The notes beneath the pieces are model-generated. The model saw nothing but the letters and a program-made list of their open reading frames with translations, did no database searches and was not told the DNA's origin. This document shows positions 1 to 64,000 of a DNA stretch of 64,000 nucleotides, one piece after another; position 1 is the first letter of the stretch; each line of letters starts with the position of its first letter. The position numbers were made by a program, and so were the translations under genes. The DNA comes from a virus. Where the stretch lies: positions 41,151 to 105,150 of IMG/VR virus record IMGVR_UViG_3300027917_000024. The stretch is one strand, 5' to 3'.

Positions 1-12
1 TCAGGAGGCTTT

Positions 13-399
13 ATGAGCAAACGTAAACTTGAAGATATGTTTGCAGAAATTGATGAGCAAGAAGAAATCGAAAACATAGAAGAGCTAGTAAATGAGCTGT
101 GGGATGTATACCACCGGTTCTCGGAATTATCGCACAGAGTCATGAGAGTATTCAAAAGGTATATGCCAGGGAAGAATGAGCGTATCGGTTTGAGTAACTA
201 TATCCTCACACTCTTTGACAAGCATGAAAAACTGACTCGGCAGGATATCATGGAGTATCTCATAATAGGTGATTTTGAATATACAATATCTTCAAAAAGT
301 CTTACGGATAGCCTGTACTTTCTCTTAAAAACTAATAGGCTAATTCGGTACAAAGATCCATCAACTGGAGAGCATTGTTATAAAAGGGGGAATGGATAA
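13..399 (+). CDS. Hypothetical protein, winged-helix-like C-terminus
   Basis: Protein of 128 aa with a good Shine-Dalgarno site (AGGAGG at 3-8) before the ATG. The N-terminal half is acidic and helical. The C-terminal half (about residues 58-128) has the look of a winged helix: a helix around LTRQDIMEYL, a second helix around SLTDSLYFLL, and a likely wing at RYKDPSTGEHCYKRG. I recognise no specific family. Its stop codon overlaps the start of the DNA polymerase gene (TAATG), so the two are probably translationally coupled. This suggests, but does not show, a replication-related or regulatory role. The start of the operon lies outside the window. Confidence 0.75.
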   Translation: MSKRKLEDMFAEIDEQEEIENIEELVNELWDVYHRFSELSHRVMRVFKRYMPGKNERIGLSNYILTLFDKHEKLTRQDIMEYLIIGDFEYTISSKSLTDSLYFLLKTNRLIRYKDPSTGEHCYKRGNG

Positions 400-3272
400 T
401 GTCTGGTGTTTGTACTCTGTGTGGGCTATATAAAACTACAACGAATGTGAAAATCGATAGTGTTGTAGGTGAGATCAAGGCTACTGAGTGCAAAGAACCT
501 ATTGAGATAGCATTTATTGCGGAGGCCCCTGGAAAAGTCGAGGAGGAAAAAGGTATTCCTTTAGTGGGTCCTGCTGGAATGAACTTAGATACTGCTCTTA
601 AATCGGCAGAAATTGATAGGTCTCGTGTGTTCGTTGGTAATATCTGCCGCTGCAAGCCTCCTAATAATCGAACCCCAAGCAGAACTGAGCAGCAGAAATG
701 CTATCCCTATCTGTTAAAAGAGCTCAAAAAAGTCAAACCTAAAGTAATTGTGTGTTTAGGACTTGCAGCCACGAAGACTATTCTCAAAGACAGTACAATT
801 AGGATGAAAGATGCACATGGTAGAGCATATAGTGGTAAACCTCTTTTAGGCTTTGACTGTATCATTGTCCCTACTTGGCATCCCAGTCCTACAACTTTCA
901 TAAATAACGAAGATCGGCGATTCCAGATGATGGCTGACATTCGTATAGCTAAAAGCCATTTAGAGGGTGAATCATTAAAGGATAAAAAGGACTGGCTTTC
1001 AATCACTGTTGCAAATTATGAGACTTGGCTCTTGGTTCTTCCAATACTCAAGAAGGCAACCCATTTTACCATCGACGTGGAAACAACTGGACTGAATGTT
1101 TTTGCTAAAAATGCGGAAATCACAAATTTTGGAATAACATCCCATGGTAATTATGGTATTTCTGTTATTTGTAGAGAAGGAGATTGGATTAGAACAAACA
1201 AAGATGGAACTATCCACGACTATTTCAATGATTTTCTTACTGATCTCGAAGAGTTAATGGATACAATACCTACTGTTGCTCATAATATGTGCTTTGATGC
1301 CAAATACATGAAGAAAAAGTGGAACATCTGGCCAAAAAAATGGCTCTGGGATACGATGCTGGGCCACTCAATTATTAGCCCAGGAGGTTCTGCCAAACTA
1401 AAGGACATAAGTTGGCAATATACTCCTAAGATGGGAGGGTATGAACATGAATTGTTACAGGCTGGTGGGTTGGAGAAAGCAAATGCGTATGAGAGAGTAG
1501 ATTACAATGTTGGTGATATCGTTTGTACGGATCGGATATATAATAGGCAACTTGAGATCTTAGAAAAAGAGAAGAAGTTATTTCTTATGCAGAAGATTCT
1601 TATGCCAGCCGCTGAAATCTTCGCAGAGATGGAGTATATAGGAGTTGCTATTGATGAATATGTTCTTAGAAACCTAGAGAAAGACTATGGAAAACGACTG
1701 TTAGATGAAAAAACAAAAATATATATGCACGGTACTATAATGCAATATAACAGAACACACGGTGGCTTCAATCCCAGTTCAACAGATCAAGTTGGACAAG
1801 TGTTATTTGATAAGAAGTATTGTGGATTTACAGTCATAGACGTATCTGACAAAACCGGAAAACCATCCTGCTCCAAAAAAGTTCTTGTTGAGTTACAGAG
1901 GAAATATAACAGTAAACTTGTAAGTATGATTCTAGACTACCGTGCGCTGTTAAAGCTTCATAGTACCTATCTCAAGGGAATGAAATCACAGCTAATCAAT
2001 GGTCGGATACACACAAACTATCACCTAAACGTTGCGAGGTCAGGGCGTACAAGCTCGTGTGTTGCGGAGGGAACTTTGGTAGATGTTGTACGAGATTTAT
2101 CTAGGTATCCTAATGGTATTCCAATCGAAGATATACGCCCAGGAGATTATGTATACTGTTATGATAATAAATGTAACCTAACAATCAGGAAAGTAAAATG
2201 GGCAGGAAGGACTGGAAGAGAGAAAGTATTAAAACTAAAATGGATTGGTGCTGGTAGAAAGTTTTCGGGAGAATTGAAAGTAACTCCTGAGCATAAAATC
2301 CGCCATTCTGATGGACATTATATAGAAGCAATAGATTGTAAAGGAATAAATACTCTAGCACTTAGTAGAAGTTTGCGTAAATCTGGTAAAAGTAGGCTAT
2401 TAATTTTAGATGTGTTAGATGAAGGAGAGATGGTCGATGTTTATAATCTTGAAGTAGAAGAGTTTCACAACTTTATTGCTAATGGTATCTGTATAAAAAA
2501 TAGTGGACCCAACCTTCAAAATATACCCGAAGATAGTGATATAAAATCTATGTTTATTCCAGATGTGGGATTTAGATTTATTGATTTGGATTATCGGCAG
2601 ATGGAATTGGTTGTCTCTGCCTATTATACTGGTGATGAGGTTATGAAAAAGGCCATACTTTCTGGTGATGCTCATACATATATTGCAAAATTAATTTTTG
2701 GTATGGCAGAGGTAAGTGAAGATAATAGAAGGTTTGTAAAGACACTTAATTTTGGGGTTCTCTATGGAATGGGAGCTGGGAAGTTAGCAGAATCACTTGG
2801 TATAGAGGAAGACGATGCAAGAAGGCACATAAAAGAATATTTTAATATTTTGAAGGCTACAAAAACTTGGATAGATAGAAGGCGGTGGCATGCTGAACAT
2901 AAGGGATTTGTTACATCTAAATTTGGACGTATCAGGAAGTATAAAGCAAGGGAGGAAATTCTTCCAGGCGAGAAGGTTGAATATAACTCCGCTGTCAACC
3001 ACCCTATACAATCACTAGCATCTGATCTTATGCTCTACGCTATGGTACAATGGAAAAAGTATTTAGTAAAACGTGGTTTGTATCCACATGATGCTTACAT
3101 GGCATTACAGGTACACGACTCTATTGTTAGTTGTGTCAAAGAGCAACTAGTTGAAGAACTCCTTCTGGCTAAAAAGAACGTATTTGAGTCAATCAAGTTC
3201 GAATTTATGACATTACCGTTATCAGTAGAACTAAAAACAGGCCATGATTGGGGTAACTTATCGAAAACATAG
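399..3272 (+). CDS. polA: Family-A DNA polymerase fused to N-terminal family-4 uracil-DNA glycosylase, interrupted by a mini-intein
   Basis: The 957-aa precursor copies the phage genome. Residues 1-190 are a family-4 UDG: motif EAPG at 42-45, GPAG at 57-60, HPS at 161-163, and four Cys (5, 8, 85, 101) spaced like the 4Fe-4S ligands of this family. Residues about 220-375 are a DEDD 3'-5' exonuclease (D226/E228, N296/D300, Y369/D373). The polymerase domain follows: motif A DYRQME with catalytic D731, motif B RRFVKTLNFGVLYG, and motif C VHDS with D907. Motif C has Ser where this family usually has Glu. There is no 5' nuclease domain. An intein lies at residues 554-701; its removal rejoins the SGRTSS and SGPNLQNIP segments of a typical PolA. 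The ATG overlaps the previous stop (TAATG). Confidence 0.95.
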   Translation: MSGVCTLCGLYKTTTNVKIDSVVGEIKATECKEPIEIAFIAEAPGKVEEEKGIPLVGPAGMNLDTALKSAEIDRSRVFVGNICRCKPPNNRTPSRTEQQKCYPYLLKELKKVKPKVIVCLGLAATKTILKDSTIRMKDAHGRAYSGKPLLGFDCIIVPTWHPSPTTFINNEDRRFQMMADIRIAKSHLEGESLKDKKDWLSITVANYETWLLVLPILKKATHFTIDVETTGLNVFAKNAEITNFGITSHGNYGISVICREGDWIRTNKDGTIHDYFNDFLTDLEELMDTIPTVAHNMCFDAKYMKKKWNIWPKKWLWDTMLGHSIISPGGSAKLKDISWQYTPKMGGYEHELLQAGGLEKANAYERVDYNVGDIVCTDRIYNRQLEILEKEKKLFLMQKILMPAAEIFAEMEYIGVAIDEYVLRNLEKDYGKRLLDEKTKIYMHGTIMQYNRTHGGFNPSSTDQVGQVLFDKKYCGFTVIDVSDKTGKPSCSKKVLVELQRKYNSKLVSMILDYRALLKLHSTYLKGMKSQLINGRIHTNYHLNVARSGRTSSCVAEGTLVDVVRDLSRYPNGIPIEDIRPGDYVYCYDNKCNLTIRKVKWAGRTGREKVLKLKWIGAGRKFSGELKVTPEHKIRHSDGHYIEAIDCKGINTLALSRSLRKSGKSRLLILDVLDEGEMVDVYNLEVEEFHNFIANGICIKNSGPNLQNIPEDSDIKSMFIPDVGFRFIDLDYRQMELVVSAYYTGDEVMKKAILSGDAHTYIAKLIFGMAEVSEDNRRFVKTLNFGVLYGMGAGKLAESLGIEEDDARRHIKEYFNILKATKTWIDRRRWHAEHKGFVTSKFGRIRKYKAREEILPGEKVEYNSAVNHPIQSLASDLMLYAMVQWKKYLVKRGLYPHDAYMALQVHDSIVSCVKEQLVEELLLAKKNVFESIKFEFMTLPLSVELKTGHDWGNLSKT
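2058..2501 (+). other. Mini-intein in DNA polymerase (in-frame, no homing endonuclease)
   Basis: A 148-residue in-frame insertion between SGRTSS and SGPNLQNIPE, the conserved substrate-binding stretch of PolA. It starts with Cys (CVAEGTLVDVV), has a block-B-like VTPEHKI with the TxxH pattern, and block F/G as VYNLEVEEFHNFIANG followed by ICIKN. Ser is the +1 extein residue. The length only allows the Hint splicing fold, so no endonuclease domain is present. The penultimate residue is Lys where most inteins have His, which may slow Asn cyclisation. The UDG, exonuclease and polymerase motifs lie on both sides and appear intact, so the host protein is probably functional after splicing. Confidence 0.9.
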
Positions 3273-3345
3273 GATAAAAAATTTCAACTTTTTTTGATAA
3301 AAACACCATTCTCATGCATCTTTAATAATAGAGGAGGAAAAAGAC

Positions 3346-3534
3346 ATGGCACAAAAAGTGGAAGACATTACTGGTACAAGTATTTCATTCAGAATTACTT
3401 ATGAGCAAAAACAAAAATTACTGAAGATTGCAGAGGAAGTGGAAAAGGGATGTGGAACTCCAGCAACTCTTACAGACATTATCAAGACTGCAGTGAAACA
3501 GACCTGGGGAATCGATTTATATAAGGAGAAATAA
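3346..3534 (+). CDS. Small ribbon-helix-helix-like protein
   Basis: Protein of 62 aa with a strong Shine-Dalgarno (GAGGAGG) 8-9 bases before the ATG. The order strand SISFRI, helix YEQKQKLLKIAEEVE, loop with GCGTP, helix TLTDIIKTAVKQTW is the layout of a ribbon-helix-helix (CopG/Arc-like) DNA-binding domain, which usually works as a dimeric repressor. It follows a 73-bp AT-rich gap after the polymerase gene and is followed one base after its stop by the next ORF, so it probably begins a new operon segment. A role as a regulator of early phage genes is inference from the fold only. Confidence 0.7.
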   Translation: MAQKVEDITGTSISFRITYEQKQKLLKIAEEVEKGCGTPATLTDIIKTAVKQTWGIDLYKEK

Positions 3535-3535
3535 G

Positions 3536-3928
3536 ATGGGAGATCTAGAACTTGATCTTTCGATTGCGGCGAACAATACCCCACTACTTCTTGAGCAACT
3601 ACAAAAGTCTCCTCATATTTATTGGCAGTTTGCAATGAAATATGAAGAAGCGAAGCGAGCAGTGGCCAATCAAAAGCTGGAGATAAAGGTACGGGAAGCA
3701 ACACTTTCAAGGAATCTAAGAGACGAAAAAGGAAAAGCACTATCTGATGCAAAGATAGAGAGAATGCTTTTTACTTTTGATGAGTATTGTTCGTTACATG
3801 AGGAACTGAACAAGAGAAAGGAGATTGAAGGGAAGTGTAGTGCTATTGTAAGGGCTCTTGAGCAGAGACACCACATTATGACAACCGTGGCCTCACTCAT
3901 TAAACACGAACTCAGACAAAGTATTTAG
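3536..3928 (+). CDS. Hypothetical helical protein
   Basis: Protein of 130 aa, not recognised. It is predicted mostly helical and charged, with an N-terminal leucine-rich stretch and a central basic/acidic stretch (YEEAKRAVANQKLEIKVRE) that may form a coiled coil. The shape (helix-rich, many Lys/Glu, preceding the SSB gene) resembles many small phage proteins encoded beside recombination genes, but no motif identifies it. The start lies two bases after the previous stop and uses the AAGGAG site inside the end of the upstream gene, which indicates co-translation with the RHH-like protein. Confidence 0.7.
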   Translation: MGDLELDLSIAANNTPLLLEQLQKSPHIYWQFAMKYEEAKRAVANQKLEIKVREATLSRNLRDEKGKALSDAKIERMLFTFDEYCSLHEELNKRKEIEGKCSAIVRALEQRHHIMTTVASLIKHELRQSI

Positions 3929-4021
3929 AAAGGAGGATTCTACGCAAAATTAATTCAAAACCAATAAAAATTCAAAACAAGCAACAAGCAAGTACCGCAA
4001 AAAGCAAAAAGGAGATTAAAA
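3929..4021 (+). other. Intergenic gap with an orphan Shine-Dalgarno
   Basis: A 93-bp A-rich gap. A perfect AAAGGAGG stands at its left end (about 3929-3936) but no ATG, GTG or TTG follows at a usable distance. A second site (AAAAGGAG, about 4008-4015) serves the SSB gene. The first site may be left over from a deleted gene or may act in the mRNA leader of the SSB gene. Confidence 0.4.
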
Positions 4022-5005
4022 ATGGACAAATTCGATGTCAACTTAGATGCTAATGTAAGAAAGAGACTATTCTTCGGCAAGGTATGTGAAGCTCAAAAGG
4101 GTGGAGATTGCCAAGAGTGTGCTAAGGCAAGTGATCTATTTCGTCAATCAAGAGCACAATCAGATCAAGGAAAAAAGAAAGAACTAGAAGATCAAGCCAG
4201 AGGTCTCTATGCCAAGAGCCGCATCTTTATCAATGCCATTAATGTGAGGGACGAGGACAAAACATATCCTGTTCGTATCTATGCAATACCTCCTCTTGTC
4301 TATGATGAGGTAATCAGTGTAATCAGAGGTGCGAGGCAACTTGATCCGCAAAAGAATGTTTTTCATCCATTAACTGGCCATAATATACTCATCACAAAAA
4401 GAGGAAGTGGAATCCTCACACGATATTCCACACAGCTAGACCAAAATCCAAGTAAGATTCCAAACGAGGAATTACTTGCACAACTTCAGGGGGGAGATCG
4501 TAGTGGTCTACACAATCTTAATATGGTTGAGGAGTTTATCAATGACAATTATTTACACATCACCACCCTCAATAATGACCAGAATCTGATAAGGCTTCTT
4601 CCTCCGTTTGAAGATCAGACCATTTACAAAGAGATTAAATTCCATAGATTCACTATAGGTTCTTACAGGAGCATTAGTGATGGAAATAGTGGAAGTAGAG
4701 TTCCTGATCCAAAAGAATCAGGTCATAGTTTAGATGGTCCTAGTTTTGATGACCAAGGTATGCAGGACGAATTTGATCCATCTGCTCTCGAAGATATTCA
4801 AGAATTTACTCCTGATACCAATCCAGCACAAGCAGAACCCGTCCCTGTTAAAACTGAAGCACTACCACAAACCTCTAATGATTCAGTAGTTAATGCTTTA
4901 AAGGAGGAAATTAAGAAAATCGAGGCGGGTGCTGGGAAGGAGGAAACAGAGAGGATTTTGGAACGGCTCAAAGAGATTAAGAGTGAAGCTATAGGAAGTA
5001 CCTAG
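4022..5005 (+). CDS. gp32-like single-stranded DNA-binding protein
   Basis: Protein of 327 aa that probably coats single-stranded DNA at the phage fork and during recombination. Near the N-terminus a Cys cluster (C..GGDCQEC) may bind zinc, as in T4 gp32. It is followed by an aromatic/basic stretch (YAKSRIFINAINVRDED) and strands ending in YAIPPLVYDEVISVI. A later segment NVFHPLTGHNILITKRGSG and a TRYSTQ stretch match the second half of the gp32-like OB-fold core. Residues from about 225 on are a flexible acidic tail (DEFDPSALEDIQEF) typical of SSB partner-binding regions, ending in a short coiled coil. Identification is by layout and motifs, not overall similarity. It lies in the same operon as RecA and SbcCD. 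Confidence 0.75.
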   Translation: MDKFDVNLDANVRKRLFFGKVCEAQKGGDCQECAKASDLFRQSRAQSDQGKKKELEDQARGLYAKSRIFINAINVRDEDKTYPVRIYAIPPLVYDEVISVIRGARQLDPQKNVFHPLTGHNILITKRGSGILTRYSTQLDQNPSKIPNEELLAQLQGGDRSGLHNLNMVEEFINDNYLHITTLNNDQNLIRLLPPFEDQTIYKEIKFHRFTIGSYRSISDGNSGSRVPDPKESGHSLDGPSFDDQGMQDEFDPSALEDIQEFTPDTNPAQAEPVPVKTEALPQTSNDSVVNALKEEIKKIEAGAGKEETERILERLKEIKSEAIGST

Positions 5006-5006
5006 T

Positions 5007-5390
5007 ATGGATCTGCTTGGGCGAGATAAATTATATGCTACGGAATGGGTTGAGCGAACATTTGAATATGTTCGCTCAGCCAGGACCGTATTGAGAGAGA
5101 CAGGAGAACTTTCATTCATCTTAACATTTCAGCCGAGAGATTTTGAGCCTAGAAAGGACCTCGATGATATTATTGCTATTTCTGAATCAGTGATGATTTA
5201 TGATATTAACTTGTATATTGACTCATACTATTTCATTTACCAAGTTGGAGAAGAGACAACACATAAAGTTGGTCATATCTACACAGAGGATCTTTTAGCA
5301 TATAATCGGAAGCTAATAACTTTTGAGCAAGTAATGGAGAAATTAGAATACACCAGCCTACTTGAAACCGATGATAAAGATAGATCCTAA
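5007..5390 (+). CDS. Hypothetical protein
   Basis: Protein of 127 aa, not recognised. Predicted mixed alpha/beta, acidic, with no Cys cluster, membrane segment or catalytic signature. The start is one base after the SSB stop, with AGGAAG upstream, so it is probably co-translated with the SSB. An 11-bp perfect inverted repeat lies at codons 16-24 of this gene and is described separately. The 3' end overlaps the start of the next ORF by about 20 bases. Confidence 0.7.
   Translation: MDLLGRDKLYATEWVERTFEYVRSARTVLRETGELSFILTFQPRDFEPRKDLDDIIAISESVMIYDINLYIDSYYFIYQVGEETTHKVGHIYTEDLLAYNRKLITFEQVMEKLEYTSLLETDDKDRS
5051..5078 (+). promoter_or_regulatory. Perfect 11-bp inverted repeat just downstream of the SSB gene
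   Basis: TGAGCGAACAT and its exact reverse complement ATGTTCGCTCA are separated by six bases (TTGAAT). The stem lies inside the coding region of the gene that follows the SSB gene. It would form a stable RNA hairpin. No T-run follows, so it is not a standard intrinsic terminator. It might instead be an mRNA stability or translation-control structure, or a binding site for a dimeric DNA-binding protein. Confidence 0.55.
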
Positions 5391-5703
5391 TCTTGAGTCA
5401 GCTTGGGAGTTGATGATAGAAAATCAAGATGTTTTTAGTGAGAAGGATTTAATAGTACTTCTTGAAGGACATCTTAATTATGATGTGGCAATAGGACTAC
5501 GAGGTATAGATGCAATCCCGCCGTGCTATCAGTATGCTCCGTGTATAGATTGTGTATATGTAAATTTTTGTAGGAATCAAGAACGACGGCTTCAAGGAGG
5601 ATTAAGTGATGCAAGTAGACGAATCGATGAAGACAGTTACCGCAAACAACTGCTTAAAGATCTCGGTAGAATTCTCTCTGACAGTGAATCTTGGGAATTT
5701 TAA
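5371..5703 (+). CDS. Hypothetical protein with Cys cluster
   Basis: Protein of about 110 aa if it starts at the ATG at 5371; an upstream TTG at 5362 is also open but has no better ribosome site. No clear Shine-Dalgarno is visible, and the start lies inside the end of the preceding gene, so translation is probably coupled. The middle holds a run of cysteines (CYQYAPCIDCVYVNFC) that could bind zinc or an iron-sulfur cluster. The C-terminus is charged and helical. Not recognised. The reading frame continues past the start of the next gene and overlaps it by about 95 bases. Confidence 0.6.
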   Translation: MIKIDPNLESAWELMIENQDVFSEKDLIVLLEGHLNYDVAIGLRGIDAIPPCYQYAPCIDCVYVNFCRNQERRLQGGLSDASRRIDEDSYRKQLLKDLGRILSDSESWEF

Positions 5704-5872
5704 TAGTGCCAAACTGGGATGCTCGATGGAAGATATTATTGAGAATGAGGACGAATTCGAGATCAAGTTCGATCATATATACAAAAAGTTAAGGCGTAAA
5801 GTTGTAAATGAACTTGCTGATATTAATAAAGAATATATTGCTGGGAAAAAGGATCGGGGGATTGCTGGATGA
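5609..5872 (+). CDS. Hypothetical phage protein, beta-rich N-terminus
   Basis: Protein of 87 aa. The chosen ATG at 5609 sits 8 bases after a strong AAGGAGG (5594-5600); a GTG directly before it (5606) is the alternative. It begins inside the previous gene. The stretch KISVEFSLTVNLGNFNSAKL resembles a short beta-hairpin found in other small phage proteins of unknown function; the rest is a charged helix. The stop codon overlaps the next gene's ATG (ATGA). I cannot assign a role. Confidence 0.65.
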   Translation: MQVDESMKTVTANNCLKISVEFSLTVNLGNFNSAKLGCSMEDIIENEDEFEIKFDHIYKKLRRKVVNELADINKEYIAGKKDRGIAG

Positions 5873-6369
5873 ATAAGAATCAAAAGCTGAGAAATATTAT
5901 TGAATATGGTGGTGATGATGTAGAAGTTACTAGAATAACAAATACTCTCTACAGGGTTGGATACTGTAGCCGATGTGGGAGCTGTTGTAAGAATATCGAT
6001 ATAAGTAGCCGAGTGAGTGAATATGTTATTGAATGGTTAAAGGGATATGGTGTTGGTGTGCAGGTAAAGGATAATATTTTTGAGAGTCCAGATGAGCGGT
6101 CCAAATATGAGTATTCCGCAACCCTTAGTTTTCCTATTACGTGCAAACACCTAGACGAGGTACGGGCAGAAGTCGACAAAAAAGCGACCTGTCTATGTAC
6201 ATGTAAAAGATATAAGGATCGACCAGCAGTATGTAAATTATATCCAAGAAAAACGTCTAAATGGCCAACGTGTACATATGTATTTCTAGATGATGACAAC
6301 ATGAAATGGTTCGTAAGCGAGTGGGAGAAAAAACATGGCAAAGAGAAAAAAATCAAGTTCGTCTCTTGA
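5869..6369 (+). CDS. YkgJ-family Cys-cluster protein
   Basis: Protein of 166 aa. It has the Cys arrangement of the YkgJ/Fe-S (zinc- or iron-binding) family: RCGSCCKN near residue 40, CKHLDE, CLCTCKRY and a final VCKLYPRK followed by WPTC. In cellular members these cysteines hold a metal centre of unknown role; some act in metal storage or as redox factors. The ATG overlaps the previous stop (ATGA). The 3' end overlaps the recA start by 35 bases, so the two are tightly linked. A role in recombination is only suggested by this position. Confidence 0.7.
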   Translation: MNKNQKLRNIIEYGGDDVEVTRITNTLYRVGYCSRCGSCCKNIDISSRVSEYVIEWLKGYGVGVQVKDNIFESPDERSKYEYSATLSFPITCKHLDEVRAEVDKKATCLCTCKRYKDRPAVCKLYPRKTSKWPTCTYVFLDDDNMKWFVSEWEKKHGKEKKIKFVS

Positions 6370-7477
6370 TTCTAACACACTTGAACAGAACGCCGATAAT
6401 ATCATAAGCCAACTTACAAAAGAATTTGGGGAAGGTACAGCTTTTCGAAGTGAATCTAATTTTGAGTTTTCTAATAAAGGTGTTATCTCAACTGGCATCC
6501 TTAGTCTAGATCGAGCTCTCGGAGTTGGAGGGCTACCAATTGGAAGGATTATAGAAGTATTCGGTACGGAGATGTCAGGCAAGAGCAGCTTAGCATTCAA
6601 GGCAGCTGGTGAGGCGCAGCGTAAGGGTATTGTTGCTGTATATATCGATCTGGAACATTCTCTTGATATGGAACTGGCAAGAAATAGTGGTATGGATATT
6701 GTGGAGAACTGTGTAATTTCCCAACCGGCATTTGGCGAAGAAGCTATGAAAACTATTGAGATGATTATCCGTGGGGGCTATAAGGTTTTCGTAGTGGTTG
6801 ACTCTGTCGCCGCATTATTACCAAAAGTAGAACTTGATACTGGATTTACAGAGCCTACCCAACTTGGACGGCAAGCCGCACTTATGACAGAGGCACTACG
6901 AAAACTTGCTGGTCTTATTTCAAAATCAGATTGTACAGTATTATTTGTAAATCAAACCCGCCAGAAGATTGGTAGTTACTTCCCAGGAGCAAAGAGTACT
7001 CCTGGTGGTAATGCCTTGAAATTCTACTCATCAATCCGTCTCCAGGTTAGTAATGTAGGAAAGCTGACACAAGGAACAGATATTGTAGGTCATACTGCCA
7101 AAATAAAAGTTGAGAAGAACAAACTAGCAGCACCATTCAAGGAAGTTAATGTCGATTTATTTTATGGGAGCGGTTTTTGCGGGATTGCTGATATTCTAAA
7201 AATTGCTGAAGCTCATGATATTGTAACTCGCTCTGGTTCCTGGTATGCATACGGCGAAGAAAAATTGGGGCAAGGACTTTTTAGTAGTTTAAAAACTTTG
7301 ATTACAAATCCAGAATGGTATTTCGAGATACGAGATCAAGTTGCTAATCTGTTAGGGACCACTTTAACCCATAGGGAAATGTATTATGATAAAACCATAA
7401 AAATTGGAGACGAAGTGTGGCAACCAGAAACAATCGATAACAAGGATATTCCCGATTCTACAGTAAAGGCAGAGTAA
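6335..7477 (+). CDS. recA: RecA/UvsX-type recombinase
   Basis: Protein of 380 aa that forms filaments on single-stranded DNA and drives strand exchange using ATP. Walker A GTEMSGKS lies at residues 77-84 and Walker B VFVVVDS at about 152-158. The loop segment FVNQTRQKIG and the following STPGGNALKFYSS are the conserved L2-like and core regions of bacterial RecA. The length is close to bacterial RecA, and no intein is present. A GGGAG site precedes the ATG, which lies inside the end of the YkgJ-like gene. It probably works with the gp32-like SSB and the SbcCD nuclease in recombination-dependent replication. Confidence 0.95.
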   Translation: MAKRKKSSSSLDSNTLEQNADNIISQLTKEFGEGTAFRSESNFEFSNKGVISTGILSLDRALGVGGLPIGRIIEVFGTEMSGKSSLAFKAAGEAQRKGIVAVYIDLEHSLDMELARNSGMDIVENCVISQPAFGEEAMKTIEMIIRGGYKVFVVVDSVAALLPKVELDTGFTEPTQLGRQAALMTEALRKLAGLISKSDCTVLFVNQTRQKIGSYFPGAKSTPGGNALKFYSSIRLQVSNVGKLTQGTDIVGHTAKIKVEKNKLAAPFKEVNVDLFYGSGFCGIADILKIAEAHDIVTRSGSWYAYGEEKLGQGLFSSLKTLITNPEWYFEIRDQVANLLGTTLTHREMYYDKTIKIGDEVWQPETIDNKDIPDSTVKAE

Positions 7478-7478
7478 T

Positions 7479-8660
7479 ATGCGAACAGAACATATAGATC
7501 TCGGTGACACAAATCAGATCATTCTTTTCTCTGATATACATTTCCACGAGTACAAACCATTCTCTAAACCTACGACAGATGGGATTGGTTCTAGGTTTCA
7601 ATGGATCTTACATGCAATGGATCTTATTTTCGAGTATGCCGTAGCAGAGAAGATAAAACATTTATTCTTTCTCGGCGATCTCTACCATCAGCGTACCCTC
7701 ATATATAGTGTCGTATTTGACAGGGTAGCAGCTTGTATCGAGAGGGCCAAAGAATCTGGATTGGAAATACATGCTATATTAGGGAACCATGACTATGTAT
7801 ATAATAATGACAATTCTCCTTCTATCGTAAAGAGAATTCGAGGGTTGGATGTTATAGATTCTCCTACTTTGTATCTTTTAAGAGATAGGGACGAGAAGAT
7901 AGGATGTATGCCCTTCCGATTCAAACTTCCACAACTAAGAGAGGATCTGAAGGAGCTGCGTGAAGCTATAGAGGATTTGCCACCACACCAAATTGATGCT
8001 GACCATTTACTTTTAGGGCATTTTGAGATAGATGGTGCCGCAGTGAATGATGAATATGTTCTGAGTGAAGTAATTGATAAAAGCGAATTTGAAGGAACTC
8101 ACTTTAAGTTTATATTGTCTGGTCATATACACAAACGTCAGGCTCTCGCTACTAATAATGGTCAAGTGATTGAATATATTGGTACTCCTTTACAGCACAC
8201 TTTTACAAATGAAGGATCCCCATACGGTTTTGTTGTTTATGATTTTGAAGGAGAAGCCAAGTCAAAACACATCGAACTGAGTGATATGGCCGATTTTCCA
8301 GAGTTTGTTACCTTGGAATTTCGTTCACAAGACGATGTAAAGGCAGCTATTCGTGATAAGAAAAATAGGTTTAACATTGACTATTACAGACTAAGAACTT
8401 ATGCAGATGATCTCAAATTAGAGAGTATATTCAAAAGGCTTCCTAACTATACTTTTGAACCAATGGGGGTGGAGACTAGCCAGAACACCGAATCTGAGGA
8501 GGATGAAGGTGCGCTTAAATTCAACTTAAATATTGGTCATTATTTAAGATTATTTGCAGAGCAGGAAGCGGGTACACAAACATTGGATTGGCTTGATATT
8601 AATCTGCTTGTGGAATATCTAATGAAAGTAGCAACAAAAGGAAATATATGTCTAGAGTAA
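7479..8660 (+). CDS. sbcD: SbcD/Mre11-like nuclease subunit (T4 gp47-like)
   Basis: Protein of 393 aa. It is the metallophosphoesterase subunit of a double-strand-break resection complex. The metal-binding motifs are all present: D19-x-H21 (FSDIH), GD at 66-67, GNHD at 102-105, LGHFE, and GHIH near residue 215. The C-terminal part would cap the nuclease and contact the ATPase subunit. It starts one base after the recA stop and overlaps the sbcC gene by 13 bases, the usual pairing. The complex would trim DNA ends to give single strands for RecA. Confidence 0.93.
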   Translation: MRTEHIDLGDTNQIILFSDIHFHEYKPFSKPTTDGIGSRFQWILHAMDLIFEYAVAEKIKHLFFLGDLYHQRTLIYSVVFDRVAACIERAKESGLEIHAILGNHDYVYNNDNSPSIVKRIRGLDVIDSPTLYLLRDRDEKIGCMPFRFKLPQLREDLKELREAIEDLPPHQIDADHLLLGHFEIDGAAVNDEYVLSEVIDKSEFEGTHFKFILSGHIHKRQALATNNGQVIEYIGTPLQHTFTNEGSPYGFVVYDFEGEAKSKHIELSDMADFPEFVTLEFRSQDDVKAAIRDKKNRFNIDYYRLRTYADDLKLESIFKRLPNYTFEPMGVETSQNTESEEDEGALKFNLNIGHYLRLFAEQEAGTQTLDWLDINLLVEYLMKVATKGNICLE

Positions 8661-10663
8661 ATTTCAAGTTACTGACAATAAGTGGATTTTCATGTATTGA
8701 AAAAGAAGCTAGTATTCCACTCGACGGGGTTGGTCTCTGCTGCATTGAAGGCCGAGTATTAGATAAGGGATTTATAGATGCCTTCGAAACGGATCAAGTA
8801 TTTAGAAGTAATGGTGCTGGGAAGAGCTCAATTGTGGAGGCATTTTACTTCACACTTACTGGAGAGTTTTTCGATTCTGACACTACACTCGCTTCTGTTA
8901 TTAATCGTTTCTCAAAAGCACCGACCAAACTGTCTATTGAAGGAGATGTGGATGGTAAGAAATTTAAAGTTTTCCGGTCACTGGATAGTAAATCAAGGCG
9001 TCCTGGCAGTAAAGTAGCCCACCGTCTATTCTTTACTTTTGATGGTGAGAATATCCACGAGCAAACAAATTCCCTCCCACAAACACAGGAACGTATCAAT
9101 GAACTTCTCGGCATAACACCACTCTTACTACTCAATAGTAAGATCTTTGGCCAAGGCGATATAAGCAGTTTCACCAATGTCAATGACCGGCAGAAAAAAG
9201 TAATCATAGATAATCTTGTTGGAATAGGTACCTGCGATAAGTTCTGCAAAGCCTCAAAAGCACTACTATCAGAAGCATCCACAGAAATAGCAACACTAAA
9301 GATACAAATCATGAGTAAGAAAGAATCACAGCAACAAGCAGAGGATGAATTGATAGAGATACGCTTGAAAGAAACTACTTGGAAGAGAGAAAAGACAGCC
9401 AAATTAATAGAAATAGCAAGAAATATAGAAGAGCTTGAAAATGAAATACAGTTCCTTGAAGATTCAATTAACGAATGTAAGCTATCCAAATCGAAACTTG
9501 GTATTCCCGCAGATCAGCAAAATGAGATCAGGAAAAAATTAGAAGAAGTCAACCTTTTATTGTCTACTACTGAAGGAAGTTTGAAAGAAGAGCAGATAAA
9601 ATATAACCAGCTAGAGGCAAAATCAAGTTTTCAAATGGGACTCAAAAAGAGTGTGGAAGACAAGATGATAAAGCTCTCGGATCTCTACCAGAAGGAAGGA
9701 TCCAAGTGTCCTACCTGTTATCAAGAATTGACAGTCGATGGTTTGAAGACTGTGTATAATGAACTAGAGCAAGAACGGAATGATATTAAGAGTGCAGTGG
9801 AAGGATTTGCTGTTGAGATCGGGAAATCTACACAGGCCTGTAAGAAATGGGAAGCAACAAAAGAGGAAATAGATCGAGTAAGAAACAGCTTGAAGGGCCA
9901 GATGGGGGCACTAGAACATGTTGTAAAAAAGATAGAGAAAGCTGAATCTGATATAGCCCGTTTCGAAGAACTAATCAAAGCAAGTGGAAAGAGAAAAACA
10001 CTACTTAACAGTAATCTGCGAACTATAGAAAATGAACAATCCCCATATCTTACATTCCACAAGGGCAAGGAGACAAAGCTTGAAGACATGAAAAAGGAGA
10101 TTGAAGAGAAAGAAAAGGAGATAGAAAGACTAGAAAAGGATCAACAATACTTTAACTTCCTTGTCCGAGCTTTCGATAAGGGAGGTATACCACAACTGAT
10201 CTCTAATGATGTACTTAAGATTCTAAATAAGATTTTAGAGAAATATAAAAACAAGATCTTAGGTCGTAACTTCAATGCTGAATACCAAATGCGAGAAAAA
10301 AGAGGTACGGAAGAGATAAGCCTTAACCTTGAAAATCCAACAGGTGGTGAGGGATATTCAAGGCAATCAAAGGGGGAGAAAAGAAAGATCGATCTGTGTC
10401 AAATGTTCACTATATCAGACTTCGCAAAAATGCAGAACAAATGCAACTTAAATGTTATTTGGTTCGATGAGATATTTTCTGAACTTGATCCTCACAGCTG
10501 CGAATCAGTACTAGACATTATCAAAGATTATCCAGCCCAATCTAAATTTATCATCACACATAAGGACCTGTTTAAAGACGAATTTAAAAATCGAATCTAT
10601 GTTGAAAAAAATGGGAACTCATCGACTGTCAGAGTGAATTACGTTACGGGAGAGGCAGGATGA
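8648..10663 (+). CDS. sbcC: SbcC/Rad50-like ATPase subunit (T4 gp46-like)
   Basis: Protein of 671 aa. Walker A SNGAGKSS is at residues 54-61. Two long coiled-coil arms surround a zinc-hook motif CPTC at about 354-357, where two subunits join through one zinc. The C-terminal half has the ABC signature-like RQSKGEKRK and Walker B VIWFDEIFSELDP near 602-614. The length is typical of phage gp46, shorter than cellular Rad50. It controls access of the SbcD nuclease to DNA ends. The gene overlaps its partner at the start and the next gene by four bases (ATGA). Confidence 0.93.
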   Translation: MSRVNFKLLTISGFSCIEKEASIPLDGVGLCCIEGRVLDKGFIDAFETDQVFRSNGAGKSSIVEAFYFTLTGEFFDSDTTLASVINRFSKAPTKLSIEGDVDGKKFKVFRSLDSKSRRPGSKVAHRLFFTFDGENIHEQTNSLPQTQERINELLGITPLLLLNSKIFGQGDISSFTNVNDRQKKVIIDNLVGIGTCDKFCKASKALLSEASTEIATLKIQIMSKKESQQQAEDELIEIRLKETTWKREKTAKLIEIARNIEELENEIQFLEDSINECKLSKSKLGIPADQQNEIRKKLEEVNLLLSTTEGSLKEEQIKYNQLEAKSSFQMGLKKSVEDKMIKLSDLYQKEGSKCPTCYQELTVDGLKTVYNELEQERNDIKSAVEGFAVEIGKSTQACKKWEATKEEIDRVRNSLKGQMGALEHVVKKIEKAESDIARFEELIKASGKRKTLLNSNLRTIENEQSPYLTFHKGKETKLEDMKKEIEEKEKEIERLEKDQQYFNFLVRAFDKGGIPQLISNDVLKILNKILEKYKNKILGRNFNAEYQMREKRGTEEISLNLENPTGGEGYSRQSKGEKRKIDLCQMFTISDFAKMQNKCNLNVIWFDEIFSELDPHSCESVLDIIKDYPAQSKFIITHKDLFKDEFKNRIYVEKNGNSSTVRVNYVTGEAG

Positions 10664-11253
10664 TAAAACAGCTATTGCCAGAAATCGCTTTACCGAACTA
10701 TAATCTTAACTTTGAATTTGAAAAACGAGAACAGAACGAAAAGGTAAATTATGTAAATAGTTTTGGCGAGCTCTCTTTAAAAGACTACCGGATTACCATC
10801 ATGAAAATGGGAGGAGAGTTCGATAAGTACTTGTATGCAACTTTTGTTTGTTATTCTATAGCAAATGCCTACGATGTAAATCTCTCCAAGCACAAAGCCT
10901 ACGCATTAGGATTATTCACTTATCACATTCTAACGTATAACAGCTTCGTAAAATTATTCAAACAGTTTACAAAAAGGAGTGTATTTACTCCATTTAAAGT
11001 GGCAGTTCCATCTTTTAATTTAGAAGTTGAGCCTCATACAGAAGATGACGCACCACTAGGAATAATCAACGTCCCAAAGCAGCGTATACAAATTTATTCT
11101 GAGTGTGTACCAAAGCTCAAGAACGTAATACTTATACATGAATTATTTGAATGGGCAAACACGATGTATAACCTAAGTCTGAAACATATTGAAATACAAA
11201 GCTTATCTGAAGGACTGGTCTACGTCTTAAACAATAATAATTTTACAACATGA
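10660..11253 (+). CDS. Metallopeptidase-like protein with degenerate HExxH motif
   Basis: Protein of 197 aa. The C-terminal segment VILIHELFEW...SLSEGLVYVL matches a phage family related to ImmA/IrrE-type peptidases, where an HExxH helix and a later SLxEGL glutamate bind zinc. Here residues 160-165 read HELFEW, so the second zinc histidine is replaced by Trp, while the downstream Glu is kept. It may therefore have lost protease activity. The N-terminal 120 residues are not recognised. It is co-translated with SbcC (ATGA overlap). Confidence 0.55.
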   Translation: MIKQLLPEIALPNYNLNFEFEKREQNEKVNYVNSFGELSLKDYRITIMKMGGEFDKYLYATFVCYSIANAYDVNLSKHKAYALGLFTYHILTYNSFVKLFKQFTKRSVFTPFKVAVPSFNLEVEPHTEDDAPLGIINVPKQRIQIYSECVPKLKNVILIHELFEWANTMYNLSLKHIEIQSLSEGLVYVLNNNNFTT

Positions 11254-11254
11254 T

Positions 11255-11827
11255 ATGAAAATTGGATTCGACTTAGATGGATGTGTAATACAACTAATGC
11301 CAACAATGTTGGGCATACTGAAGAAAAAGTACGGCCTGTCTTACACAGAACAAGATGTTACATGTTGGAAGCTTGAGGACTGTTTAGGTATTACAGAACA
11401 GATGACAAGATCCATTGTTAACGAATCACTTGGTGCATGGAAAAGTTGGAAGCCATATGAGGGAGCTATCGAATTTATCAATGAATATCATAGGAGGTCA
11501 GGAGGAATAGTAACATTCATTACTGGGCGACAGCCCGAATTTCGAATAGCCACATATGAATGGTTGGATTGGTGGCTCCCTCATATCCCTTATGAACTAA
11601 TTCTGACAGGTAAAGCTAACAAAGGAGAATTAGCGAGACAACTTCGTATTCATATGTTTATAGAAGATTATTTCGACGGTGTCCTAGATCTTGCCAATAA
11701 TGGAATATTTGTACTTATGCCAGCCAGACCTTGGAACAGAGACGTAAATCTTTTCAATGTAATTACTTTTAATGAGTGGAAAGATATCATGTGTGTTCTA
11801 GATTTCTATGGGGGAAATAATGAGTAG
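11255..11827 (+). CDS. HAD-superfamily phosphatase, 5'(3')-deoxyribonucleotidase-like
   Basis: Protein of 190 aa. The N-terminus FDLDGCV is the HAD motif I (DxDG) that carries the phosphoryl-aspartate nucleophile. FITGRQPEF is motif II. The segment ELARQLRIHMFIEDYFDGVLDLAN is motif III/IV with the acidic pair that binds Mg. The layout fits 5'(3')-deoxyribonucleotidase-type enzymes, which remove phosphate from nucleoside monophosphates, and could adjust the nucleotide pool. The exact substrate cannot be read from sequence. It starts one base after the previous stop. Confidence 0.75.
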   Translation: MKIGFDLDGCVIQLMPTMLGILKKKYGLSYTEQDVTCWKLEDCLGITEQMTRSIVNESLGAWKSWKPYEGAIEFINEYHRRSGGIVTFITGRQPEFRIATYEWLDWWLPHIPYELILTGKANKGELARQLRIHMFIEDYFDGVLDLANNGIFVLMPARPWNRDVNLFNVITFNEWKDIMCVLDFYGGNNE

Positions 11828-12311
11828 AAAACCTTTCTCCTCCTACGACCATAAAACAAATGATCCAATAACAAAAAGGATAGCGGTTAGATTCTTAGAG
11901 CAAGGTGGGGAATTTGAACTCCAATGTCCATTAGATGATCAACCAGAACGATTTGGAGACTGGGACTTCTTTATCTTTTCTCAGGCATTAAATAGAAATA
12001 TGTTTGTAGAAGTTCAACGAAAACACGGATGGAAGGATTATGGTAAATGGCAGCACAACTTTCGGACTGTACATGTAGAAGAAAGAAAACATAAGAGTCG
12101 TGCAGAATTATTTATAATGTTTAACTATCACTGTAACACTCTTCTTATAGGAAGTATGAAAAAAATTATAGAAGCTAAAGTCATAAAAAAAGATTGCAGA
12201 CTTTCAGATGGGAGTATACTTGAAGATGATCACTTCTACGAACTGCCTCCAGAAAGTTTTGATTTCTATAAGTTGGATGGTTACGGAGTATGGAGGACTA
12301 CAAAACCGTGA
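11820..12311 (+). CDS. Hypothetical protein, possible nuclease fold
   Basis: Protein of about 163 aa from the ATG at 11820, which overlaps the previous stop region and follows a GGGGGA site; an ATG at 11808 is also in frame. The central part (DWDFFIFSQ, then FVEVQRKHGW, then FRTVHVEERKH and AELFIMFN) has the strand-acid-strand spacing seen in PD-(D/E)xK-type nucleases, but the signature is incomplete, so this is tentative. Its stop overlaps the start of the RuvC-like gene, which supports a DNA-processing role. Confidence 0.55.
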   Translation: MSRKPFSSYDHKTNDPITKRIAVRFLEQGGEFELQCPLDDQPERFGDWDFFIFSQALNRNMFVEVQRKHGWKDYGKWQHNFRTVHVEERKHKSRAELFIMFNYHCNTLLIGSMKKIIEAKVIKKDCRLSDGSILEDDHFYELPPESFDFYKLDGYGVWRTTKP

Positions 12312-12802
12312 GTGGACTTTATTATATAGGTGTAGATCCAGGTATGAGGGAAGCAGGAGTTGGTGTAATTGACTATGAAGGTAGATTTGTGAAGGGCGAA
12401 AGGCTTTCTAACTGGGCTCCTTATCAATTCAAGGAGCTTATTCTTCGTATAGTAGATGATAATACCAAGCTTATACATCTTGTTGCAATAGAAAAAGTAG
12501 GTGCAATGCCAAAACAAGGAATAGCTAGCACGTCTAAATTCATGAAAGCTACAGGTATTATGATCGGGGTACTGGTAGGATTAGAAATTCCATTTGTCGA
12601 GGTAGCTCCGCAAACATGGAGGAAGATATCACCAGTACTAGCATCGAAAAAGGGAGAAACACCAACTGAGAAGAAAAGAAAATCACTTGAGTATATACAA
12701 AATAGATACCCTGAAGCCAGACTAATCAAGCAGGTAGAACATAATGTAGCCGATGCATTATGTATAGCTGAGTGGCTTTACATCAATAGAGGCAAAGTAT
12801 GA
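12308..12802 (+). CDS. RuvC-like Holliday junction resolvase
   Basis: Protein of about 164 aa. The N-terminus YIGVDPGMREAG is the first catalytic strand of the RuvC fold, with the first acidic residue; IEKVGAMPKQG supplies the second; and HNVADALCIAEW the last pair. It would cut branched DNA left by recombination. I place the start at GTG 12308, which overlaps the previous stop as GTGA with GGAGG 11 bases upstream. An ATG at 12290 gives six more residues and cannot be excluded. Confidence 0.85.
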   Translation: MSGLYYIGVDPGMREAGVGVIDYEGRFVKGERLSNWAPYQFKELILRIVDDNTKLIHLVAIEKVGAMPKQGIASTSKFMKATGIMIGVLVGLEIPFVEVAPQTWRKISPVLASKKGETPTEKKRKSLEYIQNRYPEARLIKQVEHNVADALCIAEWLYINRGKV

Positions 12803-12981
12803 CACCTGATAAAGTAGAAAATGCTTTAGACCCAATCAAGAAAGAATGGGAAAAATTTGTACTTTCAGGCCAGAGTATAACCATTGGGTCTGGACAGAAC
12901 TGTATATGTATTCCTGCATGGGCTATTCAATTTCTAGCACAGGTGATGGAGTGGAAACCCTTCGATGACAGAGATTCCTAA
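12799..12981 (+). CDS. Small hypothetical protein
   Basis: Protein of 60 aa, not recognised. It overlaps the resolvase stop by four bases (ATGA) and the next gene by 17 bases, so it is almost certainly translated. The sequence is a mix of a charged N-terminal helix (KKEWEKFVLSG) and a hydrophobic C-terminal segment (IPAWAIQFLAQVMEW). It has one Cys pair (CICIP). Confidence 0.6.
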   Translation: MTPDKVENALDPIKKEWEKFVLSGQSITIGSGQNCICIPAWAIQFLAQVMEWKPFDDRDS

Positions 12982-13669
12982 GTCCGAGCTCCCTTCTCAC
13001 ATTACCGACCAGCACTTCTCCGACAAACAGGCCGCTACAGATGAGGAGTTCTGGGATAATCAAGCTACACTTCCTGGGTATCAGCCGGTAGTGGTAGATG
13101 ATGATAACCATACCAGTACAAGAATGCTTTATAACTATCTTTCAACCCAGATAAACTTTAGGGACAAGATCATTTTAGATGTGGGCTGTGGTGTAGGAAG
13201 AATACTGCCTATCTATATTGAGTTTGGTGCAAGAGAAATTCATGGTATTGACATCTCACATAGCATGTTAAAGATTGCCAGATTCAAGCATCCGCATCCT
13301 CATGTAATGTTATATAAGATGAACAGTAACAATATGTATGGATTCTCAGATAACTTCTTTGATCTTACTATGTGTATAACCACTTTAGCACATATAGGAA
13401 ACGATGATGACTTAAGCCAGACAGTGCATGAAATAGTACGGGTGACCAAACCAGATGGATATATAGTAGTAATCGAGCCCATGTCCTTCAATTTAGTTAT
13501 GAACTACCCGCACTCTAGGATGACTATGCGCCCAAGTCAGGGTTATCTACACTTATTCAAAGACGGAACAACAAATGTACATAGCAGCCGTGAATGTTTT
13601 GGTAGCCCTGATCACCAAGATGCGTGGCGAAATGTGATGATATTCAGAAAGAACACAGATGCTGCATGA
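12965..13669 (+). CDS. Class I SAM-dependent methyltransferase
   Basis: Protein of 234 aa. Motif I ILDVGCGVGR (about residues 69-78) and the acidic end of the next strand (EIHGIDISHSM) form the SAM-binding site. Later segments (FDLTMCITTLAHI and VTKPDGYIVVIEPM) match the UbiE-like methyltransferase core. The target is not readable: there is no DNA-recognition domain, so a small molecule, sugar or protein is more likely than DNA. It starts inside the previous gene and ends 11 bases into the HNH gene. The neighbouring GT9 gene suggests a shared glycan or nucleotide modification role, which is inference. Confidence 0.85.
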   Translation: MTEIPKSELPSHITDQHFSDKQAATDEEFWDNQATLPGYQPVVVDDDNHTSTRMLYNYLSTQINFRDKIILDVGCGVGRILPIYIEFGAREIHGIDISHSMLKIARFKHPHPHVMLYKMNSNNMYGFSDNFFDLTMCITTLAHIGNDDDLSQTVHEIVRVTKPDGYIVVIEPMSFNLVMNYPHSRMTMRPSQGYLHLFKDGTTNVHSSRECFGSPDHQDAWRNVMIFRKNTDAA

Positions 13670-14240
13670 ACCTAGGGGGCAACTAGGAAAGAAAGCGTTA
13701 CAAAAAAAAAGAGATAAGATACTAGTACGACAGAGAAAGTACAGAGAAGAAAATAAAGATAAGATACTAGTACGACAGAGAAAGTACTATGAAGAAAATA
13801 AAGATGAGATACTAGTACGACAGAGGAAGCGCTATGAAAGGAAGTATAAAACTAGCCCAGCATATAGACTCAATTGTAGTATGCGAAGTAATATGTACCA
13901 GTCTCTAAAAAAGGGAGGAGGTAAAAGAAACAACCACTGGGAAGATCTCGTGCCTTATACGCTTGAAGAATTACAACGACACCTAGAATCTAAATTTGAT
14001 TCCTATATGACTTGGGAAAATTATGGGAGTTACTGGCATGTGGATCATATAATTCCATTAGCTAGTTTTACTTTCGAATCTGCTGATGATCCTCAATTTC
14101 AATTAGCTTGGGCACTTTCTAATCTACAACCCCTAGAAAGTTCTGAAAATATAGGTAAGGGTGATAGATTTGATCATCCATCTAATAAAAAATTTAAACC
14201 TATTCCGAAGGTACTAATTAACAATGATCTACGAACCTAG
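13659..14240 (+). CDS. HNH endonuclease 1 (homing-type), captured 5' end of GT9 gene
   Basis: Protein of 193 aa. The N-terminus holds three 15-residue basic repeats (DKILVRQRKYREENK type), then an HNH domain with YWHVDHIIPLASF and LSNLQPLESSENIGKG, giving the metal-binding His and Asn residues. HNH proteins of this kind are usually mobile nucleases of phage genomes. The first seven residues MLHEPRG are nearly those of the next gene (MIYEPRG), and 13-bp direct repeats flank the gene. The paralog at 15258 is highly similar at the DNA level through the HNH domain. Confidence 0.85.
   Translation: MLHEPRGQLGKKALQKKRDKILVRQRKYREENKDKILVRQRKYYEENKDEILVRQRKRYERKYKTSPAYRLNCSMRSNMYQSLKKGGGKRNNHWEDLVPYTLEELQRHLESKFDSYMTWENYGSYWHVDHIIPLASFTFESADDPQFQLAWALSNLQPLESSENIGKGDRFDHPSNKKFKPIPKVLINNDLRT
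13668..13680 (+). repeat. 13-bp direct repeat, left copy
   Basis: GAACCTAGGGGGC at the 5' end of HNH gene 1, identical to 14233-14245 at the 5' end of the GT9 gene. The two copies frame the HNH insertion. Confidence 0.85.
13713..13847 (+). repeat. 45-bp tandem repeat (3 copies) in HNH gene 1
   Basis: The unit begins GATAAGATACTAGTACGAC and recurs at 13713, 13758 and 13803, exactly 45 bases apart. It encodes the 15-residue basic repeat of the HNH protein. The copies are almost identical, so the array has been homogenised recently. Confidence 0.9.
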
Positions 14241-15258
14241 GGGGCTGCATGGCAAAGACAAGAAGGTTATTATCCTCATGCTCGAAGGTGGTATTGGAGA
14301 TCATCTTCTAGCTACACCTCTTCTTCGTGGCCTCAGAAAAAAGTATCCCACCGATCAATGGTATCTCATAATGATTGCGATGTACCATGAAGTCTTTGGT
14401 TACGAGGATCCCAAAACTAAAGACGGCAATACTTTGATATGCATGAATCCGTATATCGATAAGCTCTATTCCATGCGACTACCCTCTCGCTTCTATATGG
14501 AATGGGCTCGAAATGCAGATGTAATATATCGGTTAAATCCATATATACTATCTCCGCAAAGACTAGGCTCTAACCACTTTGCTGAAACATGGTGTACTAT
14601 TCATGAAGTTAAAATGGACGCTCTTGTATTGGACTATTATATTACTGAGCATGAAGACTTAATGGCAAGAAGACTCTATGAAATGCTCGTAAATCCAGTT
14701 ATTGTAATCCAACCTTTCGGTGCATATGACCCTATCGACCACATCAAAGCCACCGAGAATAAAGACTGGTGCGATGACAGGTGGGAGTTTATTATTCAAC
14801 TTCTCTTGAACAGGGGCTACGATATTATTCAGGTGGGAAAGATAGGAGAGCGAGTATTTAATGGTGTTCTTTCTTTTGTAGGCCATGCAAACATAAGGGA
14901 GACGGCAGCTATTATGAAGTATGCCGAGTACTTCATCAGCATTGATTCTTTTGTAATGCATATGGCCAAAGCACTAAATAAAATTGGTATTGTATTGTGG
15001 GGAAGAACTAATCCCTTCAGAGTTGGTTATATGGAGAACTATAATATTTTCAAGCTGCATTCGTGTCCTGAGATCTTCTGTGGCCGACCAGAAGGAGCGC
15101 TCTTCGATATGGCCTTCGATCAGCCCTACTTTACCCCGTGGCAGTGTCCTCATAGAGACTGCATGAAGGCAATTACAGTAGCAGATGTAGCTAAAGGGAT
15201 AGGCTTTATGGAACAAAGACTACAGCTGGATCCTGTTACATATGAGAGGAAGATGTAA
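14224..15258 (+). CDS. Glycosyltransferase family 9 (heptosyltransferase-like)
   Basis: Protein of 344 aa with a GT-B fold. The N-terminus LEGGIGDHLLATPLLRGLR is the typical GxGDxLxxTP motif of ADP-heptose:LPS heptosyltransferases. The C-terminal half has IVIQPFGAYD, a nucleotide-binding loop, and IDSFVMHMAKALN and VLWGRTNP as in GT9. Cellular members add heptose to lipopolysaccharide core. Here it may decorate host LPS to block superinfection, or modify phage DNA or protein; the sequence does not decide. Its original start codon was probably ATG 13659, before the HNH gene inserted. The present start has only a weak ribosome site. Confidence 0.85.
   Translation: MIYEPRGLHGKDKKVIILMLEGGIGDHLLATPLLRGLRKKYPTDQWYLIMIAMYHEVFGYEDPKTKDGNTLICMNPYIDKLYSMRLPSRFYMEWARNADVIYRLNPYILSPQRLGSNHFAETWCTIHEVKMDALVLDYYITEHEDLMARRLYEMLVNPVIVIQPFGAYDPIDHIKATENKDWCDDRWEFIIQLLLNRGYDIIQVGKIGERVFNGVLSFVGHANIRETAAIMKYAEYFISIDSFVMHMAKALNKIGIVLWGRTNPFRVGYMENYNIFKLHSCPEIFCGRPEGALFDMAFDQPYFTPWQCPHRDCMKAITVADVAKGIGFMEQRLQLDPVTYERKM
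14233..14245 (+). repeat. 13-bp direct repeat, right copy
   Basis: Second copy of GAACCTAGGGGGC, at the 5' end of the glycosyltransferase gene. Joining the left copy to the bases after this one restores an uninterrupted reading frame beginning MLHEPRGLHGKDKK. Confidence 0.85.
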
Positions 15259-16499
15259 TGGCAGTTCCTAAGAAATACAAAGGGAGGGAAAAAGAATACT
15301 ATAGAAAGTATTATAAGGAGAACAGGAATAGAATATTAGAACTACAGAGAAAGAATAGAGAAAAAAATAGGGATAAGATTAGAGATAGACAAAGGAAATA
15401 CTACAAAAAAAATAAAGATAAGGTGCTCGAAACAAATAAAAGATCTAGGGAGAAAAGTATAGATAAAAGACTTGAATATGAAAAGAAGTATAGGGAGGAA
15501 AACAAAGATAGAATACAAGAATATAAAAAGGAATATGCCAAGAAAAATAAAGACAGACTGCAAGAATATAAAAAGGAATACTATAAGAAGAACAAAGATA
15601 CGATAGCAGCCAAGAAGAAAAAGCACAGAGAAAAAAATAAGGATAAGATAGCAGAAAGTAGTAAGAGATACAGGGAAGAAAATAGGGACGAGATATTAAA
15701 GAGGCAAAAACAGTGTAGAGAGAAAAATAGGGATAAAATACTAAAGAGACAAAAGGAATATACCGAGAAAAATAAGGACAAAATAAAGGAGTCTCAAAAG
15801 AAGTATAGACACCAAAATAAAGCAAAAATAGTAGCTCGACAAAAACAATATAGAGAAGAGAACCGGGAGAAAATAAAAGCCGGACGAAAGAGATACTACG
15901 AAAAAGAAGAGAACCAGGAGAAAATAAAAGCCGGACGAAAGAGATATTACGAAGAGAATAAAGAAAAAATGGCGACTCAACATAAACAGTACTATGAAGA
16001 GAACAAAGGCACAATAGCAAAAAAGGCAAAGAAATTTAGAGAAGAAAACAAGGAGAAAATATCAGAAGGGCAAAGGAAATATTATAAAAAGAATCAGAAT
16101 GACCCAATGTTTAAGTTGAATGGGGCAATGCGACAAGGAATATATCAGGCACTAAAAAGAAATGGAGGAAGTAAAAACGGACGACATTGGGAAGATCTTG
16201 TGCCTTATACTCTTGAAGAATTACAACAGCACCTAGAATCTAAATTTGATGAAAATATGACTTGGGAAAATTATGGGAGTTATTGGCATCTAGATCATAT
16301 AATTCCACTAGCCAGTTTTACTTTTCAATCTGCAGACGACCCACAATTTAAATTAGCTTGGACACTTTCTAATCTACAACCTCTAGAAAGTTCTGAAAAT
16401 ATAGGTAAGGGAAATAGATTTGATCACCCATCCAATAAAAAATTTAAACCTATTCCAAAAGCTGAAGTGAGCCCCAAAAATTTAGATTGCCTCATCTGA
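15258..16499 (+). CDS. HNH endonuclease 2 with long basic repeat array
   Basis: Protein of 413 aa. Residues about 5-290 are a long run of imperfect 13- to 15-residue basic repeats (pattern KYREENKDKI), which would form a rigid, highly charged helix and may be a DNA-binding or spacing arm. The C-terminal HNH domain (YWHLDHIIPLASF, LSNLQPLESSENIG) is highly similar to HNH gene 1. The ATG overlaps the GT9 stop (TAATG). Its last codons (NLDCLI) run into the antisense of an eroded tail-fibre 3' end, so the gene's end was shaped by recombination there. Confidence 0.82.
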   Translation: MAVPKKYKGREKEYYRKYYKENRNRILELQRKNREKNRDKIRDRQRKYYKKNKDKVLETNKRSREKSIDKRLEYEKKYREENKDRIQEYKKEYAKKNKDRLQEYKKEYYKKNKDTIAAKKKKHREKNKDKIAESSKRYREENRDEILKRQKQCREKNRDKILKRQKEYTEKNKDKIKESQKKYRHQNKAKIVARQKQYREENREKIKAGRKRYYEKEENQEKIKAGRKRYYEENKEKMATQHKQYYEENKGTIAKKAKKFREENKEKISEGQRKYYKKNQNDPMFKLNGAMRQGIYQALKRNGGSKNGRHWEDLVPYTLEELQQHLESKFDENMTWENYGSYWHLDHIIPLASFTFQSADDPQFKLAWTLSNLQPLESSENIGKGNRFDHPSNKKFKPIPKAEVSPKNLDCLI

Positions 16500-16537
16500 T
16501 AGTCTACGCCAAGAAGTGCCATAATCTGAGGTACAAG
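16482..16537 (-). pseudogene. 3' remnant of a second tail-fibre gene
   Basis: On the minus strand the sequence reads TCTSDYGTSWRRLSDEAI and a stop. The last 12 residues are the same as the end of the fibre gene at 16963-17445 (NGTSWRRLSDEAI). It includes one copy of a 32-bp direct repeat and lies directly downstream of the NlpC/P60 gene. No upstream portion of a fibre gene remains, so it is a broken copy, and HNH gene 2 now runs into it from the other strand. Confidence 0.75.
16486..16517. repeat. 32-bp direct repeat, left copy
   Basis: Identical over 32 bases to 16967-16998 (begins ATTGCCTCATCTGATAG). The two copies bracket the NlpC/P60 gene. The right copy is the coding 3' end of an intact fibre gene, the left copy belongs to the remnant. 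Confidence 0.9.
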
Positions 16538-16963
16538 TTAAGAAGTAGATTTAGTGGTAGGTTTAGGCCTGTACACTCCGGTTATGTATGGCTTTAGTCG
16601 CTTTAGTGGCAGTACTTCTGTTCCAAATCCCATACCATGAATAACCCGCCCATCTCCTATGTACATCCCAAAATGATAGGCTGTTTTCAAAGTAAAGTTA
16701 GATATCATTACTATATCTCCATACTGAATATTTTCTATCTTAACTTGATTAGCTAATTCGGATTTGTCATATTCAAGAATTGCATCGGCTATTTCCTTCT
16801 CGCTCTTTAAATCATACTCTGGATCAGGAAAATCATAGTCATGTACTCTTTTTATTAGATCTATCATCAGTCCCCAACAATCAAACCCTTCTTCTCTTGA
16901 TCTTCCTCTTTTTGTATAAGGCAATCCAATATAAGTTTCTATATCATCAACTTTTCTTGCCAT
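16538..16963 (-). CDS. NlpC/P60-family peptidase, second copy
   Basis: Protein of 141 aa with the NlpC/P60 Cys-His peptidase fold: nucleophile in EGFDCWGLM (near residue 30) and His in YHFGMYIGDGRVIH. Such proteins cut peptide bonds in the cell wall. It is a paralog of the tail-tip K-like protein at 33234-33644, sharing the PDPEY, IQYGD, and PYITGVYRPK segments. Its start overlaps the stop of the fibre gene upstream (TAATG). Lying at the end of the fibre operon rather than in the tail tip, it may assist wall penetration or serve as a lysin-like enzyme. Confidence 0.85.
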   Translation of the reverse strand: MARKVDDIETYIGLPYTKRGRSREEGFDCWGLMIDLIKRVHDYDFPDPEYDLKSEKEIADAILEYDKSELANQVKIENIQYGDIVMISNFTLKTAYHFGMYIGDGRVIHGMGFGTEVLPLKRLKPYITGVYRPKPTTKSTS

Positions 16964-17445
16964 TAAATTGCCTCATCTGATAGTCTACGCCAAGAAGTAC
17001 CATTATAAAAGTAAAAGGCATTTCCTACAGAATCATAGTAGAGTTTCCCTTCTTCAGCTGCAGGAGTGCCTAATGGTTCAAATGTAGCAGACCGGATTAC
17101 ACTTCCAGCTGGGGTTTGATTTAAGTGGCTGTCTATTCTGTTTAATGCCTCAGCCAGTATTGTTGGCCATCCCACATCTCCTTTATCAACTGTAGGCCAT
17201 TGATAGTGAAAAGTATAGTCTTTTACAATAGCGTAGTTGACATTGATCCTGTTGGCATCCCCAGCATAAACAGGACTGATCGTAAGTTCTGTGTCGCTGT
17301 TAACGCTCTGGATCTCATAAAAATCAGTGTCGCCTACAACAATAAAAATATTACTTATACTGGCATTGACTAGCCATCTCGTTCCAGTCCCAGTAACGGT
17401 GGCACTTCCTATGTCTATGGATATTGTTCCTGTTCTGTACTGCAT
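16963..17445 (-). CDS. Short tail-fibre protein with shared anchor module
   Basis: Protein of 160 aa. I place the start at ATG 17445, six bases after a perfect AAGGAGG; an upstream ATG at 17502 is open but lies within the previous gene and adds 19 residues unlike the homologues. The N-terminal about 110 residues (QYRTGTISID ... YAIVKDYT ... GDVGWPTIL) form an attachment module also found in the genes at 17456 and 20950. The C-terminus (GKLYYDSVGNAFYFYNGTSW) is a second common module, likely a tip or trimer cap. Shortest of the three, so the receptor region seems absent. Confidence 0.82.
   Translation of the reverse strand: MQYRTGTISIDIGSATVTGTGTRWLVNASISNIFIVVGDTDFYEIQSVNSDTELTISPVYAGDANRINVNYAIVKDYTFHYQWPTVDKGDVGWPTILAEALNRIDSHLNQTPAGSVIRSATFEPLGTPAAEEGKLYYDSVGNAFYFYNGTSWRRLSDEAI
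16967..16998. repeat. 32-bp direct repeat, right copy
   Basis: Second perfect copy of the 32-bp repeat, inside the 3' end of the small fibre gene (codes for the end of SWRRLSDEAI on the minus strand). Confidence 0.9.
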
Positions 17446-17455
17446 TCTAACCTCC

Positions 17456-18043
17456 TTAAGAATGTAATAGCTTTCTCCATTGTGGGTACCAAACAGCAGC
17501 ACTTACTCCTGTACCTTCATGTACTGTTACACCACTTGCCATGGTTCCATTGTAATAGAGAAATGTTTTGTAACCTATATCATAGAATAGTTTTCCTACT
17601 CTTGGTTTTATAAGAGGGTTTACCTGATAGTGAGAAGCCCCAGAAGTTGTAACCATAGTTCCAGATGGTATGGTTTCGAAGGTCATAGAACCGATATATC
17701 GCTCTAGAAATCGGCGGTCAATCTCTTGTAACGCTCTTCTTAATATTCTTGGCCAATCAACGTCGCCTACTGTAATATACGGCCAACCATAATTCGTGGT
17801 ATAGTCTTGTACGATTGTATACTCTTCACCCCAAATGTCTTCTGCGTCCTCATTTAAATAGGCATAAGTAAGTGTAAGCTCTGTTGTACTCGAAACACTA
17901 CTGATCCAATAGATATTCTGCTCACCTCTTACCTTGAATATGCACCCATTCCAACTCCCGTCTGTAACCCATGTCGTATTTTTACCAATTACAGTTGTAG
18001 AGTTGTGATCAATACTTACAGTTCCTGTTCTATATTGTCCCAT
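17456..18043 (-). CDS. Tail-fibre protein with shared anchor module
   Basis: Protein of 195 aa, start supported by AAGGAGC upstream. The N-terminus (GQYRTGTVSIDHNS ... YTIVQDYT ... GDVDWPRILRRALQEID) is the same anchor module as in 16963-17445 and 20950-23928. The C-terminus has the GKLFYD...FLYYNGT variant of the shared cap module. The middle is short. It would attach to the tail tip or baseplate and present a small receptor-binding head. Its stop overlaps the ribosome site of the next gene. Confidence 0.82.
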   Translation of the reverse strand: MGQYRTGTVSIDHNSTTVIGKNTTWVTDGSWNGCIFKVRGEQNIYWISSVSSTTELTLTYAYLNEDAEDIWGEEYTIVQDYTTNYGWPYITVGDVDWPRILRRALQEIDRRFLERYIGSMTFETIPSGTMVTTSGASHYQVNPLIKPRVGKLFYDIGYKTFLYYNGTMASGVTVHEGTGVSAAVWYPQWRKLLHS

Positions 18044-18052
18044 CTCAGCTCC

Positions 18053-19255
18053 TTACCAGAAAGAAACTATTTTTACTAGATCTGCATATACAGTTTTACA
18101 GACGTTGCTTTTACCTACATATGCTAATGTATCTGGATCAAACTCATAGAATATAGGAAAGACGTCCCCAGCAACACAATCTACACCTGCTCCAAAAAGT
18201 CTATTTGAGTCTCCCCCTAAGCACCAAATCCTATAAAACCCAGAAGGAGCTTGGTCAGAATAGGGATTCCATACCCATTGAGCAGTATCATAGTAAGTCT
18301 GTGTAAGATTTAGTGAGGTGGCCACTGCAAATTTCTGAGAAACGGATGCATATCGTTTTTCTAAAAAGCACTCTTCTACATTATTATCATATCTAAGAGA
18401 GTATAGATATCCATTTACACCGTCTCCTCCAATTTTATATATTGTACTATCAAAGACCTCATCAGCCATTTGTATCACATCTGTTGCATCCCAGGCCGCA
18501 ACATCAAAAACTACCATCTTGAAATACTGTGGTGGATACGCCCAAGCTTCCATAGTATACAATATATAGAGTGTAGTGGCATTACCTGCTAGTGATACCG
18601 GCCTTCCTCCAGTAAGTCCATATTCTGTTGTAAAATCATACGCAAAAATATTCTTCTCGTTAATAATCTCATAGGTCTCTGGGTTGATTTGAAAAAGATG
18701 TTCCCCAAAGGGTTCTTTCATAAGCACAAATGTCCCACCAGTATCAACCACAATATCAGTTAAGGTCCAAGGTTTAGACAGCCTATCAATCCAGTGCGAA
18801 GGTTTTATAGGGGTTGCACTACCATACGCTTCTATGGTATTTTCTGATTCTCCACTAGGCCATTCTCTTACTTCAAATCGATATTCGGTGGTTGGACACC
18901 TAGCTGTATGGTAAGGTAGATTCTCAGAGGTAGGTGAACCTGGTCCTATCACACCCTCGTAATTCATCGGTGAATGACAATAAAGCCCACAACCGTTATC
19001 GCACTCGGGACACCACTCATTCCAATTTAACCAAGTATCAGTAGGGCATCTACAGTGCTCTGCATAGTCGTGTCTCAATACGATACTAATGTTATCCCCT
19101 TTAGCTCCAATTCCTACAGGCATACATCCACTATTAGCTTCTATAATAAGGTTTTCTCCCAGTTCTGCCGGTGGAGACCATATTGCCGGTCTATATGTTG
19201 GTGGTAAATATGGATATGCAGGTGCTTGTGGCTTCCAGTACCAATCCCAACTCAC
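18053..19255 (-). CDS. Hypothetical tail protein with Cys-rich loop
   Basis: Protein of 400 aa, starting at GTG 19255 after a strong GAGGAGG. Residues about 67-93 hold a tight cysteine run (HCRCPT, WCPECDNGCGLYCHSPM) that may form disulfides or a metal site. The rest is beta-rich with Trp/Tyr and several aromatic turns, suggesting a beta-propeller-like or lectin-like protein (for instance repeated YxxxxDxxT and WNPYS stretches), but no family is certain. It lies in the fibre operon between two fibre genes and is probably structural. Confidence 0.7.
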   Translation of the reverse strand: MSWDWYWKPQAPAYPYLPPTYRPAIWSPPAELGENLIIEANSGCMPVGIGAKGDNISIVLRHDYAEHCRCPTDTWLNWNEWCPECDNGCGLYCHSPMNYEGVIGPGSPTSENLPYHTARCPTTEYRFEVREWPSGESENTIEAYGSATPIKPSHWIDRLSKPWTLTDIVVDTGGTFVLMKEPFGEHLFQINPETYEIINEKNIFAYDFTTEYGLTGGRPVSLAGNATTLYILYTMEAWAYPPQYFKMVVFDVAAWDATDVIQMADEVFDSTIYKIGGDGVNGYLYSLRYDNNVEECFLEKRYASVSQKFAVATSLNLTQTYYDTAQWVWNPYSDQAPSGFYRIWCLGGDSNRLFGAGVDCVAGDVFPIFYEFDPDTLAYVGKSNVCKTVYADLVKIVSFW

Positions 19256-19269
19256 TGTATCTTCCTCCT

Positions 19270-20934
19270 CTAAGGTACGTCTAAGGCGTCTTGTATCTCA
19301 GAACCATCAAATTCTGTATTAGTAGTTTGTAGTAGACTAGCTCTTGTCGGTTTCAATGTGGTTCCATCAATTTCAATTAATGCTAGATACGTATCATCTC
19401 CATTTAGCCATATTAATGTTCCTATGGTAAAGAGGGCATTTGGGTAATTTCCACAGACAAGATATGGGCCACCGCCTTCGAACCAATTGTCTCCATAATA
19501 GATATCCCTTTGCCAATCACATAATTCACCTAAATGATATTCCGCACGTAGGGCAGATACAGCCACCTCATCTAGGTTTTTATCATAACTAGCCAAATCA
19601 GTATACATCTCATGTGGCTGGTCATCCCAATACCAACCATTCTTTTCTCTTGAAACTGCCATCCCATCTGTACCTGCTGTTACTGCATAGGCCTCGCATA
19701 CATTCAGATTCTTCGACCGTAAGAGAGTCTCGAACTGTTTTGTACTACTATTATAACTGTCTCTCTCGTATACATAGGTTTTTGCATAGACGTTGAAACC
19801 TGATTTAACAGTAAAATTATCGGCTCTCCATGTTACATTCTGAGATGCGTTTGAATTATCTACACGAAGTGAAATGTTGATTATTCTGTATGCATAGGAG
19901 TTCCTAAACTCATCGTGCTCTGCGATCAATGTCCAATCACTTCCATTCCAATAATACCCCCTTAATTCGGTATATCCTGTAATCATACCCTCTGACCGCC
20001 GCATTCTGGCTACTATCCTTAATTTACCACTTGTATCTGGAGAACTACCTATCATAGAATCAATTGTATGCCACGAACTATCGTAGTAGCCAAGTTGATA
20101 TCCATATTGTCCTCCCCAATAACCAAATCGTACATAAGCAACATCGGTTTTTGTTTTATAATAGTTAAGTACTAGATCAATTCCCCAACTCTCCACCGCA
20201 CCATAATTTATTAACTCAAAATCCACAGCGATATCAACTTGTGGCAGATCATAATCCCCCCCAATCATATAGGTAGTTGTTACATGATCCGCTGTTCCTA
20301 ATCCAATCTGAGTGAGTTCTAGTTTGTTATTTTGAATATCTGGAGACCCTGAAGTAATATTCCACTTTTTAGAATTTGGTGCGCTGCCATCCAATCCTGT
20401 AAAATCATCACCAAGGTAACTACTCTCAACCATCTCGCTTCCTGCTGTTATGTAGACCTCATCATCAACGACATCAATGAACTTTATATTCGTTTCAGAA
20501 GTATAATCAAAATAATCTATTAACCGCAGAAATTTCCATCCAGATGCTTCAGGAATGGAGCTCGAACTAGACTCTTCGGTTTCTATATGACTAGAACCAA
20601 TTTCTGCAATATAGCGAACATGAGGATCGGATGTGTCTCTAAAAGTAGCAAAAACGGAGCCATAATCGCTACTACCTATTAACAATAACTGGTTATAGGC
20701 TCCCGCACCATAATCTACTGTTATTGATGGGTTTGCCGCCTCAATAATATCAATTAAATTTTGAACCGTTGTAGAACTTATATAGGTAGGTTTTGAATCT
20801 GCTACTGGCCATTTTAGTTTAGCAACTCTATGGCCTTCTACTGCAGCCGAATCGTTGTATTGCATATAAATAATTCGGCTCCCAGTTTTCCCTCCTACAA
20901 GGGCATGTCTTGCAATATTACTCATACCAATCAT
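19270..20934 (-). CDS. Tail protein with lectin-like module
   Basis: Protein of 554 aa, start ATG 20934 with GGAGG upstream. Residues about 180-370 are a lectin-like module that starts DDFTGLDGSAPNSKKW and ends WRADNFTVKSG. The same module, at lower similarity, occurs four times in the giant poly-serine protein at 56245-64000. The first 140 residues and the last 180 are beta-rich and unrecognised. A short Ser stretch (EESSSSS) links the first two parts. It probably binds host surface glycans as part of the tail fibre assembly. Confidence 0.72.
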   Translation of the reverse strand: MIGMSNIARHALVGGKTGSRIIYMQYNDSAAVEGHRVAKLKWPVADSKPTYISSTTVQNLIDIIEAANPSITVDYGAGAYNQLLLIGSSDYGSVFATFRDTSDPHVRYIAEIGSSHIETEESSSSSIPEASGWKFLRLIDYFDYTSETNIKFIDVVDDEVYITAGSEMVESSYLGDDFTGLDGSAPNSKKWNITSGSPDIQNNKLELTQIGLGTADHVTTTYMIGGDYDLPQVDIAVDFELINYGAVESWGIDLVLNYYKTKTDVAYVRFGYWGGQYGYQLGYYDSSWHTIDSMIGSSPDTSGKLRIVARMRRSEGMITGYTELRGYYWNGSDWTLIAEHDEFRNSYAYRIINISLRVDNSNASQNVTWRADNFTVKSGFNVYAKTYVYERDSYNSSTKQFETLLRSKNLNVCEAYAVTAGTDGMAVSREKNGWYWDDQPHEMYTDLASYDKNLDEVAVSALRAEYHLGELCDWQRDIYYGDNWFEGGGPYLVCGNYPNALFTIGTLIWLNGDDTYLALIEIDGTTLKPTRASLLQTTNTEFDGSEIQDALDVP

Positions 20935-20949
20935 TTGCTTCCCCTCCGT

Positions 20950-23928
20950 TTAGTAAGGCCCATCTGATGGTGTTCTATTCCCACAACCGTCTGTTACGTA
21001 GAGATACCATAATTGTGGAGATCCAGTACCTTCTCCTAGACCCATCATATTTGCTCCGAACCTTATTTCTGAATCTGTCCAGTAAGTAATCTCTTGCTGA
21101 TGTAAGATTGTACATAAAGCATAAAGAGCATTATTTCCAATCTCTACTTTGGCACTTCCACAATATACCCCAAACCCACTTCCTTGGACCGTGCCATAAA
21201 TGGTTTCTCCATGCACTCCTATTTCTTTCGTAAAGCTACTTATGGAAGGTGTATCCGCTTTTTCCGAGCAGTAGCTAGCATCACAAGCTGACATGACATA
21301 TGTATCTGATGTTCCGAAGTATACAATTATTCTTAGATCGCCTCCACCAACAGTGGTCGTTCCTCCCTGGTCTATATCAATATTAATATCGTCATACTGT
21401 GCTATATTTTGGTATGTAAGAGTTATCGTATTTGATGAATACTCACCCTCTTTAATTTCTAATTGCTCCCCCCCAAGGCCAAAGATACTGGAAGAATTAC
21501 AATTGATATCAACAAGTAAACTAGCTCCACTAGGAGGTACATCTACAGCCATTCTTGCCTTTGTAATATATCCTGAAAATGGTGCCAGGAAAGAGACTAT
21601 GTTTTGTGTCTGTCCCCATTGTCCTTTTATAAGAATATTGTTGCCCCTATCACCTCCAAGTGTAAATGGCATATTAGCGCCGCTCGCAATAGCAAACGGC
21701 AACCAACCATTTACTGCGTCCGAGTAGTAATAACATCTGGCATCGAGAGCTTGATATACTATTGTACCACCTACTGGTTTGAGTACTTGTCCTAAGGTCA
21801 TGGTAGAGGCGGTAATACCATACTGTGACCTGATAGCTGGGCCGTCTGATCTTTCTCCAATTACAGCATAATCGGTAGAAGTCCGAACATGCATTCCTTT
21901 CTTCATACCGTACATTTGTATTCCTGTTGTATTAGCACTGCTCATATATACCATTGTACCACTAGGGGCCGTACTCTCAAGTCTCAGTGCGTTTCCTGTG
22001 TAACCTGACGTTCCAATTTTTATTCCTGCTCCTGTACCGCATGCTAAACTAATAGCGTACCCATCACCAGTTGCTACTCCTCCGCTGGATTGAAAATCTA
22101 TCAATTTTCCTGTCGCTGACCTTGCCTTTATAAGATTTAGATTGGCACTTTCCAGGCTAAGTGTTGCATAGGCTACATCAGGTCCGGTAGTCGTTGTAAC
22201 TTCTAGCCCACCACCTGCTCCGCATTGTAAGCTCGCAGCATATGAAGTTCCTGTGCCATTTGCAGTACCCTTGATTAATTGCCCAAGTTGTGTACTAACT
22301 TTTAAACCAATACCTTTCACAGCATTGGCCTGTATTGCTCCATACTGCGTAGTTGTTACGTCGCTTGATGCAGATATTGCCCACGCCCTCTTCGAATAAA
22401 AATATGAGGCGTCTCGTGGCAGAGATGTATTCAAATTTTTTACTTGAAATGCGAGGTTGTTATAGCTCAGGATATCAACAGGGTAAAGTCCTTCTGTTGC
22501 TATAGCTATATAACTTCCTTCGTCATAAGCGTCCTGCAGTGACACACCACCAGCAGCACCGCCTGTTATGGATTGCCACGCCCCATCATAATAACGCAGT
22601 CCACTTGCAGCATTCGAATAGACAACAGTTCCTATTTGTGGGCTTGTAATTGCGGCATGATTATCAGAATAAATTGTAATTCCATTTTTAGAGTCAATAG
22701 CTGGATAAGTAGTTGAAGATGCTCTCAATGCCCATGATGATGTCCCAGTAACTTCCAGGCCTACCCTATTTGATCTTATTACAGCAGCAGGATACCCGAC
22801 AGCTCCCCCAGAGACTTCCAGCGCTGTCTGTGATGCTTCTAGAATGGCTTTTCCTATAGACCTGAGAGTTATACCACTTGTCGAGACTTTAATACCGGGA
22901 TACTCCGTTGTAGTTGCGCTATTGGAAGTTACATTCAATCCTCCTTTCCGTGCATCAAGTTGGATAGCAAATTGATTACTGGCAGTTGCATATGCTGCAC
23001 TTGATACATGCAGAGGACGATAGGAATCTATTGTAATACCAATATTACCTGGAGCCTTGACATACATTCCAGGCGCACCGGAAGGCTGTGAAATGTAAGC
23101 GGCATAGTTATTATTAGATGAAGCGACTAGTCCATACCCTTTTTGAGAATACGCCCAGATACCTACATCTGTTGAACTGCTAGCGCCGTAAGTACTATGG
23201 TAGTCAATTGACATACCAGCAATACCCACGTTCCTTAGCCATGGATAACTACTTTGAAACTGGGTTGGGTCATCTGCATTTGCAACACCAAATATTGCAG
23301 CATTGGCATAGGAACTTGGGGAACCGGCATCGCCCCTATCTGCATAGTTTGTTACAGCTACAAGAGGCGTTCTGTGCCTGGAATATACATACTCTAGAGC
23401 ACCTTCAAATGGAGATAACGAACTTGAAACTCCTATAGTATTTTGATCTGAGATATGTAATGCTGGGGCTCGATCTGCTCCACCATATGTACCTGAACGA
23501 TATATAATTACCGGAGCATTATCTGCAAAAATAGTATTATCTATATCATAAGCACCATCTAGACCTGTACCTGATCCAGAGGGTGATATGCTTCCACCTC
23601 CTAAAGCCGTCTGAATTCGTAGCATTGCCTCATTGAAAATAGACGGCCAGTTAGCATCGCCTCTATGCATGAGTGGAATATGCTGAGGATCCAAATAATC
23701 TCTAATAATGACATAGGTTTCATCAGAGGCAGTAGAACCTGTGTATGGAGCAGTCAGTGTGAGTGATGTATTACTTTGAACGTTTGCAACATAATACCAA
23801 CCATCTGTTCCTTGCAAGTTAAAAAGGTATCCAGAAGTGATTCCAGTGGATTGCCATAATGTACTTGCTCCTGATACATATATGGATCCATTGTCTATAC
23901 TAACTGTACCTACCCGATATTGCGCCAT
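20950..23928 (-). CDS. Long tail fibre with anchor module and beta-helical shaft
   Basis: Protein of 992 aa. The N-terminus (AQYRVGTVSID ... YVIIRDY ... GDANWPSIFNEAMLRIQ) is the anchor module shared with the two small fibres. The long middle has many repeats like AISLACGTGAGIKIGTS and GIGLKVST, rich in Gly, Ala and Thr, typical of a triple beta-helix shaft. Near residues 425-445 and 740-760 the cap-like GTVVYSNAASGLRYY and GTIVYQ motifs recur. The C-terminal part (DASYCSEKADTPSISS) has two Cys. It would be the main receptor-contact fibre. The beta-helix call is by eye. Confidence 0.78.
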   Translation of the reverse strand: MAQYRVGTVSIDNGSIYVSGASTLWQSTGITSGYLFNLQGTDGWYYVANVQSNTSLTLTAPYTGSTASDETYVIIRDYLDPQHIPLMHRGDANWPSIFNEAMLRIQTALGGGSISPSGSGTGLDGAYDIDNTIFADNAPVIIYRSGTYGGADRAPALHISDQNTIGVSSSLSPFEGALEYVYSRHRTPLVAVTNYADRGDAGSPSSYANAAIFGVANADDPTQFQSSYPWLRNVGIAGMSIDYHSTYGASSSTDVGIWAYSQKGYGLVASSNNNYAAYISQPSGAPGMYVKAPGNIGITIDSYRPLHVSSAAYATASNQFAIQLDARKGGLNVTSNSATTTEYPGIKVSTSGITLRSIGKAILEASQTALEVSGGAVGYPAAVIRSNRVGLEVTGTSSWALRASSTTYPAIDSKNGITIYSDNHAAITSPQIGTVVYSNAASGLRYYDGAWQSITGGAAGGVSLQDAYDEGSYIAIATEGLYPVDILSYNNLAFQVKNLNTSLPRDASYFYSKRAWAISASSDVTTTQYGAIQANAVKGIGLKVSTQLGQLIKGTANGTGTSYAASLQCGAGGGLEVTTTTGPDVAYATLSLESANLNLIKARSATGKLIDFQSSGGVATGDGYAISLACGTGAGIKIGTSGYTGNALRLESTAPSGTMVYMSSANTTGIQMYGMKKGMHVRTSTDYAVIGERSDGPAIRSQYGITASTMTLGQVLKPVGGTIVYQALDARCYYYSDAVNGWLPFAIASGANMPFTLGGDRGNNILIKGQWGQTQNIVSFLAPFSGYITKARMAVDVPPSGASLLVDINCNSSSIFGLGGEQLEIKEGEYSSNTITLTYQNIAQYDDINIDIDQGGTTTVGGGDLRIIVYFGTSDTYVMSACDASYCSEKADTPSISSFTKEIGVHGETIYGTVQGSGFGVYCGSAKVEIGNNALYALCTILHQQEITYWTDSEIRFGANMMGLGEGTGSPQLWYLYVTDGCGNRTPSDGPY

Positions 23929-24147
23929 TTACTTATCTTCCGATTTTTGCCTTTCCTCGGCAAGAATAATGGAGAACTCTAGAGATTGAATGACTCCTTT
24001 TTCGAAAGCCAACTTATCCTTCGTGTCGGCCTGATATGTTTGGAGCCCTCTGATTGTCTGCTCAACTTCATAGAGTTCGGACTGAAACTCAAGTAACTTA
24101 GTTTGATGTTTTTGTAACTCCTTCTTCATAGCTTCGATTGCATCCAT
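23929..24147 (-). CDS. Small coiled-coil protein
   Basis: Protein of 72 aa, good ribosome site (AAGGAGAG). Nearly all of it is a coiled coil with heptad-spaced Leu/Ile and Glu/Lys pairs. It resembles the companion protein at 24621-24890. Both sit between the tail-tip J-like gene and the long fibre, so they may be adapters or fibre chaperones. No family assigned. Confidence 0.7.
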   Translation of the reverse strand: MDAIEAMKKELQKHQTKLLEFQSELYEVEQTIRGLQTYQADTKDKLAFEKGVIQSLEFSIILAEERQKSEDK

Positions 24148-24158
24148 AATCTCTCTCC

Positions 24159-24608
24159 TTAACTGGTACTTGAATAAGATACTCCACTTGATAAACTGAA
24201 ACTACTACTACTACTACTACTACTACTAGATGAGCTAAGACTGAAACTACTACTACTAGATGAGCTAAGACTGAAACTACTACTGGAACTAGACCCTAAT
24301 ACTAAAAACCAATCAATTGAATCTCTTTCCTCCCGTAATCTTTTAATTACGTTATCTTTATAGGATAAGTTAGGATCCATGTGATGACTAGAGTCTAAAT
24401 CTCTAGCAATTTCAGCAATTACCTTAAAGATGACATCTTCAATATTTGCATTTTCTAGCATGGTCATCGTCTGATCCACTTTATTTCTTCTATTGTTAAG
24501 CCAATCTATATTATAGACCTGTGATCTATTCCATACTTGTATGTCATCTCCCTTCTGGATAATCTTGTATCTGTCTTTCACTTGAGGCACTATAATTCTT
24601 CGTGGCAT
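24159..24608 (-). CDS. Hypothetical protein with serine-rich C-terminus
   Basis: Protein of 149 aa, start ATG 24608 with AGGAG upstream. The first 100 residues are a mixed alpha/beta, basic domain (RRIIVPQVKDRYKIIQKGDD). The last 45 residues are almost all Ser with Phe/Leu (FSLSSSS repeats). The Ser tail uses mixed Ser codons, like the poly-serine tracts of the protein at 56245. It may be a short tail-tip component with a flexible linker at its end. Unrecognised otherwise. Confidence 0.68.
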   Translation of the reverse strand: MPRRIIVPQVKDRYKIIQKGDDIQVWNRSQVYNIDWLNNRRNKVDQTMTMLENANIEDVIFKVIAEIARDLDSSHHMDPNLSYKDNVIKRLREERDSIDWFLVLGSSSSSSFSLSSSSSSSFSLSSSSSSSSSSSSFSLSSGVSYSSTS

Positions 24609-24620
24609 GGCAATCTCCTA

Positions 24621-24890
24621 CTAGTCATCCCCTTGTTTAATATGATCTGATAGCTTGAACGGCTTCCCTTGCGGTGGGCTAGCAAGTTCTACATTTGAAA
24701 AACCGTCAGTTTGAATCATAAACTGTAGTGTCTGTATTATACCATTCAACTCTTTTATTTGTGGTTCGAGCTCTGCAAGTTGCTTTTTACCCTGTTCCAC
24801 CATTTTCAGTGCTTGGTCTTTTTTGGTATAGAGGTCGAGAACTTTTAAAGTCTGCCCATTCAACTCTTTTACAATCGCATCTTTGTCCAT
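24621..24890 (-). CDS. Small coiled-coil protein
   Basis: Protein of 89 aa, ribosome site AAAGGAG. Heptad repeats run through residues 1-65 (KKDQALKMVEQGKKQLAELEPQIKEL). Likely a helical bundle partner of the nearby fibres. Close in style to the 72-aa protein at 23929. Directly downstream of the I/J-like gene, so it belongs to the tail tip/fibre module. Confidence 0.68.
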   Translation of the reverse strand: MDKDAIVKELNGQTLKVLDLYTKKDQALKMVEQGKKQLAELEPQIKELNGIIQTLQFMIQTDGFSNVELASPPQGKPFKLSDHIKQGDD

Positions 24891-24904
24891 TACTTGTCTC
24901 CTTT

Positions 24905-27900
24905 CTAGTCACCGAAAGCGATACATCTCCATCGTCCATTTGGATATGTACCAGTATCAGTTTGGTGCTGTTTATAAAATAGTCGATACTTACTTGCCAG
25001 AAGATCTCCTCTTTTTCCCATAGAATCCGGCGGTCGTGAACCTGAGTAACTATAATCAGGTAGATTATTATAGGAACCAGAATGATCTCCAAAGTGTATA
25101 TGAGCACATTGTTCCTGTGGCATAACATGAGTGTCTAACCATATATCAACACCTATTGTCGTACTAGTACTATCTGTTGCCGTTACACCTAGCCCTTGAT
25201 ACCTAGAAGCAGTAAAGACGCCTCCTTTAAGGGTATTATCGGCATCATCTGAACCCGCTGACCCCATTACTCCTGTAGCAGTAGGAATTGTACCAGCACC
25301 ATTAGTATAAACCGACGCAAAGAAGTTTCCCCCAACGGAAATACCGTGATCACCGGCAGCAGCCCACCCTTCTACTCCAACAAGAATATTATTACTACCA
25401 AGATTTGTTACACCTGCTTGCATTCCGTGCATGAACTTAGATACACTTTCCTGCTCTACTTGTATTACTAGTCCTCGGTAAAAGTTGCCTTTTATTACCA
25501 TTCCATAGGAAGGTGTATCAGGCCAAACAGCGGTTACATCACAAGGAGATCTAATAAGAATTCCTGCACTATGGTCCTTAGCGGTATCTTTCATTGGGAC
25601 TACAAGTAACGATGCATATCCCCAATCTGTCCACGAATCAACAGGAACTTGACCATCATGATCAATAGTTACAGTGAAGTTTCTATCTGCAGAATCAGTA
25701 TTGAAATAATGTGCAGAATTAGACGTCTCGATAACTGTTATTGGAGTTTCGCCTCCAATCTGTGCTAATAGTTCCGGCGAATCTTCTGTTACTTGGTACA
25801 GCCCTTCTGTATCATACACATGAATTCCTGGCGAGTCTTCCCTAACCCAAGCATATGGAGGATCCTCTTCTTGTGTATAGGCCTGACCAACAAGAACTTC
25901 TCTAAAGTTCTGTATGTCCTTAACACGCAACTTACCACCAACCTCTAAGTGGCCAATCCACTCATCTAATGTTTTATCATACGCCCTGAAGAACCACAGA
26001 TACCCCTGATCTGCTAGTTCTTCACCCTCTAGTCTGGCACTTTTGATAAGCGGGTCTGTAGGAATATCTGGTAGCTGTGATTCAAGGCCTTCAATCCACG
26101 GCCTTCCTATCAAGAATTTTGTATCTGCTCCATATAAGCTCGGCCAGGTAGTTGTATACTCCCACCACTCTCTACCAAAATTGTCTCCGTGGGCTTCCAT
26201 CATACTTCTTTCATACACACTGCTTGGGCCGTCAATTACAATACGTGAGTGGCCTTTGTAATTATCACTTGCATTGTAACCAGTGTAGAGCCGCATATCA
26301 AAGTATGATGTCCAATACGGATTATGAATGACACCAGTAGTAATGTCATTATTTTTGATATAGGTTCCAGGTGAGGCAGCGACCATTCTGATTTCTACCT
26401 TGAACTGCCCAACATCACTCTGAATAATATCTAAAGGATCAACAAGGTTCCTACCATCGATAGCCTGTTCGCCTCCTCCTGTATGCATATTTCTTACGAT
26501 AGTTACTGAAAATAGAGGTATATTTCCTCTTCGTCTCAAATCTGAGAATGTGCCGTCATAATTGAAGTCTGCTACTGTTTCTGTTAAATCATACTGCTCA
26601 AACAATACCGATTCATGACTTCCAGCATTGATATACTCTACGTAGCCGACATGTATACTCCTCTTGACTGTCGTACCATCTGGAACTTCATTTGCAGCTT
26701 CGGTGAATAAATACTCACCAGCTGTAATATAAAACCCACTATCATTTGCAAATTCTATTCGACCATTAATCATTGGGTCGACACCATCATGAACGCCTTG
26801 GTACTCTCCAGATTTATGCCACTTGATTCTTACATATTCATCCGGTTCTATACTATCATCAAATAGGCGAGTTACCTGGAGATCTACAGTGTATGGAAGA
26901 GCTCCGATCTGAATTGATCTGGCTCGAATGGAGTTAGTTAGAATCATTCCTCCATTGATATACGTATATTCTTTGTTATGGGAAGGATCTTGGCCGTAGA
27001 TAGCAAAAATACGTGAGATAGCAAATTCTGATATAGTATATGCACATCCACCAGGAGCTGTAGCTACTCCTATAGGGCAATTGCCTGTTTTGTAATATCC
27101 TATTGGAGGCTCCTCGTCTTCCGTCCAACCGTGATATTTACAGTAGCTCCCACAATCCCACACACAATGATCTTTGAACGGTTGCCACGGATACGCACCA
27201 GCATAATCTCCAATCCATACTTTCTCAGCTGAAAGATGCTTGACCTTTGCATTATTGATCATAGCATCGCCAATTTTAGCTGTAGTAATAGCTGCGTCTG
27301 CGATGTGCATACGATCAATCAATTCAAAGTCAGCAGCTTTCCATATAAGATTCCCAAGTTCATCTACATACCAGAGCCTTCTTCCCTGTGTCGTTCGAAC
27401 AGCCAGAGTAACAAAATACCGATTATAATTTATTCCCTCTTTAGTCCTGTCACTATCTGCTGCAGCATCTGGTGTATAGTATGAATTCACATAACAGCAG
27501 CTCAAGGTTGGATCGGCTGGACCATACGGGCAATTCCCTGTATTTATATCATTGTTTGGAGAGGCGTGGCATCCCATAGCACAACTGTCATAGGTCGTAC
27601 CGGACGGATGCGTAACAACGGAGAAGTGTGTGCAGATACCTCCTTCATTGGATACACCCGCATTTGTCCAATGGAATATGGGTCCCTCTGTTGAGCCTAG
27701 GAAAAAGTATGAATCACCAAGATCATCTACGTTTACAAGTCTCAAGTGCCCATCAACTGTACGTTCGAATTCGCCGTAGCTTTTGACATTGCTATCCCCA
27801 GAAGTTTTCAGAGCCATAAATTCAGTTACTGGATTGGCTTCCCATGTACTGGTAGTGAAATTCCATTGTCGTAAGCAAGCATATACTTCATAGGATTTTA

Positions 27901-30900
27901 TTCGCTCATCTTGCCAGTACTCATCCCAGTTATCGATTACAACTTGTATTTGACTTCCATTGGCAAGAGATGCGACGCTCCAGTTTACTTCGATCTGATC
28001 TGCTAAATATTCGGCTGTCTCTTTGATAACTTGAACATCATTGCAGTAAAGCCCCGTACCAACATCTCCTACGTCTGACCATAGTTTTAGAGATACGTCT
28101 ATTTCCTTTTCTGGAACAATACCCATAATATCTGTAGTATAATACCCACCCAGTACTTTTGTATCATCTACGGGTTCGTTATATTCTCTTGTAAGAAGCC
28201 CATCCGCTCTAAAGATTTTAAATTCATAATGGGAGAGGCGATTTACCTGAGCAGAGGCAGGATCGGGATGTTGCCATTTTGCATGGGCTACAGTAGAGAG
28301 CCCACTGTCCCATATTCCACCTATATTTGTATAAGCTAACTCTGCCCAAATATTTATGGTACACATCTGACCGACCTGAGGAACACCGTCTGCTGCCTCA
28401 TACCCATAATTTGCAAGTTCTGCTGGGCTTGGAATGCCTACTCGAATACACCATCTTGACAACGCAGTACTGTAATAAATAGCTGTTACGTCATTGTTGG
28501 AGTTAAGGCTGCTTCCTGTCACATAGCAGTATCCATCTAGATCTTCATCTGTATTATAATAGAAAAGGTCATTGTGATAGTTCATTGCAAGATAGGCGGC
28601 TTCAGGATCTCCAGGGTCTTCTACTTTCTCGAACCCAAAATCATTCTCCAAATCAGCTGTCACCCGTACTTCATAATATCCAGCTTGTACATCGACTGAA
28701 TCAATGGTCATACTGCCAGTCATACCTTGCGGGACTGGTGGTGGATAGGGTACTTGTGTGACGCCTTGTACTGTGACCGAGATTGTTGTACTCTTGTATG
28801 AGCTCCGAGGCGTTCCTACTCCAAAACAATCATAAGGAATAATATAAACAATATAAGTACCTGCCGTCAGACCTGTAATTTTATACTTTGCTTCTGTTTC
28901 TCCTTCAGTAAATGGAACATCAATACTTGTCATGTCCCCTATACTTTCTCCATACCATATCTCAAAACCTAGAATATCGGTGGAAAATAATACGGGGTCA
29001 TTTACATATTGCGACCAATCTACAAGTATACTTCCTGATGTGGGACTTGTGATGGTAGGTATATATCCACTCATAGAAGGAGCGAGATTTTCTAATGGAA
29101 GCTCCGATGGTTCACATGAGATATTTCCGTCAGCGTCTACTTGATAAACCCTGAACAACAGATCTCTTTGGCCCTTCCCTACTCTAGCAAAGACATTATA
29201 CTGATCTTCCTTATTCATATCATGGGTGTATTCAAATTCTGTATCTTTTGTACCAACCTCCCTTATAAATTGTGGCATGTCTCCTGCGTTATCAAAGATC
29301 CAAACCTGATAGCCTGTGATATTGTAGCTCTCACTTACTCCCGCTCGTTCTACTCCAGCTTCAACTTCAATTCCTTGCCCTGCTCCTTCGAATGTTGCTG
29401 ATTGTGTCCAAGATACGCATACATCACATCCAACAAAATTGAGGACCCCATCTCCTTGCCCACAGATAGAAAGGTGACTAGGAGAAGGAATACACTCTTC
29501 AATACCCATTTTGAATTCAATGGTAGGTGGATTGAGTCCTTTAGTACCTGTAGTTGCAACACTCTCTGCCCTAATGTAATAAGTTTGCATAGGGCTCAAT
29601 GACCTAATTATAAATCCCTTCCCTTTAGAATAATCGTTTCCTTGATGTGTGAAATTCCTTTGATCCGTACTAAGATAAACTTCGACATGGTTGATTTGCA
29701 GATATGTACCTGATCTTTTTTGTATAATGAAATCGTCAGTAGCGGGAGCACCAATAAATGTTTCCCTTTCTACGTAAGTAAATGTGTTCTCTGCTTTATT
29801 CAAAACATTTATTATCAACTGCCCTTTATAATTCCCTGTCGTACCATCATAGACAAATATATTTCTAGTACTTACCAATTGAGAATCACTAGCTTCTACG
29901 TAAACAATAGTGTCCCCCCCTGAGACCGACAGAATTTTAGACGAAAACAGAGGAGTTTCACTAGTAGGTACGGTATATGTTATGGTTGCGTCATATGTCC
30001 CGAAGATTTGAGTCGCCGCCAGGTCTGTAACATCAGCTGGAGCGTGAATTGTATCAACAGGTTTTATTGGAGGAAGTTGCGGTGTAATTCTGACACTATA
30101 GTCTGCATAAATATCTTCGTCGTAAGGCTCACATTGCACGACGATGTCTTCTTTATTAACATCTCTAGCTATTCTTATAATTCTGCGCTTCTTGATATAT
30201 GTCTCAGCAGCTACTCCTGTAACTGTAAGCATCCAAGTATCATGAACTGCATAATTAGGAGAAATTGTTTCTGCAATCGTAATCTCATCAACCTCGTCAG
30301 AAGCACCAGCAGTAAATTGATATTCATCAGGATCACTAGGAAGTCCTGCATCTGCTCCCGTTCTCCTTGCAATTTTGAATATGTACGTTTGACCAGATGT
30401 AAGAGGAACTGTTGTATCAAGATAAAAGGTTGTACTTCCTCCACCCGTAGATGATTCTAACCTGAAAAACCCGCCATAAACGTATGTAACTGTAGAATGT
30501 TGGATACCTACAACATCACCAGGAACAGATGCTAAAGCTGCCATTGTAGATTTAAATTCAATTACTTTATTGGAAACTGATGCATAATTTAACAGATAAC
30601 TTGCTGCTCGTAGTGCTTGACTTTGTTTTGATACACCAACTAGACTAACAGACTGCTTCTTGATCTGTCCTAGATGATGTTCTGCATCTTTTAAGCTAAC
30701 CTGTAAATTTTTCTGTTTTCCTCTTTCGCCGTAGCCTTGATCATAATAACTAACTTCTAGGGTATTTGGAATTTTGGAATCAGGAAGATAAGTTTCTTTG
30801 TATGTATTAGGTATTATATCTGCATCAGTAAAAATCTGCGTCATGTTTTCAGGTTTCATTACCTTAAGGCGTAATTTACTTCCAATCCAATACAACCTAC

Positions 30901-33241
30901 CACGCATCAACGCAACTAACTGATTAAGTATCTGAGAAGCATCAGTAGTAGTATCTATAACAATATCTGCTTGGAATCTTCGTTCCTGTGAAATACTGTG
31001 AACGTCCGTACCTATTAACTCCCAGCATATTTCCGCAGCTTCAATAAAGTCAGACCAAACCAAATCGGATTCTTCTATATTGGGGTAAAGGTCTTGAGTA
31101 GTAAGAAGATCATAAATAATAAAAGGAATACAATTTGTATACTCAAGGAGCGTATTAGTTGTATCAATGGTTAGTGCTGCGTCTCCTACTTGATATTTCC
31201 AATCGTATGATTCCGTACCTCCATTCCATTCGGTGTATGAAGATTGGAACGGGACAATATTACCGGAAGTGTCACGTAAGATAGGTACCTTTACATATCT
31301 TCCTTTAACTGGAATGTTAAAATTAGGTATGCTACCAGATAACTTCTCCGAAGGAAGGATACGTAATGCTATTGTTGATGTGTTAGGATGGAGAGTTCTA
31401 GAGAAAGAAAATTCTTGGATGCGTATGACTTTAGATTCTGACCACCCATCCCTAATACTAGTTATTACTTTATTCTTTCTAATTACTTGTATTCGATACT
31501 TTGCAGGAACTAGTGTTTCCCCCCCAAAACCGGCAGAAACAGTAATTTTAAATTCGCCAACTGTAGATTGTCTGACTCTCAAAAATGGGTCATCTCTATT
31601 CTTCTCTTTATCTGTCTCACCATGTATATACTCCCACCTACTCGTGTCAGGAGTATCCCCATCAAAGGGACAATAACGAATCCAGAAATCAGCATTTCTA
31701 CCTCCCTGATTTCCCTCGTCTACCTGATATAGTCCTCCAGGGAATTGAAGAATAATATTAAACCCTTCAACAGATGGACTTACAGTGTCAAACTCAAATT
31801 CGTTTTCTAATGGCTCTATACTAGATTTAGTTTCAGTCCGATCCAGCATAAAATCAAACTCACTTATATGTATGAGCTTGGTACCAAATAAATCAATGAC
31901 ACCAGATCCACCAGGAGTTTCAAGGAGGGGTACATTATAACCATGCGTAGCTTGAACATGGACAGTTTTAGCTAATCCCCGGTCGAACTCTACTTGCCCA
32001 TCGTACACTGTTGTATCAAACGCATCTAATCTAAGGTCATCAATGTAAACACTCTCAAGCTCAATGTCATTTATAATCCCGTCAGATAGTCCTAGTACAA
32101 CTTGTAATGCTTCTTCTTCCTGATACATCTCACTTTCATTGATAATTGCAGTTATTGGACCTTTTCCAAGAAATTGTAGATCAACGAGGTTAGGCCTACA
32201 CCATTTCTCGGCATGAAAACCGCCGTACTCTCCTTCGGAGTAATAGACACGCATCCCGCAGTAGAATTCATAATAAATCTTGCCAGCGTCGTTAGTCAAA
32301 TCACATGCTACTTCACAATAACTGTACTTACTATAGACCATATCAAAGTCATCTCCCTCTGGACCTCTACCAAAATAAGTAGTGTCTTGATGTGCCCATT
32401 CAGGTAGTGGGTCTACAGGGTTACCGGCAGTATTTACAGTTCTTGCGTAAACGTAACTACTTATCTGCCACGATCTACCAGGCCAGCTATCTAGATTAGC
32501 TTTGCGGTCAAAATAGAATCTAATCCTCTCATATCTATACTCAGGACGTAAACTAAATGTGATTCCAGGTGGGTTACCGACACTAGGCGCAGAATTCTCA
32601 CAAGTATCCCAATCATATCCAGTAGGAATACCAAAATCCGAGAGGTGTGGGAAAGACCACCAATCTTCCTCACCATAGGCAATCCCAAGTCCAACAATTT
32701 GAGCGCTTAAAATGTCTCCAGCCGTCCATGCCTTGCCATATATAAGAGGAATCGGTCTGCCAATAGCGTATGTAGTCTGCGGCCCGTCCCAAGTATACGT
32801 TTCAGATTTTTCTATGTCTCCACCAGACACAAAAGGATCTGTAGTAGGCATTAGCATATAGGATAAATAACCTATACCTGCCATGATAATAATATTGGCA
32901 GCAGCTGCTAACGTAAAACCAACAATTTTACCAAGGAGCATTGACCCTAAAATTCCTGCTGGAAAAGCGATGGCGGGGATTTTTGGAAAGAATACTAAAT
33001 TAATCTCATCTCCATTATCGACTATAGTATCACGGAAGTTTTCATTTGGAATTAGGTGGAGATTCAGCATTACCCTAAGATTACTATGGCGAGCTAGTAC
33101 ACCAATATCTACTTGCCTAAGTCGGAGATATTCCAACATATCATTAATGTATTGATCAAGAGTTTTATCTCTCACATATCCTGATTGTAGACAGGCAAAA
33201 TTTTCTTCGAAGGCATTTATTTTGGCAGTAATTTTAATCAT
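24905..33241 (-). CDS. Fused I/J-like tail-tip protein (central fibre)
   Basis: Protein of 2778 aa. Residues 1-88 look like the beta-grasp of lambda gpI (ending NGDEINLVFFPKI), followed by a hydrophobic Gly/Ala-rich stretch at 90-130, as in gpI. From about residue 150 (YTWDGPQTTYAIGRPIPLIYGK) it is J-like. FN3-type repeats (PADVTDLAAT, then others) follow in the middle. Two Cys-rich segments (about 1870-1925 and 2020-2070) each hold a TGNCP motif. The last 150 residues are fibre-like. As the tail-tip hub it would contact the receptor and start DNA ejection. The stop of the K-like gene overlaps its ATG. Confidence 0.85.
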   Translation of the reverse strand: MIKITAKINAFEENFACLQSGYVRDKTLDQYINDMLEYLRLRQVDIGVLARHSNLRVMLNLHLIPNENFRDTIVDNGDEINLVFFPKIPAIAFPAGILGSMLLGKIVGFTLAAAANIIIMAGIGYLSYMLMPTTDPFVSGGDIEKSETYTWDGPQTTYAIGRPIPLIYGKAWTAGDILSAQIVGLGIAYGEEDWWSFPHLSDFGIPTGYDWDTCENSAPSVGNPPGITFSLRPEYRYERIRFYFDRKANLDSWPGRSWQISSYVYARTVNTAGNPVDPLPEWAHQDTTYFGRGPEGDDFDMVYSKYSYCEVACDLTNDAGKIYYEFYCGMRVYYSEGEYGGFHAEKWCRPNLVDLQFLGKGPITAIINESEMYQEEEALQVVLGLSDGIINDIELESVYIDDLRLDAFDTTVYDGQVEFDRGLAKTVHVQATHGYNVPLLETPGGSGVIDLFGTKLIHISEFDFMLDRTETKSSIEPLENEFEFDTVSPSVEGFNIILQFPGGLYQVDEGNQGGRNADFWIRYCPFDGDTPDTSRWEYIHGETDKEKNRDDPFLRVRQSTVGEFKITVSAGFGGETLVPAKYRIQVIRKNKVITSIRDGWSESKVIRIQEFSFSRTLHPNTSTIALRILPSEKLSGSIPNFNIPVKGRYVKVPILRDTSGNIVPFQSSYTEWNGGTESYDWKYQVGDAALTIDTTNTLLEYTNCIPFIIYDLLTTQDLYPNIEESDLVWSDFIEAAEICWELIGTDVHSISQERRFQADIVIDTTTDASQILNQLVALMRGRLYWIGSKLRLKVMKPENMTQIFTDADIIPNTYKETYLPDSKIPNTLEVSYYDQGYGERGKQKNLQVSLKDAEHHLGQIKKQSVSLVGVSKQSQALRAASYLLNYASVSNKVIEFKSTMAALASVPGDVVGIQHSTVTYVYGGFFRLESSTGGGSTTFYLDTTVPLTSGQTYIFKIARRTGADAGLPSDPDEYQFTAGASDEVDEITIAETISPNYAVHDTWMLTVTGVAAETYIKKRRIIRIARDVNKEDIVVQCEPYDEDIYADYSVRITPQLPPIKPVDTIHAPADVTDLAATQIFGTYDATITYTVPTSETPLFSSKILSVSGGDTIVYVEASDSQLVSTRNIFVYDGTTGNYKGQLIINVLNKAENTFTYVERETFIGAPATDDFIIQKRSGTYLQINHVEVYLSTDQRNFTHQGNDYSKGKGFIIRSLSPMQTYYIRAESVATTGTKGLNPPTIEFKMGIEECIPSPSHLSICGQGDGVLNFVGCDVCVSWTQSATFEGAGQGIEVEAGVERAGVSESYNITGYQVWIFDNAGDMPQFIREVGTKDTEFEYTHDMNKEDQYNVFARVGKGQRDLLFRVYQVDADGNISCEPSELPLENLAPSMSGYIPTITSPTSGSILVDWSQYVNDPVLFSTDILGFEIWYGESIGDMTSIDVPFTEGETEAKYKITGLTAGTYIVYIIPYDCFGVGTPRSSYKSTTISVTVQGVTQVPYPPPVPQGMTGSMTIDSVDVQAGYYEVRVTADLENDFGFEKVEDPGDPEAAYLAMNYHNDLFYYNTDEDLDGYCYVTGSSLNSNNDVTAIYYSTALSRWCIRVGIPSPAELANYGYEAADGVPQVGQMCTINIWAELAYTNIGGIWDSGLSTVAHAKWQHPDPASAQVNRLSHYEFKIFRADGLLTREYNEPVDDTKVLGGYYTTDIMGIVPEKEIDVSLKLWSDVGDVGTGLYCNDVQVIKETAEYLADQIEVNWSVASLANGSQIQVVIDNWDEYWQDERIKSYEVYACLRQWNFTTSTWEANPVTEFMALKTSGDSNVKSYGEFERTVDGHLRLVNVDDLGDSYFFLGSTEGPIFHWTNAGVSNEGGICTHFSVVTHPSGTTYDSCAMGCHASPNNDINTGNCPYGPADPTLSCCYVNSYYTPDAAADSDRTKEGINYNRYFVTLAVRTTQGRRLWYVDELGNLIWKAADFELIDRMHIADAAITTAKIGDAMINNAKVKHLSAEKVWIGDYAGAYPWQPFKDHCVWDCGSYCKYHGWTEDEEPPIGYYKTGNCPIGVATAPGGCAYTISEFAISRIFAIYGQDPSHNKEYTYINGGMILTNSIRARSIQIGALPYTVDLQVTRLFDDSIEPDEYVRIKWHKSGEYQGVHDGVDPMINGRIEFANDSGFYITAGEYLFTEAANEVPDGTTVKRSIHVGYVEYINAGSHESVLFEQYDLTETVADFNYDGTFSDLRRRGNIPLFSVTIVRNMHTGGGEQAIDGRNLVDPLDIIQSDVGQFKVEIRMVAASPGTYIKNNDITTGVIHNPYWTSYFDMRLYTGYNASDNYKGHSRIVIDGPSSVYERSMMEAHGDNFGREWWEYTTTWPSLYGADTKFLIGRPWIEGLESQLPDIPTDPLIKSARLEGEELADQGYLWFFRAYDKTLDEWIGHLEVGGKLRVKDIQNFREVLVGQAYTQEEDPPYAWVREDSPGIHVYDTEGLYQVTEDSPELLAQIGGETPITVIETSNSAHYFNTDSADRNFTVTIDHDGQVPVDSWTDWGYASLLVVPMKDTAKDHSAGILIRSPCDVTAVWPDTPSYGMVIKGNFYRGLVIQVEQESVSKFMHGMQAGVTNLGSNNILVGVEGWAAAGDHGISVGGNFFASVYTNGAGTIPTATGVMGSAGSDDADNTLKGGVFTASRYQGLGVTATDSTSTTIGVDIWLDTHVMPQEQCAHIHFGDHSGSYNNLPDYSYSGSRPPDSMGKRGDLLASKYRLFYKQHQTDTGTYPNGRWRCIAFGD

Positions 33242-33644
33242 TTTTAGGCCTATATACCCCAGTAATGTAGGATTTTAGAATCTCTAACCTCTGTATAACT
33301 GTTCCACATGCCATAGTATGTATAATTTGTCTTTTCCCTACATACATTCCGATATGATAAGGCATTTTTGCCAGTGCAAAACTCCGCATTGTAACTAAGT
33401 CTCCATATTGAATATCCTCTAGTGCCACTTTATTTACCCATTTATACATATCATATGCAGCAAAGAGTGCCCTAGCATCATCTTCCGTCTTTAACTCATA
33501 CTCAGGGTCAGGGAGTTGGTAGTCATGAACTTCTTTTGTTAGATCTAAAATCAATCCCCAACAGTCGTATCCTTCGTCTTTTGATCTTCCTCCATCTTTA
33601 TATGGCGTAAGTAAATAGCTTTCTAAATCTTTAATTTTTTTCAT
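33234..33644 (-). CDS. Tail-tip NlpC/P60 peptidase (lambda K-like)
   Basis: Protein of 136 aa from ATG 33644, which overlaps the stop of the L-like gene (TAATG); a TTG at 33656 is also in frame. The NlpC/P60 fold is shown by EGYDCWGLI with the catalytic Cys, and by PYHIGMYVGKRQIIH with the His. It would locally cut peptidoglycan during genome entry. Its place between the L-like and J-like genes is the same as in lambda. A paralog lies at 16538-16963. Confidence 0.88.
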   Translation of the reverse strand: MKKIKDLESYLLTPYKDGGRSKDEGYDCWGLILDLTKEVHDYQLPDPEYELKTEDDARALFAAYDMYKWVNKVALEDIQYGDLVTMRSFALAKMPYHIGMYVGKRQIIHTMACGTVIQRLEILKSYITGVYRPKND

Positions 33645-35425
33645 TATACAAACCAAAGTCTTGTTGTTGGAATTCCTGTGAACACCCCAGCATGTTCATA
33701 AGGAATGTATTTAAATAACCCAATTCGGTATATTTTACATGCATATCGTACATTATCGAGCAAAGACGACTCTATTTGTAAATATACATCTGAGGCCACA
33801 TAAGGAGAAGAACCTCCAGACCAATTTGTGTATACCATAGCAGAGTATTCATCTGGTTTGATATGACTTTCAAAATCATCGCTAAAATCCGTTTTGTAGT
33901 CTGAAGTTCTCAATAATATATCGTTGGCTTGGGAAGCTTTAACAGTAGACCAAGTTTGGTTATCAAAATTGTACCATCTATATGAACCGCCATAATTAAA
34001 CCCAACATGTATAGTTATAAGGCCAGTAGATGGACTGCCAGATATAGTGTATCCGTAATATTGCATATAAAACTGATACGTTTGGCTTCTTTCAGGGGAG
34101 TCATGTGAATAAGTATAATTACCTGCTTGTACTAAGCTTCCTGATTGTAAAGCGGTAGTTTTTTCAAATCTCACCCCTCTTTCAGTCATATCTATAGTCA
34201 TACCACCGCCAGTAGTTTTACTCCATGCTGCTGTATATCCTCTACTAAATCCCCCATCAACAATAAGATTTCCCTTTTCTACCTCAACTCGTGGTGTCGA
34301 ATCCTCCTCGCTTACTAACCACTGTGGGGCTTGCCTTCGTCCTGTATCTGTATGCCCTAAACAGCTTTCCTTATCAATAATAGACAACACAACATAACCA
34401 CCAGAGGCATATTGAGATAAAGTCCTTAACATCGAACCACTAGAGGTTGTAAATTGTGTATCTGTATTTGTTGTAATCTCCCATATATAGTCGTTGCTCA
34501 GTGTATCAAATGTGCCTATGTCTTCGACTATAACTTTACACCCAACTAGTGCATCGGATCCAGGTAAGGTAACATCTGATGGTACCTCGAACACCTCTCC
34601 CCCCAAATGAGAACACTTTTGCCTAGCTATAATTGTTGAACTATATAACTTATTACACGCAGTAATCGGACCAGCATATTTACATTTCGGTCCTTTATAT
34701 ACATAATCACAGGTAGTCTTTGAATAGTGCCGTGCAGGAATTTTCTTATCAGAAAGATTCCCTGTACTTTGCATTTCAAGGACTACCTGTGACTCTGTAA
34801 TTGTTGAACTATTAATAATAAATTTATCTACAATTGTAGCATCTGTGTCTGCGTATATTGTTCCAGAAGTGTCAACAAACACTGTAGTGATATAAACAAC
34901 AGACCCTCTCATCCCGTTATACTTTTCGAATGTTCTATAAAGATCTATTATTTGAGTACCTGGGTTATAAAGATTTAAGGAAACCTGTGGAAAACTTCCT
35001 AGCTCATGATCTTCAAAGGCTCCATGATTTATTGGATAAGGCAAATACTCTTTTGAGTTATACGTAATTCGTGTATAACTTCCAACATATTCTGCTGGCA
35101 TTGATGCTAAATACAACCATTTTGATAGAACGAAATCCCCGTCTTCTGGAGTACCAGACAAATTAGTTAAAGTATCTCCTGCTGCGTGTGCCCCTATGGT
35201 GAATGTATTTCCTAGCTCATCTGTTAATACAGCATCATTTACTCCCACTGCTGTTTGCCATTCATTAGTATCATATGCTTTTTCCGTACAAGTAAATTGA
35301 TTAGCTGCTGGAGAAGTTCCGGCACCTTTATCCATAATTTGGATATCATAAAGTAATACAGGCCAAGATTGGACTGCCAGTAGCTCTTCTAATAGCGTTT
35401 GATTTGTTGTCCGTCTTGTAGGCAT
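33644..35425 (-). CDS. Minor tail protein L-like
   Basis: Protein of 593 aa. A Cys cluster (TTCDYVYKGPKCKYAGPITACN, then IARQKCSHLGG) in the first half is the signature of the lambda L-type tail-tip proteins, where the cysteines can bind an iron-sulfur cluster. The length is more than twice that of lambda gpL; the extra C-terminal 200 residues look like a beta-sandwich or carbohydrate-binding module. It would form part of the tail tip, between the M-like and J-like proteins. Position, Cys pattern and neighbours all support the call. Confidence 0.78.
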   Translation of the reverse strand: MPTRRTTNQTLLEELLAVQSWPVLLYDIQIMDKGAGTSPAANQFTCTEKAYDTNEWQTAVGVNDAVLTDELGNTFTIGAHAAGDTLTNLSGTPEDGDFVLSKWLYLASMPAEYVGSYTRITYNSKEYLPYPINHGAFEDHELGSFPQVSLNLYNPGTQIIDLYRTFEKYNGMRGSVVYITTVFVDTSGTIYADTDATIVDKFIINSSTITESQVVLEMQSTGNLSDKKIPARHYSKTTCDYVYKGPKCKYAGPITACNKLYSSTIIARQKCSHLGGEVFEVPSDVTLPGSDALVGCKVIVEDIGTFDTLSNDYIWEITTNTDTQFTTSSGSMLRTLSQYASGGYVVLSIIDKESCLGHTDTGRRQAPQWLVSEEDSTPRVEVEKGNLIVDGGFSRGYTAAWSKTTGGGMTIDMTERGVRFEKTTALQSGSLVQAGNYTYSHDSPERSQTYQFYMQYYGYTISGSPSTGLITIHVGFNYGGSYRWYNFDNQTWSTVKASQANDILLRTSDYKTDFSDDFESHIKPDEYSAMVYTNWSGGSSPYVASDVYLQIESSLLDNVRYACKIYRIGLFKYIPYEHAGVFTGIPTTRLWFV

Positions 35426-35428
35426 CCT

Positions 35429-36121
35429 TTACTCCTGGTTCACTCCTAATTGTAAAAATGGTATGTCAATACTATAAGTTGCTCCTATTATATATTGATT
35501 GCCGTAACCTGGAAAATAAGGACGAGTTTTTTCTATACAGGAATCTCCCATATTTGGAGAAAGGGAATCAGTCTCGAAAATAACAGGTACTAATACATAG
35601 ATATAACTAGCTGGGATATCTAAATGAGTTCGTCCACTTTGATTTTTGGTTGCTGAAATAGTTGTACTGGCAATGCTATCGATGGTTACTATGTTTTTGT
35701 CTGCTGTTCCTTTTTGGACATCAAATCTAGGATTATAAAGAAGTAGTGTATTACCTACATACCCAGCACTATCTGTCAGGCCTGTTACTGTATTTAGAGT
35801 ATAATCGCAAGTGGTTGCTAGTACATTTGCTACGCTTATAATATTGTACTGTTTTGACCAATCTACTATATAAAAATCCTCATACTGCCCCTTTTTCCGA
35901 TTGAAGAAAGCTAGTATTAAATCATATTCCCAGGTCATTATTCCCTTATATTGGTATTGAAATCTTGCATGAGCTTTTCCAAATCTGCGCCTGTAAACAA
36001 TTCGAGCCTCTGATTCACCTACAATACCTGGATATGTAGGATACTTTACGCATTTATCAGGCTCTAGAATCCTAAATGTTTCACTGGGGCACGGGAATAT
36101 ATCATTGATTGTAAGCGCCAT
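35429..36121 (-). CDS. Minor tail protein M-like
   Basis: Protein of 230 aa, directly downstream of the tape measure gene. The segment RARFQYQYKG-like (HARFQYQYKGIMTWEYDLILAF) and GQYEDFYIVDW match the distal-tail/M-type proteins that close the tip of the tail tube and connect to L. The position in the H-M-L-K-I/J order is the main support. It is read by a start 4 bases after the tape measure stop, so co-translated. Confidence 0.72.
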   Translation of the reverse strand: MALTINDIFPCPSETFRILEPDKCVKYPTYPGIVGESEARIVYRRRFGKAHARFQYQYKGIMTWEYDLILAFFNRKKGQYEDFYIVDWSKQYNIISVANVLATTCDYTLNTVTGLTDSAGYVGNTLLLYNPRFDVQKGTADKNIVTIDSIASTTISATKNQSGRTHLDIPASYIYVLVPVIFETDSLSPNMGDSCIEKTRPYFPGYGNQYIIGATYSIDIPFLQLGVNQE

Positions 36122-36124
36122 TTT

Positions 36125-39100
36125 TTACCTCTTTATAGACCTGATAATCTGGTAAATCGGTCCACGAGATGCGATATCCTCATTGATTACATTTATTATG
36201 GCCTCTGGATGTTGTAGCATAATAGAAGGTATCATCTTTGGATCCATTAGATTAATAACCTTTATGTCCTGTGTTCGTCCTCCTTCTCCAGTAAATGTAA
36301 CGGGTATGCTTCTGTTATCAGGAAGTGGAACAACAGCTTCAGACTGTCCACCTTCTCCAATGACACCAAGAGTAGGTCCACCAGCAATTCCCCCTGACTG
36401 GAAGAATGTGGCTTTTAATGTTTGCAAGAGTGTTGTCTGCTCCTTCGTAAAAGGTCTAATACCACCTTCAATAATTCCACCTTTGGCAACCCGAACTGGC
36501 TCAAGTTGTAGCCATCGAGTTCCTATTGGACCGCCCTTAGCAGGTTGTTTACCAAATAGTCCTCCTAGACTACTTAGGATATTTACTATGATTAGCCGTG
36601 CAATAATATCTGCAAGAGCATCCAATAGAGTCTGAGCAAATTTCTTAAACGCTTCTCCTACCCGCCTTGATGTACTCTCTAGTTTGTCTAATTCGCCCCG
36701 TGCTTTTGCTATCTCCTTTTGAACCTCTTTCCACTGCTGTGTAAGTTCTAAGTGCTCTGCGGCCTCTTCTGGCAGTACAAGTCCAACTTCAATTAGATCC
36801 ATCTCCCTTTTAATCCTAGCTGCTTCTTCTTCTAGCTCTCTCAACTCTCCTGACATATTTTCAATTTCTTGCTTCGGTGGTCTAAAGATTGCATTCCAGG
36901 TATCTACAATTGCTGTGTTGAGTCCTTCCAGTACTGTATTAGCCAGTCCTTTCCATACCTCGAAGAAATCTGTTGCTTGTCGCTGAAAATCCCACAGAGC
37001 ATCGACCATTCCTAGTAGTGCTCTGTCCCACGCACTCCCCGTATATTTTGCTAGTTCGGCTAAAGACTGCCCTGATCTAAGAGCCATATCAATAGCTTGT
37101 GCCCAATTTTGATAGTTAATTCTTTGATTTAGAGCAGCCTCATCCGCAGCCTGTATCAGTATACCCTGGTCTTTTAGTGCATTCAGTACATCTTTTCGTG
37201 CTTTTCCCTCACCTATGATTTGATTAATTATTTTATCTTGCTTTATTAGCTGTTCGTCAAGAGCTTCTGCCTCGCCTTCTTTGTATGTTACTGATTTATC
37301 TTCAAGTTTAGCTTTTCGTTCGACTAATAATTCGTATTCTCTTGCCGCCGCAACTAATTCATCGTACTTATCTTTTTCTTTTATGCGATCAATTATTCCT
37401 TTCTTCCCATCCTCAACAGCCTTTTTTGTCTTTTCTACCTTCTCTCTAAGAGGTACCATTTCCGCTTCTGCTTCTAGTCGTACCTGCCTTTGAAGTTCTA
37501 TCATATCTTTCAATCTTTCCTTCTGGTCTTCGGCTTTTCCTACGAGCTGATCTTGCCACTGGAATATATTACTTACTTCAACTCCTGCTGCTTTAAGAGC
37601 TGGAATATCAATATCCATTCGAAGTACCGGTGCAGTCGCTTCAATTTCTTGCAGAGAAGTTTCTAACATTTCTCGTATTGCGTCCCTGGCTTGAGTCTTT
37701 GTGCGCTCAATAGTTTCAAGATAGCTTTTCCGCATAAGATCTTCAAATATTATTCGGTAGGTTGCGTATTTTGCCCTAACGTCTCCGGTTCCTTCCCTCA
37801 ATGCCTTATCTAGTTTTTCTACAAATTCTTCTTTGACATTATAGCTAAACTCGTTAATTGATTCGAGTATGTCACTTTCCCATTCTTTAATAGAACCAAG
37901 ATCAACATCACCTACTAAAAACTGAGCTTCGACTTTAACTTTGGCACGTTCTAGTTGCTCCTGTGCTATTTGCTGTACCCTTTGGATACTCTTGATGGCA
38001 AAATCTGCAAGTTCCCGTGGTTCTATTAACAAGAGTTCAGCATGTTTTCCTGCGAGATCCCTTATTGTTGCTTCATATTGAACTTTTAGTTGTTCAGTAT
38101 AATTCTGAAACTGCCGAAGGGAAGCTGTATTTCTAAGCTTGGCCCCCTTGTCTATCTCTGCTAGAGCCTGTTGAAGTTCCGTTTCTTCCTCCTTTAGTAC
38201 ATCTACATTTCCCTGTATAGCCGCTTTCTGAAGTTCATACCTCTTCTCAAAATACTTTTGAGCCCAAGGAACTCCCTTCGCTCCTGCTATTTTCTCATCA
38301 ATCTCCTTCATTTTATTTGCGTAGTTTTCCTTCTCGGCTAGAATTTGTGTCTGTCTCGCTTTCATATTAGCAATTGCCTCTTCTTCAGCTTTTGTATAAG
38401 GAGGTTCGTATGATTCAATTCTTTTAATTGCCTCGTTTGTTTCGGTAATCTGTTTAACTAGGCCACTTTTTAAACGCTTGTAATTTTCTATCGTTTCCTG
38501 TATACGGTTTCTTTGATCTACATTGAATTTTTCTTGTATTTTAAGGCGCTCCTGCATCAGATTTAGGTATTGTTGTGGAGACATTACTGAGTCAAATGTA
38601 GCCACAAATTTATCTAATTCTTCTAATTCTCTTTTTCTTAGAGCTGCCATATCATTATAGAATTGTTCACTAGCTTCTAATCTTGCATGATTATTCTCAG
38701 TTTCTTTCTGGAATAGGATTTGATCTTCTTGAAGTTTTGCAGTTTGATATTGAACATTACTATCTAAATCCTCGCCTCTAATTTTGTCCATAATAATTCC
38801 AAGTTGCTGATTGTCATGATATCGATTGAGCTGTAAGTCGTATAGCTTATCCTGTGTTGATTTCATTGTAGTGAATGTTTTCTGTTCTATGGTTGCTATA
38901 GTCTTATCAAAATTAAAGCCTAATTTTTCATAATCTTTAAATAAAGTTTGAAACCAAAGTAGTGCGACCTCATGTGTCCATCCATAGTGTCTTCGAAGTT
39001 CTTCAATAATTTCATTTAAAAACTTTGCCTGATCACTGTCTATATTCTTTATGAGTTTTTTAAAGGCTTCTACCAGAAGTCTTTCATCCTCCGCTAGAAA

Positions 39101-42100
39101 TTCTTGAATATCCCCTATGTTTTGTTTGAATATGGCTTCTAATGTTTCTGGCTGCTTTCCTATAAGTAAGGTTGAAAAGTCCTCACGCACTTCTTGCAGT
39201 ACTTCAAGCTTCCGTCCCATTTCTTCAATTACCTGATTTGCCTCATCTACTTTCTCATTGAAAAATTCTATCCGTTTTGTCAGTTTATCGAATTCCTGCT
39301 GGCTTTCTTCTTGGACGGAAAGTTCTCTTGCAGCTTTGATTTTTGTTTCGGCAGTAATTAATTGTTCGGCATATTTTAATTCAATATCCCGTTGTTTAGT
39401 AAGTAGATCTAGATTTCTTTGTATATGAATTGATCTTTCAGAGCCCATCTCAGATATAGTTTTGGACAGATATTTACGGCTCTCATCCATTAATTTCTTC
39501 TCTGTCTCATAAAAGTCTTTTGATATTAATTTTATCTTGTTGTAATACTCCTGAAATTTCTGAGCTCTAATTTGTTCTCTTACTCCAGGTGTGGCAATTA
39601 TACCTAACTCTGCTATTGCTAGATTAATCTCATTTACCGTATTTTTTGCTTCTCTAACCATTTCGAGCCGTTCTACCACTGTAGCTTGTGCCATCATTTT
39701 TCTTGCGTGGGCAGGTAAAGCGGCCATAACTTGCCGGATAACATTTTGGTTACGTTCTAGATGTTCTCTTACAACATTTGTTCCGTGCGCAGAAATCCGT
39801 GAAATTGTTCCGAACATTCGTTCATAGGCAGCTTCTAAATCATTAACATTATCTACCATATCTACTATTTGTTTTGCCATGGCTAATCCAGCATCGCCAA
39901 GAACTTTTTTCTGCTTCTCCCCAATTTTTTCGAAGTCTTTTATTAGATTTTTTGCTTCCTTACTCGATACATCCATTCCACCTCTAAGCAATTGTTCAAA
40001 TTTTTCTATGTTTATTCCTGCTCTTTTTAAATGCTCTCTCGACAAACTTCCCATTCTACCATAATAAATTCGTAGACGGGCTTCGATAGAGCGTTGTTCT
40101 TGTTCACTTGCACCTTGAAGGGATCTCATGAGCTCTATCATTCGTTGCAATGTATTGTAATAGTACGCTGCTGAAACGTCACTGAATTTTTTTTGATGCT
40201 CATCAAATGCGGCTGTATAAGATGAAAGCTCCGCTCTTAGTTTGTCTATGTCACTGGCACCTTCTGACAGTAGTTTTTTTCTAGCTACTAGATTGCGCTG
40301 TTGTATTTCACGGAGATCTGCATCCATTTCTACTAGAGTTGCTTTTAGTGTTGCTGGTGTTTCCTTTTCAAATTTATCTACAAATGTTGAAGCTTCTGCT
40401 ATAGCGTCAGTAAGAGCCTTTTTAGTAGCATCCGGCGCAAGAGCCGCAAAAGGAGAAAGCAAAGGTCGTTGGAGCCTTGTGCGAAGAGCGGCATATTCAG
40501 TTTCTATATCAGCAAATGCCGTTTCTTTCTCTATTTCTTTTTCTATATCTTTTACCATTTTCCTAACATCTTCTCGCCCTATTTCAACACCAATTTTTAT
40601 ATTATAATCTTTGAATATATCCTGAATCTCTGGAGGAAGATCACGAATAACCCTAAGTAGCTCACTGTTGGCAACTTGACCTGCGTCACCTACTCCTAAT
40701 AGTAATTCTTTCAATCTTTGTAGCGTAAATACTGGCTCTTCAAGTCTTTTGAATTGTAACCAAATAAGGTTAACATCTTTAGGGAGTTCTTTGCCCTGTA
40801 TTATCAGTTCAGTAAATCCTTTAGCAAGATCCACTACATTTTTTCGAAATTTCTCAAGCCCAGTTGTGGATTCAAGCTCCCTGCCAAGAGCATTAGCTCC
40901 ATCATATAAACCATACATTTTTCTCGTAACAGAGGAAAGTCGTATTTCCAGCTCTCTTAATTGCTTAGCTTCTTTTTCTTCTAACTTTTCCAATCGTTCT
41001 AATAGTTCTATTCTTTTCTGGGTAAGTTCTGTCCATTTTGCAATAGATTTTTCTATTTCTCCTGTTGTTGCAAGCTCTGCATCTAAATAAGCTAATATAC
41101 CAGGATACTGTAGTTTTAACCTTTCTCGTACCCTTAACCATTTTTCGGTATAAGGAATTGTAGTACGATATTCTTCTGCTAATTCACGTAACGCTTGTTG
41201 TTCTGCTTCAATAGCGTCAAGTGTTTCTAAGTATGCTTCTCTTGCCTTTTCCAGTTCTGTGTTTGCAGTTCTCAGTGCTTCCTCTTGTTTTTTATACGCC
41301 TTATATAGCAGATACCCTGCAAATACTACAGCAGCAATCGCCAATCCTATCTTATTTAGACCCATCCAGAAGCCAGTAAGGGCGGCTTTAAGTGCAGTAA
41401 GTGACGTGACAGTAGCCCATATACTTTTTGTAGTTTTGGCCATTGCTGCTGGAACGAGTATGGTAAAAGTTTGCTTAAAATCAAAAGCTACACCCTGAAC
41501 CGCCTTTTCAGTAAGATCCATTTGTCCAGTAAGAGATCTGAAATATAATATAAGAGCAGTGACAGGTTTTGACAGTGCTTCAAGAGCCTTACTACTAGTA
41601 GCAATTCTTTTCATTAAAAGTAGTTTACCCATTCCTCTTAATATTCCATACACGACTGCTATTTGTACTGCCAATCGTTTTAAAGTATCAGGAAGCCAAG
41701 ATAATGTGTCTCCTGCCGCATTCAAAACCCATACAAGACCTTTAAGCAAGCTAACTACTGGTTCGATAGCATCTTTACCTAACAATTTGAATCTAGCTAC
41801 AAGTATTTTGACTTGTTGAGCAAAAGTTTCAATCTTGAGTTTTGCCATGGATTCTGCCAGATTGTCAAATTTACCAGTTTGCAGGGCGGCAACTGTTTTA
41901 TTTAGTTCATCTAAATTTGTAATAAGTCCTACCGCAGCTCTTTTCCCAACCTGTCCGAATATATCTTGAAGTTTATCGAATTGTATGGTCGTAAGCTGTC
42001 CTTGATACATACCTCTTTCTAGTGCTGCATTTAATTTGGTAAGAACATCAACTAGATCTAAGGGTTTTGTAAAATCAATATCAATGCTGAACGCTTTTGC

Positions 42101-45100
42101 CAGTTCCTTGGCATTAGATGTAAGTTGTGTTAGAACTCTTGATGCTGACCTACCAGCTTTGGATCCTAAAAGTAATCTGTTGTTTAGCACAGACAAAACA
42201 CCTAAAACCTGTTCAAATGATAATCCAGCCGCATCTGCCTCGTTGATCATATAACCTAGACCAGCAATTAACCCGTTCATATCAACCTGGGATTGATTAA
42301 GTGTTGCAGCTAAACGGTCATTGATATATCTGAATTTATCTGATGCATCCCCTGCTTTTGCTACTTGATCTCCAAAAACTCTAAACAATCCAGCTGTAAT
42401 TCTAGTTGCTTCGCCAATCTCCAATTCTGCTGCTAGTGCTAGATTGGTGACATGACTAACACCTGCCATTGCTTCTTTCATTGAAAGGCCAGCAGAGATC
42501 AATTCCCACATGATAGTGGCTAGATCTTCTACAGCTGATCCAGTCCGTATCATCTCACTTCTTAATCTACTCATAATTTCAACGGATTTGGCTGATACAT
42601 TATACTCTGCAGCGATTGCGGTTGTAACACGAGCTACCTGTGTTTCTAGTTCTGCATAAAATTTTACAAGATCTCTTACACCACGAGTAAACCTAAAAAT
42701 GATATTCTGGGTTGCGTACCATCTGATCTGAACAAGTATTAGACTTTTTATGTCGGAGATAAGAGTGTTGACCATCTGGGTAACACCTTTATATCGTCCC
42801 TGTAATTTATTTACTTGGGTCGATAAATTTTGTGCTTCTTTTGCTAATTCTTCGTAGGCTTTTGCTTGTTCTCTTGTACCGTCCTTACTCTTATCCATTA
42901 TAGTATTGTATAACTGTTGAAGCTTAACATTCCTACCCGTTTCTGAAGCTAGTTTGAAAAGTAACCCTGGATGTCCCCTTCTTAATTGTAATTCCTCTTG
43001 CAATTTTTGTATGTATTGTCCCTCTACAACTATTTGATCTTGTAGAAATCGTGCTGCTTCTTCTCGTGGTGCTTTCTCTAGTTTCATGGCTTTAATTACG
43101 GCCTCAATTCTTTTCTGTCGGGCCTCAGCAATATTTTCACCCTTTTTTTCTTGTTCGCCGTATAGTTCAAGCTGTTCTCTTGCTTCTCTTAATTCTTGTG
43201 ATTTTTTTGCATCCAGTCCTTCTATTTTCATTTTTGGTTCAAACTCTTCGAATTTCTCTCCCGTTTCTGTCATAAGCCTTTCTACTTCCCTAACGGCATT
43301 TTCTCTTAAGCTTACAATTACCTTTTCTACTTCTTCTAGTTTTTTTGTTTTTAGTTCTAGAGGTACTCCGCTTAATTTTTCCATCTCTTGCCTCAACAAA
43401 CGAACAAGATCCCTCGCTTCAACAAATTGTTTCTTGTCTTTGAGTTCTTTGACACGTTCAAGCATAGTTCTGGCTTTATCAAGAGCCTGAATCTCTGTTA
43501 TATATTTATTCATGCCATCTATATTGGTTGATAAGATTTGTGCGAATTGTCGTTCGGCATTTCCAAGATTCTGTGTACGTCCGGTTACTGCTCCAACAGT
43601 ATCACCAAGATCGGATATCACCTTCTTAAATCCACTTACTCGATTTGTAACTGCTTCGTACCCTCTACCTATAGCAACTAATCCGGCTTGTCCTTTGGTT
43701 ATTCCTTTCTGTATTTGTACAATATCAATGAATTGCTGTTTTAGTACCTCTATAGTTTGACCAAGAGAAATCATCCGTGCTCTTTCTTCTTCAAGTATTA
43801 CTCCTTGTTTCATAAGATCTTGGTATATTTTATATTGTGCTGATAAATTCTGTAGAGATGCTCCACCACGATCCTGAGCTCCAATGAGTATTTCTAATCT
43901 CTCTCTCATCACTTCGATATCTCTTCCCGTTTTTTCAACTTCCACTCCGATTGCCAATTTTTTCTGCCCTTCTGCAGATAATTGCTGTAACTTCTCCCGA
44001 ACAATATCAATTCTAGAACCTACTTTTCCCAATGCGTCTTCAAGTATCTTTATTACAGTTTTGAGATCTAAGCCTTCAAGCTTACTTGTATCAATCTCTA
44101 TATCAGTGAACAGTTTTATGGCTGCAGCTAATCCCTCAATCTGTGCTTTTGTTTGAGTCAGTTCTTTATCGCCCAGTCCAATTTTCTTGTCTTGAACTGA
44201 CCGTAACTGATGGAGTACACTGCCTAGAGATTCATACAAGAATTTTAATTGCTCTACCCTTCGAATCCTCAAATTAATGTTTTCTACCATTATCTTTTCT
44301 TTTGCTTCTTCTTCGGTGGCCTGTTGTGCTGTCGCACCGGTCATGATAGCTAATGATTGGATAAGGCCATCCATATGTTGTTTGAATACTTTCAACTTCG
44401 CATTAATAATTTCATATTTCTCTCCTACAGTTCCTAATTTTGCTGCTGATTGGGCAATATCTAACTCAGCCACGTTCTTGGACTGCTGAGATAAAGTTTT
44501 CATTGCGGCCTGGACATCTTTCAAATGCTTAACCTGAGCCGCTGATGCTACTCCTTGGACTTGTAATTGTTGAAGAAGACTCATCTCCTTCTTCAATGAA
44601 CTTGCCGTCACTCCTGTAACCATCATTTCTCTTTGTAGTTTTTCTAACTCTTTTTGTAGCTTAGGAATGCTATCAGCAGCCTTTTCGATTCCATCATCTA
44701 AATTTATTTCTTTCTCCATTTCCGTAAATAGTTTATGAACTGCTTCAAGTGCCGGATCAACCCCTTCCTTAACTAATCTACCTAATTCTTCAACCAATGC
44801 TTTGAGGACTTTGGGTTCCCGTAACTGTTCAACATAAGTAAAACTTTTAATCATATCCCGAGTGTTTGAATTTAGGGCTGAAAGGGCTTTATCTAGTGCT
44901 TTAAAGCTATCTTCACTTATTCCCACCTTACTTTTCATTTGTCCAAGAACGATATTAGCACTATTAATTGCTGCTCTCATCCTATGTATATCAGGAGGTA
45001 TACCAGCCACAATCTCATCCATCTTCGAGAATGTATCAACCATTTTCTGGCCGGTTGCATCTACTCCTATACCGAGATTTCCAATAATTCCTGCGACACT

Positions 45101-47935
45101 TTTAGTTTTTTCTTCCAACAATCTCATCCTTGCTGTTGCTTCACTGAATTGCTCGCCAAACACCTTCTTTTTACCGGAAATTTCGGCTAATTTATTCATA
45201 ATTGTTTCAAGTGCATCAAGTCGGACAGATGTTTTTCCAGCGGCTAATCCTAACCGTATAATTTCTTCCACCTGTTGCCCAAATATAGGAACAGATCTCT
45301 CTACTATTTCTCCTAGTACCGTCAATTGATTTGTATAAGCCTTCTTTGTTTGAATACCTAATGTTTCTTGGGCGTTCAGTTCTTCTAGTTTTATCTTGAG
45401 GTTCCCTACTGCCATCGCATTTTTATCTAATGCATCTGCCTGGAATTCTGTTACTTCAAGTCCTGTTTGTACTGGTGCAAATTTCATTTCCTTTGTCATT
45501 TGCCTACCAGCTCTAATTGCTAATTCTCCGTATATATCTTCAATTTGCTGTACATGCTCCTTGAACATATTGAGCTCTTCGTTGAGTGTATTTTTAAGTA
45601 ATGTCATCCATTCTCGGAGCTCATTGATTCGTGCGTAGTATGCTTTCTCCGCTCCTTCTTGTGTGCTAACCCGTTTTATTTCTTGTCCAAGTGCCGTATA
45701 CTTTTCCTTGTTATCTATAGCCAGCCCCCTCATTACTATCAGATCTTTTATATGCTGTTTTGCCCACGCTGTAGGACTTCTTTGACTAATACCAATAAGT
45801 TCCTCGTTCAAATCATGCCAAGCTTGTGCATTTGTTTCTACCGATGCCGATAATTTATTCAGATCGTTATCAAGTTTGACAAACTCTTCAAATCCTGGGA
45901 GTCCTATGCCTGAGATTTCTCCTGTTACTTTCCTAAATATATCCACTTTTTCGATTACTTTCTCTGTTGCCGCTCTGACTACCTCTTTCATTGATGTCCA
46001 ACTATTTTCAATCCCAACACTGGCACTCCTAAAAGTAGTTAATAATTCCCTGAGACTACTAATACTTCCTTGAAAGTTGACATCTAGTTTCATTGTTTTC
46101 AATGACATCAACCTCTGCATTTCCATAGTTTGTTTTGCCAGCAGCCCCATATTATCTGTGAATAGTTGGATTTGGCTTATTACAGCAGTCCCCAATCCTT
46201 TGGTTCCAAAATCAATTGCGGTATCCCTTGCGGCCTGGAATGTCCTTCTTGTATTTCCCATTTTATTTGCAAGCATATCTAGAAAGCCGATATAGGAATC
46301 AATCATTTTCATATCCTCTTGCTTTATAACACCCCTCAATTCTTCTCGCATGGAAGCAAATCGTGTTCTTAGCCGCATGAGTGTATCTTCTACAGTTCGC
46401 AAAGGGATTTCCAAAGCTTGTCCAAGAATTTTGGGATCTGGTACAAAATCCTTAATATCTAGTCTAGCACCCTTAAATCCTGTTATAGACTCTCTGAATA
46501 CCTGTTGTATACTATTCCTTGCTTCTTTACCACCCTTTTTAGCGGTGTCGTCAATGCTATCCCAAGTAGCTCTCCACTTTTGTACTATCTGTTCTTCTCC
46601 TTCAGTAAGTTCTGCTCTTCCTTCTGGATCCAAACCTAATAACTTCAGGATACTTTCTGTTGGTTGACCGCTAGTAAGTACTGCAAGTATGGCTTCAAAT
46701 GCTCCAGACAGCTTTAATGCTTTCGTAACACTCCTTTCTAATGAAAGACGTATAGTGTCTACACTATCCCGTACCTTATCAGATGTTACTGCAGCACGTT
46801 TTAGATCAACATCAACGGAAAGTTGGTCTAGTTTGGCTGTTTCAGTGAAAAGTTTTGACGTTTGTTCTGATAGTGACCTTAAAGATGCAATCTGTTTCTC
46901 TACCTCCTCCCTTTGTTCACCTGTAATACCTTTTGTTCTTCTTAATCTTTCAAGTCGTGCAATTACCTGATCTATTTGGTTATCTAATGCTTGGAATATC
47001 TTTCTTGCAGGAGGTCCAAATTTAGTATCTATAGCTTCTCCAGCATCTTTTAGCCCACCTTTGACATTTTTTGCTTTTGCGACAAACTCGTCTACAAGAT
47101 TATTTGCATCTTTAATAGTTTTTATGTCTAGGGGTTGCCATTCTCCTGTCCTCGTTACCCGCAATACTGAGCTCATATCTAAAAGATGTTCTTTTGTTGA
47201 TATAAATAGTTTTTCTTGGTCTCTTGTTCTAGCATTCATTATCTGTAGGTCGATTATCATATCGTGTAATTTATCAGAACCTGGATCTATTTTTTGCCAA
47301 GATAAAAGTTGATTTTTTATATGACCTACTTGTGGGGCTATGGAGCTACCTAATAACTTTGCAAATTTCTCAAGAGATGGCATTAAAACTCCAGCCTCTG
47401 GTAACTTTAATGCCTCTGCTATTCCTGCAGTTCTGATCATTTGGTCAAAACGTTTCAGAGTTTGTAATAGATCTATTGCCTCAGTTTTTATTCTACCAAT
47501 AGCTTGCTGCTTTTGTGCCGATGCCCTTGCAAATTTTGGGTCTGCCTGTACTTGATTTATAGTGTTAATTAATGTTTCTACTGCCCGTAATGTATTACTG
47601 GATCTCGATCCAAAATCTTCTATAGTTTTTGTAGATTTTATTGTACTTTCTGCTACTGCAGTGAGGCTTTCTTTAAGAGATCTTCCAGAATGTTGCAACT
47701 GGTCGAAAAAATTTTCAGTTACCTTCGTCAAGTCTTGTATCATCTTTATTATATTCTGTGTCTCTGTCCCTAGTTCCTCAAAGCCCTCCGTATCTGGAGT
47801 CATTTTTACTGTTTCAAGGGCTTTATTTATCTTGCCAGCCAAATTCACTATGGCACTTACTGCTTGCTGAAGAGTGGTAATATCAGCACCAATATCTACA
47901 TAAATGCCGCCTATTTTTTGTCCACCGTTAGCCAT
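36125..47935 (-). CDS. Tail tape measure protein, very large
   Basis: Protein of 3936 aa that sets tail length. Long coiled coils fill residues 1-1700. A TP901-type core lies at about 1750-2000 (FYAELETQVARVTTAIAAE, SAGLSMKEAM, EQVLGVLSVL). Hydrophobic segments near 2190-2215 (IGLAIAAVVFAGYLLY) could cross the membrane. More coiled coil leads to a C-terminus of GGIAGGPTLGVIGEGGQSEAV type, common in tape measures. At about 0.15 nm per residue it predicts a tail of about 590 nm. The chaperone genes with a -1 frameshift site lie directly upstream. Confidence 0.93.
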   Translation of the reverse strand: MANGGQKIGGIYVDIGADITTLQQAVSAIVNLAGKINKALETVKMTPDTEGFEELGTETQNIIKMIQDLTKVTENFFDQLQHSGRSLKESLTAVAESTIKSTKTIEDFGSRSSNTLRAVETLINTINQVQADPKFARASAQKQQAIGRIKTEAIDLLQTLKRFDQMIRTAGIAEALKLPEAGVLMPSLEKFAKLLGSSIAPQVGHIKNQLLSWQKIDPGSDKLHDMIIDLQIMNARTRDQEKLFISTKEHLLDMSSVLRVTRTGEWQPLDIKTIKDANNLVDEFVAKAKNVKGGLKDAGEAIDTKFGPPARKIFQALDNQIDQVIARLERLRRTKGITGEQREEVEKQIASLRSLSEQTSKLFTETAKLDQLSVDVDLKRAAVTSDKVRDSVDTIRLSLERSVTKALKLSGAFEAILAVLTSGQPTESILKLLGLDPEGRAELTEGEEQIVQKWRATWDSIDDTAKKGGKEARNSIQQVFRESITGFKGARLDIKDFVPDPKILGQALEIPLRTVEDTLMRLRTRFASMREELRGVIKQEDMKMIDSYIGFLDMLANKMGNTRRTFQAARDTAIDFGTKGLGTAVISQIQLFTDNMGLLAKQTMEMQRLMSLKTMKLDVNFQGSISSLRELLTTFRSASVGIENSWTSMKEVVRAATEKVIEKVDIFRKVTGEISGIGLPGFEEFVKLDNDLNKLSASVETNAQAWHDLNEELIGISQRSPTAWAKQHIKDLIVMRGLAIDNKEKYTALGQEIKRVSTQEGAEKAYYARINELREWMTLLKNTLNEELNMFKEHVQQIEDIYGELAIRAGRQMTKEMKFAPVQTGLEVTEFQADALDKNAMAVGNLKIKLEELNAQETLGIQTKKAYTNQLTVLGEIVERSVPIFGQQVEEIIRLGLAAGKTSVRLDALETIMNKLAEISGKKKVFGEQFSEATARMRLLEEKTKSVAGIIGNLGIGVDATGQKMVDTFSKMDEIVAGIPPDIHRMRAAINSANIVLGQMKSKVGISEDSFKALDKALSALNSNTRDMIKSFTYVEQLREPKVLKALVEELGRLVKEGVDPALEAVHKLFTEMEKEINLDDGIEKAADSIPKLQKELEKLQREMMVTGVTASSLKKEMSLLQQLQVQGVASAAQVKHLKDVQAAMKTLSQQSKNVAELDIAQSAAKLGTVGEKYEIINAKLKVFKQHMDGLIQSLAIMTGATAQQATEEEAKEKIMVENINLRIRRVEQLKFLYESLGSVLHQLRSVQDKKIGLGDKELTQTKAQIEGLAAAIKLFTDIEIDTSKLEGLDLKTVIKILEDALGKVGSRIDIVREKLQQLSAEGQKKLAIGVEVEKTGRDIEVMRERLEILIGAQDRGGASLQNLSAQYKIYQDLMKQGVILEEERARMISLGQTIEVLKQQFIDIVQIQKGITKGQAGLVAIGRGYEAVTNRVSGFKKVISDLGDTVGAVTGRTQNLGNAERQFAQILSTNIDGMNKYITEIQALDKARTMLERVKELKDKKQFVEARDLVRLLRQEMEKLSGVPLELKTKKLEEVEKVIVSLRENAVREVERLMTETGEKFEEFEPKMKIEGLDAKKSQELREAREQLELYGEQEKKGENIAEARQKRIEAVIKAMKLEKAPREEAARFLQDQIVVEGQYIQKLQEELQLRRGHPGLLFKLASETGRNVKLQQLYNTIMDKSKDGTREQAKAYEELAKEAQNLSTQVNKLQGRYKGVTQMVNTLISDIKSLILVQIRWYATQNIIFRFTRGVRDLVKFYAELETQVARVTTAIAAEYNVSAKSVEIMSRLRSEMIRTGSAVEDLATIMWELISAGLSMKEAMAGVSHVTNLALAAELEIGEATRITAGLFRVFGDQVAKAGDASDKFRYINDRLAATLNQSQVDMNGLIAGLGYMINEADAAGLSFEQVLGVLSVLNNRLLLGSKAGRSASRVLTQLTSNAKELAKAFSIDIDFTKPLDLVDVLTKLNAALERGMYQGQLTTIQFDKLQDIFGQVGKRAAVGLITNLDELNKTVAALQTGKFDNLAESMAKLKIETFAQQVKILVARFKLLGKDAIEPVVSLLKGLVWVLNAAGDTLSWLPDTLKRLAVQIAVVYGILRGMGKLLLMKRIATSSKALEALSKPVTALILYFRSLTGQMDLTEKAVQGVAFDFKQTFTILVPAAMAKTTKSIWATVTSLTALKAALTGFWMGLNKIGLAIAAVVFAGYLLYKAYKKQEEALRTANTELEKAREAYLETLDAIEAEQQALRELAEEYRTTIPYTEKWLRVRERLKLQYPGILAYLDAELATTGEIEKSIAKWTELTQKRIELLERLEKLEEKEAKQLRELEIRLSSVTRKMYGLYDGANALGRELESTTGLEKFRKNVVDLAKGFTELIIQGKELPKDVNLIWLQFKRLEEPVFTLQRLKELLLGVGDAGQVANSELLRVIRDLPPEIQDIFKDYNIKIGVEIGREDVRKMVKDIEKEIEKETAFADIETEYAALRTRLQRPLLSPFAALAPDATKKALTDAIAEASTFVDKFEKETPATLKATLVEMDADLREIQQRNLVARKKLLSEGASDIDKLRAELSSYTAAFDEHQKKFSDVSAAYYYNTLQRMIELMRSLQGASEQEQRSIEARLRIYYGRMGSLSREHLKRAGINIEKFEQLLRGGMDVSSKEAKNLIKDFEKIGEKQKKVLGDAGLAMAKQIVDMVDNVNDLEAAYERMFGTISRISAHGTNVVREHLERNQNVIRQVMAALPAHARKMMAQATVVERLEMVREAKNTVNEINLAIAELGIIATPGVREQIRAQKFQEYYNKIKLISKDFYETEKKLMDESRKYLSKTISEMGSERSIHIQRNLDLLTKQRDIELKYAEQLITAETKIKAARELSVQEESQQEFDKLTKRIEFFNEKVDEANQVIEEMGRKLEVLQEVREDFSTLLIGKQPETLEAIFKQNIGDIQEFLAEDERLLVEAFKKLIKNIDSDQAKFLNEIIEELRRHYGWTHEVALLWFQTLFKDYEKLGFNFDKTIATIEQKTFTTMKSTQDKLYDLQLNRYHDNQQLGIIMDKIRGEDLDSNVQYQTAKLQEDQILFQKETENNHARLEASEQFYNDMAALRKRELEELDKFVATFDSVMSPQQYLNLMQERLKIQEKFNVDQRNRIQETIENYKRLKSGLVKQITETNEAIKRIESYEPPYTKAEEEAIANMKARQTQILAEKENYANKMKEIDEKIAGAKGVPWAQKYFEKRYELQKAAIQGNVDVLKEEETELQQALAEIDKGAKLRNTASLRQFQNYTEQLKVQYEATIRDLAGKHAELLLIEPRELADFAIKSIQRVQQIAQEQLERAKVKVEAQFLVGDVDLGSIKEWESDILESINEFSYNVKEEFVEKLDKALREGTGDVRAKYATYRIIFEDLMRKSYLETIERTKTQARDAIREMLETSLQEIEATAPVLRMDIDIPALKAAGVEVSNIFQWQDQLVGKAEDQKERLKDMIELQRQVRLEAEAEMVPLREKVEKTKKAVEDGKKGIIDRIKEKDKYDELVAAAREYELLVERKAKLEDKSVTYKEGEAEALDEQLIKQDKIINQIIGEGKARKDVLNALKDQGILIQAADEAALNQRINYQNWAQAIDMALRSGQSLAELAKYTGSAWDRALLGMVDALWDFQRQATDFFEVWKGLANTVLEGLNTAIVDTWNAIFRPPKQEIENMSGELRELEEEAARIKREMDLIEVGLVLPEEAAEHLELTQQWKEVQKEIAKARGELDKLESTSRRVGEAFKKFAQTLLDALADIIARLIIVNILSSLGGLFGKQPAKGGPIGTRWLQLEPVRVAKGGIIEGGIRPFTKEQTTLLQTLKATFFQSGGIAGGPTLGVIGEGGQSEAVVPLPDNRSIPVTFTGEGGRTQDIKVINLMDPKMIPSIMLQHPEAIINVINEDIASRGPIYQIIRSIKR

Positions 47936-48292
47936 TTATTTTTTATCCTTCTTTGGCTTTTTAGCAGGTTGCATTGGTATACCTAGTTTCTGGAAGGCGA
48001 GGTCGGGACGGGCTTCTCTAATTTGCTGTTTCCGTTCCGCTTTGTAGAGCGATTTTCGGAATTTTTTAGGTAGGAGTGAATTTACAAATTTCTGAAAGGC
48101 GTTTGCTGCATCCTTTCCACCAAATACAAGAGGCATACAGCTTGCTACTAACATCGCATTTTCATGTTGCTCTTTTCTTCTTATTATAACAGATTTCCTA
48201 TAATAAAACCAGAGTTGGTCTAATGTATAATTCTCGTAAATATCATTAACAGCATGATTGTGTTCTATTAGATATTCAATGACCTCCCCCAA
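47936..48292 (-). CDS. Tail assembly chaperone, T-like frameshift extension
   Basis: Open reading frame in the -1 frame relative to the G-like gene. It is probably not a separate gene: its only start (TTG at 48292) has no ribosome site, and a -1 slip at AAAAAAC (48337-48343) leads straight into it. The predicted fusion is 148 residues of the G-like protein plus 133 of this frame, 281 aa in all (KK or KN then RIKPPSDD). The extension is basic and ends in a Lys-rich tail. In lambda the equivalent GT protein bridges the tape measure and the tail tube. It ends at the base before the tape measure start. Confidence 0.75.
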   Translation of the reverse strand: MGEVIEYLIEHNHAVNDIYENYTLDQLWFYYRKSVIIRRKEQHENAMLVASCMPLVFGGKDAANAFQKFVNSLLPKKFRKSLYKAERKQQIREARPDLAFQKLGIPMQPAKKPKKDKK

Positions 48293-48303
48293 CGAGATAA
48301 TGT

Positions 48304-48780
48304 CTATCCGCTCGTCATCTGAAGGAGGCTTGATACGTTTTTTATTGAATCCTCATTTTGCTTATAGACAAGGAATATTAGGCGGATAGCTTGCGGGATC
48401 GGAATATCTTCTAATTTTTCTTCTTCTACATCAAGGGAGATTGAAAGAATAGTAATAATTTCATCTATTGCAGCAATGTAAAGATCCCAAAGATTGTTTT
48501 CAATGTTATCCAGTGTTAGTTTTATGCCTTTATTCTCAAGTTTCCCTAGTATACGTTCGAGACATGGATTTACTCTCTTGAGCTTTCCAAGTGTCCATGG
48601 ACGTATCTTAAACCCATCTATTTCAATCTCTGGAAAAAGAATTTCTTCTTCAGATTTTCCTTTGAACTCATCTTCCTCTTCATCTTGTTCTTCTACTTTT
48701 TTTTCTATTACCTCCCCCTTCGCCTGGGCTTCCGCCTCTTCTGCCTCCTTTTTTATTTTTCTTAGTTCGTCAGGTGTCAT
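48304..48780 (-). CDS. Tail assembly chaperone, G-like
   Basis: Protein of 158 aa, with an acidic N-terminal half (EEAEAQAKGEVIEKK) and a helical C-terminal half (NLWDLYIAAIDEIITIL). It corresponds in place and type to lambda gpG, between the major tail protein and the tape measure, and would coat the tape measure during tail assembly. Start ATG 48780 has AAGGAG upstream. The slippery site near its 3' end allows the longer GT-like form. Its sequence is not closely similar to lambda, so the assignment rests on position, charge and the frameshift. Confidence 0.8.
   Translation of the reverse strand: MTPDELRKIKKEAEEAEAQAKGEVIEKKVEEQDEEEDEFKGKSEEEILFPEIEIDGFKIRPWTLGKLKRVNPCLERILGKLENKGIKLTLDNIENNLWDLYIAAIDEIITILSISLDVEEEKLEDIPIPQAIRLIFLVYKQNEDSIKNVSSLLQMTSG
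48337..48343 (-). promoter_or_regulatory. Programmed -1 ribosomal frameshift site
   Basis: On the minus strand the heptamer A AAA AAC is in the zero frame of the G-like gene (codons ATA AAA AAC), the ideal XXXYYYZ pattern. Slipping back one base makes the next codon CGT and opens the T-like frame without a stop. I see no clear downstream hairpin by eye. Confidence 0.8.
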
Positions 48781-48799
48781 AGCAGTACATCTCCTTCAC

Positions 48800-48839
48800 A
48801 AGAAAAGGTTGGGTGGAGGGAGCCGAAACCCCCTCCACC
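48800..48839 (-). terminator. Intrinsic terminator after the major tail protein gene
   Basis: On the minus strand GGTGGAGGG and CCCTCCACC form a 9-bp GC-rich stem (48812-48820 with 48831-48839) with a 10-base loop, followed by CCAACCTTTTCTT. The T-run is short, so it is probably a leaky terminator that lowers transcription of the chaperone and tape measure genes relative to the abundant tail tube protein. Confidence 0.65.
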
Positions 48840-48861
48840 GTTCCAAATAGAGAGTGGAATA

Positions 48862-49437
48862 TTAGCTGTAGTTCTCGTAGATGTTGGCGTCGTCAAATAC
48901 AATCTTGCCAAATGGCTTGTTAATATCACCAGCATCGTCGACCAAACATTCAATAATTCCCTTAGCGTTCATCCAGTCTTCGGCGTTGTAGTCCATCGTC
49001 CCATCTGGCTTTAGTGAGGCACAAGGAATGTACCATGTGTAGTCCCTACCAAACTCTGAGTTAAACTCAAGTTTGGCGCAGCCTTTAATCTCACCCCTAG
49101 CCATCGGGTATATTTCGAAATTCAGCCCAGAAATTGCAGCAGGATCACTACTACTCTGAGCACTTGCAAGTAGCCATTCCTTCATCGCCCCACCCGTCAT
49201 CTCATCAAATGTAAAGTTGATAGCAAGGGCTTTGTTAGTAATCAAGGAACGGTCTTTCTTACGTGTACCATTGACAGTAGTGTAGTGATCGAGAAATGTA
49301 ACTTCAGGGGCCATAGATGCAACTACGATGTTGCCGATTGTCCATGTTGCGTTGCTGGACCAGTCAACGTTGGGACTGGTATCTTCGTAAAATGTCAGCT
49401 CTGCCATCCCTAAGGTGTAATTGAGTGGTTGAGCCAT
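48862..49437 (-). CDS. Major tail (tube) protein
   Basis: Protein of 191 aa, directly upstream of the chaperone genes and with a strong terminator after it, as expected for a highly made tube protein. It is beta-rich with typical tail-tube phrasing (LTFYEDTSP, VTFLDHYTTVNGTRK, FNSEFGRDYTWYIPCASL). The start ATG 49437 follows GGAGG. It would polymerise around the tape measure. No domain other than the tube fold is evident; no Ig-like C-terminal domain is present. Confidence 0.85.
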   Translation of the reverse strand: MAQPLNYTLGMAELTFYEDTSPNVDWSSNATWTIGNIVVASMAPEVTFLDHYTTVNGTRKKDRSLITNKALAINFTFDEMTGGAMKEWLLASAQSSSDPAAISGLNFEIYPMARGEIKGCAKLEFNSEFGRDYTWYIPCASLKPDGTMDYNAEDWMNAKGIIECLVDDAGDINKPFGKIVFDDANIYENYS

Positions 49438-49478
49438 CCTGTTATACCTCCTATCCAGCTGGTCAAAATATTAGTTCA

Positions 49479-49895
49479 TTACGTACTTGAGCTGCTCGAA
49501 CTGCTGGACGTATTTGGGTTATGCGAAAGATACCATACAAAATTCTGTGTAAAAATAAATTCACCATTCTTTCCTTTTCCCATGAACATTGGTGAGCTCT
49601 GCATCGCAAAACATCGCCCACGGAATGTACTTAGGAAATCCCTTTGGCGGTGCAACACGCCATAGATTGCCTCGGCCTTGTTATACCCGCCAGGATATGT
49701 TCCATTTCTAACTCGGACCTGCATGGTTGGGAACTCTTTCCCACCTACTGCTTGTGGAGGCTCTCCTCCGGTAGGATATAGTGTTACAGTATTTGCAGGT
49801 GTATCAGGTTCGAAACCAATAAACAGGTCTGTTCCGAAAGTGCCCAGTCCTTGTGAAACTAAATACGATACGACCTCATCCAGTAGGGTTGCCAT
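49479..49895 (-). CDS. Tail terminator protein with serine tail
   Basis: Protein of 138 aa. The mix of LYPTGGEPPQAV, MQVRVRNGTY and AEAIYGVLHRQRDF is typical of the phage tail-terminator (minor capsid) family, whose ring closes the tail tube for joining to the head. Its C-terminus ends in an odd run of eight Ser plus Thr, coded by mixed Ser codons, of the same style as the poly-serine tracts elsewhere in the window. It lies just before the major tail protein gene, as expected. Confidence 0.78.
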   Translation of the reverse strand: MATLLDEVVSYLVSQGLGTFGTDLFIGFEPDTPANTVTLYPTGGEPPQAVGGKEFPTMQVRVRNGTYPGGYNKAEAIYGVLHRQRDFLSTFRGRCFAMQSSPMFMGKGKNGEFIFTQNFVWYLSHNPNTSSSSSSSST

Positions 49896-49955
49896 AGTGT
49901 AACACCTATAAACCTAACATGATTATAGTTGATAGAAAATAAAAAGTCAAACTTA

Positions 49956-50573
49956 TTATTTCATAGTTTTAAGAGTTGCTCGTATCTCTTTGGTTATCGG
50001 AGCCAAGAGTCGTCTTTTTGCTTCCTGTAGAGGACGTTCGATAAACTTCCCTCCCCTAGGTGGACTTCCTTTCCTAGCTTGACTCGGTCCAGTTCCTCTT
50101 GGTTGTAACTCTTCGTGTAACCTAAGAGCTAAATCATTACCATTATCATCTGTTCGCCAAAATGAGATACCTACATTTAGAGTTCCTCCAGCCAATGCGT
50201 TCACATCTTCTTTAGTAGGAAGTAGTGATCTGTCTGGAGATTTTACAATGCTAACTCCTGTACTATCACCATCCGATTCACCTTTTGCGTATATCACATT
50301 ATTTACTGTAAGCCTACCACTACGAGCTAATTTGCCAGTATCAAGAGGAACTAAATCCATTGCCTTTTCAAATGCCTCAAGACCAGCTTCTAGGAGTCCA
50401 CGTTTTGCTGCTTTTATCAGAAGTACAGGCTGATTTCTTATATGTTTCTGTAACACAAGAACTCCTCTGGCTCCCATCGCTTTTCTGCCAGCGGAGATTG
50501 TGTACACTTCTGTTTTCTTGTTGTATTTTTTCAGATTAGCAATTCCAGATTTTATTTTGGATTCTAGAGACAA
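49956..50573 (-). CDS. HK97 gp10-like neck/tail protein
   Basis: Protein of 205 aa. The segments VPLDTGKLARSGRL and RGGKFIERPLQEAKR match the HK97 gp10-type family (DTGxLxxS motif and FLExPL-like C-terminus), which sits at the head-tail interface. The start is TTG 50573, seven bases after GGAG, since no ATG is positioned better. It precedes the tail terminator gene, in the usual connector order. Confidence 0.8.
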   Translation of the reverse strand: MSLESKIKSGIANLKKYNKKTEVYTISAGRKAMGARGVLVLQKHIRNQPVLLIKAAKRGLLEAGLEAFEKAMDLVPLDTGKLARSGRLTVNNVIYAKGESDGDSTGVSIVKSPDRSLLPTKEDVNALAGGTLNVGISFWRTDDNGNDLALRLHEELQPRGTGPSQARKGSPPRGGKFIERPLQEAKRRLLAPITKEIRATLKTMK

Positions 50574-50576
50574 TTT

Positions 50577-51272
<696 letters not shown>

Positions 51273-51279
51273 TCACTCC

Positions 51280-51603
51280 TTAACTTAGAAATGCTTTTAC
51301 AAATTCCCGAACGCCTCTAATGTTATACTTATTACTGTAAGTTATAACAGTATATTCTGTACCTCCAAATAAGAATATATAGTCAGTATTAATTATCGTT
51401 GCTGACCCCTCTATTTCTGTAGGTAACCAGCATTCAATTTGAGCCATTACTTCATTGCCCTCTTTATTTAGCACCATCTGAAATTCTTCGTTCCACCGAC
51501 AAGGAACATTACTGTATACGGTTGTTTTTGTAACTGTTCCGTAGCCATCCCTAGATACAGAATAGATGGTTGTAATTGTTTGTCTAAGAAGATCAGATAT
51601 CAT
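51280..51603 (-). CDS. Head-tail connector (stopper-like) protein
   Basis: Protein of 107 aa. It has the short beta-barrel pattern of phage head-tail joining proteins (IYSVSRDGYGTVTKTTVYSNVPCRW, then IINTDYIFLFGGTEYTVITY). Position between the gp10-like gene and the adaptor, once the inserted glycosyltransferase genes are ignored, fits the stopper that closes the portal. The start overlaps the end of the glycosyltransferase gene by 11 bases. Confidence 0.65.
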   Translation of the reverse strand: MISDLLRQTITTIYSVSRDGYGTVTKTTVYSNVPCRWNEEFQMVLNKEGNEVMAQIECWLPTEIEGSATIINTDYIFLFGGTEYTVITYSNKYNIRGVREFVKAFLS

Positions 51604-52390
51604 GTTTGCCTCTTATGTAATCTGAATATTTAAATGTATCTTGGATGGCTGATAATGTTTCATTTCGATAAAGTTCCTTAGGTCTCTTGGTACTTCTCAA
51701 TCCCGCCTTGACCCACAGACCTTTGTCGAGATGGACAACGTATGTATTTTTTAGCAGTAGTGTTCTTCCACCGCTATTATTATTTCGCTGTTCCCACTCT
51801 TCTTCATTATAATCCCATTCTACTTCTGGGTCAAAGTAATTTTTTGAATCGAACATATTTTCTTTGAGGGCTCGGCGTGATGCCCCCCAACAAAAACCTT
51901 GGGCACTGGTTATATGCCATACTAAATCTTGCGACTCATATTCTTCTTCTGGTACGTGCTGCAGTTCCTGATATGCCGAACTGCTGGCTACCGGTGCTAT
52001 AAAATCTCTGTTCTGTCTTTTTACCGCTTGAATGAAATATTCCCAGGATCTTGTAACTAATATATCCTGATTGAGCATTACTACTGCCTCACAATCGAAA
52101 TCATCAAGTGCAATTCGTATAATTTCATTCCAAGCGTGTGTAAGATCATTAATATCTGATTGAATAAAAAGCGAATTTACATGCTTGAATCGTTTCCGAA
52201 GTGCGATGTTCAATGCACGAAATCGATAATCCAGTGAGTCATTATCTCTTATGATGAGGACGTATTCTTCCTTCGTAAACATATCAATTCCAGAAATCAG
52301 ATCCATCAACAGGGCAAAAGGATCGGTATGTTCTGTTATCTCTTGCTTATCAATTACATCATTATGTGTAACAATGCCAATACCAATCAC
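51593..52390 (-). CDS. GT-A-type glycosyltransferase
   Basis: Protein of 265 aa with a nucleotide-sugar transferase fold. IGIGIVTHND is the N-terminal strand, the middle carries VVMLNQDILVT where the NQD takes the place of the DxD metal motif, and PVASSSAYQ and EVEWDYNEEEW follow. It would transfer a sugar from a nucleotide donor. The acceptor is unknown. It forms one block with the next two transferase-like genes. It begins 3 bases after the neighbouring stop and ends inside the stopper gene. Confidence 0.72.
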   Translation of the reverse strand: MIGIGIVTHNDVIDKQEITEHTDPFALLMDLISGIDMFTKEEYVLIIRDNDSLDYRFRALNIALRKRFKHVNSLFIQSDINDLTHAWNEIIRIALDDFDCEAVVMLNQDILVTRSWEYFIQAVKRQNRDFIAPVASSSAYQELQHVPEEEYESQDLVWHITSAQGFCWGASRRALKENMFDSKNYFDPEVEWDYNEEEWEQRNNNSGGRTLLLKNTYVVHLDKGLWVKAGLRSTKRPKELYRNETLSAIQDTFKYSDYIRGKHDI

Positions 52391-52392
52391 GG

Positions 52393-53265
52393 TTATTTCC
52401 TATGTATAAGATCTACAGCCTTTTTCACATCTGTAAAAACGTCTTCATCTGTCGTTTCGATGTACCAATCTGTGTTCCTTGTTGGATCAATGGTTTTTCC
52501 CTTCAAGAAGTGCATATCAAACGGATAAATAATAAAAGCAGGAACGTGGGCTGTATATGCTAAAAATCCCAATCCGTATGGTCCAGAGAGTAAAAGATCT
52601 GAGTTTAGAAGTACCGCCATCTGTTCGGTCAGTGTCTTACCGGCATAGTTATGTAATGTGAAGTTGAATGGTTCCAATGCCTCAGTTATGGATCTTTCTA
52701 TCATTCCTGCTTTTGTCGAATGTACTACTGCTACCATATAAATATGAATTGGTTTGTTTACCTGTGCTTCTATTTTATCCAGGCAGTAAATCAGATCATA
52801 TTGCAAGGAAAATTCTGCATCATAATTCGTATCAAAAGCGTTAATGGCAATATTGATGGCATTTTTATCAATGAGTTTCTGTACGTCCTCAAACATTTCC
52901 TTGTTCACATTGATTTTATGCATATAATTTGTCGGTTGCCTGGGAAAAATCTTCTCTAAATGATGGTTCTTAAGATGCTCTATAATATCAATGTTAATAG
53001 TATTATTTACATATCGGTTCAAATCAATGTCATGTGGAAAATTAGCTACTGAGACGTATTCCTCATAAATAGGAGTAGGACCCAGATAAGCAATTCCATT
53101 GAATGAACTTATAATATCTTGTGAAAGAACGAATTTTTTTGCTTTTTTATCGTAAGCTGTATTTATTCCGATCAAGTCGAAATTACTCATGACTAATTTC
53201 CGATACAGCAAAATAAAGTTAGTAAAATCATCTCGTACCAGGCAGGTAAGCAGCCTCTTTTCCAT
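52393..53265 (-). CDS. Putative GT-B-like glycosyltransferase
   Basis: Protein of 290 aa, ribosome site AAGGAGG before ATG 53265. The C-terminal half (MVAVVHSTKAGMIERS, then DLLLSGPYGLGFLAYTAHVP) resembles the donor-binding half of GT-B transferases such as GT9, but I cannot confirm a catalytic motif. The N-terminal half is not recognised. Flanked by two clearer glycosyltransferases, so a shared sugar-modifying task is likely. Confidence 0.55.
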   Translation of the reverse strand: MEKRLLTCLVRDDFTNFILLYRKLVMSNFDLIGINTAYDKKAKKFVLSQDIISSFNGIAYLGPTPIYEEYVSVANFPHDIDLNRYVNNTINIDIIEHLKNHHLEKIFPRQPTNYMHKINVNKEMFEDVQKLIDKNAINIAINAFDTNYDAEFSLQYDLIYCLDKIEAQVNKPIHIYMVAVVHSTKAGMIERSITEALEPFNFTLHNYAGKTLTEQMAVLLNSDLLLSGPYGLGFLAYTAHVPAFIIYPFDMHFLKGKTIDPTRNTDWYIETTDEDVFTDVKKAVDLIHRK

Positions 53266-53274
53266 GGTTCCTCC

Positions 53275-54645
53275 TTACTCTACAAAATATACCTTCTTGT
53301 ATAGTTCTGTCATACTGTCACTCTCAATATTATAATTTTTAAGAACGAACTTTTTTCCCTCTTCTGCATATTCTGTTACTTTATCTATATTATTTATACA
53401 GAAATCTATCGCATCCATCCAATCATCAAGTTTTCCAGCCTGTTCCGTCTGTGTAGGAACTAGCATGCACGAGTTTTCCATTTCTTTTTTGATATTTGAG
53501 TACGGGTCGATATCGGAGCAGACAGGAAAAGCTGTTGTATAAAGATATTCCAAAAGTTTGATGGGGCTTTTTGATCGATTGAAGTCACATTCCACAAGAG
53601 GAGCAAGTCCAATATGCATCTGAAAGCTACTCAAAATCTGATGGTAATAGATGGGTTCAACAAATGGAAGGGAAATGATTCTATTAAAATAAGGAGATAG
53701 GTCCTTTGGTGGAGACTCGCCCATAAAAAGCATGCCTATATTTTCATACTTATCAAACAATTTTGGAATAAGCCCTCCAAAAACCTCTGTATCCTTCTGA
53801 TGAAATGATGATCCAATCCAAGCAATAATAATATCAGAGTCGTATTGTAATTTTTTTGGAAGATCAATATATTTATGATCAAATACACAGTTAGGGACGA
53901 CCATTACATCATCATTATGCTTTCTCAACACATCAGCAAGAGGTTCGGTTGTTGTTACTGCCCTATCACATTTCTTCAATATATTTGTTGTCACTCCAGT
54001 CCTCATTGGTGTCCAAAAGGGATATGCATGGTTCCAGTCCGGTAGATTCCATATATCATCATCAAGCTCAAACACCACTTTCTTACCACTAGCTTGTGCC
54101 TCTTCTACAACACCCTCAAGACTAGGATCTGCTGGACGTTGAATGACCAGAGTATCAGCTAGATTATATAAATGGATTCGATCTGTAGTGATGAGATGTG
54201 CGGGAATTCCCTTCCTGCATAAAGCAACACTCGGTAAAAACATTCTGTAATAACCGCATCCCCATTTTCGATGGTACGTCTAACCGTTGGATTTCTCCGC
54301 TCTCTAGACTCTCATAGTTTCCTATGAGCTCGGACCATATCATCATCCTAAAACATATAATAGGATGTCTCGCTTTTCGAACTCACTTGAGTTCTACACT
54401 TTACGTTGGTCTCTGAACCTGCCCCATATATAATCTGTACATGAAGGGGATTGGCTGCTGATCGTCCAATCTTTTGGTTTTTTAGCTGTCACGTTTAACA
54501 TTTCTGTTTCCGTTGTAGCACCAAAAGCTCTATAGGAGTTTCCAGCAATTAACGAGATTTGCATCTAGGTATTACTACCTAGAGGGACAAATGGTTTATC
54601 CGCCGCCATAAACGATACGGTTTTTACTTCTGGTTCTTGCTGCAT
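53275..54645 (-). CDS. GT4-type glycosyltransferase interrupted by a group I intron (exon 1 54587-54645, exon 2 53275-54268)
   Basis: The spliced protein is about 350 aa. Exon 1 starts at ATG 54645 after AAGGAGAGG and codes MQQEPEVKTVSFMAADKPFV; exon 2 continues with KWGCGYYRM at the splice (splice bases not certain). The central part has IIAWIGSSFHQK and the C-terminal half has HIGLAPLVECDFNRSKSP and LLEY, as in GT4 donor-binding regions. Without splicing, translation of exon 1 would end at a TAG seven codons after the splice site, and an ATG at 54243 would give a truncated 322-aa protein lacking the N-terminal motif. The product would add a sugar to an unknown acceptor. Confidence 0.8.
54269..54586 (-). 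other. Group I self-splicing intron (about 318 nt)
   Basis: On the minus strand the conserved elements are in order: P (AATTGCTGGAA, 54540-54550), Q (GCAGCCAA, around 54451-54463), R with P3' (GGTTCAGAGACCAACG, 54404-54419) and S (GATATGGTCCGAGC, 54328-54341). P4 pairs GCTGG with TCAGC; P7 pairs GACC with GGTC; P3 pairs CGTT with AACG. P9 is CTCATAG/CTATGAG with a GAAA loop. P1 is exon ATTTGT with intron GCAAAT, giving the required U-G at the splice. The 5' site is after 54587. The 3' site is best placed at the G at 54269, but 54263, 54260 or 54257 also keep the frame. No intron-encoded nuclease gene is seen. Confidence 0.88.
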
Positions 54646-54845
54646 ACTTCCTCTCCTTTTTCTTTTTTGTTTGTCTTTTGCTTCTTTTGGCCATCCAATT
54701 TTCTCCGATTACCTCCTTTTTCGCCGCCTCGTTCTCTTCCTCCTTTTTTTAGTAGCTTTATTGGCTGGAATTGCTTGCTGGTACGTGTTGAACGGCCCTG
54801 CAATCCGTCTTCGCCTTCCAAATACAGATGGTTGGCTATAGACAT
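54624..54845 (-). CDS. Small, highly basic protein (uncertain)
   Basis: Possible protein of 73 aa, with AAGGG before ATG 54845. The C-terminal two thirds are rich in Lys, Gly and Arg (KKGGRERGGEKGGNRRK), the first third more normal. It overlaps the start of exon 1 of the glycosyltransferase by 22 bases. Low-complexity sequence makes it doubtful. If real, it could bind DNA or RNA. Confidence 0.4.
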   Translation of the reverse strand: MSIANHLYLEGEDGLQGRSTRTSKQFQPIKLLKKGGRERGGEKGGNRRKLDGQKKQKTNKKEKGEEVCSKNQK

Positions 54846-54862
54846 AATAGCCCTTACGGGTC

Positions 54863-55048
54863 TTAACTATCATTGCTATCGTCTGCGAAATACAACTCGG
54901 GAGGTTTTACAAGGTTTCTTAAAGCTCGTATGTCCTCAAGAGTAGGTTCCTTAACATCCCACAATTTGATGATCTTGATAACACCAGGAATTCCATGCTT
55001 CATTAAAAGTTCTACAATTACTATGATAAACATCATCGTTGGATCCAT
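54863..55048 (-). CDS. Small membrane protein
   Basis: Protein of 61 aa, ribosome site AGGAG before ATG 55048. Residues 5-30 are hydrophobic (FIIVIVELLMKHGIPGVIKI), followed by a charged tail (EPTLEDIRALRNLVKPPELYF). Size and layout resemble holin-like or small host-membrane phage proteins, but no family is certain. It lies with the lipoprotein-like gene, so the pair may act at the membrane in lysis or superinfection exclusion. Confidence 0.65.
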   Translation of the reverse strand: MDPTMMFIIVIVELLMKHGIPGVIKIIKLWDVKEPTLEDIRALRNLVKPPELYFADDSNDS

Positions 55049-55060
55049 TACTTCTTCTCC

Positions 55061-55438
55061 TTATTTATGCTTGTTGATAATATCTGATAAATGCCCACCA
55101 ATTTCTGCTAATTTTTCCATCAACTCCAAAACTCTCATTTTTTGTCCTTCCTTATCTCCAGCCGACATTCCTTGATAGACCTCCAAAGCTGCCACTGCCG
55201 ACATATATACAGCATAGTAGTCTTGAGCAATTCTTACGGCTTCCTGTTTTGCTTCCTCACTCATCCGACCATCTTTGTATAATTCGGCAATGGTCTTCAT
55301 ACTTGTATCGTATAAAATCCCAGCGGTCCCCAAAGAGCTATACGTAGTCTTCACGAAACTAGAGCATTGAACAGTTACAAGCATCAATAAAATCATCAGA
55401 AGTGTTAACATCTTTGAATTATTAAGTCTTTTCCTCAT
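55061..55438 (-). CDS. Exported, possible lipoprotein
   Basis: Protein of 125 aa. Residues 1-24 are a signal sequence: basic start MRKRLNNSK, a Leu/Met-rich core, then VTVQC with Cys25. The lipobox is imperfect (Gln at -1, Thr at -3), so lipidation is uncertain. The mature part is helical (ASxAALEVYQ, MELLEKLA types). Phage lipoproteins of this size often block entry of other phages or act in lysis. It starts with GAGGAG upstream and ends 12 bases before the small membrane protein. Confidence 0.65.
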   Translation of the reverse strand: MRKRLNNSKMLTLLMILLMLVTVQCSSFVKTTYSSLGTAGILYDTSMKTIAELYKDGRMSEEAKQEAVRIAQDYYAVYMSAVAALEVYQGMSAGDKEGQKMRVLELMEKLAEIGGHLSDIINKHK

Positions 55439-55460
55439 AATTACACTCCTCTTGTTTAAG

Positions 55461-56243
55461 TTATCCTCTACCTGTATTCATAGAACGATTGATGAATCTC
55501 TCGATGTATTTAAAGGAGTTCGATCCCATGAAGCTCCCAACACGATCCAAAGAACCAGTACCGTCCTTGAAGCGAATACTTACATCACCAATAGTTCTTG
55601 CGACAATCCCAGCCATTTTCCACTGCTGAAGTTCTGCAAGTTCTAGATTGTTAGAGAGATAAAGTGCTTGTTCGATGGTTGCGAATTTGACATATTTATC
55701 AAGGGGGGAGATGATGAGATATTGACTCGAACTATCTATTGGACTGGTAAATGCAGTACTAACAGTAAATGTACCGGTCGATGCTGCATAATCTGAAATT
55801 TCCCTTGATTGACCCTTATTCGTACCGCTTATGATGTAGATTGCCCCATAGTTAAAATAGTCGTTTTCTCTTGCAAAATTAGAAGAAGAAAAGGTTGCAT
55901 CTACAAGAGTAGTTGTCGTACCACTGTCTGCATAGCCACTATAATATTCTTGCCAGTCTCTTGGAAATTGCAGTCTTTGATAGCCGGAAGTAAGAACATC
56001 ATAGATTGAAGATTGTAGAACGTGCTCCAGACCACCACCTTCACCCCCTTTGAAGAGCTTCGATCCCTTGAATTTGAATATATCCAAGTCTATTGTTGCC
56101 TGTCGTAGCAACCTCTCTCTTTCTAGATAATCACTATCATTCCAATTTTTTGAATCGGGACGACTCGCAATATATGCATTTGCTTCAACAAGAGTGACGT
56201 AAGTATCACTCGTAGATCCCCCAACAAGTGCTGTTAATGCCAT
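55461..56243 (-). CDS. Head-tail adaptor protein
   Basis: Protein of 260 aa. The N-terminus DTYVTLVEANAYIASRPD and the helical segment YLERERLLRQATIDLD are typical of the phage head-tail adaptor (DnaT-like) family that binds below the portal. A domain of about 80 residues (GTTTTLVDATFSSSNFARE ... ISGTNKGQSREISDYA) is inserted in the middle, resembling a small beta-sandwich. The final helices (IEQALYLSNNLE) complete the adaptor fold. It starts 1 base after the poly-serine gene ends. Confidence 0.78.
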   Translation of the reverse strand: MALTALVGGSTSDTYVTLVEANAYIASRPDSKNWNDSDYLERERLLRQATIDLDIFKFKGSKLFKGGEGGGLEHVLQSSIYDVLTSGYQRLQFPRDWQEYYSGYADSGTTTTLVDATFSSSNFARENDYFNYGAIYIISGTNKGQSREISDYAASTGTFTVSTAFTSPIDSSSQYLIISPLDKYVKFATIEQALYLSNNLELAELQQWKMAGIVARTIGDVSIRFKDGTGSLDRVGSFMGSNSFKYIERFINRSMNTGRG

Positions 56244-56244
56244 T

Positions 56245-59200
56245 TTATGTCACCTTTGCTAAATTTTTGATCTTGTACTGAGCCGTCATCCGAGCTGTTC
56301 TACCACTGTAAATATAAGTCACTTGTAATACAGCAATTTCATATCTATTATTCTGATTATAAATCAAGTTTGCATCAGATGTCAACTCTAAATATACTGC
56401 CGTTTGTATAGGTGTAATATTACCTTCCTGCCTGATATTTCCAGTAAATTTATCATAAAGTATGTAACTAGCCGAATCTGGTTTTATTGTGTTTCCATCC
56501 ATATCCTTGAATACTATCCGTACTTTAACTGTACCTCTTTCCGGTACAATTGCTCTGATGCCAGTTAGTTGTTCAGCTACTTCAAGAGAAATACTACTTG
56601 AGGAACAACTAGAACTAGAACTACAAGATTCCAACCAGTAAATTGTCAAGTCACCGATCAATACAATTCCAGCCAAACTAGCAGAAGATGAACTGGAAGA
56701 TGAACTGGATCTCGAACTGGAACTACGACTGGAACTCGAACTACTAGAACTGGAACGTGAGCTGGAACTGGAACTGGAACTAGAGAATGACGAAGAGGAA
56801 CTCGAACTCGAACTACTACTCGATCTAGAACTTGAGCTGCTACTACGACTGGAACTGGAACTACTACAGAGCCATTCCTCATCGCTTATAGATTTAATGA
56901 ATTTATCATCACCAATTACCGTATCAACTTGGTTATTATATTCAGTTTGGATCCACTCTATTGATCTGACTGTATTTGAAATCCGTACTTCATCTAGAAT
57001 TCCATTAAAATAACCAAATCCATTCCCCGATCTTCCGAAGCGCCACCTATCTGTAACTATTGATATTTCTTGTACAACTTCTATATCTTCCCTCACACCA
57101 TTTACGTGGATCGAAATTTGGCTATTATCTTCATGACACGCTGCAACATAGTACCAAGTATCTGGATCGGGACCGGTTTGGATAGTAGTTGTTCCAGTAG
57201 CTACTTCATCTGCCGGTTCTGTCGTTCTTATGTAATGTTCAAATTTACTATTTGCAGTAATTCTCAGCTGTGTTGAAAATACCGATCCTAGGTTATTTGT
57301 TCTAAGTAAGATACTAGTAGAAGTAATATCATTTGCTCTTACCCAAGCAGTAATTGTATATTCTGTTAGATCATCTGTATCTAGAACTTGGATCCAATCA
57401 TCAATACCATCGAATAGTTGCGCATAAGAGATTTTCCCATCAGTTCTAGACGGTGTTCTGCTAGCTACACCCCCACCACCAGTACCTGAAACCGCATTTC
57501 CAGACGAATCGGCATATTCCCCTGCTGTTCCGTTAGCTTGTTCATCTAAATGCCATACTCTAGTGAAATTGTTATCCCATGTGTCAGAAGTACCCGTTGG
57601 TATAGCTTGTGTTGGGTTTCCATAGAGAATCCAAATGATCGTCGCACTGTCAGCATGAACCTCCGGTACTTTCACCCATGCAACTAACTCAGCTTCTCCA
57701 GATCCTCCGTCCTTCTCAAATTTTTGTATCTCGTGATCAAGCTGTACACCTGTTCTGCTTGCAAATATGATATCATAACCATCATCTCTAGCATGATCAT
57801 ACAGGTTCGTATCGTTTTGTAGATGAATCAATACTGGGAAGTTAGTCAGATCCGCTTCAACGAGATCTTGATTGATATCGATTCGGCGGCGATAACACCA
57901 ACCTTCAAATTCCCAGCCTCCAGTTGAGTAGGAGCTCGAACTAGATGAACAAGAACTTGACTTGGAACTAGAACTGGAACTGGAACTTGATCGAGAGCTG
58001 GAACTGGAGCTGGAACTAGAACTAGAGCGTGAACTGGAACTAGAACTGGAACTCGAACTTGATTGAGAGCTAGAACTTGAACTTGATGATGACGAGCTCC
58101 TACTCGAACTGGAACGGGAAGAACTGGAACTTGACCGAGAAGAACTAGAACTGGATCGTGAAGAACTTGAAGAACTAGAACTACTACTTGATCGTGAACT
58201 AGAACTGGAACTTGATGATGACGAACTTCTACTTGAACTCGAACTCGAAGATGACGAGCTAGACCAAGAACTAGAACTAGAACTGGAAGAGGAACTTGAA
58301 CTTGATGATGAAGAACTAGATCGAGAACTGGAACTAGAACTGGAAGACGAACTTGAACTTGATGATGAAGAACTAGATCGAGAACTGGAACTGGAACTGG
58401 AAGACGAACTTGAACTTGATGATGAAGAACTAGATCGAGAACTGGAACTAGAACTAGAAGAGGAACTTGACCTCGAACTAGAGCTGGAACAGGAACTGCG
58501 TGAACTCCTACTCGAACTGGAACTGGATCGAGAAGAACTTGAACTTGAAGAAGATGAGCTAGATCGAGAACTACTGGAACTGGAAGTAGAGCTAGAACTA
58601 GAGCTAGAAGAAGATGAGCATGAACTAGAACTAAGACTGCTGCTCGATCTGGAACTGGAACTTGAAGATAATGATGAGGAACTAAAACTGCTACTTGATT
58701 CAGAACTAAAACTGGAACTAGAACTGCTACTCCATTGTATGTTTTCACAACCCTCATTCACTATAAAATTGTCAGCTCGCCATGTAAGAGCTGGATATGA
58801 AGCTCCAGCATTAGAGGCATCTAGCTGAATTTGCATCCTATTACTAGTTACAGTCCTTGTACTAATCGAATTCCATTGACTATTTCTCCAGTAGTAGGCA
58901 GTTACCGAACTTCCAGACCTTACGAAACGTAGCTTACCTGGATCGTCTATAGAACTATAACTGTCATTTAAACTACTCCACCCTGCTCCGCAACTCGTTT
59001 TATACCAAAAGAAATATCTCCAAAAACTGTTCAAGCGCCCATAATTTATATAGGCTATATTACAACCTAGATCAGTATCATATAAACCGAAACGGACATA
59101 GGACTGGTTGGCAGTAGACCAAGAAATCATGTCGAAATCGAGTTGTATATCAAAATTACCAACAAACATAAATTTCGATAGTACTCGATCTGTGCCAGTA

Positions 59201-62200
59201 CCTTCTCCTGATAGTTTAGTAAATTCAAGAGCATTACTTTGGATCTCAGGAGTACCCGCTGTTATCCACCACTTCGTAGAATCTGGAGGATCGCCATCAT
59301 CTCCTGTGAAATAATCATTAACAGGTGTACAGAAAGATCGAGAAGATGAACTTGAGCTAGAACTACTACGACTCGAACTGGAACTAGAACTACTACTCGA
59401 TCTCGAACTGGAACTGGAACTAAATGATGATGAGCTTCTACTTGAACTCGATCTGGAGCTCGAAGAAGAAGATCTAGAAGATGAGCTCGAACTGGAATAG
59501 GAGCTCGAACTCGAACTTGAGGAAGAAGATCTAGAAGATGAACTAGAGCTCGAACTAGAGCTGGATCGAGAACTGGAACTGGAGCTGGAACTGGAACTAG
59601 ATCGTGAACTGGAACTACTACTTGAACTGGAGCTGGATCGAGAACTGGAACTACTACTTGAACTTGAACTGGAACTCGATATGGAACTAGAAGAACTTGA
59701 ACTCCATTCTAGATTGTCGCAACCCTCATTAACCGTAAAATTATCTGCTCGCCATGTAGCACCAGGATAATTGGTTTCTCCATTTACTGTAGTGAGCTCA
59801 ATCTGGAAATCGCTATCTGTTGTATGTCCGTAAGTATCTACAAGTTCATTCCATTGACTATTTCTCCAGTAGTAGGCTTTTATGTAATTACCTGTTCTGG
59901 TAAGTCTTAATTTGCCTGTAGTGTCGCTACTAGGATAAATAGCATATGGTTTAGTTGTAAAACCAGACCCACAATTACTTCTTGAATGTGCTTGGTATCG
60001 GTAACCAGCACTATAATACCCATATTCCAATAGTTTGACGTTACAGCCCAGATCAGTCGCATAGGCTGATATTCGTAAGAACCATTGATGAGATGCGGGG
60101 CCGCTTGTAACTTCAAAATCAACCTGAATATCAAAATCACTTGTAAACACGAATTTTGAACGGACAGCATCAGTGGTTCCCAATGCCCCTGATGCTTGAG
60201 TCAATTCTAGAGCGTTGCTTTGTATGTCAGGACTGCCGGAAGTTATAAACCACTTACTAGAATCTGGGGGATCTCCGTTAGATCCTGTGAAGTCATCATC
60301 CACATCAGTACAAGCAGATTTGGATGAAGAACTAGAAGAGGAAGTTGATGAGTAACTTGAACTAGAAGAACTAGAAGTGAACACAGAAGCTGAACTGGAA
60401 CTAGAACTACTACTCGATCTTGAACTCGAACTTGATGATGACAATGATGAACTAGAACTTGATGACGATATTGATAAACTAGAACTAGAACTACTACTTA
60501 AACTTGAACTGCAGCTGGAACTAGAACTACTACTCGATCTGGAACTGGAACTTGAACTTGATGAAGAAGAACTACTACTTGATCTTGAACTGGAACTGGA
60601 ACTTGACGAAGAAGAACTGCTACTTGATCTGGAACTACTTGAAGAACTAGAACTGGATGAACTACTACTCGATCTTGAACTCGAACTAGAACTTATGCTA
60701 GAGCTTGATGAACTAGATGTAAATGCTGAACTGGAACTTAAACTGGAACTAGAACTTGATTGCGAACTAGAGCTAGAACTGGAACTAGATGAAGAGAAAC
60801 TACTACTTGATCTTGAGCTGGAACTGGAGCTAGATGAAGAAGAACTACTACTCGACCTAGAGCTGGAACTGGAACTAGATGATGAGGAACTACTACTCGA
60901 TCTTGAACTCGAACTAGAACTAGACGAGCTAGAACTACTACTCGATTTAGAACTTGAACTGGAACTAGAACTGGAAGAACTACTACTCGATTTAGAACTT
61001 GAACTGGAACTAGAACTGGAAGAACTACTACTCGATCTGGAGCTGGAACTGGAACTAGATGATGAAGAACTGCTACTTGATCTAGAACTGGAACTGGAAC
61101 TTGATGAGGAGGAACTACTGCTTGATCTAGAGGATGAAGAGCTAGAACTAGATTTGGAGCTAGAACTTGAGCTAGAGCTTGAGCTTGAACTAGACCGTGA
61201 ACTCGAACTCGAAGTGAGTGCAGAACTGGAACTGGAACTAGAACTGGAACTAGATCTTGAGCTAGAACTGGAACTGGAACTAGATGAAGAAGAACTACTA
61301 CTTGATCTCGAACTGGAACTAGAACTTGATGAACTAGAACTACTACTTGATGAACTAGAACTAGAACTAGATCTCGAACTGGAACTACTACTTGATCTGG
61401 AACTACTTGAAGAACTAGAACTGGATGAACTACTACTCGATCTGGAACTGGAACTGGAACTTGACGAAGAAGAACTACTACTTGATCTGGAACTACTTGA
61501 AGAACTAGAACTGGATGAACTACTACTTGACCTAAAGCTGGAACTGGAACTGCTACTTGAACACGAAGAGCTAGTAGCAACACTTGAACTGGAACTTGAT
61601 GAACTTGAACTAGAACTAGACTTTGAACTGGAACTGGAACTAGATGAAGAAGAACTACTACTTGATCTCGAACTGGAACTCGAACTTGATTGAGAGCTAG
61701 AACTTGAACTTGATGACGATGAACTATAAGAAGGACAACCAGCATAGAATCTAAAATTATCAAAATCAACAGTTACGGCTGGATCCGCATTCCAACCATC
61801 TACATAAAGACGTACTGTTCCATCTCCACTACCAATAGAGGCCCCACCTACCTCAAGCTCTACCCAATCACCTGTTCTATCTTCATCATAATAACCCCTA
61901 ACAGTACTTGAAGAACGTGTTAATCTAAGGGCACCAACTGTACCTGACCTAGAATCATTATCCTCTATCTCAGAACCACCATTAACATACCCACTTCGCC
62001 AATCAGGATTAGCGAGACTTTGCCACATACGCATCCGAAACAAATGCGTATCGTCTATAGTAAATTGAATTCCAGCCTGCCATCCAGAATTATCTGGTGT
62101 AACTACACCATCTATATCTACCCTTACATCAAAATCACCTGAAACTATTGCCAATAAATCGGCTCTTGGATTATTTTCTCCGCTTGGTTTTACAAATCTA

Positions 62201-64000
62201 GCTTTATTATTTTGTATCTCAATATAACCACTACCAAGACTTTCATCACTCCACTTAGTTTCATCTAAAGGATCTCCATTATCTCCTGTAAAATCATCAT
62301 CACACCAACAAGTACTAAATGAACTAGAAGAACGTGAACTGGAACTTGAGCTTCTGGAACTCGAACTACTTGAGGATCTAGAACTAGAACTTGTACTACT
62401 AGAAGAACTTGAAATAGATAACCCTTCACATCCCTCATTGAATGTAAAGTTATCAAAATCAACGGTTGGCTCTGGGTAATTACTCCAGGCATTGACAGAT
62501 AAAGCTATTCTACCATCACCATCGCCTATATCCCGCCCATTAGGTCCATCTAACTGTGTCCAACCACTTTTTGCACCTTCATCATAAAATACCTTTACCG
62601 TACTTCCACTACGAGTAATCCGCAACCAACCATTATCTAGAGTACGGCTGTCATTATCAGGATATTGAACACCGTCACCATTTCTATATCCAGCTTGCCA
62701 TTTTTTATTATTGAATTCCGCCCACAAAGAAATCCAGTACCAATGATTGCTATCAATATCAAAGCGTAGATATGCTTGCCAACCACTTGCATTAGGAGCA
62801 ACTTGAGCATCTACCTGAATCTCTACATCAAAATCACCTGTAATCCACGGTAGTAGTATAGCTCCTGCTGAATTTCCTGCTCCTCCACTTCCATAAATAC
62901 CACGTAACTTATTCGATTGAATTTCAGCACTACCATTACCCGCACTAATATTTATCCATTTAGTTGGGTCTGGAGGATCTCCATTATCTCCTGTAAAATC
63001 GTCATTGTAACCGCAAGAAAAACTTGAAGATGAGGAACTACTACTCGATCTTGAACTGGAACTTGAACTTAAACTGGAACTTGAACTGGAACTTGAATTT
63101 GAAGAAGAAGAGCTGCTACTTGACCGAGAACTACTAGAACTGGAACTTGAAGATCGAGAGCTAGAACTGGATGAGCTAGATGAAGATGGTCCCTCAGCCG
63201 TACCACCACCAGTAGCTACAGCAAACCAGTCGTAGTATGTATAACAGCTATGATCGTATGCAGAGACCCCTACCCAGCCACTTGAATGTGTTGAGTCTGT
63301 TTCCTCTATTTGCCATCCTGGTTCGTCACCTAAACTTCCTGTCCAACATTTTGCTTTAATATTATCATCAACAACTCGAAATCTTCCCCAATACCAAGTA
63401 TCCTTATCAATTGTTAGGGAATAGCTACCAACTGTAGATGCAGTACCCGAACTCCATTCGTGTACTCGTATTATGTGACTGGTACCATACAGTGTTAGCA
63501 TATAACCTGATATACTATCACCAGAACCAGAACCTCTTATAACAACTCTTGTATTATAATTTGCCTCTGTAGACTGTCGTGCTCTGAATAAAATTTCTGC
63601 GTCTGTTTGATCTCCAACATCATCCCACGACATACCTCTTCTACTGGCAATGGCATCAACATATGCCTCACCAGACATACCGCCATAATCACCATAATCA
63701 TTTGCACCTAACCAATATAGCCCCGGTGCTGTATTCCATCTCGAAGTCCAATCATTTGTTAAAAGATTTTCGTTGTTAGAATATTTACTAAAATCAGTTG
63801 AGTAGTGACCAACAGATGCTGAAGAACTGGAATGTGAGCTAGAACTACTGGAAGATCTAGAGCTGGAGCTGGAACTAGAACTGACAACTAATCCTGAACT
63901 GGAACTAGAACTGGACGAGGAAGAACTGCTACTTGATCTGGAACTGCTACTAGAACTTGAAGAAGAAGAGCTAGAACTAGATCTTGAACTCGAACTAGAA
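56245..64000 (-). CDS. Giant modular poly-serine protein with lectin-like domains (5' end outside the window)
   Basis: Open frame of over 2,580 aa that has no stop to the right edge, so its start is missing; an internal ATG at 63678 is not a real start. From N to C: poly-Ser (63800-64000), a lectin-like domain (63196-63800), then four related domains starting (D)DDFTGxxGDPPD at 62424-63016, 61732-62312, 59713-60315 and 58741-59330, a DUF2341-like plus LamG-like region (56872-57926), and a C-terminal Ig-like domain (56245-56590). Runs of Ser with spaced Arg separate them. It resembles an adhesin or capsid decoration protein; whether it is in the virion is unknown. Confidence 0.8.
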   Translation of the reverse strand, partial: SSSSSRSSSSSSSSSSSSSSRSSSSSSSSSSSSSSGLVVSSSSSSSSRSSSSSSSHSSSSASVGHYSTDFSKYSNNENLLTNDWTSRWNTAPGLYWLGANDYGDYGGMSGEAYVDAIASRRGMSWDDVGDQTDAEILFRARQSTEANYNTRVVIRGSGSGDSISGYMLTLYGTSHIIRVHEWSSGTASTVGSYSLTIDKDTWYWGRFRVVDDNIKAKCWTGSLGDEPGWQIEETDSTHSSGWVGVSAYDHSCYTYYDWFAVATGGGTAEGPSSSSSSSSSSRSSSSSSSSSRSSSSSSSSNSSSSSSSSLSSSSSSRSSSSSSSSSFSCGYNDDFTGDNGDPPDPTKWINISAGNGSAEIQSNKLRGIYGSGGAGNSAGAILLPWITGDFDVEIQVDAQVAPNASGWQAYLRFDIDSNHWYWISLWAEFNNKKWQAGYRNGDGVQYPDNDSRTLDNGWLRITRSGSTVKVFYDEGAKSGWTQLDGPNGRDIGDGDGRIALSVNAWSNYPEPTVDFDNFTFNEGCEGLSISSSSSSTSSSSRSSSSSSSRSSSSSSRSSSSFSTCWCDDDFTGDNGDPLDETKWSDESLGSGYIEIQNNKARFVKPSGENNPRADLLAIVSGDFDVRVDIDGVVTPDNSGWQAGIQFTIDDTHLFRMRMWQSLANPDWRSGYVNGGSEIEDNDSRSGTVGALRLTRSSSTVRGYYDEDRTGDWVELEVGGASIGSGDGTVRLYVDGWNADPAVTVDFDNFRFYAGCPSYSSSSSSSSSSSQSSSSSSSRSSSSSSSSSSSSSSKSSSSSSSSSSSSSVATSSSCSSSSSSSSFRSSSSSSSSSSSSSSRSSSSSSSSSSSSSSRSSSSSSSSSSSSSSRSSSSSSSRSSSSSSSSSSSSSSSSSSSSSRSSSSSSSSSSSSSSSSRSSSSSSSSSSSALTSSSSSRSSSSSSSSSSSSSKSSSSSSSSRSSSSSSSSSSSSSSRSSSSSSSSSSSSSSRSSSSSSSSSSSSSSKSSSSSSSSSSSSSSKSSSSSSSSSSSSSSRSSSSSSSSSSSSSSRSSSSSSSSSSSSSSRSSSSFSSSSSSSSSSSQSSSSSSLSSSSAFTSSSSSSSISSSSSSRSSSSSSSSSSSSSSRSSSSSSSSSSSSSSRSSSSSSSSSSSSSSRSSSSSSSSCSSSLSSSSSSSLSISSSSSSSSLSSSSSSSRSSSSSSSSSASVFTSSSSSSSYSSTSSSSSSSKSACTDVDDDFTGSNGDPPDSSKWFITSGSPDIQSNALELTQASGALGTTDAVRSKFVFTSDFDIQVDFEVTSGPASHQWFLRISAYATDLGCNVKLLEYGYYSAGYRYQAHSRSNCGSGFTTKPYAIYPSSDTTGKLRLTRTGNYIKAYYWRNSQWNELVDTYGHTTDSDFQIELTTVNGETNYPGATWRADNFTVNEGCDNLEWSSSSSSSISSSSSSSSSSSSSRSSSSSSSSSSSRSSSSSSSSSSSRSSSSSSSSSSSRSSSSSSSSSSYSSSSSSSRSSSSSSRSSSSRSSSSFSSSSSSRSSSSSSSSSSRSSSSSSSSSRSFCTPVNDYFTGDDGDPPDSTKWWITAGTPEIQSNALEFTKLSGEGTGTDRVLSKFMFVGNFDIQLDFDMISWSTANQSYVRFGLYDTDLGCNIAYINYGRLNSFWRYFFWYKTSCGAGWSSLNDSYSSIDDPGKLRFVRSGSSVTAYYWRNSQWNSISTRTVTSNRMQIQLDASNAGASYPALTWRADNFIVNEGCENIQWSSSSSSSFSSESSSSFSSSSLSSSSSSRSSSSLSSSSCSSSSSSSSSSTSSSSSSRSSSSSSSSSSSRSSSSSSRSSRSSCSSSSSRSSSSSSSSSSSRSSSSSSSSSSSSSSSSSSRSSSSSSSSSSSSSSSSSSRSSSSSSSSSSSSSSSSSSWSSSSSSSSSSSRSSSSSSSSSSSRSSSSSSSSSSSRSSSSSSRSSSSSSRSSSSRSSSSSSSSSSSQSSSSSSSSSSSRSSSSSSSSSSSRSSSSSSSSSKSSSCSSSSSSYSTGGWEFEGWCYRRRIDINQDLVEADLTNFPVLIHLQNDTNLYDHARDDGYDIIFASRTGVQLDHEIQKFEKDGGSGEAELVAWVKVPEVHADSATIIWILYGNPTQAIPTGTSDTWDNNFTRVWHLDEQANGTAGEYADSSGNAVSGTGGGGVASRTPSRTDGKISYAQLFDGIDDWIQVLDTDDLTEYTITAWVRANDITSTSILLRTNNLGSVFSTQLRITANSKFEHYIRTTEPADEVATGTTTIQTGPDPDTWYYVAACHEDNSQISIHVNGVREDIEVVQEISIVTDRWRFGRSGNGFGYFNGILDEVRISNTVRSIEWIQTEYNNQVDTVIGDDKFIKSISDEEWLCSSSSSSRSSSSSSRSSSSSSSSSSSSFSSSSSSSSSRSSSSSSSSSRSSSSRSSSSSSSSSASLAGIVLIGDLTIYWLESCSSSSSCSSSSISLEVAEQLTGIRAIVPERGTVKVRIVFKDMDGNTIKPDSASYILYDKFTGNIRQEGNITPIQTAVYLELTSDANLIYNQNNRYEIAVLQVTYIYSGRTARMTAQYKIKNLAKVT
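57932..58738 (-). repeat. Poly-serine repeat array between lectin-like modules
   Basis: About 800 bp of Ser/Arg repeats with the same alternating AGY/TCN codon habit. It joins the last lectin-like module to the DUF2341-like region. Confidence 0.8.
59333..59712 (-). repeat. Poly-serine repeat array between lectin-like modules
   Basis: About 380 bp of Ser/Arg repeats between the two most C-terminal DDFTG-type modules. Shorter arrays also occur at about 62316-62412, 63020-63190, 56592-56870 and 63810-64000. Confidence 0.8.
60320..61730 (-). repeat. Poly-serine minisatellite (45-bp period), largest array
   Basis: About 1.4 kb of near-repeats coding for Ser runs with Arg about every 15 residues. 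The DNA unit is about 45 bp (one AGA/TCG-like Arg-Ser step, then alternating AGY and TCN serine codons). It has small variant inserts (AFTSSS, SSSALTSS). Alternating codons keep the amino acid constant while the DNA varies, and such arrays are prone to slippage. Confidence 0.85.

Follow-up and report, generated by a model that had tools for sequence, protein, structure and literature searches.

A putative class 1 mini-intein with two exchanged helper residues in a phage UDG-exonuclease-PolA precursor

In well-studied inteins, Asp at position F:4 serves steps 1 and 2 of splicing, while the penultimate His (G:6) serves step 3 (PMC7765530). The F:4 Asp is usual rather than obligatory, being present in about 60% of inteins (PMC7765530). 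Some 5% of functional inteins have a residue other than His at G:6, and restoring His helps some of them and harms others (PMC4031507). Among mycobacteriophage inteins, penultimate Gly, Lys or Ser has already been described (PMC5050341). In that study the native RDF intein of phage Bethlehem (penultimate Gly) was fully spliced at time zero, whereas its His mutant was about half spliced only after more than 5 h, and the authors suggested that loss of His may speed the production of functional protein (PMC5050341). The intein analyzed here resembles these mycobacteriophage class 1 inteins in being a phage intein without the penultimate His. However, theirs reside in other host genes, such as RDF, and the Bethlehem intein differs further in its G:6 Gly and in carrying an endonuclease. 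In the literature accessible to us, no paper with the phrase 'polA intein' was found.

The intein lies in a 64,000-nucleotide stretch of viral DNA (the window), which corresponds to positions 41,151 to 105,150 of the IMG/VR record IMGVR_UViG_3300027917_000024 (105,150 bases). The precursor ORF (399-3272, plus strand, as are all its features given below) codes for 957 residues. According to profile matches, it combines, from the N- to the C-terminus, a family-4 uracil-DNA glycosylase (UDG), a 3'-5' exonuclease and a family A DNA polymerase (PolA) that is interrupted by the insert. The N-extein (residues 1-553, 399-2057) ends with SGRTSS, and the C-extein (residues 702-957, 2502-3269) starts with S(+1)GPNLQNIP. 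Between them is an insert of 148 residues (554-701, 2058-2501), which begins with CVAEGT and ends with GICIKN, followed by S. In the alignment with Taq polymerase (phmmer/HMMER), the match breaks off at S553 and resumes at about K700/N701, the polymerase proper continuing with the S of SGPNLQNIP and zero polymerase residues lost, and the flanks of the insert join without a gap on the Taq polymerase segment RLSSSDPNLQNIP. This gap-free alignment shows that the boundaries are correct, as are the lengths of 957 residues for the precursor and 809 for the spliced protein. The initial annotation had arrived at the same coordinates and lengths, and the ORF and the Taq alignment bear them out. A second IMG/VR record is 100% identical to the window DNA across 7,269 bp; therefore, an assembly error at the insert is unlikely, although the same or a linked sample may underlie both records.

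The insert matches TIGR01443, the intein C-terminal splicing region, with 26.9 bits (curated cut-off 15.6), whereas the weaker matches to Pfam Intein_splicing and PT-HINT fall below their cut-offs. The N-terminal nucleophile Cys1 (2058-2060) and, in block B T76-P-E-H79 (2283-2294), T76 and H79 are invariant in a 24-row family alignment. Block F, VYNLEVEEFHNF, contains His137 at F:13 (2466-2468), and the intein ends with I-K-N before Ser+1, the terminal Asn being Asn148 (2499-2501). Thus the earlier description of a mini-intein with Cys1, TxxH, block F and Asn-Ser ends agrees with the residues found and with the TIGR01443 score. Its observation that the end is IKN rather than HN is likewise confirmed, G:6 being Lys147 (aaa, 2496-2498). 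A further helper change had gone unremarked: F:4 is Asn130 here (aat, 2445-2447), in contrast to the Asp of the relatives with HNH and of the remaining mini relatives of the His type.

An AlphaFold2 model, computed with the 24-row family alignment as input, has a HINT-type fold with a mean pLDDT of 91.5. Its best PDB match is the splicing domain of the Mtu RecA intein (3ifj; Z 21.6 with an rmsd of 1.6 over 135 residues), followed among solved structures by the NrdJ-1, Ssp DnaB and Npu DnaB inteins. For these four, Z is about 20-21.6, and the matches cover residues 1-148. The Mtu RecA domain shares the HINT fold but only 25% identity with the window intein, and it has both the F:4 Asp and the penultimate His. 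Judged by its residues, the insert is a class 1 mini-intein: Cys1, TxxH, the F:13 His, the terminal Asn and Ser+1 are present together with the HINT fold, and its in-frame removal restores the polymerase. The F:4 Asp and the penultimate His, usual in class 1, are absent, yet neither is defining. A class 3 intein, which has no nucleophile at position 1 but a Trp-Cys-Thr triplet with Cys at F:4, was rejected because Cys1 is present and F:4 is not Cys. A BIL or pretoxin HINT domain was ruled out, as polymerase halves flank the insert on both sides. The initial annotation had also considered that the insert might belong to a normal polymerase family; this is excluded, since its homology is to inteins and not to polymerases. 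No HNH or LAGLIDADG match was found within the 148 residues, so the insert does not qualify as a homing intein.

Searches of viral and genome contigs placed 24 distinct inteins in the same PolA loop, including the window intein and L096 (described below). The other 22 without exception show Asp at F:4 and an HN end, with Ser or Cys as the next residue. An HNH-type motif is present in 17 of the 22 (243-365 aa); the remaining five (L023, L024, L032, L068 and L069) are mini forms of 147-156 aa that keep both helper residues. Identity of the same-loop relatives to the window intein is 37-52%, and most of them have the HNH motif and VHN before Ser. Of three relatives examined for Pfam HNH_3, L007 exceeded the cut-off, L010 scored under it and L008 gave no match. 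Using tblastn, we found same-loop inteins in two named phages, Rhodobacter phage RcKickapoo (OP009274) and Dulem virus 38 (PP511596), with lengths of 321 and 258 aa, respectively; that of RcKickapoo, an isolated phage, has VHN at its end.

The HNH-bearing PolA inteins (L007-L010, L012, L025-L031, L033-L041, RcKickapoo and Dulem virus 38) share with the window intein the host gene and loop, Cys1, a TPEH-type block B and Asn-Ser ends, at no more than 52% splicing-domain identity. All but that of Dulem virus 38 also share Cys at position -4. They differ in having the F:4 Asp, the penultimate His and the HNH motif, and most are inserted two codons upstream. The five His-type mini-inteins are like the window intein in size, in loop and in having no HNH, but they retain the F:4 Asp and VHN. 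With its two exchanged helper residues, the window intein forms with its standard HNH-bearing relatives a clean contrast for the roles of F:4 Asp and G:6 His and for a possible mutual compensation of their changes.

As the zero point for the insertion register we took the conserved Arg of R-x-x-x-x-x-P in the spliced protein. Insertion occurs after R+1 in most relatives, after R+2 in a few and after R+3 in the window and Dulem virus 38; therefore, the PolA intein family spans three neighboring registers. The insert had originally been placed 'exactly' in the PolA site; the loop is indeed the same, but the exactness does not hold, as most relatives are inserted one or two codons upstream. Most HNH-bearing members use R+1, and five of the seven mini members use R+2 or R+3. 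In family A polymerases, this Ser-rich insertion loop contacts the primer-template.

When Lys-type ends were sought with a sequence pattern, another PolA mini-intein whose penultimate residue is Lys came up, L096 (IMGVR_UViG_3300038475_000107; 146 aa). Like the window intein, it is a mini form in the PolA loop with Cys at -4. Unlike it, L096 has Cys at both F:4 and +1, is inserted one codon upstream and is only 37% identical. The two group together with support of 72/86, L096 being on a long branch, and with these values their penultimate Lys may or may not stem from common descent.

Since the relatives keep the penultimate His and F:4 Asp, most of them along with the HNH motif, the window intein appears to be a derived mini form. 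On the parsimonious reading of the sequences, loss of HNH and replacement of F:4 Asp and G:6 His would have occurred on its own line. The mini-inteins L032, L068 and L069 form a clade of their own (support 98/95), a grouping that points to more than one loss of HNH. A search for an empty site, with the spliced C-extein as the query, returned only the same virus and no close intein-free relative, and the phage collection searched with the intein alone gave two distant matches. Recent acquisition is not supported by codon use, since the codon score of the intein falls within the extein range; its GC content (34.5%) is slightly low.

The homology, the boundaries, the rejoined frame, the predicted fold and the residue changes relative to the relatives form the basis of the explanation we favor. 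Very probably, this is a functional class 1 mini-intein of HNH-bearing ancestry that excises from the UDG-exonuclease-PolA precursor with two helper residues exchanged. Cys1 would form the thioester at SGRTSS, the N-extein would be passed to Ser+1, Asn148 would cyclize, and ligation of SGRTSS to SGPNLQNIP would yield the 809-residue polymerase. Cyclization of Asn would probably be assisted by His137 of block F and local geometry rather than by Lys147. The presumed ancestors would be larger same-loop PolA inteins with an HNH homing endonuclease, from which HNH was lost, F:4 changed from Asp to Asn and G:6 from His to Lys. Because the insertion is within a conserved polymerase motif, the precursor should have no activity before splicing, and active polymerase would depend on splicing. 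The intact frame also argues for splicing, which we infer to be fast enough for replication.

However, both helper positions have changed together, and given their roles in other inteins (PMC7765530) the window intein might be impaired; its lineage is represented by one sequence only. It could be a decaying, splicing-poor element, in which the helper residues drift after loss of the endonuclease and part of the precursor cleaves at one junction. Such decay would be in line with the loss of HNH and two helper changes on a single branch and with the behavior of the Mtu RecA intein, in which mutations of F:4 Asp uncouple C-terminal cleavage. Nevertheless, the frame is open, the nucleophiles and TxxH are all retained, the HINT model is of high confidence (pLDDT 91.5) and codon use stays inside the extein range. 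Moreover, since the phage presumably depends on the host protein, one would expect selection against an intein that fails. We therefore regard decay as very improbable.

The initial annotation had proposed that without the penultimate His splicing may become slow or conditional, making the polymerase a post-translational switch. Lys147, together with Asn130, would then delay splicing or tie it to conditions, and polymerase activity would set in after translation, at the proper time. Within the same PolA loop, the window intein and L096, whose F:4 residue is a different one, are the only members with both helpers replaced. Conditional splicing also has a precedent among inteins of other replication proteins, such as mycobacterial DnaB (PMC6195587), and the invariant Cys145 near the intein end could conceivably pair with Cys1 in a redox-sensitive manner. 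Yet slow or conditional splicing cannot be predicted from the loss of His, because its effect differs among inteins: the direction varies (PMC4031507), and in the phage intein with Gly it was the His mutant that was slow while the native form spliced completely (PMC5050341). The sequence, in which no signal is marked, lends the proposal no support. A lytic phage would also gain little from a delayed polymerase. We consider such a switch quite improbable. The window intein is of an ordinary kind with known variation, and the specific regulatory claim is unsupported. Small and of natural origin, it sits in a key enzyme of the phage and would carry greater weight only if its splicing were regulated.

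If redox gating exists in this family at all, Cys145 (2490-2492) is a better candidate for it than Lys147. Distinct PolA family members have Cys as the fourth residue from the intein end in 24 of 24 cases, although the Cys145 motif helped to find three of these, which come from genome contigs (the viral ones were not found in this way). The equivalent Cys is present in 3 and absent from 129 of 132 other His-type phage inteins among the matches listed. Given strand alternation, Cys145 is expected to lie on the same face as residue 147. Its invariance is a new lead. A bolder idea is that the F:4/G:6 pairs of PolA mini-inteins (Asn/Lys in the window intein, Cys/Lys in L096) were rebuilt into another catalytic arrangement that, together with Cys145, ties the release of active polymerase to the state of the cell, e.g. 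redox; this seems to us very improbable.

It might also be argued that phage inteins have repeatedly arrived at a functional pairing of a non-Asp F:4 residue with Lys at G:6, as opposed to losing the two helpers independently; this would be compatible with the functional mini-intein favored above. In IMG/VR, the pattern HNF...G...KN matched 18 stretches (10 distinct), and the pattern HNFxANGxx[VI]HN, the His arm, gave at least 120 rows. Among the matches listed, F:4 is not Asp in 5 of 10 distinct KN-ended inteins (3 Asn, 2 Cys) compared with 7 of 134 HN-ended ones (Fisher p 3e-4; 0.002 without the window intein), and the Asn/Lys pair is present in three different host ORFs. However, significance is gone after collapsing at 60% identity (p 0.15), the His arm covers only the matches listed, and the test was picked after the window had been seen. 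In addition, F:4 Asn occurs mostly with His: the 18 distinct inteins with F:4 Asn have His in 13 cases, Lys in 3 and Ser in 2 at G:6. This weak co-occurrence is suggestive, a new lead rather than a result, and a coordinated pair seems rather unlikely. One instance of the F:4 Asn and G:6 Lys pair in another host gene is a 1377-aa ORF (L047, L049-L051; DTYNMNVEEFHNFVANGVIVKN before C).

The genes downstream of polA in the window make up a replication and recombination block of the kind usual in phages. They code for a gp32-like protein, for RecA, for a metallophosphoesterase and for a probable SbcC-like ATPase, the last named from its AAA_23 match and its neighbor. Other than the domains within the remaining inteins, no HNH or LAGLIDADG endonucleases that could act in trans were found near polA; one HNH_3 ORF lies about 33 kb upstream (8196-8309 of the full record, minus strand). 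Upstream of the window the same record codes for three more inteins, all with LAGLIDADG_3 and all HN-ended, so that the PolA intein alone is mini and without the penultimate His in this virus. With these three (L018, G000:C1:30000-44500), a single phage record holds four inteins. The ribonucleotide reductase intein ends with VVHN before C and the primase-helicase intein with INHN before T. The SF2 helicase intein begins with HSLDTPIL after GKG and ends with VTHN before T; having no Cys1 but a Cys in block F, it is class 3-like.

Very long ORFs of 2778, 3936 and 2477 aa occupy 24905-33241, 36125-47935 and 56245-63678 of the window, respectively, all on the minus strand. Additional inteins were also observed elsewhere. 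The PolA ORF of L008/L004 contains a second, later intein (CLQGDVKVF...GVIHKN before SAFHC) with penultimate Lys and F:4 Thr. The PolA of L032 probably has two inteins as well, since residues 499-529 of its ORF correspond to the C-terminal end of a second one (VYDIEVATVHNFALAAGVIVHN before C). Finally, seven loci (L043, L044, L046, L055, L057, L061 and L065) have inteins in uracil-DNA glycosylase-like phage proteins, with a common insertion inside GEAPG and S(T/K)ED directly behind the intein.

Follow-up and report, generated by a model that had tools for sequence, protein, structure and literature searches.

In the window analysed here (a 64,000-nucleotide stretch, positions 41,151 to 105,150, of the virus record IMGVR_UViG_3300027917_000024, from an uncultured phage), a glycosyltransferase gene on the minus strand is very probably interrupted by a compact group I intron that lacks a nuclease ORF and seems to be of phage type IA, and splicing at GGAU|AAAUGG would rebuild the enzyme (Table 1). 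The kind of element is well known; its location and its odd end base are unusual.

Following transcription, guanosine would attack after GGAU (54598), and exon 1, once released, would stay bound to the guide sequence GUCC and in its turn attack the 3' site, where the 3' exon AAAUGG would be paired with the intron sequence CCAUUU (P10). Ligation of the exons would then give a 346-residue enzyme reading ...FMAADKWGCGYYRMFLP.... That splicing takes place, and that it uses the in-frame site, we infer from the sequence.

The intron and its core

The Rfam group I intron model RF00028 matches the minus strand from 54607 to 54311 at model positions 1-253 of 253, with a score of 101.6 bits (gathering score 50; E 3.5e-25), and cmscan found no other match to it in the 105,150 bases of the virus record, in which the intron sequence likewise occurs only once. 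Because this solitary match is full-length and scores twice the gathering score, and because the region folds four standard deviations more stably than dinucleotide shuffles of it, we regard as confirmed the group I intron that an earlier note, made from the letters alone, had described on this strand and proposed to check with RF00028. The P, Q, R and S core elements listed there correspond to a P3-P8 core that the covariance model (CM) matches in full, and the P9 hairpin and the P1 helix with its U-G pair are both present in the sequence and the CM alignment. The 5' splice site given there (54598|54597) also stands. Introns of subgroup IA2 have a P7.1/P7.2 extension and a P9.1/P9.2 domain; in the predicted fold here, GAACUC and GAGUUC form a single hairpin after P7, between P7 and P3, and there is one P9.2-like hairpin (54309-54278), capped by GAAA. 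By this layout (P7-P3 hairpin, P9 and P9.2-like hairpin) the intron appears to be a compact member of subgroup IA. As had been noted, it has no nuclease gene: the longest ORF lying wholly inside it is of 56 aa.

Table 1. Coordinates of the intron, its structural elements, the exons and a nearby nuclease gene (all on the minus strand)
Feature	Position (strand)	Description	Basis
Group I intron	54268..54597 (-)	330 nt, last base A54268 (frame-keeping reading)	RF00028 match; homologue alignment and P10 for 3' end
Group I intron, alternative end	54269..54597 (-)	329 nt	Canonical terminal G54269 used
P1	54585..54601 (-)	Exon GGAU (54601-54598) / intron GUCC (54588-54585), U-G at 5' splice site	CM alignment, sequence
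P10, intron side	54589..54594 (-)	CCAUUU, pairs with first six bases of exon 2, AAAUGG (54267-54262)	Six perfect pairs only with exon 2 start at 54267
P9 hairpin	54311..54328 (-)		CM alignment, fold
P9.2-like hairpin	54278..54309 (-)	GUCUAG...GGA GAAA UCC...UUAGAC	Minimum-energy fold of whole intron and of 3' domain
Exon 1	54598..54645 (-)	ATG at 54645; MQQEPEVKTVSFMAAD, preceded by AGGAGAGGAAGT	Sequence; homologous N-terminus KTIAFAAGD in intronless L001
Exon 2	53275..54267 (-)	KWGCGYYRMFLP... to stop	66% identity to L001:2956-3993; phrog_7162
Free-standing HNH-type nuclease gene	50577..51269 (-)	EP-rich repeat	phrog_826 E 5.6e-6

The interrupted gene and its intronless counterpart

The intron lies 16 codons after the start of the gene, directly before a conserved GCGYYR motif. 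The extent of exon 1 (54598-54645) and the end of the gene (53275) had been given correctly in the earlier note, and its assignment of the product to the glycosyltransferases is borne out by phrog_7162 (glycosyltransferase), which is matched both by the protein joined at that note's 3' site (E 4.7e-31) and by exon 2 from 54279 alone (E 7.6e-31, 108.5 bits); Pfam and NCBIfam gave no match. The protein joined at 54280|54279 fits phrog_7162 with 109.2 bits from profile position 10, against 97.8 bits from position 33 for the ORF starting at ATG 54243. The case for exon 1 nevertheless rests on relatives of the gene and not on the profile, because most of the gain in score comes from the GCGYYR stretch.

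A related phage, represented by an IMG/VR contig from a 91.7-kb record (L001), has the same gene in uninterrupted form (MEEKKFKTIAFAAGDKYGCGYYRMFLP), with no Rfam match at the locus at E<=0.1. The two glycosyltransferases share 228 of about 345 residues (66% amino-acid identity) and the gene order is the same, six flanking genes having identities of 64, 53, 43, 48, 39 and 28%. Exon 1 is genuine, as the earlier note held: the intact gene of the relative contains it (KTVSFMAAD here, KTIAFAAGD there), whereas its absence from such genes would, by the terms of that note, have refuted the intron. In the window its ORF is accompanied by AGGAG, which resembles a ribosome-binding site. Removal of the intron restores an uninterrupted host gene that aligns without gaps with the intronless allele, and the insertion can be taken as real because a related phage, the only close intronless relative found, carries the same gene without it. 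Identity between the two genes by codon position (71/84/43%) indicates protein-level constraint on exon 2. Another reading frame for exon 1 was considered and rejected, since, when read by hand, the last stop in it is followed by no start codon. An AlphaFold model of the L001 enzyme had a mean pLDDT of 43.8 and was unusable, and a search by sequence for relatives of solved structure returned only weak, unrelated matches.

The glycosyltransferase gene is flanked by a head-tail adaptor gene (phrog_477) and tail genes; downstream of it come a gene of unknown family and then one whose equivalent in L001 has a match to glycosyltransferase family 2. Two small ORFs absent from L001 (54863-55438 on the minus strand, one of 125 aa and lipoprotein-like, the other of 61 aa) sit between the adaptor gene and a gene for 54 aa that lies upstream of the one with the intron. 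Also near the glycosyltransferase cluster (56245-63678, minus strand) is a gene for a 2477-aa protein, in which globular segments are linked by very long poly-serine stretches, and which is not present at the corresponding place in the L001 phage. Serine-rich proteins are often glycosylated, and it is conceivable, as speculation, that this one serves as a substrate.

The 3' end of the intron

When exon 1 is joined to an exon 2 that begins at 54267, the protein reads AADKWGCGYYR and can be aligned without gaps with L001 and with six out of seven distant homologues; the remaining one, from phiWec188 (25% identity), has three extra residues at the junction. The same start completes P10, a helix frequent among group I introns though not present in all, whose intron strand directly adjoins the guide G and whose six-mer has a frequency of about 0.05% of positions. 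Other in-frame sites after a G offer 0-1 pairs, the exception being 54294, with four pairs, which is inside the P9.2-like hairpin. Pairing of the ligated exons (GGCGGAUAAAUGGGG) with the 5' end of the intron is predicted at -15.0 kcal/mol; for the junction 54280|54279 the value is -5.3. Taken together, the gapless alignment, P10 and the P9.2-like hairpin lead to an intron of 330 nt in the frame-keeping reading, not of the 318 bases in the earlier note, whose 3' site after 54280 (TTAG|ACG) they contradict. That site, or some other in-frame G, would keep both the terminal G and the frame, but with 54280 P10 shrinks to just 1 bp, the cut falls within the 3' strand of the P9.2-like hairpin, and TYHR is added in a conserved loop where L001 and six of the seven distant homologues have nothing, so that we consider it distinctly improbable. 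Very improbable indeed is the proposal that there is no active intron at all, the RNA being a degenerate remnant and the gene a shorter one from ATG 54243. An open frame from 54243 does exist, but it is without the GCGYYR-type motif and the first strand found in homologues, and a full-length core of 101.6 bits is unlike a remnant.

In the frame-keeping reading the intron ends in ...CCAUCGA, whereas the terminal G of group I introns is nearly invariant. In the second step of splicing, this G occupies the pocket in P7 (review: PMC3984707). One base upstream of A54268 there is such a G (G54269), but splicing after it leaves AAAAUGG, with the frame shifted by one, and an A bulging out of the P1-P10 helix (-11.2 vs -15.0 kcal/mol). 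We think it quite possible, without going so far as to call it probable, that the intron does end at G54269 and that the AAAA run contains one surplus A, through a mistake in sequencing or assembly or else a mutation of recent date, and that GAU|AAAUGG is the real junction or was the ancestral one: with one A fewer, the terminal G, P1, P10 and the frame would all agree, and it is only with four As that the use of G54269 brings about the bulge. A sequencing error is made less likely by the approximately 880 homopolymer runs of at least four bases that occur without frame breaks in the intact ORFs of the window, a count biased, and an argument weakened, by the choice of those ORFs for being intact. 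Rather more doubtful, but still worth entertaining, is an intron that truly ends in A54268 and keeps the frame. The frame, the gapless alignment and the perfect P10 all pick 54267 as the first base of exon 2, and a 23S rRNA intron of Coxiella burnetii reportedly has A as its last base. The title of a paper on that intron, cited in PMC11270868, describes it as self-splicing without a terminal G, which offers a precedent that is like the frame-keeping reading here but concerns an rRNA host gene in a bacterium. Against a terminal A stand the near-universality of the terminal G and the expectation that the G one base upstream would compete. If, on the other hand, all four As are genuine and the intron is cut after G54269, the mRNA would be frame-shifted and this copy of the gene silenced or expressed at a low level; the canonical terminal G is suitably placed for this, but exon 2 has an intact ORF under protein-level constraint and the mutation would need to be very recent, which makes such a history unlikely. 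The P9.0 pairing was tried as an arbiter and would favour G54269 (GA/UC), but was given no weight because other phage introns, judged by eye, do not keep to this pattern at their 3' ends.

Related introns and mobility

The element resembles the ORF-less IA mini-introns of phages in its RF00028 core, P7.1-like hairpin between P7 and P3, P9 and P9.2-like hairpins, P1 with U-G, P10, and insertion at a conserved protein motif; it differs from them in its conflict over the terminal base and in having a glycosyltransferase gene as host, rather than a gene of DNA or nucleotide metabolism or a structural gene. At the DNA level, identities of about 72-76%, spanning roughly 105-140 bases and confined to the P3-P6 core and the 5' half, were found with intron-like sequences of Manatee Spring phage ctwe8250 (MW202615), Staphylococcus phage MarsHill (RNA polymerase gene), Lactococcus phage AM1 (tape measure gene), Vibrio phage ICP1 and Bacillus phages. 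The Manatee Spring, MarsHill, AM1 and ICP1 sequences (74-76%) are in other host genes, and several contain or adjoin an ORF. Searches from which near-identical records may escape gave no closer relative. In the Manatee Spring phage (MW202615; L014, 994-1493), two adjacent RF00028 matches lie just upstream of the annotated major capsid gene, where no intron is annotated.

No second copy of the intron, with which covariation could be assessed, and no second case of the same insertion, was found in protein and DNA-pattern scans of IMG/VR, from which near-identical records may escape and which yielded just the intronless L001 and a distant record, L004; neither turned up when 84,980 prokaryote species, represented by a single genome each, were scanned. 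A related phage record (G001; L005, 1501-2540) does hold a group I-like intron (RF00028 42.6 bits, below the gathering score), which probably splits the major capsid gene, but this one carries a LAGLIDADG nuclease (PF03161, E 4.6e-20). It is a different intron, and its presence indicates that introns are in circulation among these related phages.

In phages, free-standing nucleases are known to mobilise ORF-less introns by collaborative homing (PMC3984707). The two HNH nucleases to which the earlier note drew attention elsewhere in the window are indeed represented by HNH-type genes, at 50577-51269 and 15258-16499. The former, at a distance of about 3 kb from the intron, has no match in the L001 DNA, where its two flanking genes are adjacent. 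This pattern of presence and absence fits a free-standing homing nuclease, and the gene may be considered a candidate for a link with the intron. We draw attention also to a 957-aa ORF at 399-3272 (plus strand), in which a family-4 uracil-DNA glycosylase domain (residues 5-183) is combined with a 3'-5' exonuclease and a family A DNA polymerase, and in which residues 680-702 form an intein C-terminal splicing motif.

Significance

A published case of a phage group I intron in a glycosyltransferase or glucosyltransferase gene was sought in the searchable text of the open-access literature, and none was found; nor are glycosyltransferases mentioned in the main text of a paper on the intron-rich Jug phages (PMC12363816; 2,513 introns). 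Since coverage of the literature was limited, we suggest only tentatively that there is no precedent. Most split phage genes are concerned with nucleotide and DNA metabolism, a bias for which regulation, or else competition acting through essential genes, has been offered as the explanation (2025 study, PMC11878797). If, as seems very probable, the present intron resides in a glycosyltransferase gene, itself probably non-core, then a target in nucleotide or DNA metabolism is not required. There is a consequence for annotation too: automated gene calling would begin the enzyme at ATG 54243, so that the first strand and the GCGYYR motif would be lost. Finally, the disagreement over a single base at the 3' end offers an inexpensive way to probe how strict the need for a terminal G may be when P10 and the reading frame point elsewhere, and the interest of the intron would rise if the terminal A were real.
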